The notes under the pieces are model-generated. The model worked only from the letters and a program-made list of their open reading frames with translations, had not been told where the DNA came from and did no database searches. This document shows, in pieces, positions 1 through 44,982 of a stretch of 44,982 nucleotides of DNA (its first letter is position 1; the number at the start of each line of letters is the position of its first letter). The position numbers and the translations under genes are program-made. Origin of the DNA: Solicoccozyma terricola (taxonomy: Eukaryota; Basidiomycota; Tremellomycetes; Filobasidiales; Piskurozymaceae); NCBI GenBank assembly GCA_001600875.1, contig BCLD01000001.1, forward strand, positions 1,632,858 through 1,677,839. Reading direction: 5' to 3'.

Positions 1-84
1 GACACGTGACACAAATAGGCGACTGAAGATGGTCTTCGTTCGGAGCATATAGTCCGCCTCATCATCAGCTACACCACCACCACC

Positions 85-85
<1 letters not shown>

Positions 86-131
<46 letters not shown>
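86..131 (+). repeat. Poly-C tract (46 C) in the 5' flank of GPI11
   Basis: A run of 46 C follows several CAC triplets and ends 14 bases before the GPI11 start codon. It lies in the presumed 5' untranslated region. It is one of at least eight long C or G homopolymers in the window. Its true length may be uncertain because of sequencing or assembly. Confidence 0.9.
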
Positions 132-145
132 ACCCCCCACACACC

Positions 146-1312
146 ATGGCCACCCTCGACCCCATCGCCGTCCTTTCTAAACAATCCCTTCTCGCCCTCC
201 TTCTCCTCTTCTCCTTCTTCTACCTCCCTCGGTCACCCGCCTACTTTTCCTCCCAACAGAGTCTTCCCATCCAACGTTCCTCGGCAGACAGACCTGAACA
301 TCCATTCTTGACGCCTGTAACTGCCGATCCTCTCGGAAGCTCGTTATGGCAGCTTACCGGGGTGGTCTTTTCGATGCTTTGGTGGGGAGATTGGTTGAGA
401 GAGTTGTGGGTGAAGGACAAGGTAGCAAAGAGGGGCGTGAAGGGTCAGTGGGATGATCAGAGTAGCGAGGTAGCTGAGAAACAAGGGGAGATGGGTCGTC
501 GGTTGGCGGTATGTGGTTGCAAGTCCTCCGTTGCAGTCGAGGTTGCACTCGGGTTTCACTCAGGTACTGACCACAATGGCTCGAATAGTCGGCTCAGCAA
601 GCCATGATAACAACCATCTTCATCGCCCTGCTCATCTTCCTGCTACTCTTGCTCCTCGGAGCTCCAACCACATCGTACGTGATCGTTGCTACCAAGCAGG
701 ATCATCCCCGCTGACCGTTTTCTGTCCTCCGACCCCATGCGAAATCAAGACATCACCTTCACTCTGCCGCTCTCGCTCTCCATCTCGCCTTCCTCCTTGC
801 ATACCCATTATTCAACGCTCTCGGTGTTCCTTCAATGTATGAAAGTGGGATGTACGATCGATTCCGTCTATCCCGTTTACTATGCGACGTCGAGTGAGTG
901 CAGTCGACGTCGTCACTTTCTTCCCGAGATGCTGAGCGGTTTCCCCCGCCGTCAGCCTCCAATCTCCATTGGAAAAGATCACCATATTACCGATTGTAGG
1001 GACAATCATTGGAGCGTGGATTGGGGTGATTCCATTCGCGCTGGATTGGGATAGACCTTGGCAGGTATGTCTTGTCCTCCCGTTCCCATCACCCGTTCAC
1101 GACGTCACCCCGAAGTTGACTCGAAAGGTTGGAAATAACAGGCCTACCCACTTCCGCCAATCTTCTGCTCGACAATCGGATTCCTCTTTGGTTGTCTGAT
1201 CGCGGGTGTAAGTAGCGTTGAGAACGTGGGTAAGATCGTGCCAGTAGACACACCGGTCAAGAAAAGTATAGGAAAGACCACGCAAAAGACCAAGGCTTCT
1301 CGAAAAAGATAG
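146..1312 (+). CDS. GPI11: GPI11 / PIG-F, GPI-anchor ethanolamine-phosphate transfer subunit
   Basis: Five exons joined in frame: 146-508, 598-674, 750-893, 956-1064 and 1142-1312, giving about 287 residues. The family sits in the ER membrane and acts with the catalytic subunits (Gpi13/PIG-O, Gpi7) that add ethanolamine phosphate to GPI mannoses. Seen in the sequence: a hydrophobic N-terminal segment, the DPLGSSLWQLTG region, a leucine-rich helix followed by GAP, a HHLHSAALALHL segment, and the family signature GAWIGVIPFALDWDRPWQ with AYPLPP directly after the last intron. The tail is lysine-rich, as expected for a cytosolic end. Introns are 62-89 bp; the second uses an AAG acceptor. The start is the first ATG of the open frame, in the context CACCATGG. 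The family call is firm. The second and third exon borders rest on frame and family resemblance. Confidence 0.9.
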
Positions 1313-1420
1313 AATGAATAACGCCGGGGTGGTTGAACGAAAAATGATACGAAAACGAACCGCGAAAGACTGGATCTTCCAACGACACCATTATCATAGC
1401 GTCCAACGGTGACATCACAC

Positions 1421-2366
1421 TCAATCCCTATGAATCAACAAAAACAAACTCAAAATACCTAATAGGCCATATTTGAGTTGCGGAAAGTCGTTCTAATGGC
1501 GCCCGACGCCGGTTGTTTTGGAGGTCAGTAAATCCCTCGTGGAGGGAGGAGGAGAGCAGACATACCATTGCTATGGTCACGTATCCTACGTATGGTAAAA
1601 AGCTGCGAACCAAGGTTAAGATGTATCCCTCCGTCGTTAAACCGTCATAACGCATATCCCCCACTCACCCTCTCACTTTCCCAACGACATGCTCCCTCTC
1701 AACCCATTTCATACCTTTCCCGTACAATTGAAGATCATCCAATGCGTTGTTGTCTCCTTTGGTAAGGAGGCGTTGGGTCGAGTTGCTGTCGGTGGAAAGG
1801 TTAGATTGCAATGTTGCGTTGAGGGGGAGACACGGTGGATAAGGACTTGCCTCTTGTGTGTCTCAATTACTCGATGAACGATTGGGATATCACCTCCCGG
1901 TCTATATACCGGTGAGAATCGACGTTTCGTTGTCAATGGGTCGTTGCTATGAGATCGAATGACACCAACGGCGCACGACTTACACCTTGTACACGGTGAT
2001 ATCCCCAACGACGTAATCCACTCCATCATGATTCGTTAGAAACAAAATATCACCTCTATAGAATGCAGGTTCCATTGAACCTCTGTTCCGCGTCGACGGT
2101 GTTAGTGGCGTGGCAGCGATGGATCCGACGGCCGACGACGACTCACGACAAGACGACAACAACAGGAGACTCTGAATTGGTCGCTATTGAAAGAGCTTTC
2201 CAGCACATTAGACCGCCAGCTACGACGATTGCAAAGTTCAGAACTTGAAGGAGGAGCTGGTGGTGGAGGGACACGGTCGGTCAGCCGAGGTCGGTGGGAC
2301 GAATCGCAAGTAACGTACACCTCGCCATCCTAGCTTCCGTATCTGTGCGAGTTCGGATTGAAACAT
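1421..2366 (-). CDS. SEC11: SEC11, catalytic subunit of the ER signal peptidase complex
   Basis: Seven exons: 2366-2319, 2256-2147, 2082-1984, 1901-1851, 1785-1669, 1602-1566 and 1492-1421, giving 177 residues, the usual size for this family. The protein starts [16 protein letters not shown], followed by one membrane helix ([14 protein letters not shown]). The S26-type peptidase boxes are all present: GSMEPAF with nucleophile Ser55, IVHRV with His95, and KGDNNALDD with Asp114 and Asp120. It cleaves signal peptides in the ER lumen. The C-terminus shows [21 protein letters not shown] and then a hydrophobic tail, typical of Sec11. Intron 4 (1850-1786) has a GCAAGT donor, so it is a GC-AG intron. 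The gene is divergent from the small gene at 2527, leaving about 160 bp of shared promoter space that holds a 15-G run. Confidence 0.95.
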
Positions 2367-2526
2367 GGTGTGTTGTAGTGATGACGGTGTGGTTGAAGGG
2401 GGGGGGGGGGGGCGGGCGGGATGGGTTAACAGCGAATGCTCTGTCCCGGTCATCCTAGCCCGCACAAGTCCGAACCACTCGCACCAGTCCACAACCCTCG
2501 ACCGGTTGGGTACAGTCACATCCATC
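2367..2526. promoter_or_regulatory. Shared upstream region of SEC11 and the TRIR-like gene
   Basis: The 160 bp between the two divergent start codons must hold both promoters and 5' leaders. It contains a run of 15 G at 2398-2412 followed by GC-rich sequence. I see no clear TATA box. The assignment rests only on position. Confidence 0.5.
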
Positions 2527-3142
2527 ATGAGCTCGTCTTCCACACCCCCTGTTGCTTCGGGATCGGCACCCTCCCCATCTCTCAGCAAGTCCAAGGCAAC
2601 AGCGTTGAAAAACGGGACGGCGGATAAACCACCAGCTAATGTATTCCAGGTACGTGATGATACGTACACCCCGTCCAACTACTTTCGTGGATCTCTCCGA
2701 CCTAACTTTCTGGTCCTCGGGATACACAGAACGATGGCTCATTCCTGCAACACTTTCAAAGCGCTTCAAAACCTACCAAGGTGAGGTGGTTTGCGTGGCG
2801 TACGGGCAACTCTTCGTTAACCTAATCCCCATCGACAGGCAAAGACCGAGGAAGAGAAGAAGGCGCTGTCCCTAGCTCAGAAGAAGGCGTTTGATGATCG
2901 ATTTGTACGTGTGCCCCCCCCCCCCCCCCCCCCCTTCTTCCTCCCTCCACTAATATCCACCCCCCTCCCCCCATCCACCATCACAACAGAAGAAAAGAGG
3001 GAAAAGACCTCTCCCGCCATCCGAAGACGAGTCTTCCAAGAAACCGAAACAAGAACTATCAGCGTATGAAAAGGAGATAAAGATGCATGAATCGAGGAGT
3101 TTGAAGGATGCAGGGAGTGGGGTTAGGAGTATAATGAAGTGA
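2527..3142 (+). CDS. Small TRIR/C19orf43-like nuclear protein, with a frame problem in exon 3
   Basis: Exons 2527-2649, 2730-2780, a short third exon ending at 2905, and 2990-3142. The N-terminus is Ser/Pro-rich, then comes the motif NVFQNDGSFLQHFQ, a Lys/Glu-rich helix, KKRGKRPLPP and a lysine-rich tail ending GVRSIMK. Spacing of NDGSFL, a KK-x-K patch and a terminal basic end resembles the metazoan TRIR (C19orf43) family; this is inference from motifs only. From the obvious acceptor at 2838 the frame reads AKTEEEKKALSLAQ and then hits TGA at 2893, because one G too many (about 2881) separates it from the frame of KKAFDDRF. An acceptor at 2875 (CCCTAG) keeps the frame but drops the Lys/Glu-rich helix. 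The last intron contains 20 C. The gene converges on PEX3. Confidence 0.7.
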
Positions 3143-3242
3143 TGCGGTGAACCATGACCACGGGGGGGACACGGGGCCACGTCGCTGTTGTACACTAAAA
3201 ACTCGCGAAAAACCTTGAATGAATAATTACACTGGGTTCCAT

Positions 3243-4323
3243 TCACGCAAGCTCGTATCCTACAACCTCCGAGTCCATTTCCAACTCTCCGAAATCTCCA
3301 AATACCAACGCGGAGAACGATTGTAAATCCGAGCTCGCCAACAGCCTCTGTCGGATGGCATTCACCTCGTCAACGTTCATTTCTAAGAGAGGTATATGGA
3401 CGCGGACTCACATCAACAGCCTTATCAGGATACCCCATCCACACCTCCTTACCCCACCTCCCTACACAAGGCAAACATTCGGCCAACTTCTTGATTCCTT
3501 CATCTTCACCCGAGTAAACTTCATCCACCAACTCTGCCACCATCTCGTCCTGCAGAGAATCCTGGAATTGAGTGTTCAACAGGGAGAAATCGGGGGATTG
3601 GAAGTGGGATCGCATCTCGGAGAGGAGAGGGAGGAGGGAGGGTGAGTATGGTGGGGTTGGGAGAGGTGATGGACCGGGAGTTATGCTCAGGGATGAGAGG
3701 ATGGAGGTGAATTCGTCGGGAGATGATGGTGGAAGGAGGGCGTGGAGGAATCTGTAAACTGGGGGGGGTCAGAACGTGTGTGCAACGTAGGGGTGAGCAT
3801 GCGACTCACGGAAGAGTCTCGGTGGTCCCATCAACCTCTGCTCTTATATTCCTGATCAACGCGGACCATTCCAAGGCCGTCACAGGTTGTTTCAGTTTCA
3901 TACTGTGTAGCGAGGGTGTTTTAGCCATGGTAATAAAGCCAACGCTCTTCCGAAACTCACTCCCCGCAAACATCTTGCACACATACCGCCACTTTCTCTT
4001 CGATAAGCTGCCATCCGACGTGGAGAAGCCACCAACTAAAGCGAAGGAAAATTCTATCCAGTTCTGCGGGATCCGTGGTGGTTGGCTCGCTCCTTTGACT
4101 TTGAACGATCGGTGATAATCCCATATCAGCGATTGAAAAGTACGTCCACGGTAGTTGCCATCGAGAGGTTGAAATTGCAGCCGACGATTCATTCGTCTCG
4201 GACCGGAGCTCACGCAGATACTGTCGACGAGCCATGATGGAGAGTTGGGAGGTTGTTTGGAGGATGACAAGTGGGATGAGGTAGATGGAAGTGACGGCTC
4301 GTGTGATGGCTGTGCGGCCGCGC

Positions 4324-4379
<56 letters not shown>

Positions 4380-5336
4380 CGGGGGCCGGGCTGGTTAGTC
4401 GGCCAATCAACCCTCGCAATCCGATCTCACTCTTCTCTTAGGATTCACCTTTACCTCGTTCCACAACTTGGCCTTGCCGCCAACCACCCTCGGCGGCGGC
4501 GGCGACTGCTTTGTGAACGTCTCGAATTGCGATCGTGGTGATATCGTTGGAGATTGTAGGAGTGGCGGAGAATTCCCCGCACTCGTTTGAGACGGCGGGG
4601 AGTGCGAATCGATGGATAAAGACAGGGTCTGCGAGGGTGATGACATTGCCACCTTGTGGTGTTTTTGACCCCCGCGTCAGTTACAACGACGAACGACGAT
4701 ACCACGCAAGCGCCGTCACTCACCGACTCTCCATCGATTGAACTCGTGTACGCTCCGGAAGGTAACGACATATTCTCAGTCCTCGTCGTACTAGGTCCCG
4801 GACTCTGTTCCACCTGCAACCTCTGATTCTCAAACTCGCTTGCCCAACTATCCGGTAGCAGGATCTCGTTCGGCCGAGTCGGCGACGACGTTCTCTTGCT
4901 AGGATCGGAACCGTCATCGCTCGCCACACTTATCTGTATACTATCCGTCATCGATGGAGTGCCTGACTTGTTGGATAACTCCCGCAACTGCGCAAACAAC
5001 GATTCAACATCGAGTTTCTGTACGAGTTGGTCGTAAACCGTTGGGAACAGCGCGTAAACGGTGAATGAGACGTCGGATAGAGTTGAAGTGAAGTGGTTTC
5101 GTAATCTGTCCACCGGCGTTCTCCTCGTTAGCACCACGACGCACCACCCGGCGCGGAGCTGAGCCACCTAGCACTCACCCTTCCCGTCTCTTCCTCTCCA
5201 CCGACGCTCTCAAACCCGCTTCCCTCAATGTACTCCGGATATACCCAGTCGCTACCCACACGGATGCGAGAGTGAGACCGAATGCTAGTCCCCACGAGGG
5301 TAGCCGTCGGCGTATACGTTCTCGAGTGGTGGTCAT
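3243..5336 (-). CDS. PEX3: PEX3, peroxisomal membrane biogenesis factor (peroxin-3)
   Basis: Exons 5336-5179, 5105-4724, 4652-4449, 4309-3961, 3902-3810, 3751-3412 and 3347-3243. Pex3 is the peroxisome/ER membrane receptor for Pex19 and inserts membrane proteins. Evidence: N-terminal helix LPSWGLAFGLTLASVWVATGY after a basic start; LRNHFTSTLSDVSFTVYALFPTV and LDVESL; KAKLWNEVK; ITRAVTSIYLIPLV; FSWWLLHVGW; and the C-terminal RLLASSDLQSFSALVFGDF, each in family order. Start: MTTTRERIRRR is preferred, but an upstream in-frame ATG at 5387 is possible. The acceptor of exon 3 could also be 4628. Exons 3 and 4 do not join in frame: exon 3 ends in phase 0 and exon 4 needs one extra base. The intron between them holds 54 C (sense strand), so a mini-exon or a few bases may be hidden or mis-assembled there. 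Confidence 0.9.
4326..4379 (-). repeat. 54-nt poly-C (sense) tract in a PEX3 intron
   Basis: 54 consecutive G on the plus strand, flanked by GC-rich sequence with CCCGGG and GCGGCCGC. It lies between the PEX3 exons ending at 4449 and starting at 4309, where the reading frames do not match. The length is probably not exact. Confidence 0.85.
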
Positions 5337-5828
5337 GGTGAGTGGTGGGAGGTGGTGGGTGGTGGGTGGTGGGTGGTAGGTCAGCATACATGCGTTGATA
5401 TAGCCGGAGTTGGCGGTTGAAATAAGTAGAGATGCGGCTGATTAGTCAGCGAGATCGGGGGGCGGGGGGCGGGGATTGAGTCGCCACCCGCTGCTGCTTC
5501 GGGTGTCGTTGTATGGATTGCAATGTCTGTCAGGAAAGAAGTTCAATGTCTGAGGGGACTTGATGCAGTCTTTGTTCCAAGGGAAATTTCTGATTCATAT
5601 TCAGTTGAATGTTCGAATAGGGCGTGATGGATTGTGAGACGCGTGTGATGGGATTCGTGTGATGGATAATGATACGTTGGGCGGCTTGGGATAGTATGCG
5701 ATGAGAAGCAGCTGCTATGAACCACACATGAGATATTTCTACCGGAAACAGGAATACAAGAAATGCCATCTTCTTTGCGGTGGGATGATGGAGTCGGTAT
5801 CGGACGATGATATATCGTATAGCCCTTT
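5337..5828. other. PEX3 upstream region up to the retrotransposon
   Basis: About 490 bp with no gene I can support. It holds simple GGTGGTGGGT repeats near 5345-5385 (sense PEX3 leader) and a G-rich stretch near 5457-5475. The target duplication CCTTT occupies 5824-5828. Confidence 0.6.
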
Positions 5829-6284
5829 TGTCAGGACCTAAAGACGAACAACATGGTCCTCGCGTATAAAGGATGACGAATTATGACGAATCATGACGAA
5901 TCATCAAATTTTCAACTGTTCAAGCNCCGACAAGCTCCGAAGTGGGATATTCGAGACCATAGGTGGTCACCAGACCCTTCTAGATGGTCACAGGATCCGC
6001 TAGGATCCGCTAGGAGGTAGTGTTAAGCTGGAGGGGGTATTAGATTCGAAGAGAGCGCTCGAATTAGTCCCAGAGACTTGTATTGAGCAATATTATGATA
6101 ACTTAGTATATCCATTACCTATACTAAGAAAGACAACATCCAGGCCAATAGTCGCAGCTGCTATAGGTCTNTACACGTCTACGCTGCATCAGAGAAGTGT
6201 CCCCACGACTTATTTGTTACTCTAAGACTGCATCAGAGCCTGGTCCTTAGTAGTGGCCACTTGGGCGACGATCGCGTCTTGACA
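5829..6284 (+). repeat. 5' LTR of the chromovirus
   Basis: 456 bp, TG...CA ends, matching 13656-14111 except at four substitutions and two N. It includes CGTATAAAGG near 5860, three TGACGAAT(T/C)A repeats, and GAGCAATATTAT at 6085-6096, which is complementary to the bases just after the LTR. Confidence 0.95.
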
Positions 6285-6286
6285 GT

Positions 6287-6298
6287 ATAATATTGCTC
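6287..6298 (+). other. Primer binding site, probably self-primed (Tf1-like)
   Basis: The sequence ATAATATTGCTC starts two bases after the 5' LTR. It is the exact reverse complement of GAGCAATATTAT inside the LTR (6085-6096). Tf1-type elements prime minus-strand synthesis with the 5' end of their own mRNA, which pairs with such a site. I see no match to a usual tRNA primer beginning TGG. The transcription start at about 6085 is inferred. Confidence 0.65.
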
Positions 6299-6302
6299 CC
6301 TT

Positions 6303-6536
6303 ATCTGNGCAATGTTAAGGGGTAATGAGTAATGGGGAATCAGAGGAAGAATCAACAGTAACACGACTACGATCTCGAAAGGTTGCTAAGTTGCAACCAG
6401 GTCCGTTATATTCGTATACATCTGGGCAATGTTAAGGGGTAATGAGTAATGGGGAATCAGAGGAAGAATCAACAGTAACTCGACTACGATCTCGAAAGGT
6501 TGCTAAGTTGCAACCAGGTCCGTTATATTCGTATAC
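6303..6536 (+). repeat. 117-bp tandem duplication covering the gag start
   Basis: Positions 6303-6419 and 6420-6536 are almost identical direct copies, 39 codons long. The first copy has its own ATG (6325) but its frame ends at TAA 6433-6435 just inside the second copy. It thus forms a 36-codon upstream ORF before the functional gag start at 6442. One N (6308) lies in the first copy. Confidence 0.9.
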
Positions 6537-7797
6537 GAAAACAAAGGCAACAGCGAAAATGCCTTCGGAACCAAGTTCTCCTGGTAGAGAACCCGCACTA
6601 ATCACTTCATCTGTAGAAGCAGAATTGAAGTTGATTATGGAACAACAACAACAAATTATCGAAAAACAACAACAACAACTTGATGCATTGTCTGCAAGGG
6701 TAGCAGCAAGTCGGCTTACATCAGAAGAAAGGAAAGAAGAGGAAATAATTTCTAGCAAAGGAAAGGGAAAGGATACGGAAGCGTACAGATCCGTACGGAA
6801 AAGTACGGAAAATTCTGAAAGCGATAGTGAAATCGACTTTAAGGGTGGAATTAAACAAGCGAATATTCCGATGTTTTACGGAAAGAAGGGAGAAACGGAG
6901 GAATGGAGAAAGTTCCACGCTGCAATGGAAATTCATTTCGCCCTACATACCAAGCAGTTCAAGCTCGATAAGGTCAAGATTCTCTATATTATTATGAACT
7001 TCCGGGATGAAGCTATGGAAACTATACAACCATATTTAGTCATGAAGGAAGAGGATAAACCTATGTGGATGAAGGAATATAGCAAATTTGTCGAACATAT
7101 GGAACAAAGCTATCAAGATCCTAACGAAGGCCAAGTTAATCTTCAAAAGTTATGGAATACTCCTCAAAAAGTTGGGCAATCGATTTTGGATTATCAACGA
7201 GACTTTGAATTGATCGCAGCGAGATGTCCGCAAGTGGAAGATGCCACTAAGGCTTTCATCTATTTTAAAGGTTTATCGGACGAGTTGAAAACACTGGTAA
7301 TCCATCAGAATAATCAAATGCCTACTACGCTTGACAGCATGAAGAAAGCAGCAAGTAATTCCGCATTTGCTGAAAAGACGCTGGCATTATCTTTACGCTC
7401 TTCAAGCACTTTTGCTGGAGGTGCAAGAGGAACTGGATTTAGGCCACGACCACCACGTCCGTGGCAGGTTGGAGAGGTTTTGGAAACGGAAACACCACGA
7501 TATAGTCAAAAGTATCCACCATCAAATCAGCCGTTAGGAAATTATTCAAGTAGGCCGCCAAAGAATCCTCAAATGTCAGCTGAGCAGAAAGCAGAAAGAG
7601 ACAGGCGATTCCGCGAGGGGCTGTGTTTAGCCTGTGCAAGCAAAGATCATCTGTACAAAAATTGCCCTAAGAAGCAACAGAAAGCGGATGCAACGGCTAA
7701 AGCTCCATTTAGTGGATTCAAAAGTGGACCCAATTATCGACCTGTAGGAATACTCAAGCGAGAAGATTCACAAGGGGAAGAAAGTTCAAAAAAATAG
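6442..7797 (+). CDS. Gag polyprotein of the chromovirus
   Basis: 451 residues in one open frame. The structural protein forms the virus-like particle that packages the RNA. Visible: a Gln-rich coiled-coil-like stretch (about residues 63-85), a retrotransposon gag domain around residues 150-270, a Pro/Arg-rich linker, and one zinc knuckle CLACASKDHLYKNC (C395, C398, H403, C408; CX2CX4HX4C) for RNA binding. The frame ends at TAG 7795-7797, overlapping pol. The start at 6442 is the first ATG of the long frame; a duplicated copy of the same start lies at 6325 but stops early. Confidence 0.95.
   Translation: MSNGESEEESTVTRLRSRKVAKLQPGPLYSYTKTKATAKMPSEPSSPGREPALITSSVEAELKLIMEQQQQIIEKQQQQLDALSARVAASRLTSEERKEEEIISSKGKGKDTEAYRSVRKSTENSESDSEIDFKGGIKQANIPMFYGKKGETEEWRKFHAAMEIHFALHTKQFKLDKVKILYIIMNFRDEAMETIQPYLVMKEEDKPMWMKEYSKFVEHMEQSYQDPNEGQVNLQKLWNTPQKVGQSILDYQRDFELIAARCPQVEDATKAFIYFKGLSDELKTLVIHQNNQMPTTLDSMKKAASNSAFAEKTLALSLRSSSTFAGGARGTGFRPRPPRPWQVGEVLETETPRYSQKYPPSNQPLGNYSSRPPKNPQMSAEQKAERDRRFREGLCLACASKDHLYKNCPKKQQKADATAKAPFSGFKSGPNYRPVGILKREDSQGEESSKK
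7788..7794 (+). promoter_or_regulatory. Slippery heptamer A AAA AAA for -1 gag-pol frameshifting
   Basis: Seven A directly precede the gag stop TAG and are in register with the gag codons (tcA AAA AAA TAG). Pol lies in the -1 frame relative to gag. A slip of one base back gives AAA AAA ATA GTG and continues into pol without a stop. This fits the X XXY YYZ rule for programmed -1 frameshifting. I did not fold the downstream RNA. Confidence 0.7.
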
Positions 7798-10700
7798 TGG
7801 AGGAGCTTGAGTTAGGCTGTATTAGGCTCCGAACATTGAGTGCAGCCTATTCTATTGAAAAGGTTACTGAATTATTTGAAAAAGCGGATATATCAAAAGA
7901 ATTAGGAAAAGGGAAAATACCGTTTGTGGTAACCAACAATGAAGCTGTACTAATTTGCAGAATATCGATGAATAGGATTGATTTTCAAGATGTAGCATGT
8001 TTGTTGGATACAGGGGCAACGATCAATATAATTCGCAAGGATAGCAACATATTGAAGAATGCAAATATCAAGAGATATTATCAACCAAAGAAATTGCTGT
8101 TAGCCGATGGAAGTGTTTTGACAGCAGCATATGTGACGGAATTTGTAGTGGGAACTCTACATTTCGTAGGAGACTCACACCCAAGGAGGATTAGATTTGA
8201 TATCGCAGAAGTCGGAGGACCAGAGATAATTCTTGGAGGGGGATTTTTCCAAGAGTTAGGAGTCGTGATGAATTGGCCGGAACGTTACTTGGTTATTCAA
8301 GGTCCTGAAATGGAAATTGACAATAATGAGGACGGTTACGGAGTAGCAAGTGATAAGGGGTACGCTCGATATAGAGCACTAAAAACAACGACAGAAAGTC
8401 CGAACGATATTCTCGAGCAACACGATTATGTTGAAGAATATCAAGACAAAATACGACAGATTTCCGCACGAAATCTTACGGTGGAAGAAAAAACCGTAAA
8501 AATCCGTACGGTTTTGTATGAATCCGTACGATGGCTACAGAATCCCGACGATTACCCGGAAGGTAATGAAGATTGGGAAGATTTGGAAATGGAAGAGATC
8601 GAGAAGATCCTTCCCGAGGAATTCAGTCCATGGAAGGACATATTCCGAAAATCGGGGTCACTGAAGTTACCTCCGCACCGGATGTGTGATCATCAAATAC
8701 ATTTAGTAGAAGGGGCTAAGCTAAAGGCAGGAAAGGTCTATTCTACTACGAAGAAAGAAGGCGAATGGATTCAACGCTACGTGGAAGGCGAAGTGCGAAC
8801 TGGACATATGAGACAATCGAACGCACCACATAGCAGCCCGGTATTCGCCATCCCCAAGAAGGACGGTACATTCAGATTAGTCACGGATTATCGACTACTG
8901 AATTCCTTTACTATCAAAGATGCAACTCCGTTACCAAGTATTTCAAGTATTATCGAGAGACTGGCCGACGCAAAGATCTTTATCGTGTGTGATCTACCTA
9001 GGGCCTATCAATTGATAAGAATGCAAGAGGGACATGAACATTACACGACTATTTGCCATAACACAGGACAACACGAGTCCCTAGTTATGAGAGATGGACT
9101 GTGTAATGCACCAGCAACGTTTCAGGGATTTTTGAATGAAATCTTTAGGCCAATGATAGGAAGGGGAGTAGTTGTGTACATGGACGACGTAGCGGTATAT
9201 GGAGATTCAAAGCAGCAAGTAAAAGAAAGGTTCTATCAAGTCCTGGACATACTTAAAGCGAATTCTCTATATCTCAAGCCAACAAAATGTCATTTCTACA
9301 CAACGACAATCAATTTTCTCGGATACGTAATCTCTGATGGAAAGATTAGAATGCAAGAAGCAAAGGTAGAAGCGATTAAAAACTGGCCTGCGCCAAATAA
9401 TGTTAAGTCGCTACAACGCTTTTTAGGTTTTGCTAACTTCTATCGCAGATTTATAAAGGGGTACTCCGAAATAGTTACCTCTTTAACTAGTCTAACAAAG
9501 AAAAATTGTGACTGGAAATGGGAAGAAGAACAGCAATTAGCTTTTGATAAGCTAAAGCTGCTATTTACGCAAGAACCTATCGTACGAACATTTGATAGGA
9601 CAAAAGTGATTTATTTGGAAACAGATGCTTCAGATTATGCAGTTGCAGCGGTGGCAAGTCAAGTATACGTTCAAGAGGAAAACGGAAAAGAAATAAAGAG
9701 ACTACATCCAAACGGATATTTCTCTCGAAAAATGATTCCGGCAGAATTGAATTATACGATACATGACAAGGAACTGCTAGCAATTGTCAACGCAATGCAT
9801 GAATGGAGAGTGGCTTTTCGAGATAATGAAAATCCGATTGAAGTAATTACAGATCATCGTAATCTGGAATACTTTATGACGACAAAACAATTAACTCGAA
9901 GACACATGCGTTGGTTGGAAGAAATTCAGGAATTTGATTTTGTGATACGATACAGACCTGGAAAACATGCCACTAGGCCGGATGCTTTATCAAGAAGGGA
10001 AGATTATCATCCTGGAAAAGGATCATCTTTATTGGAAAGCGAGAATCCAGGCAATAACGTGACGGTTTTACCACAAGGATGGGGAAAAGAAGTTGAAGAA
10101 GAATTTTTATGTACGAATCCGTACGAAAAATTACGGAAAACTACGGTTTTATCAACTTCACCAAAAACGTTGATGGCAAAGCTTCAATTAGGATTAAATC
10201 ATGATTCAACAATCAACGATATCCTAAAGCAAGGAAAAGCGTTAGTGAAATGGGGAATAACATCACTAATACAGCCAAACGTCAGTTGGACGAAAGAAGG
10301 TTTGCTATTATTTCGACGCAAAATCGTTATACCAAACTACCAAGATGTGCGACTTGAAATACTGCAAAACAGACATGACTCAAAAACCGTCGGACATCCA
10401 GGAGAAACAAAGACGTTTGAACTAGTCAATCGAGACTATTACTGGCCAGGAATGTGGCAAGATATCAAAGATTATATTCAATCGTGTGAAACATGCACTA
10501 GGAATAAATCAAAACACCATGCGCCGTATGGACTCCTTAATAGTCTGGATATTCCTGAAAGACCATGGGACGATCTTAGCATGGACTTTATCGTCGGATT
10601 ACCAGAAAGCAAAGGCTTTACAGCAATCTTAGTCATAATTGATCGGCTAAGTAAAATGTCGCTTTATATTCCGACTACAAATCAAGTTAATGCTGCAGAT

Positions 10701-11723
10701 CTAGCAAGAATGTTTACGGAACAGGTATTTAGTAAACATGGAATCCCTAGAAGCGTCATATCCGATAGGGGAACACAATTTAACTCGAAATTCTGGAGAG
10801 AATTTACTACTATCCTCGGAATCACATCAAATTATAGTACGGCATATCATCCGCAAACTGATGGACAAACCGAGCGTGTAAATCAAGAGNTAGAATGTTA
10901 CCTACGAACATATATTACTTACATGCAAGACGACTGGGTTGAATTCTTGCCATTGGCAGAATTTGCAAGAAATAACAGTGTTAACGCAACAACAGGTGTA
11001 ACACCATTNTACGCAAATTATGGATTTCATCCTNNATTCGATCCACATGTACCGGATACAGTAGGAATGTCTCCAGCTGGACACGATAAAGCTGCAGATC
11101 TTACGCAAGTCCATGAATATCTGCGACGAAATATGAAAAGGTCTCAGGAACGTATGGCAAAATATTATAATGAAGGGAGAGTAATTCCGCCAGAATTCAA
11201 TGTCGGCGACAAAGTGTTCTTGAAAAGCAAGAATATTCGAACGTTACGACCATCGCATAAACTCGATTCCAAGCATTTTGGACCCTTCAAGATAATAGAA
11301 AAAGTCTCTGATTGGGCATACCGACTAGAACTACTGAAGACAATGAAAATTCATGATGTCTTTCACGTAGATCTACTTGAGCAGTGGAAGGATGCAAAAC
11401 GCATCAAACGTCCAAAGAAGCAGCAACCGAAAGAAGTAGTGGAAACAGTAGAAGAAGACACATATGAAATTGAAGAAGTATTAGCAACGGATTGGGTAAA
11501 GAAAGGACCAAGGTCAAAACCACATTTGGAATGTCTATTCAAGTGGAAAGGATATGAGGGACAACCAAACGCAGAAACATGGGAAATTTATGAAGGCGGC
11601 GTTGATGAATTACTCGCTGACTTCTATAACAGAAATACAATGGCGGCAGGAAGCCCGCAAGAACCAGAAGAAATGAAAGGTGTAACTAGGGGATTGAAAA
11701 AAGCGTTTAAAGCAGTTCGCTAA
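7797..11723 (+). CDS. Pol polyprotein of the chromovirus (PR-RT-RH-IN-chromodomain)
   Basis: 1308 codons, open throughout, with three X from N bases. Domains in order: aspartic protease with DTGAT at D71; reverse transcriptase with FAIPKKDG, first catalytic Asp in CDLPRAY (D399) and YMDD at 461-464; RNase H with ETDAS, a KELLA helix and TDHRNL; integrase HHCC zinc module (NRHD, VGHPG, CETC) and DD35E core D930, D990, E1026 ([10 protein letters not shown]); a [12 protein letters not shown] module; and a C-terminal chromodomain around residues 1223-1280 (LFKWKGY, TWE). The chromodomain probably steers integration to marked chromatin. The RT box LPRAY is unlike the usual L-x-SGY. No own ATG is needed: it is most likely made as a Gag-Pol fusion by -1 frameshifting. 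Confidence 0.96.
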
Positions 11724-11833
11724 AAGATTATGCAAAGAAAGAAAAAGAAAAGAAACGAATCCGTACGGAAACGAACGGATTTTTACGGAAAAGTCCAACA
11801 AGAAGAAAATTAATAAAGGAAAACAAAGAACTA

Positions 11834-13279
11834 TTACAAAGGCGGCGGAGTTTCAAAATTATCCTCGTCAACGCTACGATCCTGACGAACTCTCTTACTC
11901 TTGCTCCATGTCTGACGTTCTGAAGACATACGGAGAAGTTCTTCATCCGCTTCGTTGAATTCTTCGGATCGACCGCGTTTCGAAGAGGAAGCCTTCGCGT
12001 TTGGAGTCGAAGCGACGCTACCGACCATCGACTTACTCTCTTTCGACAATTCCTTAAACGAAAAACGAAGAGCCTTGAAGATATCCGGATGATTATCTTC
12101 GATGAATGAGACGAAATTGCCGGTCCAGTCGGATAATTCGCCAGTTAAAAGAGCACGTTCCTCGGTAGGTAAATTCAACGCCTCCACAAGACGATGGAAC
12201 GTACGAAGACCAGTCATCAAACTTGAGACCGCAACTTGGCTCGAATTGCTGACGGTGATCTTCCTATCGCAATTGCTGAGAGAGCGAGAATTGCAAAGGC
12301 GACAAGCTTTCGACGTTTTATCCTTCAGCATGCAAGGAATTTTGGCGATCTTGCATTTACCGCACGCCACAGCCGCTTCGATATCATTTGCAAATTTATC
12401 GGCAACCTAGCTAAATAAAGTCAACAATGATACGATGCAAATAACAAAAAGAAGAAAACTTACTTTAGGAAATTCTAATCCAAGCGCAGCGGCTTGACCT
12501 TCTTTCAAAGCGAAGTTCGGAACGATCGCTTTGAAAACGCTCATACGAAGTTGAGCATTTGTTTCGGACGTCGGAACGCCAAGGTAAAAGGGGGCAAGGG
12601 CCCTTTTACTAGCCGGAAAGATATGCGTAGTCTTCAGATGCTTCGCAATAGCAGCTAACTTCGCAGATTCATCCTCAGTTAACTAAAAAAGAAATAATCA
12701 GTAAAACAATTTAAAAGAAAGAAACAAAACACTTACAGCAATAGGAGCGTCGATGGAATCCGTATCGTCTTGAATCAAAGCTGCGGCAAAAGACTTCGCG
12801 GTATCCTGAATAGCTTGTTTACGACGTTCAAGAGCTTTTCGTTGATTGTCGTAAACGTCGCCCGTCGATTCCAAAGGACCGCCAATAATAATAGGAACGC
12901 GTTGACCGAATTTAATAGCTTCGTTCTAAAATACGAAAAATTACGGATTATTTCGTTTCCGTACGAAAAAATACGAAAAAATATAAAAACGCAAAAAACA
13001 CTTACAAGAGTACGGAAAGTAAACGCATTAATGAACAAACCGTCTTCAATTGGCGAAAGATAGAGTTCAAGTTCAGAACTCCAAATAGCTTTGAAATTAG
13101 TAGCAGGGGTTTCACGATTCTACAAACAGAACAAAATCAACAAAATACCAACATTAAAAATCGAACATACGCACAGACCAAGATAATCGATAAGCAATAA
13201 TGCTTTCTTCACAACGTTTAGTTTCGGTATCGGCAACTTCCACGTAAACATTTTCGGATGGAGAAGAATAAAACGGCAT
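11834..13279 (-). CDS. Antisense, spliced Zn(2)-Cys(6) protein gene carried inside the retrotransposon
   Basis: Five exons on the strand opposite to gag-pol: 13279-13175, 13119-13006, 12925-12737, 12682-12464 and 12406-11834. They join in frame at phase 0 each time and give 399 residues. Donors are GTGCGT, then GTAAGT three times; acceptors are all TAG; introns are 54-80 bp. Cysteines 224, 227, 234, 244, 247 and 255 fit CX2CX6CX9CX2CX7C, the fungal Zn(2)-Cys(6) DNA-binding cluster. The cluster is in the middle of the protein rather than at the N-terminus. The C-terminal third has two basic patches (SSKRGRSEE, SKSKRVRQDR) that may be nuclear localisation signals. The region before the cluster is of unknown type. 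Because the gene is antisense, its introns are not removed from genomic retrotransposon RNA and can persist. The gene lies wholly between pol and the 3' LTR. Function as a DNA-binding regulator is inference. Confidence 0.82.
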
Positions 13280-13655
13280 CTTGAAGATTGAAGGAAAAGG
13301 TTAAGGTGGATTGGATTGAAGCGAGGAAGATTGGATATTTGGAAATGTTGTATGAAATGAAGTGAGAAAAGAAAAGGGGAATTCGACTGCTCGAAAGCGA
13401 AGACTATATACCTGAAATCAAGACAACACTACGCCAAATGGAATAGAACAATATCGAATATTTGAACATTTAACGAGTTAATCAAAGTGCAGAAGGTTGT
13501 CTAAGACAAAGAGATTAAAATAGATCTGCATTGGGGGGTGCGAATCTATTAACATCTATTGTCTGGACAAGGGGGACCTTCAAAGAACAAGAAATATCAA
13601 GTATAGGATCGACATAATTAGCTCGTCCGGAGGCCTCGCATTGAGGGGTATGCAC
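13280..13655 (-). promoter_or_regulatory. Presumed promoter of the antisense gene, next to the 3' L TR
   Basis: About 375 bp between the antisense start codon and the 3' LTR, without an ORF of note. By position it must hold the antisense promoter and leader, unless transcription begins inside the LTR. Its plus strand ends in TTGAGGGG-TATGCAC directly before the LTR, a weak candidate for the polypurine tract that primes plus-strand DNA synthesis. Confidence 0.4.
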
Positions 13656-14111
13656 TGTCAGGACCTAAAGATGAACAACTTGGTCCTCGCGTATAAAGGA
13701 TGACGAATTATGACGAATCATGACGAATCATCAAATTTTCAACTGTTCAAGCACCGACAAGCTCCGAAGTGGGATATTCGAGACCATAGGTGGTCACCAG
13801 ACCCTTCTAGATGGTCACAGGATCCGCTAGGATCCGCTAGGAGGTAGTGTTAAGCTGGAGGGGGTATTAGATTCGAAGAGAGCGCTCGAATTAGTCCCAG
13901 AGACTTGTATTGAGCAATATTATGATAACTTAGTATATCCATTACCTATACTAAGAAAGACAACATCTAGGCCAATAGTCGCAGCTGCTATAGGTCTTTA
14001 CACGTCTACGCTGCATCAGAGAAGTGTCCCCACGACTTATTTGTTACTCTAAGACTGCATCAGAGCCTGGTCCTTAGTAGCGGCCACTTGGGCGACGATC
14101 GCGTCTTGACA
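13656..14111 (+). repeat. 3' LTR of the chromovirus
   Basis: 456-bp copy of 5829-6284, ending CTTGACA at 14111 and followed by the target duplication CCTTT. It differs from the 5' LTR by four single-base substitutions, apart from the two N in the 5' copy. Confidence 0.95.
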
Positions 14112-14239
14112 CCTTTGCATTGTCTGTCTTCCCAGACGCGACAGTTGTTCCCTAGGGTGCTTTGCTATGAGTGAGCTATGAATGATCAGCGAAAAGGGTC
14201 CCCCCTTGTTCGGATTTGTTGTCGTGGGGAACGGGGGTT

Positions 14240-14260
14240 GGGGGGGGGGGGGGGGGGGGG
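14240..14260 (+). repeat. Poly-G tract (21 G)
   Basis: A run of 21 G between the retrotransposon and the gene starting at 14419, followed by a CT-rich leader with many CATCATC units. Confidence 0.85.
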
Positions 14261-14418
14261 AGGGTGGACTCTCTTTCTACCATCATCGTCGCACCCTTCA
14301 TCATCCGTCATATCATCCTTCACACATCATCCTCATCCCCTCATCCTCATTCCCTCATTTTCACCACACATCATCGAATACTTCCCAGTTCTCACTCGGT
14401 TGTCTCTTTCTCAACACC

Positions 14419-15143
14419 ATGTCTCTAAAGAATTCAGAAAGTGATGGATTCGAAATGCTGGTGAGTTGCTGGCTGTGACTATTGGTCCGATATGACATCC
14501 TGATCACCTCGCTACTCCTCTATCAGGACAACAAACCTCAAGCTGTCCCCGACAAAGCTCCTCTCCTCGGCGAAGCTCCTGTCCCCCACGAAGCTACTGT
14601 CCCCCACGAAGCTCCTGTCCCCCACGAAGCTACTGTCCCCCACGAAGCTACTGTCCCCCACGAAGCTCCTGTCCTCGACGAAGTTCCACTTCAAAACCCC
14701 ATGTCAGTGACCATCGCTGTCCTACGTCTAGGGAATTTCCTCATTTTCCACTTACTAACTTGCCAAAGTTTTCATTCAGCCAACCGATCTACCACAAGGC
14801 CTCCGCCCTGCTCAACGCAGCCTTCCAAGTCCTGACAACGGCCGAAGGTGGTGATAAGATCTTTCGCGATTTAACTATTGATCCACATCCCGACTCGTTC
14901 TTTGATACTTTCAAGCTTATCAAGAAGCGAATGCAAGCCGGCGAGAAGCTTAGAACCGCGAAATCCACGAAGAAACGCAAAGGGGTCAAGTTGGTAGCCA
15001 CGGAGGATGGTCACAAGAAGGTTAGAGTTGCCACGGACAACGCTGGTGCAAAAGAGAAGGGGAAGGCGAAAGAAACAGAGTATGTTGATATGAATGAATC
15101 GGATGGATCGGATGGATCGGATGGATTGTCAGGTAAAGAGTGA
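14419..15143 (+). CDS. Hypothetical protein with HEA(P/T)VP repeats
   Basis: Exons 14419-14460, 14527-14702 and 14780-15143 join in frame to about 193 residues. I do not recognise the family. Exon 2 encodes six near-identical 6-residue repeats (HEAPVP/HEATVP) from an 18-bp minisatellite. Exon 3 gives a helical segment (YHKASALLNAAFQVLTTAEG), then a Lys-rich stretch (KSTKKRKGVK) and an acidic SDGSDG end, as in many small nuclear proteins. The donor at 14703 (GTCAGT) is weak; it is chosen because it keeps the frame. A further intron starting at 15134 (GTAAAG) is possible and would extend the protein to a stop near 15302. The target of the upstream retrotransposon lies about 300 bp before this start. 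Confidence 0.6.
14572..14679 (+). repeat. 18-bp coding minisatellite, six units
   Basis: Six direct units of GAAGCTCCTGTCCCCCAC or the variant with GCTACT; the last unit is changed (CCTCGAC). Each unit equals six codons, so copy number can change without shifting the frame. Confidence 0.9.
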
Positions 15144-15282
15144 TCGAGTCGTCAAACCGGAGCGTTGATCCTGACCGTCGATCCTTCACAGAGTCGAGCT
15201 TGCATCAAGAGTCGAAGGAAAGTACCTTTTTGAGTGAGTCTGTTCTCAATAACAAGGGAGGCGCTGTGAAAATATCTGACCG

Positions 15283-17220
15283 ATGGAACACCACACTCTA
15301 GTCGCTGAAGGAGCGCAGGTAGGGTGTCTGGGCCATTATTCTCGGCTTGAACATTCCGTTGAACCGTTTGCGAGTTTGCAGTTTGAAAACGTACAGATAG
15401 CAGGAAAAACGACTGTGAGTTGGTTCATTGGAAGGCATTCCTGTTCTAGCGACCGCACTGAATTCAATTCGTGATAGATGATTGATGGAGTTTTAAAAGG
15501 TAACCCGGAAAAGCCTTATTACGAGCATAAATTTGCGCCTCTATGTGAGCTGTTATCTTTGCCGATTTCCTCACGTATTGTAGTATTGTCGACTGGAATT
15601 GTGGGTTATTCGCTTCCTCAGCACATCTACATTGTCTCGATCTTATTGTTGGTGAGGCTCCCGACGTACTGTTATGTATTAATCTCTATCCCGTTTGGTT
15701 GATCCCGTTTGGTCGGACAGAGAATGAAGGCGCGTTCAGGAACGGCGAGCTCGATATCACCGAAGGCAAAAGGTACCAAAATCGGATCATATCTACCGTT
15801 TTAAAACTAGACAAGGAGGTCGCCATTGCGCTTTCCAAGGAGATAGTGGAAGAACGACAGGTGCTGTCGTTGAAACTCAAAGAAAGTATGATCATGTCGT
15901 CGATCCATCGACTTTTGATGTGTGCTGAAATCTTCTTCCTTGTCAGTGACAAACTTCGAAAAGTACCAGCTCGTTACCCTCGCAGAGTTCCACCGCCTCT
16001 TGGCGGATAAGAAGAACGTGAAGCCAATGGTAGTGCTAAGGTGTCGTCAACCTCAGGTGAGTTCTGCCGTTCCGCCATTCCTCCGCAGCCAGCAGAGTCG
16101 CCGGCTTGCTGAATGTCTCTCTTTCTCGTAATTTACAGCTTTGCTCGCTTTTGGATCACACTCCAGAGCAAGCAATGAACCTGTTTGTGACAAAGTATTC
16201 TGGAGAATCCTTGCTCGACCTCGTGGACGTGTACCCGAATGGAGCAGTGTTTGTCATGCTCTACAGCTCTTCGTCTGCAACCCTTCGGACAAAAGCGAAG
16301 AAGTGAGTGATTGGCAGAATGGACAGCGAGCATTTGATCTGACACGTTCGATCCCAGGGGTAGCATCGTAAACCTCTACCGATCTTTGAACGATACGTTG
16401 TGCTACCCGGTCGAGGCATGGTGGGATCTGTCATCAAAGGTCAATCACTTGCACCTGGTCGGTACGACAGGTGAATGGGAATCTCGGTCCTTTTTCACTC
16501 GTCGATGAGCTGATCCATCCATATGGCCACGATAAGCTGCGGATGTTGGTCCAGATGATCTGTTGAACCTGTTCAACGACGTTGGTCCAAACTTCCAGCT
16601 GTCCATCAAGCAAGGAAACACCCTTTGCTTCCTTACGAAGGAAAGCTTGGTGACTGCGCTCAAACAGTACGAGGAACCTAGCAATATCATGGTAGAAGCA
16701 ATAGTACACGCTTCCGCCACAGTCAGATTGGCTCAAAGAGGCGACACGGAAGGTGTAACAAAGTGTTTGACAGCCCTTGTAGGGAAGGCATTCGAGATGA
16801 CCGCATTGTGAGATCATCCGAACACATATGCGCGTGCAACACTCATCCCATCGCCCTATTGACAGGTTTGGGCGAGCGCAACAAATAAACGCCAAGGACG
16901 CTGAGGCGAGGGCAGCGGCATCCGTAGCGGAAGAGTTGGTTCGCGGTCGGTTCTCTCGTGAATGGGTCAAGGTTGCATCATATCACGACACCACCAGACG
17001 TTCCAACTTTGATCTCACTGGTTTCGCTGACCTGAAGGAACAGCCTCCCCTGGACGTTCGTCTTGGTGTCTATACATTTATGATGGACAACAAGATTTGG
17101 GAAATGGCGGACGAGAAACTTTACACCGCCCTGCGCTTGGCAAACGCCGCATCCGGACTTTCTCATTTGTCAATCGAGTCTGGTCAGGAAAGCGATCAAG
17201 GGGAAGATGACGAGGCATAG
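15283..17220 (+). CDS. Hypothetical protein, paralogue of the gene at 18096-19509
   Basis: Nine exons: 15283-15318, 15382-15414, 15478-15499, 15721-15885, 15947-16056, 16139-16302, 16358-16470, 16537-16807 and 16866-17220. All phases match and give 422 residues. The model is supported by the paralogue, which has the same exon phases and about the same exon sizes. Shared landmarks: GAFRNGELDI / DAYRRGDLHL; YQLVTLAEFH / YQLNTLSKFH; PMVVLRC / PLVVLRW; LCYPVEAWWDL / LCYPSEAWADL; KVNHLHLVG / KVKHLHLVG; and CFLTKE(S/T)LV. I do not recognise the family. The last exon encodes about 118 residues, ends acidic (GEDDEA), and has no counterpart in the paralogue. Intron 3 (15500-15720) is 221 bp, three times the usual length, and mostly open in one frame; it may hold inserted sequence. 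Confidence 0.75.
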
Positions 17221-17291
17221 GAAGTGAGCAGGGGGTGAAATTCCGGCAACGTCGAATGCAACTATTGTACACGAATATAAATGAATATGAG

Positions 17292-17642
17292 TCAGAACTT
17301 TACGTGAACATCACGATCAGGTCTTGGGTTGACCAATCGATGCCCTTTACCCGTGCTATAAACGTCGTCCCATGTGAACCGAGTGCATGTCTCGGTGCCA
17401 AACTGCAGCGGTGAGTAGACGAATTGGTTGATATGCATTGCAACAGGTACATAATCTCTCACTCGGCGTTCCAAACGTAGCCGGCATGCTACCCATTTCT
17501 TTTCCATTTCGCACCGCCCCGACCGATCTGACTGAAAGACCACACCTAATAGTCTATTAGTGTGCTTTCGATTTTTGAATAGAATGTGTCGATTACGCGA
17601 CGGTATTAATGGTATGGAAAACGACCGTCGTTGGCCAACCAT
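17292..17642 (-). CDS. Possible small ORF between the convergent paralogues
   Basis: An open frame of 116 codons. Its C-terminal half (about 60 residues, from RRVRDYVPVAMHINQF to the end) has protein-like composition. There is no recognised domain and no splice partner that I could establish. It may be a remnant exon or chance; apart from it I see nothing in 17221-18095. Confidence 0.25.
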   Translation of the reverse strand: MVGQRRSFSIPLIPSRNRHILFKNRKHTNRLLGVVFQSDRSGRCEMEKKWVACRLRLERRVRDYVPVAMHINQFVYSPLQFGTETCTRFTWDDVYSTGKGHRLVNPRPDRDVHVKF

Positions 17643-18095
17643 TCTTGTTAGACGATGAACGATCCTTTTAGGACGTCGGCGGCTGAACGTTTAGTCTCTC
17701 ACTTGAATGGCAGCGTAACAAATTGAATATGACATCCGTATACAACCCTGTTTCTCCTCGGAGCCAGATATAGCCTGGGAAAGAGTGAAAGGAGACCGTT
17801 TCTTCAGCGCTTCGAGACCTATCTACCTCGCTATGCTACGAACTCCGCTAGATCAGGTTCAGTCGCGGGGAATTGGGTAGATGAGATCTTTGACTACCTT
17901 GTCAACCTCTCGGTGATTGTCTTCGACTTCCACTGCTCGAGACCTTCGAATGTTGACGTCCATTGTGCGCGGAGAGGAGGGGTGTGGCAAACGCCGGAGA
18001 GTATGAGGGAGACAGAGGAGGCGAGTGAGGTAGCGGAAGTTGGAACGAGGAAGGCGTCAATAAAGTGGTTCCCTGTAAAACGTCTTGCCAAGCAC

Positions 18096-19509
18096 TTACT
18101 TTACCATAAACATGTCCAGAGCTTCGTATGACATTCCGAGATGCCTCAATATGCCTGGCAAGTCATCTCTGAGGGAACATTCCATAACTGCCCTGGTGTG
18201 ATCCATGTAGAGCCTAATCATTTTGATCGGCTCCTCGTATTTTGCAAGGACGATAACGAGAGTTTCCTTGGTGAGAAAGCAAATACTTCTATCTTGTTTC
18301 AAGGAGAGACGAAAAGAAGGACCGACGTTAGAGAACATTGCCAGAAGATCCGGGGTGTCGAGGTCGAGGCTTAAGATTTGGAATAATACGTCAGCTTGCG
18401 TCGCAGGTGGATGCACAGCGGCCGACGTACTTGTCAGGCCGACGAGGTGAAGATGTTTGACCTTAGGTGCTAGGTCGGCCCAAGCTTCGCTAGGGTAACA
18501 GAGATCATCATCCGATTCGGGGTACAGGTCGATTGTACCGGTAGAGCGACTGATCATGCTATGCACTGATTAGCGGGAAACCTTTGCCAGAGATTCAAGT
18601 ACTCACGCTTCGGTCACGGCCTCGGATGGTTTAACAGCGCTGGAGAGCATCACGAAGTTTGCTCCTTGCGGGTACTCGTCCATAAGATAGTACAAAGCGG
18701 TAGAAAATTTCTTGGTGACGTCCAACATCAAAGCCTGTTTGGCACTTATCGACTCCGACTCCGACGCCTGAATTAACTACAGACGGTTAGCTTCGAGCTG
18801 AAATCTTGAAATGTTGATGTCGACAAACCTCAAATTCCGGATCGCGCCACCTCAGAACGACCAAGGGTTTTGACCAGGCTGTGTCGTCCAACGAAGCATG
18901 GAATTTCGAGAGAGTGTTGAGCTGGTACAAATTTGGATCGTTCACTGTCGGGAGCGGGCAGGGATCTCGTAAGTCTGAATACAGCCTGTTTCGACTGTGG
19001 AAGTGGAAGTGGACCTACTCCCCAAAAGCATCGTCTCTCGTTTCGCTTTCATGCTCATGGCCATTTCGATAATCGTTTCTTTGGCCATGTTCTTCAGCCG
19101 GTCAAAGATGGGGTCGTCCTTGCTGATTCCGGCATCATCCAGGTGCAGATCGCCTCTCCTGTATGCGTCAGGGTCGGCTGCAAGGGTGCGAACGTCAGGG
19201 ACAGGAGTCTCGAAGGGGAACGCTTGCCGATGATTCAGTCTCACCCGCTATTCGCTCAAACAGATACTGCTTGGCTGATGGGGATGAACAACGAGAGACC
19301 AGTGTCAATCCTCAGTCTGATGCAACCTCGCTACTGTACTCACACGCATAAGGAACGTTCCTGTAAATATTCGACAAGGCAGCGGCCTTGCGTGGAAAAT
19401 TGAAGTCAACGGTATGAAACGGAATGACTTCAAGAATGGTACAAGTACAACTCACAATGCGCGCTTCTCTTTCAGCATTCAAAGCGTGGTCAGACGTGGC
19501 GTCATTCAT
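18096..19509 (-). CDS. Hypothetical protein, shorter paralogue of the gene at 15283-17220
   Basis: Seven exons: 19509-19456, 19386-19344, 19274-19245, 19177-19019, 18944-18829, 18767-18607 and 18549-18096. All phases match and give 338 residues. It starts MNDATSDHALNAEREARI, parallel to MEHHTLVAEGAQ in the paralogue. The second and third exons together align without gaps to the second and third exons of the paralogue. The central boxes (YQLNTLSKFH, PLVVLRW, LCYPSEAWADL, KVKHLHLVG, NVGPSFRLSLKQ, CFLTKETLV) match well. It stops after ALDMFMVK, exactly where the paralogue has its last intron, so it lacks the last exon. A GTAAGT at the stop suggests the old donor, but the nearest acceptor is only 27 bp away. 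Function unknown. Confidence 0.72.
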
Positions 19510-20690
19510 GGCTTCACGAAGTGGGTCGGAGGGGATGAAGTTTGTTGGCAAAGCAAGGAGGAGTGATGGACGTCTCGAGAGGGTCAGCACGGGTAGGTGG
19601 ATCGAAGGATGGGATTTGAGTGATGTTGTGCGTTGAAGTCGATTGATGTATGAAGGAGGAAAGCTAACGGGGGGTTCGCTAATAAGATGTGCATCGAGAA
19701 GACTAAATACCGGGTAGAACAAATCCAAGGTAAACAAAACAACAAAACGATGCGGTCGTATACGTGCTTCTTTTTGCTCTACGTCACCGCTAAACGTCAC
19801 CAGATCACACCGATCACACAGACTGCACAAATCACACAAATCACACAAATCACACATGTCAACAAAACTATCACCGGGCTCATCGGACGATTTTATGAAA
19901 CACGCCTCGAGGCAAGACTTGATGGAGTGCAGGGTATCACTTCTATTGTGTGAATGGATGGGTTCGAGTTCGACGGGTCGATAAACGGATGGACGGAGGA
20001 CGGATTGACTAGTTGGGTTGGTCGTGATCATGCGTGGGGGGGGGGGGCGCTCCAATCATCACATCGATGGAATTGAACAACTCCGATTCTTGAGTTTCAA
20101 GTATGGTGGCGACGGTGGCGACGCGGTGTAATCATCTTCGGCTAGGGAATATAGCGAGTTTTCAGTGTAGAATGTGCCAGACGACCGAGTTCATCAATTC
20201 ATCAGGCATAGCCGCTTGTTATGTGCCAGTGGGGGATCCTGTAACGAATCAAGGGGACTCTCGACCGAGTCAACACGGCTCGGACCTCATCTGGCATTCC
20301 CGACCAGTTAATGCCAGACCGTCATTAACGGAGCGATGGTGACAGACCAACGTAGAACCTCGTCTTCTCTATCATTCCGGCTTTTACATTCGACTCTAAT
20401 GATTCCTGCTGAAAGATACACGGCGAAGAGGAAGGGAATCCTGCGATCCTCGAGCAAGAGCCCGGAGATATAATGCGTCGAGGGATTGTTGTTAAGGATG
20501 GCAAGTAACGGGTACGATCAACTTCAACCAGCCACTAGATCATCGACGTGTGACACACCAAGTTGTATGAGTTCATGACTCGCGACGAGGACAACATCCT
20601 GTAAAGTCGAATCGATTCCAGTGCTGTTCGTTCGTGCTGTAATCGAATACAGAGTTCTTCGTCAGCGTGGTATCCCGCGTCTCTGCTATA
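19510..20690. other. Intergenic region with simple repeats
   Basis: No gene I can support. The sense-strand leader of the minus gene is CT-rich. AAATCACAC units are repeated about 3.5 times at 19822-19856, and a run of 12 G lies at 20036-20047. The long minus-strand frame over 19312-20055 is mostly leader and repeat. Confidence 0.5.
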
Positions 20691-20709
20691 CCAGGATTCA
20701 ATCGGCTCC

Positions 20710-20834
20710 ACACTCCAGCTCGTCGAATCCGTTTCATCTGCACAAGTGCGACAAGGAGCAAGGTATCGAGGTGGCTATGAGGACGACGGAAAAGTGCGAG
20801 AGACTACGGTGGATGAGAAATTGCACGTTGTAAA
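20710..20834 (+). pseudogene. Plus-strand copy of the ARYRGGY exon
   Basis: After a CCAG acceptor-like site the frame reads LVESVSSAQVRQ, then GARYRGGYEDDGKVRETTV and a stop at about 20833. It resembles exon 3 of the gene at 21710 (SLRTGSQAARYRGGYVKV). No upstream exons are evident, so it looks like an isolated duplicated exon or the end of an unrecognised small gene. Confidence 0.4.
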
Positions 20835-20889
20835 CTCCTAAACGCTTTGCCGGTGCTCTCATAGCCAGCTTGATACCTTGCTCCTTGTC
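20749..20889. repeat. Inverted repeat made of two ARYRGGY-exon copies
   Basis: The 32-base arm at 20749-20780 (GACAAGGAGCAAGGTATCGA...) and the complement of 20858-20889 match at 30 of 32 positions, separated by about 77 bases. A third, direct copy of the core lies near 22054-22079 in exon 3 of the gene at 21710. Confidence 0.8.
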
Positions 20890-21345
20890 GAAGTCGTAGA
20901 CGAAATTGTCGAGGGACAGGGCATACCTAGCAGGGTACGATACCATTGCATACTCCTCCATTGGCCGACTCATCCAAAGCACCCGGCGACCGGTGAGTGC
21001 AACTTGGGGTCTTTCGGTCTTCGGAATGGGAGTTTGTGCGCCAAGAGACATGATGGTGTCTCGCTGCCGAACGTTTGAGGGATCGACGGTGGAGGTGACC
21101 CTGTCCGTGTGTTGCGGATATGATGAAACAGGGATGTTCCCCTCGGAGTGGAGCATATCTCAGGTGAAGAGGGTCGTGTTGCCTCGTGTATCACGCCATC
21201 AGGTGCTGCGAGAAGTTTCAACTCCGACTCGTATCGTTGCAAGACTGCTGCGTGGGCTACAAGTGACAGTGAAACCTGTCCGCGATGGCCGGATGTCGAT
21301 GAAAAAGAGGTCTTCATCCTCTCAAACACCTTCTTACACAGCTTC
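20800..21345 (-). CDS. Possible small gene with a second ARYRGGY-type exon
   Basis: On the minus strand, fragments read MSLGAQTPIPKTERPQ (ATG near 21050) and, further on, RQFRLRLRQGARYQAGYEST to a stop near 20811. The latter resembles exon 3 of the gene at 21710. Another open stretch upstream (VSLSLVAHAAVLQRYESELK) lies in 21200-21330. I could not join these into one convincing model. It may be a partial paralogue of the 21710 gene, transcribed in the opposite direction. Function unknown. Confidence 0.3.
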
Positions 21346-21422
21346 TCGCCAAGAGTAGAGATAAGAACACGAGGCAGTCAAGGTTTGGCTTGCCCCAACG
21401 TCGAAGACACCACTTCCCTTTT

Positions 21423-21709
21423 TGCATATATATACCGGGACAAATCCCCATCGTCTTTCCCTTTTCCCTCTTTCAACATCATCCAACATCATCAAGCACA
21501 TCCCAAGCACATCGAACACCATTCAGCACCATCCAGCAACATCCAACATCGTGCAACACCATCCAACATCCTTCTACCTCCTTCGCGATCCCTATCCCTC
21601 ATCACCTCATTCATCATCATCGCGTGCTACATCGTGGTGAGCATACCCTTCTCTCTCCTCTAATCCTAGGTCGCTTGCTCATCATCCACGAATCATCTAT
21701 TACAGAACG
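21423..21709 (+). promoter_or_regulatory. Promoter and spliced 5' leader of the gene at 21710
   Basis: A clear TATA element (GCATATATATACC) lies at about 21424-21436. It is followed by a CT- and CATC-rich leader and a likely leader intron at 21637-21705 (GTGAGC...ATTACAG) that ends four bases before the start codon ATG. Confidence 0.6.
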
Positions 21710-22675
21710 ATGGATCACGCGTTAATCCAATCAGGTCCGGACGCTAAATCAGCGTATACGGTGAGTGATCATCGACTTGGCCTACGCATTCGATTCACTG
21801 ATTTGTCCATCGTTGTCCATCGTTGTCCATCGCTGTCCATCGCTATCCATCAGCACGATCAGCATCCTCATCACCATGAGGACCATATTCCGTACTCGTG
21901 GAAGGGCCGCGAGTTTCCAAATTTATCGGTACGCGTCTTTGAACTAGGAACAGGTCGGTGGCGAGCTCGCTCATTTATTATTTTCTTTCATTTCTTTCTC
22001 GTAGCTCTTCCTCTGTCGCCGATCTCTACAATCTCTTCGAACCGGTTCACAAGCAGCAAGGTATCGAGGTGGCTATGTAAAGGTCAGGGCGCACAACGTG
22101 CCGAACGAAATCATTCAAGGAGACGGTACGGAGAAGGTCGTATCCGAGGTGAGTTGGCTGTTGTCGCTCGCTGCATCGTCACCTCCTCACCCCCCCTTCC
22201 GTCCCACCACCCACCCTCCGACCCTTCCCAACCTCTCCTCCCTCTCCACTCTTCACTCTCCACTCTCCACAGATTTCGTCGAAAAAAGTTTCACCAAAAA
22301 AGGTGAACAAGGTCTTTGCGGCTGCGAAGACGTCGAAGCACTTCAAAGCCAAAACACCTGTGCGTTGGTTTAACCTCAGATCGATGCCTCCCTCTGACGA
22401 CCATTTTCACAGATTTCGCCGAAGAAGATGCCGAAGAAGAGTATGGCCGAGAAGGGAACGAAAGAGGTGAGCGTCGGTCATACCTGAGTGCTGCGTTCCA
22501 CAGTGCTGATCAGTCGATCTTCTAGGAGGACCCTATCGTCATCAGCGACGACCAGGAAGGTGAAGGCGAATGGGAAGAGGTCGACCTAATCCTGAAGAAC
22601 ATGGAGATCGAGCAGGACGAATCGATAACCCCGGATTCCGACGAGACTCTTGTCACCAACGACTTTGCCGAATAA
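21710..22675 (+). CDS. Small nuclear-type protein with a SUMO-interaction-like motif
   Basis: Six exons: 21710-21760, 21854-21928, 22005-22148, 22273-22359, 22413-22466 and 22526-22675. All are in phase 0 and give 186 residues. The family is not recognised. Order of parts: short N-terminus; His-rich HPHHHEDH; basic SLRTGSQAARYRGGYVKVRA; Lys/Ser-rich repeats ISSKKVSPKK and ISPKKMPKK encoded by two short similar exons; and an acidic C-terminus. DPIVISDDQE at the start of the last exon fits a SUMO-interaction motif (hydrophobic core PIVIS followed by acidic residues). The basic-to-acidic layout suggests a chromatin or nuclear role; this is inference. The consistent phase-0 exons and clean splice sites make the model strong. 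Confidence 0.78.
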
Positions 22676-23082
22676 GTCTTCTTCTCCCACCCACCACTTG
22701 GACCGCGCGATACCTCCGAGCTCCGTTTCGGACCCAGCCTCGGAATAAACCTCAGCCGAAGCATCCCGCCGAGCGCCCTTCTTGGCGATTCAAAAGTAAG
22801 ATTCTACTGGAGTCGCAACCCTTCTCCCTTTCACATCCCCACGGTCCAGCTCTCGTGTCCGCATCTCGGCTCCCTGCTCGTCGACCGGTCGTCCCACCAC
22901 GAAGAAGTCTTCGCATTCTCTGAGAAATCATCGACATTTCCTCGTCATGAACGCAAATCGGACAGAATATCCCTTCGGTAGAGCAGTAAGGGTTAGCGTG
23001 ATCGAGTAGGGTTGCTGTGAGCCTGGTGTGATGTAACATATCCCACCGCACAAATCCTCTCCCCAACACAAATCTCTACGAG
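22676..23082. other. Intergenic region
   Basis: About 400 bp between the 21710 gene and the fragment at 23083. I see no gene, RNA or repeat here. Confidence 0.5.
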
Positions 23083-23371
23083 ATGAAGCCCTCGACTCCC
23101 CCCATCGATTCTCCACTCGACTCCCTCTCACACCTCAAGGAAAGGCACGACAATGCGTGGGCTCGTTTCTTGGTTATTTACGACGAGAAACGACAACGAA
23201 ATCCGCATCTCCCCGCCATCCCCATCTCCGGCGCTACTCGCATGGAGGCGACCGCAAATGCTTTGAAGTAGCAGGTTGAAGCGAAAAAGAAGGAGGAGAA
23301 AGCAATGGCCAAGGCATTCAATTGAGGTGAAAGAGAAGGAAGAGAAAGCGATTGCAAAAGCATTAGTCAAG
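23083..23371 (+). pseudogene. Broken Lys/Glu-rich ORF cut by repeat A
   Basis: Starts MKPSTPPIDSPLDSLSHLKE and continues with a helical, charged sequence up to a TAG at about 23269. Coding resumes in shifted frames as VEAKKKEEKAMAKAF and VKEKEEKAIAKALVK, which look like two copies of one helix unit. The frame then runs straight into the first base of LTR-like repeat A at 23372. It is truncated and frameshifted; function unknown. Confidence 0.5.
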
Positions 23372-24932
23372 TGTAACGATCTAACGAAGATCGTCACACC
23401 CGAGGATAGACCAGTCACTTGACTCTCTATCCGATATCGATCAGCTATCGTTTGGTCTATGCGTATCCATAGATCATCTCTTCGTTCTTCTTTGCGGCTG
23501 GATCTGAATCTTACGGCGAGGGCCCTACCATCCGTCACTTGCCGATCATTTCCTCTTTCCCCGGTTATCAAGACCCCCGGAGGACCGGCGCCTGACAATT
23601 CGTCTTCATGTGTGCGTGTGTGTGTGGGCGGAGCTGCTCCACTAAGTGTGTCTACGTTCGAGTGCCTACGGCAATGGTTGGTCGTGTAATGCAGTGGTCA
23701 GTTAAGAGTGTTGCATACTGTCAGGTGCTGATCTTTCTTCGTGGACTTAGCGGCTTTCGGACTCCTCGTTTCACGAGATAGGACTAAAAGGCTTCATCCG
23801 AAGAGGACTGCTATGACTGTATTCGGGAACTCACGCAAGTTAGTTTCAGGTCTATATAGCCCTATACTCATTATGTACCGCTGGGATCCAATGATCTAAT
23901 GTAATATGATTGGTTAGATAGCGAGCCTAAGTCGATATACGATTCGTCAAGATGCGAGTGGCAAATGTAGTGTTGTGGAATGCTATGCATTAACAGGGTG
24001 ACTTACAATAGAGAAAAGAGGTCCGTAATCGAGGAAGTCCGATTGGTCCAAGAGGCGTAAGAGGAGAGCGAAAGAAATAGAGTTAAGTCAAGTAAGGATT
24101 CATATCCCAATCCAGACGTAGATGCATAGAGTCTGAGGCCATACGAGAGATCCCGTGTCCAGTGTTCAGTAGATTGGTCGGATCCTTACACATACAGTTG
24201 ATAATATTGCCCGAGGAAAGAGAGCAATACAAGGATACATACAAAAGGCTACCTTTAAGTATGTAGAACGGATGGGAACACTTGGCTACTTGCCATACCA
24301 TCTGGGCCGTACTGTCTGAAGCTGCATTGTCCCACAGAGGCCATATTGGAGATACTGGCATCGTATCGGAGATACTGGCGTTCGTATTGGAGATACTGGC
24401 GTTCATATACAACCGATCCATAATGCCAAGCTATGGTAAGGTCATATCACGACTTTAGTATGCAGAATCGATCCAGCAGGAAGGTGTGTGAGCGGCGAGA
24501 GCATGTCTTGGGCGAAGCCGGTTGGATTCGGATGGATCCGCCTGATGGCGACCACATCTGAGATGGCGTGAGTCGATTCAGCCGTTGTCGGGCCATAGAC
24601 CTGGCCTATGCTCATTGTTCAAGGAACAATGGTTGTAGGTGTATGAGCCTAGTTCGGGTCAGGCAAATGACGACGATAACATGTGTGAGTTATGTGAATG
24701 ATGTGGCGCGCCCTATCTGATATCCTAGAGCGACGGCGATGGGAGATCGTAGCGTTGTCAGGATTATAGGGATCTGATCCTGAGACGTGTTGGGTTTATA
24801 TACAACTGCAAATGCAATTCCACCTCTGGTCTGGAAATGTGACCTTTTGCCGCAATGGTAAGGGGTACGGTTAATCAATGTTACTTTGCAGTTGCATTCT
24901 TTACAAGCGTGTTCAGAGGAATTCCCGTGACA
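23372..24932 (+). repeat. LTR-like repeat A, left copy (with nested repeat B)
   Basis: It begins TGTAACGATCTAACGA and ends GGAATTCCCGTGACA, so it has TG...CA ends. The same ends and much of the interior recur at 33847-34838 in the same orientation. This copy is longer because repeat B (23719-24007) and an extra 150 bp or so before its end (about 24756-24907) interrupt it. CpG positions of the right copy are often TG or CA here. I found no target duplication. Whether the two copies ever formed one retroelement is not proven. Confidence 0.65.
23719..24007 (+). repeat. Repeat B, left copy
   Basis: It begins TGTCAGGTGCTG and ends near AACAGGGTGACTTACA. It matches the complement of 34834-35121 over most of its length, including the block from CACGAGATAGGACTAAAAGG through ACTCACGCAAGTTAGTTTCAG. 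It is probably a solo LTR nested in repeat A. Confidence 0.65.
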
Positions 24933-26420
24933 CTGGGCACCTCCACGTCAGCCGACAAGACCGCAGAAGGCCATCCCGCTTTTGCCTGCCCGTGCACGCT
25001 ACCACCCGACTATCCCGACATCTCCAGCATGAGCCATCATCGCTGCCTGGATAAGGCCAAAACCAAGACCCCTACTCCTGCGAGGCCCGGATCTGTCCCC
25101 AAGGGCTCCGCCATCTCGTCATCGTCAGCTCCCTCTGTCCTCGTTCGTGGTCGATGACGATGATGAAGAAGACGAGGATGAGGAGTACAAGGAACTCCCT
25201 GGCAAACGCCACAGGCAATCATAGACGATCTATTTCCGAGCCTTTTTCCTTCATACCCAGTCTCAATTCTCCGACCATTCAATGACTTCCAACATCCGAC
25301 CTCTGGACAAGACACAAGAATGACTTCTCAACGACAACAATGACAAAGATTCTCCAGCAAGTACCGCATCCTGTAGGATGGTTAGTGTGCTTTGGATGGC
25401 TATGATGCTCGAGCAATGACTCGAGGGTAAAGAACTCTCGTTTGTAAGGCAGGTTAAAATTCACCGCCTAGATGACATTCAGTCCCTATTTCCCTTCTCG
25501 TACAGTACATGTGCTCGTTTTCTTGGCCATATTCGTCGCCATATCCACCACCACATCATCACTTTGCTTCTTCTTCATCGGATTCCCCAATTTCTCGATG
25601 CCTATTCCCGGTTCCAAATCATTTTCATGCATGAAAAGCACCAATGCACTCCTGTCACTGGTGAATGGTGCAATGGCATGGCGGATAACCCTTGAATGGA
25701 AGATACAGAGGTCTCTGTGTTATACTCCATCCTTAAACCAAGGGAGGATGAGATGGCCATCTGTGGAGAGGGTTTCAGTAACCGAGCAATAGATAGCAAC
25801 ACCTGAGAACTTGACATACCCTTGTATTCCCCAACTGTCGTCATCCCCACCCCACCCCTCCAACCATCTTATCCACATGTGGTAGACCCACAGATTCACC
25901 ACATGTGCAAAAAGAGAGCCAGGCCACTGGGATGGAGTGGGTTTCCTGTGTGGCTGTGATGGACAAGACAACGGGGGGCAGGAATCAGCATTCTGATCTC
26001 AACCTGATCACAGAGCGATCACAGAGACAAACTCACCAATCCCTGCTTCTCAAGCTTCCGGCGGCGATTTTTGGTCATGGTTCTGGCAGCAAGGTGATGT
26101 GGGAATGTGGGATAGGCAGTACCCAATGACCTGGAACTTGAAATGGTGGAGCACTCGTCAGAACATTCGCCATGAGTGAATCTCATTCCTCATCATATGT
26201 TGGCTCACGAGTGTGAACTGAACACCTTGTGGTAGCAGTAGCAGTAGGTGTCATCGCGAGCACTCTTCAAGTCAGCCCTAAGAACCGAAAGAAGATTTTT
26301 AGTAGCTGTTGATGTGTGGTATATCAGCGTACTGACATCCTGGCATTGCGATTATCAGTCAAGGGTCCGATGGATGCACAGGCCTAACTTGTACTCGATG
26401 CCAAGCATGATCACCTCGGC

Positions 26421-27389
26421 TTGAACAATGTGCCACAAGAGATGCGAGACGAGTACGATAGACTCTATACAGAATGTCGATCTGCATACCAGCATCATCT
26501 GCATGCATTCATGCATGAGGAGCATATGGAAAACCACACTCGAGCGATTCGTGCACGAGTATCAACTGGTTCAAACATCGTGGCCATCCAAGATCCTGCC
26601 ACCGGAGAACCCTCTGATGCTCTCGATCAAGATCAAGCAGATAATCTCCTTGACATGATGCCAGAAGATGGTGCATCATTCCTTGGTTCACTGAACGAGT
26701 TTGAGCAGATCGTGGGGGAGTGCGACTTTACCAACAGTGACACTGCACTCACATTCATCCCCGAGACAGCCGAGCTCATGGCTACCATGGACAAGTCAAC
26801 ATTCGATTCGCTTCAAGTGGTTGCAACCAGAAGTGGTGTCCAGGAGGACGAAGATGAATGCTCCGAGGTCAAGGATGCTGGCCAAACCGACCAGCCTGTA
26901 CCGAAACCGACTGCAAAGGCCACAATGTTGCCTGCTTCCAAGTCTCGTGGAAAGGCTATCGTTATACCGATTGTACGGGTCACACCAGCTGCAGAGTCGT
27001 TGCCTGTCGGAGAGTCGTCAACTGTGAGATCCTCTGCCCCCACAGCAGCAGCAAACCGAATGGATGCTTGCAGCAGGGCTATGAACCAGAAGCAAAGCAA
27101 TCAAATACCAACCTTCATCTTATCGTGTGAACTCCTGGATGATGAATTTGAGAATTCCGGGTTCTATCCAGGCCTGGAGATGACTCTAGATGATCGCTGC
27201 ATGACGTCCAACATGGACTTGAACAAGTTCATGGGCACAAAGTCACATTACATCAAGGTGGAAAAAGTACATCATACCCTCCGATGTGTGCAAGATAAAG
27301 CATGGGCTGATGAGCTGCCTGAGCTGCAAGCGATCTACAATGCTGCAGCCAGTAGTGGATTCCAAATGCTTTTTCTGCCAGGACAATGA
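26421..27389 (+). CDS. Unknown 322-residue ORF in the decayed block
   Basis: The longest intact frame of the block, starting MNNVPQEMRDEYDRLYTECR. The middle is acidic and rich in Asp/Glu/Ala, followed by a Ser/Ala/Pro linker, then LSCELLDDEFENSGFYPGLEM and a KSHYIKVEKVHHTLRC segment. At its end the frame shifts into an overlapping Cys/His-rich frame (SKCFFCQDNDND ... LVCSCGV, to 27534), which looks like the true continuation through a splice or a frameshift. No family recognised; probably an element-encoded protein. Confidence 0.5.
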   Translation: MNNVPQEMRDEYDRLYTECRSAYQHHLHAFMHEEHMENHTRAIRARVSTGSNIVAIQDPATGEPSDALDQDQADNLLDMMPEDGASFLGSLNEFEQIVGECDFTNSDTALTFIPETAELMATMDKSTFDSLQVVATRSGVQEDEDECSEVKDAGQTDQPVPKPTAKATMLPASKSRGKAIVIPIVRVTPAAESLPVGESSTVRSSAPTAAANRMDACSRAMNQKQSNQIPTFILSCELLDDEFENSGFYPGLEMTLDDRCMTSNMDLNKFMGTKSHYIKVEKVHHTLRCVQDKAWADELPELQAIYNAAASSGFQMLFLPGQ

Positions 27390-28719
27390 CAATGATGTCG
27401 CACCACATATGCTCAAGATGCCGCTTCAGCAGTCTCAGCACATGGAGAGACATCTCAAGGAGGACCGCTTGGTCTGCTCATGTGGGGTAACCATTCCTCC
27501 CGGACGGATGGTGTTACGTATGCACATGGCTTGAGAACATCAGGTCTGGCTGTGCTGGCATCCTGCCATGAAGGGTCTCCATACAATTGAGGTGGTTCAC
27601 TTTGCCGACTTGACCGTGCCATTTGACCTGGAGAACGGGGCATATGGTGATCCAGTAAAGTGGGACATGTTTTATGGATGGGGAATTGGCCCTGTTTGGA
27701 TGTCAACGACTCGAACATTTGATTCAAAGAGTGAATCTGATATCCTGTAATGTTGCCATCATTGTCGAGATCCTGGATATGTGGAGGTGGTGACATGAAT
27801 ATGCATATCAACTTCAGCACACCTTGGGAGATGCTGTACAGCCGATGATGCCGATGAGGTTCTCGTACTCTTCAAACAGCTCATTTGGGAGCAGTGTGTT
27901 GTGTTCATGCAGTAGTTTGATCATGGTGTTGAAAAAAGTAGAGATCTTGGATTTTTGGTGTAATCTGTCATCCTTGCACCTTTTGTTTTGAGCTGTTTGG
28001 TCCTCCTCCTCTCTGTCCTCACAACATCATTTCTGCTCCAGTCTCTCAGTCTCTTTCGCCTCCACCTCTTCCTGCCTTTCAGCAAGAATGACAGTGGTGG
28101 TGGACTCGGCATACAGCTTGAACATCTTGTCGTATGTTGGCCATATGATGTCGGAATATATTTTCTTGCTCTCCATTCCAAGCTGGAGAGTTTTGTGGTT
28201 TATGCCTTTCGACATGGTGTTCTGGGCCACCTACCTGAAGTTCAACTTTCCCTGTTTCACAGGACTTGTTTTCTCTGAGGGTTGAGTTGTCAGCAAAGTC
28301 ATAGCCCCCCCGAGGTGGTCATTGTTCACTTACATTGCCATAAATGTGCAGCCATTAACTGCACCATCTCTTCAGCTGGGATTTCCTTCCCACCTCACTT
28401 GTAATCGATTCCTATTCTCGTCTTCAACACCCTCAGGGTCAGTCGGCTCTCCACTGTGCCTTTGGTTGTCGATGGGACCATGGGGAGAGAACCTAGGAGG
28501 GATACAATTTCCCTCTCGCTGGCAAGTTTCTTAGCTGACTCGACGAAGTCCATCCATCGATTGGGGTCAATCGCTGTGCATTCCACAGGAGGGTAAGCAC
28601 ATGGACTCGGTCAGGAGTCTGCTCTCTCAGATTGCTTTGGTATCAAGAGAATCCTTCGTTCCTCTGAGAACAGCTCGTAAGATGGTCATCAGCGACCGAC
28701 ATGTTCTATCCACACACAG

Positions 28720-29382
28720 TTACATGTACATGCAGCACTCACCATCGGAGAACCATTCAGCAAAGTACTTCAATGCAGCAACCTTGTCATGGTGCATCTT
28801 TGGCGGCAAGGGACACGATATCCCTCGAATGAGATCGAAACTACCGATCAGTCCATTCGCATTTGCCTGTAATTTGACATCCATGGCATATTGACTTAGC
28901 TCGTGCACAATCTCATCTTCGGTGAGATGAGCAAGATTCTTTAGGAATGGTATGAGATTTGCAACTTCTATTCTGTTGCCATGATCGATGTCCAGTCCTT
29001 TGAGGTCAGCCATCTGCTCCACACGAGACATATGTTGGTGGACTGGGCAGTGCAATCGGAGGTGATCAATGATGCTCTTGTTGTCACCCTTCAATGGCCC
29101 ACATGACCCTTTGAAGATGTGTCCCCGGCATACATGTGAGGAAGACCATGTTCTTGCAAGCACTGTAACACATTGCCTTCTTTGTTCATCTGTCATTCCA
29201 TCACAAATGTCCAGAGTATAAAGACTTTGCCGACATGCGTAATGCTGCAACGAGACACTTGTTTGGTACATGGGTACAAATGCCCCCAAAAAAGAGGGTT
29301 CAAATGTCAGGATGTTTTCGCCATAGCACAAGTCACACATCAGAAGATGACAGGCATGATGCATATCAGGATGTTTGTGCAC
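28720..29382 (-). CDS. Unknown Cys/His-containing ORF in the decayed block
   Basis: 220 codons open on the minus strand. It includes LDICDGMTDEQRRQCVTVLAR, a Cys/His-rich segment (VCRGHIFKGSCG ... HCPVHQH) and an Asp/Glu-rich helical end (IPFLKNLAHLTEDEIVHEL). The minus-strand fragments at 28395-28586 and 28027-28230 may be further exons of the same protein. The text LDICDG also appears in the minus-strand ORF near 30580. No family recognised. Confidence 0.4.
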   Translation of the reverse strand: MHKHPDMHHACHLLMCDLCYGENILTFEPSFLGAFVPMYQTSVSLQHYACRQSLYTLDICDGMTDEQRRQCVTVLARTWSSSHVCRGHIFKGSCGPLKGDNKSIIDHLRLHCPVHQHMSRVEQMADLKGLDIDHGNRIEVANLIPFLKNLAHLTEDEIVHELSQYAMDVKLQANANGLIGSFDLIRGISCPLPPKMHHDKVAALKYFAEWFSDGECCMYM

Positions 29383-29751
29383 AGCATAGGGTCAGCAGAG
29401 TAGCTCCAATCAGAGAGATATCCAGCATCCAATCCAAAAAGAAGTGTTGCAGATAAAGTGCAAAAAGAAATTTTATTGTTTGATCCATCCGTGAGCGAAC
29501 AGGGCCGGCAGACAGGGAATAAGCAGGAGTCATTGTCTTCATTTCCAATGGATGGCCAGCTTCTTTTCCAAGGGATGGTTGATCATCTTGAAATCAGAAA
29601 TATCACTCTCAAATGTTCCAATACATAACAACATCCAGTCATTCACAATCTCCCAATAATATCCCAACTATGCAACCCACCACCTTCACGATGACCTCCT
29701 CCTCCTCCTCTACCATTGATATTGACATTGTTGCAATCACACCCATTCTTC

Positions 29752-30759
29752 TCAACATACTTGGCCATTTAGAGATGACATCCAACATTTCTGCTTGGGG
29801 TTAGGAGCTGATGCCAGGCTTTTGAAATGCAGTAGAGGATTGATTTGAAAATCCTCTTTGGCCTCGAATAGACCAACGTGGACCATCCTGGATGAGTGAT
29901 CTCCCGAAACAAGCTGGGGGATTGTTGGATTGAGAAAAGAGGACTGATCCAACAACCCGAGAGCGTACAGAGTTGGCCCTATGATGCCACTCAATGGATC
30001 AGTACTCTTGGCGGTACGAGATCGTTCCTTGAAAGATTGTGCTGTCATTCCAGGATATACAGCGATGGTGGTCTCGCCATATGTTCCGAACGTTCCACTT
30101 CTTTGCTCGTCCATGCTGCTGTACTCGAGACGTGCTTCGATACTTATCAAGTCAACGATGGTGGGGAGGCTTGTGATTGTCAAAGTACCATTAGAAGAAA
30201 GTACCGATGTCCTGGTGATTGTATCATCGAGTGTGGCTGCCTTGGCAATGTTTGGAAGGTCTTTGTATTCGAGGATGGTGGTGATGTGAGCCAGATTTTC
30301 GATGGCAGAGTCTTGAGGGCAGTAGTTGGACATGGCCGCTGCCACCATCAGACACCTGCAAAGGGTGGTCAACATCAAATGGCATGCCCCTCATATCGTA
30401 ACCACTCACCTGTAGATGAGTCCATTCATATGTGGTACCACACTTCCAAGCTTATGAATGGATGCCGGCTCAGACACCAACACCCAAAGTACCTGCTCTA
30501 ACACCCCAGGGAAATTGGCTAAGAAGAGTGTATTCTTCCTGTGACAGTATTCGATGTGTTTCTGCTGATTCAAAAGACCATCACAGATGTCGAGGGCGAA
30601 GGATACTCGGGAAGACATGCAGAGGAAGATGTTCCCATTCGTCTCTTGAAGTTTGCAATGGAGGGCTTCTCCAAAGGCCTCCCTGCATTCAGAGGGGAAT
30701 GGCCTTATATGGAGAATCGTCCAAGTACTTGCACTCTGGGTCAATATCGATATAGGCAA
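29752..30759 (-). CDS. Unknown two-exon ORF in the decayed block
   Basis: The upstream exon (to about 30412) ends PHMNGLIY. A clean intron follows (GTGAGTGG...TTTGCAG, about 30411-30362), and the frame continues as RCLMVAAAMSNYCPQDSAIEN to 29752. Together there are about 310 residues with no recognised domain. The plus-strand ORF 30541-31302 overlaps the upstream exon, so only one of them is likely real there. Confidence 0.4.
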
Positions 30760-31302
30760 TCCTCATTGCTGGCTCACGAGTTGGTCCAAAGGTTTGACGA
30801 TATTTCGAGGTGCAATATGTTGCTGGGTCCTTATCAACCCAGGGATGATGTGGTATGGCAAGATTTTGATGACGACGACAACATCGAGGACATGGTGGCA
30901 ACAACAGGCAAGGTGAATCAAGATTTCAAATACTACCCTGTTGCTGCGGGTACCGATTTGGCCATGCTCCAGTATGGGACATGCTACTTGTGTTACCATG
31001 ACACCCAAATGCCATCATCATCCCGCATCCATACTCAAACAGCAAAGGGTTACCTATCCCACTGCTTATACCATGTTGGGTCACTTATGGAGAACACAAG
31101 AGTGGATGTTACTGTAGATTTCGATGGAAGCAACGACAATCACGACGCCACCCACAATGGAGGACCCATATTCTCGTACACCAGCACAACCCACTCCTGC
31201 TTGGACAAGTGCTGCAGCACTCATGGCGTTGCTCAGAATGTCACTCTCCTCGACTTCATCAATCATCTCATCCGAATTCACTGCATCACCATCAAAGCTT
31301 GA
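30541..31302 (+). CDS. Unknown 253-residue ORF in the decayed block
   Basis: Open frame with DVVWQDFDDDDNIEDMV and a Cys/His segment (YGTCYLCYHDTQ ... HCLYHVGS), then CLDKCCSTHGVAQN. It could be a zinc-binding protein. A second plus-strand ORF (31464-31652) follows, with IIVIRDDDEN near its end, resembling the acidic ends of other small proteins in the window. It overlaps a minus-strand ORF at 30541-30759. No family recognised. Confidence 0.35.
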   Translation: MTVFDVFLLIQKTITDVEGEGYSGRHAEEDVPIRLLKFAMEGFSKGLPAFRGEWPYMENRPSTCTLGQYRYRQSSLLAHELVQRFDDISRCNMLLGPYQPRDDVVWQDFDDDDNIEDMVATTGKVNQDFKYYPVAAGTDLAMLQYGTCYLCYHDTQMPSSSRIHTQTAKGYLSHCLYHVGSLMENTRVDVTVDFDGSNDNHDATHNGGPIFSYTSTTHSCLDKCCSTHGVAQNVTLLDFINHLIRIHCITIKA

Positions 31303-32181
31303 AGCCGGACTCACAAGGGTCCTCTCAACTCTAAAGTGTTGTACATGAACCTCAAGGAGCTGGTGCAGGACATTGAAAAGAGGACTGAGGCCCATTTATC
31401 CGGTACTGGTAGTAAGACTGTGGTGGAGAGGCAAGATGCAGAGGTTCCAACCACACCAGCAGGATGCATCCATGTAAAGCAGCTGGGAAAACATCAAGGG
31501 CAAAGCAGGTGGCAATTCGTGAGGAGAAAGCTTCAACAAGTGGGATTCCAACGAGGATCATGGGTCCTCCACATGGTCAGATGAGGCGCAGCAAGACGGA
31601 CCCTGCCAAGATCATCGTCATCAGAGATGACGATGAGAACGATGGAGGCTAGGCTGCAGAACGTGCTGAGCTCGAGGGTATGGGCACAGAGAAGGTCATC
31701 GCTTACATCCCGATGAGCGACGAGGATGAGGACGAAGATGAGGAAGACATGGACACCAGCCGACTAAATGATCTTTGACGTGTCAATTCCCCACCACGAT
31801 ACACATTATAGGAAGGAACGGAACTGATGAAGACAATAACATCAATGAGGAGGGAACGGAAGGAAATGGTCAACAGGGGCCATCCACAACTCCCCAGCAA
31901 GATGGATTCGAAGACATGAAATTGACCAACCCACCTGTCTTTACTGCAGACTTCAGCAGAGTTATAGTCTCTCTTATGGTTTCCCACTCGTCGGGCAGGA
32001 GATGGTTTTGCCGATGTGAAGTGATCGAAATGAGTGTGGCATTCGCAAATGGATCAGTGGGCTCGGGAGCCTGGGCTATACTATAAGGTTACAAGGCATC
32101 AGTAGAGAATTCACACCCTAGCAACAAATTCACAACTCACTAAATCACCGCAGCCTGCAAAACACCCACCTCATCGGACTT

Positions 32182-32784
32182 TCACCTAGACAAAAGGTCT
32201 TCAATCGTTTGGTCTGCAAGCAGTGCCAAGCCCACACATAGCAACTTCCTCACTTCCACAGCAAACCTGTGAGGCAGCTGGGGCAAAGAACAGATCAACA
32301 GCACAGCCTTCATCACCCCAACAGTCCCCCCCTTCGCTGACTTTAGCTGTTGCACCTTCTTCTTCAGCATGTAATGCTGGCTGAATAAGGCATCGTAATC
32401 CAGTCCATTGATGTCATTGTTACCCTCGGCCTTGTGGATCTTTTGCACCTCAAGCGAAGAAGCTCGAATAGTGAGAGGAAGGTTGCCGAGATATTTCTGG
32501 AATTTTGCCTCGGTCACCTCGAAGCAATCTAGACTGTATTATTGTAGGAATAGGTTCTTGTAATCTTCGGTGAAGCCCTGGAAGTCATGGCCTTGGACAT
32601 TCAAGCTGCCCTTCTTCAGATCGCAAACAAAGTGGGAGTCATAAAAGAGGTTGGCCAGTTGATAGGTATCGGGTGCTTCTTCCAAGATATGGCGACGAAG
32701 ATCAGGTTGGATATTGTATTGTGAAAACTCTCTGAGCAAGGTTGTCGTTGTCTCCATTATTGGGAGCACAGCCTTGGTGGTCAC
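32182..32784 (-). CDS. Unknown ORF pair in the decayed block
   Basis: Two adjacent minus-strand frames, 32784-32539 (TTTLLREFSQYNIQPDLRRH) and 32517-32182 (MTEAKFQKYLGNLPLTIRAS). Both are helical in character and separated by a stop. They may be two pieces of one decayed protein. No family recognised. Confidence 0.3.
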
Positions 32785-33271
32785 TGGTCACCACTGCTGC
32801 CTCCATTGTGACGGTAGTCCGAATGGTTGGAGCCCAGTTGTTCTCTGATGATATGATTGCCGAAGCGAATGTGACAATGACAGGATTGCGAGATGGATCA
32901 GTGGAGGATGTCGATGATATAAGAGAACTGCGAGATGGAGCCACGATGGGTGTTTGAATGGCGGGAGTTTGAACGGTTGGAGCACTGATGGCTGTCTGAA
33001 CAGTACCAGCCCAGTTGTTCTCCAGTGACGTGGTTGCAGAAGCGATTGTGACGACGATGAGACCGCGAGATGGAGCGGCGGTGGATGAGACTATGGGATT
33101 GTGAGATAGGAGGGGTTTGGTAGCAATCGTAGGAATTGAGGTCTGAGAAAAAAGACATGAAGACATCAGATCATGCTCCCCTCCCCAAAAAAGACGTTCT
33201 CCTTTGCTTTTATCTGGCTGTGAGTATTGTCATCAGCTTCCCAAAGAAGAGCCTGCAGTCAAATAGACGAC

Positions 33272-33841
33272 TCACGCTGACAAAACAGACTGCAGAGAAC
33301 ATATGATGTCCTTTACAGGTTTTGATCGAGGCAGAAACTCATGTGCGAGGTGAGCGGCCAGGTGTGAATCCTGGATACCAACTGCATAAGACACTTTCGG
33401 ACCAGATGGTGGAGCATAGTAGTACGTCCGAGTGGTGGGAATCTCCTCGCCCTCACAACCAATGTGAGTTAGAACCTGAGCAGCACTTTGCAGTGCTTTA
33501 AACCAATGCATCCTATTGGGATTTCGCACCGAGACAGAGAGGACATAACAGGCCAAAGCATTTGGCAATCTGTTGGATATCCAAACAGATTTATCTTTGA
33601 TTCATAGTAGTCATTCAAACAGTGCTTGAACCACTGCAACCCAACCTGCCGTCTCTTCCTCGGATAGTCCTTTCTCATTCCCCTCTAGCATGTCGAAAAT
33701 TGCAACTGTCCCAAGCAGAAGAGCAAGCAAGACTCCCTCCCTTGGCACTGAGCTCCGTGCTGTCGGAAGACTCTTCATCCAACCCTTCAGCGAGAGGATT
33801 GCATTGAGGTGCTCCTGCGGGATCCATAACTCTCCAAGCAA
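33272..33841 (-). pseudogene. Decayed ORF with in-frame TGA stops
   Basis: One minus-strand frame runs from 33841 to 33272, about 190 codons. It reads LSEEETAGWVAVVQALFE, then TGA and a second TGA four codons later, then VWISNRLPNALACYVLSVSV to the final stop. The two TGA codons could have arisen from CGA by C-to-T change. No family recognised. Confidence 0.45.
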
Positions 33842-33846
33842 CTTGA

Positions 33847-34838
33847 TGTAACGATCTAACGACGATCGTCACACCCGAGGATAGACGAGTCACTTGACTC
33901 TCTATTCGGTATCGGTCAGCGTTCGTTGGGTTCTGGACGGATTCGGACGGAAGTGNNNNNNNNNNNNNNNNNNNNNNNNNNNNNNNNNNNNNNNNNNNNN
34001 NNNNNNNNNNNNNNNNNNNNNNNNNNNNNNNNNNNNNNNNNNNNNNNNNNNNNNNNNNNNNNNNNNNNNNNNNNNNNNNNNNNNNNNNNNNNNNNNNNNN
34101 NNNNNNNNNNNNNNNNNNNNNNNNNNNNNNNNNNNNNNNNNNNNNNNNNNNNNNNNNNNNNNNNNNNNNNNNNNNNNNNNNNNNNNNNNNNNNNNNNNNN
34201 NNNNNNNNNNNNNNNNNNNNNNNNNNNNNNNNNNNNNNNNNNNNNNNNNNNNNNNNNNNNNNNNNNNNNNNNNNNNNNNNNNNNNNNNNNNNNNNNNNNN
34301 NNNNNNNNNNNNNNNNNNNNNNNNNNNNNNNNNNNNNNNNNNNNNNNNNNNNNNNNNNNNNNNNNNNNNNNNNNNNNNNNNNNNNNNNNNNNNNNNNNNN
34401 NNNNNNNNNNNNNNNNNNNNNNNNNNNNNNNNNNNNNNNNNNNNNATTGGAGATACTGGCGCTCGTGTACGACCGATCCGGGCTGCCAAGCTACGGTAGG
34501 GTCGTATCACGACTTCAGAACGTAGATTCGAGCCGACTTGTGGGTGTACGAGCGGCGAGAGTGTGTCTTGGACGAATCCGGACGGATTCGGACGGATCCG
34601 TCTGATGGCGACCACGACTGAGATGGCGTGAGTCGGTTTAGCCGCTGTCGGGCCGTAGACCTGACATATGTCCATTGTTCCTTGAACAATGGTTGTAGGT
34701 GTACGGGCCTAGTTCGGGTCATGCGAATGACGATGATAACGCGCGCGAGTCCATGTTGAATGACGTGGCGCCCCTATCTGATATCCTTGAGCGACGGCGA
34801 TGGGAGATCGTAGAGTGTTCAGAGGAATTCCCGTGACA
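33847..34838 (+). repeat. LTR-like repeat A, right copy (interrupted by an N gap)
   Basis: It begins TGTAACGATCTAACGA (33847) and ends GGAATTCCCGTGACA (34838). It is collinear with 23372-24932 but lacks the nested repeat B and the extra 150 bp. It keeps more CpG dinucleotides. The interior at 33956-34445 is unsequenced. Confidence 0.65.
33956..34445. other. Assembly gap (490 N)
   Basis: 490 consecutive N inside the right copy of repeat A, probably a scaffold gap of estimated length. Confidence 0.99.
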
Positions 34839-35121
34839 TTCACCCTGTTAATGCATAGCATTCCATGACACTACACTTGCACTTAGCATCCCGATCCAAT
34901 CGTATATCGACCTAGGCTCGCTACCTAACCAACTCGTATTACATCAGATCATCATATACCTGTGTTAACAAGTGAGTAAGAAGGATAGATCTGAAACTAA
35001 CTTGCGTGAGTTCCCGAACACAGTCATAGCAGTCTTCTTCGGATTAAGCCTTTTAGTCCTATCTCGTGAAACAAGGAGTCCAAAAGCCGCTAAGCCTATG
35101 AAGAAAGACCAGCACCTGACA
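34834..35121 (-). repeat. Repeat B, right copy, inverted
   Basis: The complement begins TGTCAGGTGCTGGTC and runs to CAGGGTGAATGTCA. It matches 23719-24007 over most of its length. It abuts, and by a few bases overlaps, the end of the right copy of repeat A. Confidence 0.65.
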
Positions 35122-35205
35122 CTTCTCTCCCAATGAACGAACGCCCGCCGAAAAATCTCTTCAAGTTGTAGACCAAACATGTTTCCCATTATTAGTAGAT
35201 GTTAC

Positions 35206-35265
35206 GATCCTGCCAATGCAGTACCGCAACATAGCTATCAATAGGCCAACATCATGACTCACCAC
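35206..35265 (+). repeat. Repeat C, copy 1
   Basis: GATCCTGCCAATGCAGTACC and the following roughly 40 bases (CGCAACATAGCTAT...) recur at 37208 with a few changes, two of them CpG-type (CCTGCC/CCCGCC, GCAGT/GCGGT). Confidence 0.6.
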
Positions 35266-37207
35266 CTGCTGAGTCACCAATCTCCACCGATTGACAGTAC
35301 ACCCGAGGCTGGACCGACTTTGATAAGGAACGACAGTGGCAAATGTTGGTCCCCAAAAACTCAGAGCCTTGCCTTCTTTGTACTTTTCCCTTTTGTCTTC
35401 ACCAAAAGATATCATAAGTTACTAGCCAATCAAGCTCAGCCTTCACTGAGCTCTCATCCACCTAGTCCTTCACCTTGGTCAAGTGATTCCTTGCTGCAAC
35501 TCTGTGAAGTTGGCAACTGGACTAGGCCCCATCAACATCTATTCCACAATTCCTCTCGACCGCTTCCTGTGTGCTTGCACACCCATACCTCGGCACTCCT
35601 CCGTCAAGGTCCGGTCGTAACAGTAGATGTATACCTCGTGGACATCCCAGGAAACAAAAGAAGACCTAGGATTGCGCAAGAGTGTCTTCCATTCTGACAA
35701 TTATGATTTATGATTAGTATATGTTTTGTATTTATGAAGGACAAGAAAGAGATTCTGCTATTGACATATGTCTACTCGCTTTCAAAGGATACCTTGGAAT
35801 GATCATTTTCATCCAGTGCTGTCCATACACACAACCTCACTGAAATCTGTCACTGCTTCCGATGTGCTGACACAAATGATGATAGCCAACATGTTGTTGA
35901 ATACAAATGCCTCTCTTTACTTGGGATGATGATTACATACACTTTGGCGCTCTTCGCCCTCCACATTGCTTTACGTCAAAATCATTTCCCCTGCCCACTA
36001 AACTCGGCTAAGCATGCTGGTTCTTTGCCTCCCAGACACTCTCACCTCGTAATGCAGTGAGTGCAACAACAATGGTGCTGGCTCCTGCAGCCTCAAGACA
36101 GTCAAGGCGGTAGAAATTCAGGCCCAGGTCTCGACTCTTATCGACACCATGGGTGCGGTTGTCACTCATCCAGAAAAGGTTCGAAACACGCCCACCCCAG
36201 CTTTGCCTCCAACTTCTTGGCCTTGATCTCCACAGGCAGTTCCACCCATGTCTCCTCCCCCAGTGTATCATGACAGATGATCAGGATGCTCTGCAGTGGG
36301 TTGATAGTTGATAAGATGGTCCACGAGGTGATGGCTTGTCTTTGTGAGATGATCCAGACATTACTGATGTCCAAAGGGTGTGATGGTCTGACAGAGGGAG
36401 TGGAGGGACCAACCTGAGCCATCCATTGCCCCAACCCACCACACCGATTCCGACTCACTGTTTTGCCTGTCCCACATCAGACTGACCTATGAATACCACC
36501 ATTGGCGGTTCATCAGAATGGGTGAGGTACCAAATGGGAGATGTTGGGAGGAGAGGAAGTATGTGAACGAGATTGCCTTGGAGTGGATTGTAAGGATACG
36601 ACCTTTCTCAAGCCTCCTCCTCACCGTTCCGCGGTGCCCCGCTCCACGGACATTCGTCCACCATCGACGTACCAATGTATCAACGGCCACCTCAGCACCA
36701 TTCACCGTCCTCACGCTACTCCCACGGACGCCGCCCAGTCACTCTCGCTGACAGCACACCGCCCAGCCACCTCGCTGATGGCGCACATCTGGGGACCACT
36801 CTCACGTTCCATCTTTCATCCCTTTTTCCTCTCTTTCATCTCGCTGCACGATATATGCATGAGTACATATATCGGAGCCCTACCCTTATCTTCACCCTGT
36901 ATTAGACCTAGTTCTTTGGAGTATACATCGTCTGCACATAACACTTCACCCTATCGACCGTCCTGAGATTAGCTACCTCTTTGGGCCTCGATCTCTTCTC
37001 TCTTTTTGCCCCTCAATTACTTCATCCCTTTCCGGCCACCGATCCAGCGTAGCCCAATCTTCTCTCTCTCTCCCTTGTCATCTTCATCACTTCGTTCACC
37101 TTAACAGTGGTTCTGAATCTAACTGTGAGAGGCCCGATCATTCATTATCTGCCAACGCTTTCTTCGACCACCGCTCACACGGAACCCGAAAGCCCAGCAC
37201 CTGACAT
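35266..37207. other. Decayed repeat-derived sequence between C copies
   Basis: ORFs on both strands, none convincing. The plus frame 35254-35697 is Ser/Pro-rich without a recognised domain. The minus frames at 36458-36162 (HPLDISNVWIISQRQAITSW) and 36271-36008 appear to be one protein broken by a frameshift. The 24 bases at about 36594-36617 recur almost exactly at 42297-42320. Confidence 0.4.
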
Positions 37208-37267
37208 GATCCCGCCAATGCGGTACCGCAACATAGGCTATGAATAGATCAACATCTATGACTCAAT
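37208..37267 (+). repeat. Repeat C, copy 2
   Basis: GATCCCGCCAATGCGGTACC and following bases, a direct copy of 35206-35265. Just upstream, AGCACCTGACA matches the outer end of repeat B. Confidence 0.6.
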
Positions 37268-37321
37268 GTCCGAACAACTCCTATGACTCAACACCCGTGC
37301 ACCTCGATCATCTTTTATGAC

Positions 37322-37740
37322 TCAACACCCTTCAAAGAATACATAGTTTGTGACTTGCTTTGTGAGATGCACATCGACAAGATTACAAGAACTTTCTTCT
37401 TGCTTTTCACGACGACCTTCAGATAACGCTCTGAGAGTAAGTGAGGATGTCCTGATAGGATGGTATGTGCTGTTCCCAAAGAGAGCTGATCCGGCATTGA
37501 CATCAGTCGTGGATAGCCCTGTATAGCATTGATCGTCTCGGGGGATAGAAAGTTCTTCCATGTCTCCAATCACTTTGAGAGGCACTGGAGCCTGGAAGAA
37601 GAGGTCGATATCTGCATTTGAGAAGGATATCAAAATTAGCAATCGTGGTGTAAGGCGACTTTCATTCAAGCTTACTGTACTTTCCAAACCCTCAGCATGG
37701 CATCCCTTCCACCAATCCATCAAAGTAGACCATTCTTTTA
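37322..37740 (-). pseudogene. Downstream part of an ORF split by the MULE
   Basis: The minus strand reads EWSTLMDWWKGCHAEGLEST, an apparent intron (GTAAGC...ATGCAG), then DIDLFFQAPVPLKVIGDMEE and on to a stop at 37322. The upstream half lies on the far side of the MULE (40172-41091). Removing the MULE and one copy of the 8-bp duplication joins VLKE to WSTLMD in frame. Function unknown. Confidence 0.55.
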
Positions 37741-37786
37741 GGGTTGCGGTTCGGACACAACACATTTCGGTAGGGACACAACACAT
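37741..37786 (+). repeat. Left terminal inverted repeat of the MULE
   Basis: Begins GGGTTGCGGTTCGGACACAA and contains two ACACAACACAT units around TTTCGGTAGGG. It pairs with the complement of 40118-40163. Confidence 0.93.
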
Positions 37787-37910
37787 TGTTTGACATGTCA
37801 TATTTTTAGGCTTTTTTCTTCCCTTATCAGAGCTGAAAATTCTGAGATCTGAGATGGATGTCCTCGACTCCTCGGCACTAAGATTTGGTTAATGTTACAC
37901 CATAGTACTC

Positions 37911-40076
37911 ATGTCTGAGGAACCCCCCAACACCATGGATGGGCTTCAGGCCATCCAGGAACTTTTCCACACATATGGTACACCAGATAACACCTCCTAC
38001 AATGATTATGAACAAATGATCAAAGAAATCAAGGCCAATTCAATCTCAACTGGTTTTGATGCTGTTATTCTAAACACAATAAAGACCCGAGACAACAAAA
38101 CCATTCGTCACGTATATATTGGCTGCTGGAAGTCAGGGAAACACAGAAACACCCATCAATACCTCGAAACTCATCGCCAAAGACCCGGAAAGAGCCACAA
38201 ATCTGGGTGTCCATTCAAGCTGTCTGCATCGTGCAACAACGAAGGTGTATGGTCTGTGAGTGTCAAGGATGGCACACACAACCACCTTCCGGATCCCTTG
38301 TATACCCTACCATCTCAACGCAAGCTAGATCCGGCACAAAAGGAAGAGGTGGCAAAGCTACTTGCCTCGAACATTCGCCCCCAAAACATTGTCCGTTCAC
38401 TTCGTGCAACCAACCCTACACAGATGGTTCCAGCACAAGCCATCTACAATGTACAAGAAAAGGTCAATGTGGAGCGCTTGCAAGGGAATACCGATGCGGG
38501 AGCTATCACCAAACAACTCACAGACAAGAAGATCCCGCACAAGATCACGGTCGATGATGGGAACTGTCTCACCTCCTTAATCGTTATCGATCCTCAAGCT
38601 CTACACCTTTACAACCGTTATCATTCCATCCTCTTCATGGATTGCACCTATAAGACGAATCATTATGGAATGCCGCTCCTTCACATCGTGGGCATGGCCC
38701 CAACCAATCAATCTTTCACTCTTGCAATTGGATTTCTGGCTCAAGAAGATGATCTCTTCTACAAATCGGCCCTGACCTGGCTGAAGGAGCAACTTCAGAA
38801 GCTTCCGACAGTGTTAATTACCGATCGTGAGCTGGCTCTCATGAATGCGATTGGAGTGGTTTTCCCCGGGACTGTCAACCTTGTCTGTCGCTGGCATATC
38901 CACAAGAATGTGCTTGCAAAGACCTCTCATCTCTTCAACGACGCAACCATACGGGACAAGTTCATGAAGTCATGGTCAAAACTAGTTGAAAGCAAGGACG
39001 ACAACTCTTTCGAAGTTAACTGGCGGTCCATCACCACCGATTTCAGCTCATACCCAGCAGCAATTGATTATGCTAAACGCTGGCTCAAATTCAAGGTTCA
39101 CTTTGTTGACTGCCACATCAATAATGTCACGCACTTTGGCCAAGTCAACAGCAGCAGAGTTGAAGGATCTCATGCTATCTACAAGAAGTTCCTTCACACT
39201 TCCAGAGGTGGTTTATACCATGCGACAGAATCCTTCTTGGCGGTAAATGACTCAAGGCTCCGGGAGATTATGCTGAAGATGAGTGCTGCTCGTATCAAGA
39301 CTATTGTTCATCGACCGGCAGTGTTGGAGCTGGTGAGTGAGCAGGAGTTGATCTTTTGACTCGAAAGCTGACCTTGATCATCTTGACAGATCCACAATCA
39401 AATCTCAACTTTCGCATACAACATGATTGTTGAAGAGCTTCAAAAGGCAACGGTGACCTTCATCTCATCAAGCGGCGAGCATCCAAGGCAACTTCCTGCT
39501 TGCACTCATTATCATCGAACCATAATGGGCATTCCATGCTCCCATGAGCTCCTCAACAAGTTGCAGATGGTGGAACCACTCCTCATCACCGATATTCACC
39601 CCCAATGGGTTGTCAACTACATCAGGCCTGATCCAGGGATTATCACCACAGCCAACAGTCTTCCACCAGCCTCCTATGCTCCGGTTATTACCCTACTTAA
39701 TCCTGGAGCAATCAAGCCAAAGGGGAGGCCACGTGGAGCATTGGGAGTGAGAAATAGGAGTACCCAACGAGATCCATCTCTCTTTGAGCATGTTGCTCAT
39801 GCTCAGTCAAGCCAAAGGAACTGTGGAATCTGTGCAAGGCCCGGACACAATCGCCGCAACTGTCCCAACAAGGACAGCCCCACTCCCATAGCAGGTTCAT
39901 CTTCACAGGTGGTGCAATCGGAGGCTGACTTCCTCACATATTATGAAGAACGCTTCCCGGCTAGTCAAGACGTGGATTTAAACCCTGCTGATCATCCAGC
40001 AGAAGGATTGGATCTCAGGGAAGATGTTGAGCAAGTCTTGAGAGGACTGGGCATCTTCCCGGCCCAGGAAGAGTGA
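37911..40076 (+). CDS. MULE transposase (FAR1-like N-terminus, DDE core, SWIM-like and CCHC zinc sites)
   Basis: Exons 37911-39332 and 39390-40076, joined in frame across a 57-bp GTGAGT...GACAG intron, give 702 residues. The N-terminal CPFKL...THNHLPDP segment fits a FAR1/WRKY-GCM1-like zinc domain that binds the element ends. The MULE DDE core is visible: D244 in FMDCTYKTNHYGMPLLHIVGM (20 residues of it: DCTYKTNHYG...), D305 in LITDRELALMNAI, a conserved CRWH motif, and E418 in SSRVEGSHAIYK. Later come a SWIM-like CTHYHRTIMGIPCSHELL and a zinc knuckle CGICARPGHNRRNC. No stop or frameshift is seen, so the enzyme may be active. Confidence 0.93.
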
Positions 40077-40117
40077 AAATGTCAAATACATGTCATTAAA
40101 AATTGATATTGATAAGG

Positions 40118-40163
40118 ATGTGTTGTGTCCCTACCGAAATGTGTTGTGCCCGAACCAGAACCC
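40118..40163 (-). repeat. Right terminal inverted repeat of the MULE
   Basis: The complement begins GGGTTCTGGTTCGGGCACAA and matches the left end with three mismatches. It is followed by the duplicated TTCTTTTA. Confidence 0.93.
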
Positions 40164-40171
40164 TTCTTTTA

Positions 40172-41091
40172 ACACAGCCATAACTTCTTCGTCAGGCGAA
40201 TCCTTCGGGATAAGCTCCATGATCCTGAGGATGGTGTATCCTATGTTGTCCAAGGACACCAGGGTTTTTCCTGTGGGATATGTTTAAAGTATCTCGGAAC
40301 CTCCTTGAATACCGAGGTGATCAATTTCAGCCTCGTGATATCTTCTGGTTGCTGTTTAAGAGTCCACCATAATGTCTCCGCATTCAAGATACAGGTGTCT
40401 AGGGCGACTGTCGCTTCTCTGGGATCAGCTGGACGAAGTTCCTCGAAGAGATCTTCACTGTCGAGATCCACAAGATGAACATCCTTCCTCGCATCTTGGT
40501 CTCCCGGATGATGGGGATGCAACTCGCTGAAGATATTCCGGAAAATTTCAGGTGGCACAAATAGGAAACGATTCGTCTGCATGAGGTAGCTATAGCGTAT
40601 TGCTATGTTCAGTGACGCCGCTACCTCGTTCAAGATCTCTCCATGGAGAGGGCTGGAAACATAGTGGCAAACCAGGTGTTGCATACAGGGATAGAGCGCT
40701 CTTGCTCGAGACGTATCCCCACGAAGAGAGGCATCATCATATTCGTCAGTGAGGTGTATACATTACATCTCCAAATCCTTGCATATGCCTGCCAATGCTT
40801 CGTGCACCACATCTGCTGACTCCACATTTCCCTCAGCAAAAGATTCGGCATACCCCTATTACAGTCTCTCCTCTCCGAAAAGATGCTGAACATTTGCATC
40901 TTGATGACCTTGTGTGCAATGCATTCATGAACAGCTTGATTACCACCATGGTAGAGAATGATGTCAGTGAGTGACTGGGTATCACACAAATCACTCAGAA
41001 GGACATTTCCGATGTCAGGGAACTTCACAGATTCCTGGAAATCATGTGGATCGCACTTTTGGAGGTCTTTGCCAGGAAGAGGATGTTGCAA
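40172..41091 (-). pseudogene. Upstream part of the ORF split by the MULE
   Basis: Minus-strand frames 41091-40630 and 40684-40241 overlap; an intron with GTATGC...TTTCCAG near 40686-40644 would connect them. Reading on, LHGEILNEVAASLNIAIRYS and FLFVPPEIFRNIFSELHPHH are protein-like. Then a further frame shift or intron (about 40300-40264) leads to LDNIGYTILRIMELIPKDSP and VMAVLKE at the MULE border. The total before insertion was at least 350 residues. Unknown family; CpG-poor like its surroundings. Confidence 0.5.
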
Positions 41092-41224
41092 CGATTACTC
41101 TCAATGCTCACAGAACCTACTGTAGACAGTCGACCGACGGCTGCATCACCTGGGCAGCTTACTGCACAAGCGTCTTCATTCTCAGCTCCTCCTCATCTGC
41201 CAAGCGGCAACCAGCTCCCGGCTG

Positions 41225-42387
41225 CTACTTCCTCCAGAGATTTGGACCAAACGGCAATATCTGGAAGATGCCATGATTCAATGTCCATTGGACACATGCC
41301 ATGGGCAAATGTTGACGATCCAAAGAGGAAGAAGAAGGAAACGAAAAGATATCAGACACAGTGATATCCAAATGGAGTGAGCGAAGAAAATTGACCCTTA
41401 CCAATGTTTCTGGTGGAGAGTTTTTGGCTGAATTCATTGAAGCTTCATTCTTCTTGACAGTATCATCGAATGTACTGCTCCTTGGTCTTCTCATTGGGCT
41501 TTGAATTAATGATGACGAGCCCTGTCTTTTCAATCCAATGGTGTCCAAGTTGCCCTGTTGCCATGCACTACCCATGATCTGACCATTTGCCATTTTTGTA
41601 TACACCCATCTCAGTCTCCTGTCGGTGAACAAATTCCACCAGGCATCCAGATGTGCTTGTACATGATCCCACTTCTGTTGATCCATTTTGGGGCCTTGTC
41701 TCATGGCAACTGGGAGAATAGTCGAGGCATTCCTAGAAGGGTTGCCTGATGCGATCCCGGTGGAAGGGCCAGCTGCCTTTTTATCCATCATCCTCAGTGC
41801 AAACATGCCATGAGCTTGATCCACGTGAATCAAACCATCTTGTAGTGTCGCCATTCTTAAAATGTCACAGCCGTGAGAATTAGTGAAAAGAATCGAGAAT
41901 TAGTGAAATCTACCTACGACCAATCAAACCCAACTCACTCATATCCACAAACCCCAGGCGGAGTATCCCACTTGCATACAGCTTGTGATCTCTTCTTATT
42001 TGCACTCCTGATTGCCTCCACATAACATTTATAAACAGCATTGGCCATCTCTTCGGCACTACCCATGATCTGACCACCTGCCTTTTTTGTATACACCCAT
42101 CTCAGTCTCCTGTCGGTGAACGAATTCCACCAGGCATCCAGATGTGCTTTTACATGATCCAACTTCTGTTCTTCGGTTTTGGGGGCTTGCCTCAGGGTGA
42201 CCAGGAGAGTAGTCAAGGCGTCCCTAGCAGGGTTGCCTGATGCGACCCCCATGGAAGGACCAACTTGGTTCATCGTGGGGTTTGGATGAGCATGTAAGGA
42301 TATGACCTTTCTCAGGCCTCGAGATGTGTTCCTGATTGACCTTGAAAATGAGTGGACAGTTTGCACACATGTGATCATGTATCGCAC
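41225..42387 (-). pseudogene. Unknown ORF with an internally duplicated segment
   Basis: Two minus-strand frames (41854-41225 and 42387-41935) each contain the same block: GPS(T/M)G(I/V)ASGNP, then HLDAWWN(L/S)FTDRRLRWV and YTK...GQIMGSA. At the DNA level, about 41565-41780 and 42055-42270 are direct copies with some substitutions. This looks like a tandem duplication within one gene or a pair of adjacent paralogues. No family recognised; probably element-derived. Confidence 0.45.
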
Positions 42388-42601
42388 AAATGTAATAATG
42401 TGACGGTGATGACTAGGGGTCTGGAGATCAATGTTGGAATGACCAACACTGTCAACATGCAGATCCTGGGTCCATCATTTATGTACAAGGGCTAGCCATA
42501 GGACCACCATGAGAAATCATGGCGTCATCCAGCTAAATGACTTGGTGAACAAAAAGACAATGTGCAAAAAGACAAAAAAAAAAAAAAATGTGCAAAAAGA
42601 C

Positions 42602-42612
42602 AAAAAGAAATG
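42602..42612 (-). terminator. Pol III terminator of the tRNA-Tyr gene
   Basis: The minus strand after the tRNA reads CATTTCTTTTT; the five-T run is a standard RNA polymerase III stop. A longer run of 15 T lies about 20 bases further. Confidence 0.75.
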
Positions 42613-42722
42613 TCTCCGCACTCGGGATCGAACCAAGGACCTAGAGATGACTGTGCAAGTGAATTGCACATGTAATGTATTACCGTTACAGTCTCTCGCT
42701 CTTCCAGCTGAGCTATGCAGAG
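42613..42722 (-). tRNA. tRNA-Tyr (anticodon GTA) with an intron
   Basis: On the minus strand the 5' acceptor CTCTGCA pairs with TGCGGAG (7 bp, one G-T), with discriminator A. D-arm GCTC...GAGC; anticodon stem AGAGA/TCTCT around loop CTGTAA-A; T-arm CTTGG TTCGATC CCGAG. The anticodon loop gives GTA, tyrosine. About 37 bases after position 37 do not belong to the mature fold and form an intron in the canonical place, usual for tRNA-Tyr. A run of T on the minus strand (complement of 42602-42606) directly after the gene fits a Pol III terminator. Confidence 0.92.
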
Positions 42723-42803
42723 CTTGTTGATGTGAGCTTCTCTCTCTAACACCCATATAGGGCACCCGACCCTCAAAAAAATAATAAACTCAAAACGCGC
42801 CGA

Positions 42804-42815
42804 CCCCCCCCCCCC
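42804..42815 (+). repeat. Poly-C tract (12 C)
   Basis: Short C run followed by GCGGGCCC, just before the minisatellite. Confidence 0.7.
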
Positions 42816-42827
42816 GCGGGCCCTCCT

Positions 42828-42992
42828 ATAGCTCACTACGTTCGCAGGGTAATGCTTGCTACGTTCCGTTCGCAGAGTGATGCTCACTGTGTTCGCAAGG
42901 TATAGCTCGCTACGCTCGCAGAGTGGTGCTCACTACGTTCGCAGGATAATGCTCGCTATGTTCGCAGGGTATAGCTCGCTACGCTCGCAGAG
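42828..42992 (+). repeat. About 23-bp minisatellite, seven units
   Basis: Degenerate direct units of the type GCTCGCTACGTTCGCAGGGTAT(A). Every unit keeps GCT(C/T)(A/G)CT and TTCGCA or CTCGCA. Units alternate between GTATA and GTG(A/G)T spacers, suggesting a 46-bp higher-order repeat. It lies between the tRNA gene and the 3' end of the MADS gene. Confidence 0.8.
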
Positions 42993-43023
42993 AAGAGCTA
43001 CTCGTCCACAGCAAACACCCGCT

Positions 43024-43046
43024 CCCCCCCCCCCCCCCCCCCCCCC
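43024..43046 (+). repeat. Poly-C tract (23 C)
   Basis: A run of 23 C eight bases before the MADS-gene stop codon position on the plus strand; on the sense strand of that gene it is poly-G just past the coding end. Confidence 0.8.
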
Positions 43047-43053
43047 TTCCTCC

Positions 43054-44844
43054 TCACGCATGCCTAGACGACGTATTCTGCGCACTTGGCGTTCTCGACG
43101 GTGGCAAGATACCTGGAGGTTGTTGTCCACTCCTCATCATCGCTAGATATTCAGCCGCGGTAGGTTGACCTATCTTATGAATGTCACTTCCGTCCTGAGT
43201 CGTTGGATGCCAAGGTGCAACACCTGATTCCCCAGGACCACCTATTGTCCTCGAATCTCCCGACGTCTCATGCATCAACTGATTTAAAAAATCATCCATC
43301 GGAGGATGGTCTTCATCGATTGAATGACCAGATTGAACATAGCTCATCCCGATCGGTCTCCCCGTCTCCAACCGTCTTTGATATTCTTGATTCTGAGCGG
43401 CTTGTTGACGTAGCGCGAGGAGATGAGATTGTTCCGCATGGTATTTCGCCGCCATCCCTGGATCCATCCAAGGAGAGTCGTATGGTCCCATATTCGGTGA
43501 AGGCCCCGAGACGTATGGATTCGTAGAACCGGTGTTATCGCGAGGATGCATGGGGGGTTGGTATTGACCAGGTCCGCCACTCGGTGTGATGGTCGTATCA
43601 TGAGAACCGTTGGAACGCATCGACGAAGTGTACAATGAGTGCATGGGTGGTTGTTGAGGTGGTGGCGGTGGCGGAGGAGGTGGAGGAGTTGAAGTGTATC
43701 CTCCCGGTTCCGTAGAGTAATTCGGTCGATGGAGGTATTGTGGGTGCTGTGGGGAGAGGGGGGGTTTTGGGGGGGGGGGGGGGGGGGTTGTCAGGGTTAA
43801 ATCGCTGTACGACGCCACGCCACGCCACGCCGTACCGCTCCACCTCCACCTCCAACTCACCTCCATACTCCTCTGCCTTTTCCTCCCTTCATATCCATTC
43901 GATGCCAAATCCTCATAACCACCTCTCATCTGAGCAGAAGTTGAAGATTCTGCTTCGTACCCTATAGGTCCGGCTCCGGCGGCTCCGGCGGAGGCGGAGG
44001 CCCCACCACCACCACCAAACCTCGTTTGAGGGACAAAAGAACTCGACGTTGTCGATGAGATCAACTCGTCTGAACCTTTTGGTGAAGAGATTCGAGGAGA
44101 TGGTCCTGTAACGGTCCGTGGTCGTTTCTGTCGTAAAGTCTCCATGTGTGTTAACATCGATATCACCGCGCCACGCCACGCCACGCCACGCCACCCCCGA
44201 ACTCACCCCTTTCCCACTATGCACAGGAATCACACTCTTTGTTCCATTTTTCCATTCTTCTTTCCCTCTTAAATTAGAATGAACGCTCAAAGCAGGTTTC
44301 TTGATTTTTTCTTCTTTTGGAATTGTTTGTGTGAATGTTGTTGTTGTCATTGATGAACCTGATTGTTCGGGGATATTTTCATCTTCAGATGAGGTATTAC
44401 CGCCTTGATTAAGAGAATAATCTGAACCGCGTTTACGTTCGACTGGACCGGTGTACTGGTTGGTAGGGGAGACAGAGAGAGAGAGAAAAAAGGAACGGAA
44501 CGAACGAACGATCAGAGACTGGTGGTGGACATGACCATTGCCTACCACAAACACAACACACACAAAACGCTAATCAAAACTCACCTCATGAAACCTCTGC
44601 AAACTCGCTTCTAAATTAGATGATGAAAATTCGAATAATTTCCCTTGTTGTGAAAAGATGATCATTGAGATCTGAAAAAAAGAAGAACCCCCACCCCCAC
44701 CCCCCGGGACCGTTCAGTTGATATATTCTCATTCGAATCTCGTACTACACCACCACCACGTATTGCGGGAGAGAAGAGAGCACTCACATCCGCATGACAC
44801 AAAACACTAAGTTCCCATGCTTTCTTCATCAGACCTGCTTTCCT
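43054..44844 (-). CDS. MADS-box transcription factor, MEF2/Rlm1-type, 5' end outside the window
   Basis: Exons 44844-44788, 44671-44585, 44455-44207, 44127-43861 and 43746-43054, all in phase 0; at least 440 residues. The first exon here starts RKAGLMKKAWELSVLCHAD, the second ISMIIFSQQGKLFEFSSSNL: the second half of a MADS domain with the MEF2-type KLFEFSS strand. The DNA-contact N-terminus (MGRRKI-type) must lie in an exon beyond the right edge. After the domain the protein is low-complexity: Ser/Thr-rich, Gly/Ala-rich, poly-Pro, Gln/Met-rich, typical of an activation region. The factor binds A/T-rich CArG-like sites; in fungi Rlm1-type proteins serve cell-wall signalling (family knowledge). 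Introns 3 and 4 carry GGCGT repeats, and intron 4 also carries poly-C. Confidence 0.9.
43769..43787 (-). repeat. Poly-C (sense) tract in MADS intron 4
   Basis: 19 G on the plus strand, i.e. C on the gene's sense strand, upstream of the acceptor at 43747. The same intron also contains GGCGT repeats near 43813-43832. Confidence 0.8.
44167..44194 (-). repeat. GGCGT pentanucleotide repeat in MADS intron 3
   Basis: The sense strand has GGCGT repeated about five times between the exons ending at 44207 and starting at 44127. A shorter array of the same unit occurs in the next intron. Confidence 0.8.
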
Positions 44845-44982
44845 CTACGAGTAGGGTGGGGTGGGGAGGGGGCAGGCGTTCCGATCAGCGTTTTTGAAAT
44901 ATCAGTGGTAGGGATTGGAATCAGAAGGCGAGGAGGAATATATGTGTATTCGAGTAGAAAAAAGCAAAACAAAAACAAACCC
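44845..44982 (-). other. MADS-gene intron running off the window
   Basis: The 138 bp upstream of the acceptor CTCGTAG at 44847-44845 have no in-frame MADS start. They are read as intron, possibly with leader at the edge. Confidence 0.5.

Follow-up and report, generated by a model that had tools for sequence, protein, structure and literature searches.

The window analysed here, a stretch of 44,982 nt from contig BCLD01000001.1 of Solicoccozyma terricola, contains a Ty3/gypsy chromovirus at 5829-14111 that is bounded by long terminal repeats (LTRs) and flanked by a 5-bp target duplication. The LTRs are identical at 450 of 456 positions, with N at two of the six that differ, and their ends read TG...CA. 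On the minus strand, between pol and the 3' LTR, lies a gene whose five exons join into 1200 nt, that is 399 codons and a stop; all four of its introns are GT-AG and in phase 0. In the following list of features, antisense exons 1 to 4 and introns 1 to 3 are taken from the gene model and its alignment to a copy on contig C3.

5824-5828 and 14112-14116: target duplication CCTTT, on both flanks of the element
5829..6284, plus strand: 5' LTR, a 456-nt direct repeat, 99% identical to the 3' LTR, TG...CA
6442..7797, plus strand: gag-like ORF, 451 aa (DUF4939 E 7.8e-5, below its cut-off; weak zinc knuckle)
7968..11723, plus strand: pol ORF, 1251 aa (Pfam: RT, RNase H, integrase; weak protease; C-terminal chromodomain-like stretch)
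11834..12406, minus strand: antisense exon 5, with the six-cysteine cluster, the region following it, the charged tail and the stop (gene model, dN/dS)
12407..12463, minus strand: antisense intron 4 (relatives share its phase and, within one codon, its place)
12464..12682, minus strand: antisense exon 4
12683..12736, minus strand: antisense intron 3
12737..12925, minus strand: antisense exon 3
12926..13005, minus strand: antisense intron 2
13006..13119, minus strand: antisense exon 2
13120..13174, minus strand: antisense intron 1
13175..13279, minus strand: antisense exon 1, ATG at 13279
13405..13410, minus strand: TATATA, candidate promoter box of the antisense gene, 131 nt ahead of its ATG, inside the element and outside the LTR
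13656..14111, plus strand: 3' LTR, direct repeat, TG...CA
23372-35121: LTR-like repeats belonging to the C1-element family, spaced about 10 kb from one another; the stretch contains 490 consecutive N and no pol match
37911-39359, plus strand: MULE transposase ORF with a FAR1-type DNA-binding domain (Pfam)
42613-42722, minus strand: tRNA match of 110 nt, long enough for an intron, which ARAGORN at bacterial settings missed

A sequence-only reading of this DNA had described a 399-residue, five-exon gene on the opposite strand with four canonical introns in phase, and that model was re-derived exactly. It had also classed the element as a chromovirus, which agrees with the order of RT, RNase H and then integrase in a single pol ORF, together with the LTRs and the 5-bp duplication. 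The protease match is weak (Pfam, E 0.035) and the C-terminal chromodomain lies under its cut-off (PF00385, E 0.0014, 18.9 bits, cut-off 25.1); the PDB matches of the C-terminal stretch (E<=1) were chromodomain proteins in 33 cases out of 33, among them CBX4 and swi6, which we take to be chromodomain proteins.

The 12 bases directly after the 5' LTR (6287-6298) are the exact reverse complement of the LTR stretch 13912-13923, which is found again in the LTR of an element on contig C1. Reverse complementarity between post-LTR bases and an LTR-internal stretch is a feature of self-priming Tf1-type elements. A 117-nt tandem duplication lies at 6303-6536, its second copy spanning the gag start, and most of one copy is without a counterpart in the alignment to the C3 element. 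Among ten neighbouring ORFs scanned against Pfam, one was matched, the MULE transposase.

Close copies and coding constraint

The window lies in a genome of 23.9 Mb in 33 contigs (contigs are labelled C1, C2, C3 and so on, and loci L0xx). Over 7.7 kb the window element is 95.9% identical to another at C3:382.7-391 kb (L021), whose antisense gene is 92% identical to that of the window, with all splice sites and the frame kept, no stop, no exon indel and two intron indels (3 nt in total, in introns 2 and 4). The C3 copy is not intact throughout, as its pol has a one-base deletion. Differences between the two sets of antisense exons fall 12, 7 and 74 on the three codon positions, so that the third position holds 74 of 93. 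A comparison of dN/dS between copies in related genomes had been proposed beforehand; between these two copies of one genome the ratio is 0.054 for the antisense gene, as low as gag (0.068) and pol (0.095). The third-position bias, the lack of exon indels and this ratio led us to reject chance open frames. On these comparisons, the antisense gene of the window and C3 elements is real and under purifying selection.

The sequence-only reading had named copies that lack the gene or carry stops in it as evidence against a functional gene. The C3 copy has the gene, with no stops and the same cysteines; a copy at C2:640114-641168 has the LTR and the gene from exon 1 through intron 1 into exon 2, where it gives way to other sequence. 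A weak match to the window protein at C2:1117033 (E 6e-5, 45% over 47 aa) may represent a remnant of the C-terminal region of the antisense protein. At C5:532 kb there is a fragment of pol, 81% identical, and no antisense-gene match in the 4-kb locus surrounding it.

Distant relatives and distribution of the antisense gene

Elements only 53-54% identical in pol also have a homologous antisense gene after pol, and the arrangement in which pol, an antisense gene and the 3' LTR follow one another is kept in the lineage. In the C1 element (L024), whose LTR remnants on both sides are 99% identical over 137 nt with the match ending where N begins, the gene has three exons, 351 aa and introns in phases 0 and 1. 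In the C2:143 kb element (L022/L023), with LTRs 99-100% identical over three pieces, a gene of at least two exons lies between pol and LTR; the C1 and C2:143 kb proteins match each other with E 3e-29 over 224 aa. The partly read C2:136-140 kb element (L049) has a homologue of 329 aa. Another homologue lies at C9:192.8 kb (L050 4322-5417), where pol was not detected nearby and N starts 2 kb further on; this may be a relic or a stand-alone gene. A metagenome protein, P0003, on a 1.2-kb contig is 95% identical to the L050 homologue.

The link between the window protein and these relatives is more distant. Single-sequence BLAST gave E 0.037 (six sequences), and hhalign against the relatives' family gave a score of 35.8, with E 3.4e-4 and a probability of only 38%, over 119 columns that cover exon 4 and the position of the intron together with the six cysteines. 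This score was not reached in 100 column shuffles (best 22.7) or in 100 shuffles with the cysteines fixed (best 28.0). A phase-0 intron stands directly before the cysteine cluster in the window protein (LGLEFPK/V, the slash marking the intron) and in L024, L049 and L050 (AGLAFP/), at places no more than one codon apart. TATATA is present 85-131 nt upstream of the ATG in all six gene copies tested (four families), against a background of 59 in 718 200-nt stretches of the element. Because of the hhalign score and its shuffles, the place and phase of the intron, the shared strand after pol and the TATATA box, homology of the window gene to the antisense genes of the relatives is very likely, as far as sequence comparison can tell. 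Residues 1-136, encoded by the first three exons, are seen in the window family only.

A further ORF, on the sense strand after pol, is present in relatives (about 195-217 aa; L024 7163-7813, plus; L049 4286-3636, minus; L022 within 474-1589, plus; C3:62275-62568, minus), and the window element is without room for it. It is 34.8% identical between the C1 and C2:143 kb elements (E 1e-30) and had no convincing Pfam match.

In a midpoint-rooted RT tree of seven elements, a branch (99/98) separates the four carriers of the antisense gene from the C10, C21 and C22 elements, C10 itself being on a long branch; the C2:150.5 kb row, whose 3' region is not tied to an antisense gene, is left out of the tree. 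The C10 element has no room for the gene between pol and LTR, and the C21 and C22 elements had no antisense-strand match within the 4.8 and 4.9 kb read. Matches of the relatives' proteins to C22 (E 0.003, inside the pol match) and to C21 (E 0.096, adjoining the pol match) were both on pol's own strand and were discounted. From this distribution, the antisense gene is common to at least three element lineages and is an old, conserved part of the clade; its presence in at least three lineages means that it is not a one-off capture.

A single-sequence search of a 5.8-billion protein collection with the window protein gave no match, and the profiles of the relatives gave three metagenome fragments, related to element genes, among the approximately 8000 best candidates scored per search. 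Viral contigs (searched with pol and with the antisense profile) and bacterial and archaeal genome contigs (searched with the antisense profile) gave pattern matches, none of them a confirmed relative.

Retention of introns

The introns are kept wherever a copy spans them: 4/4 in the window, 4/4 in the C3 copy, 1/1 in the C2:640114 fragment, 2/2 in L024, 2/2 in L049 and 1/1 in L050. In L022 (C2:147-149 kb) the single modelled intron is present, with a non-canonical donor. None of the seven antisense gene copies read is processed, that is, intron-less. The earlier proposal that introns survive retrotransposition through antisense orientation is in keeping with their presence in seven of seven copies, one of them with the non-canonical donor. 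Intron retention fits an antisense message whose introns would go unrecognised in the sense genomic RNA: because the splice signals sit on the opposite strand, the sense genomic RNA would keep the introns, and therefore they would survive each round of retrotransposition.

The cysteine cluster and the identity of the protein

The Zn(2)-Cys(6) pattern is CX2CX6CX5-12CX2CX6-8C. The window protein contains CX2CX6CX9CX2CX7C exactly as had been reported, and the general pattern occurs at one place in the six-frame translation of the window and in 0 of 100,000 shuffles of the window protein. It fails in all four relatives tested; in three of these the gap between cysteines 3 and 4 is 14 residues, and L049 (C2:136 kb) has serine in place of the fourth cysteine. 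No Pfam domain matched the window protein; PF00172 (Zn_clus) was absent from its matches at E<=10, although matches with E above roughly 0.1 are mostly removed by the HMMER filters, and the best PF00172 match of a relative was E 0.48 at 11 bits, under the cut-off of 21. The TRP28 domain (PF04195) was likewise absent at E<=10 from the matches of the window protein and its relatives. The label of Zn(2)-Cys(6) protein thus stands in part: the window protein fits the spacing, but it has no Pfam Zn_clus match and the spacing of the relatives differs. Conservation of the spacing among copies, by which the earlier reading would have judged its claim, holds in the C3 copy and fails in the more distant relatives.

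A PDB search with the antisense protein gave a single meaningless match (E 1.6). When exon 5 by itself was modelled with AlphaFold, confidence was low (mean pLDDT 53); the model places putative helices after the six cysteines. The last 60 residues of the window protein form a charged tail (11 K+R, 12 D+E), which is similar in two relatives and less clear in two other models.

Divergence between sister elements

In both sister pairs examined, window/C3 and L024/L049, divergence is highest in the antisense module. Between window and C3 the difference is 2.4% in pol, 11.8% in the short spacer between pol and the gene, 7.8% in the antisense exons, 4.5% in the interval between gene and LTR and 2.9% in the LTR. 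At fourfold sites it is 5.5% for pol, 8.7% for gag and 21.7% for the antisense gene, and the antisense introns (7.3%) differ less than the fourfold sites of the gene. In the alignment of window 11690-13480 to L021 the divergence peak falls on the antisense module. For L024/L049, dS rises from about 0.2 in pol (two pieces) to 0.44 in the sense ORF and 1.07 in the antisense gene, which has a dN/dS of 0.26. The simplest account of the peak is that modules may have been exchanged between element lineages; it leaves unexplained that the introns changed less than the synonymous sites. A bolder account is that the regulator itself may change faster.

Discussion

We propose that these elements form a clade of fungal chromoviruses with an antisense, intron-containing accessory gene of their own, and consider it probable, on balance, that the gene encodes a nucleic-acid-binding regulator of the element. 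The gene would be transcribed towards pol from an internal TATA-type promoter, and its message would be spliced in the nucleus. The product is predicted to be nuclear and probably metal-binding, with six cysteines in a domain like a zinc cluster and with a charged tail; it most likely would bind nucleic acid and regulate the element, for example by damping or timing sense transcription from the LTR, in a manner that may be likened to HBZ in HTLV-1. The antisense ORFs of plants, as described in PMC11963269, and HBZ suggest by analogy that it is a nuclear regulator of the element.

Another possibility is that the protein is an accessory particle, RNA-binding, nuclear-export or anti-silencing protein rather than a regulator of transcription. 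The same sequence facts fit, namely the six-cysteine domain, the charged tail and the high divergence of the module, although HBZ and APH-2, which are antisense-encoded and have known roles, are nuclear according to PMC11963269; we regard this reading as unlikely, but as the most serious of the alternatives.

It is a good deal less probable that a host gene was captured by one element and has no role for it. The introns and the TATA box do look host-like, and the C9:192.8 kb homologue without a detected pol could indicate that a stand-alone host gene exists, but its flank runs into N, where pol may lie. Three element lineages have homologues downstream of pol in antisense orientation, the gene is constrained as strongly as gag and pol, and the two profile searches of the large protein collection returned, among the approximately 8000 best candidates scored in each, just the three fragments related to element genes. 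Slightly more improbable still is that the antisense transcript, and not a protein, is the working product, either by acting against the sense transcript or by supplying RNA silencing. The convergent arrangement towards pol and the internal promoter-like box would suit this, but the third-position bias and the low dN/dS of the window/C3 pair indicate selection on a protein, with the higher ratio of L024/L049 to be set beside them. That T-rich DNA produced these open frames and splice-like motifs by chance has a negligible probability, given the codon-position bias, the conserved C3 copy, the homology of the relatives, the shuffle tests and the TATATA box.

If the gene does encode a regulator of the element, a wider proposition is possible, which we put forward tentatively and think doubtful as a whole: that an antisense, spliced zinc-cluster regulator with an internal promoter evolved independently of the deltaretroviruses and of plant Retand, that the presence of introns labels the message as nuclear and made by the host, and that the regulator diverges faster than the element, so that each family would regulate itself and not its relatives. 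Such a convergent strategy becomes testable in tractable organisms. The element also shows how an intron-bearing gene can persist in an element that is copied through RNA, and its protein family lies outside Pfam coverage and can be used for the annotation of fungal genomes.

Several known systems invite comparison. The window protein resembles the GAL4-type Zn(2)-Cys(6) factors (PF00172) in fitting the PROSITE-like pattern given above, and differs in being without a Pfam match, with spacing altered or a cysteine lost in its relatives. The cluster of GAL4-type factors is usually N-terminal, whereas in the window protein it is mid-protein. HBZ is an antisense, spliced gene for a bZIP protein and is started in the 3' LTR. 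It is like the present gene in being antisense, spliced and at the 3' end of an LTR element, and is itself a nuclear regulator; the present gene differs in its six-cysteine protein and in a TATA box in the internal region, and no homology between the two was seen.

In fungi, the Figure 3 legend of PMC2864245 (2010) lists for some elements a further ORF of unknown function, its orientation not being given; this is again a fungal gypsy element with an extra ORF, although the terms antisense, opposite and reverse orientation are absent from the main text of that paper. No antisense spliced gene in a fungal LTR element was recognised among titles and the starts of abstracts in the open-access literature, and an earlier description is possible; the view that the arrangement is undescribed in fungi is consistent with that search alone.

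Plant Ty3-gypsy elements of the Retand, Grande and RIRE2 type have ORFs in antisense orientation (TRP28, PF04195), placed between pol and the 3' LTR, according to PMC11963269, which also mentions the HBZ antisense gene of HTLV-1 and reports the Grande antisense protein as nuclear; antisense ORFs in plant LTR elements, named in the earlier reading, are thereby confirmed. They are like the present gene in their position between pol and the 3' LTR, in antisense orientation, in lineage-wide conservation and in being suspected to encode a DNA-binding regulator (PMC11963269). They differ in belonging to plants, to a non-chromovirus lineage and to the TRP28 domain, whereas here a fungal chromovirus encodes a cysteine-cluster protein with no TRP28 match; and the term intron is absent from the main text of PMC11963269, whereas the gene models here have 2 to 5 exons. 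Antisense genes of a regulatory type, known from deltaretroviruses and plant Retand, are thus indicated in fungal chromoviruses, where they come with conserved introns.
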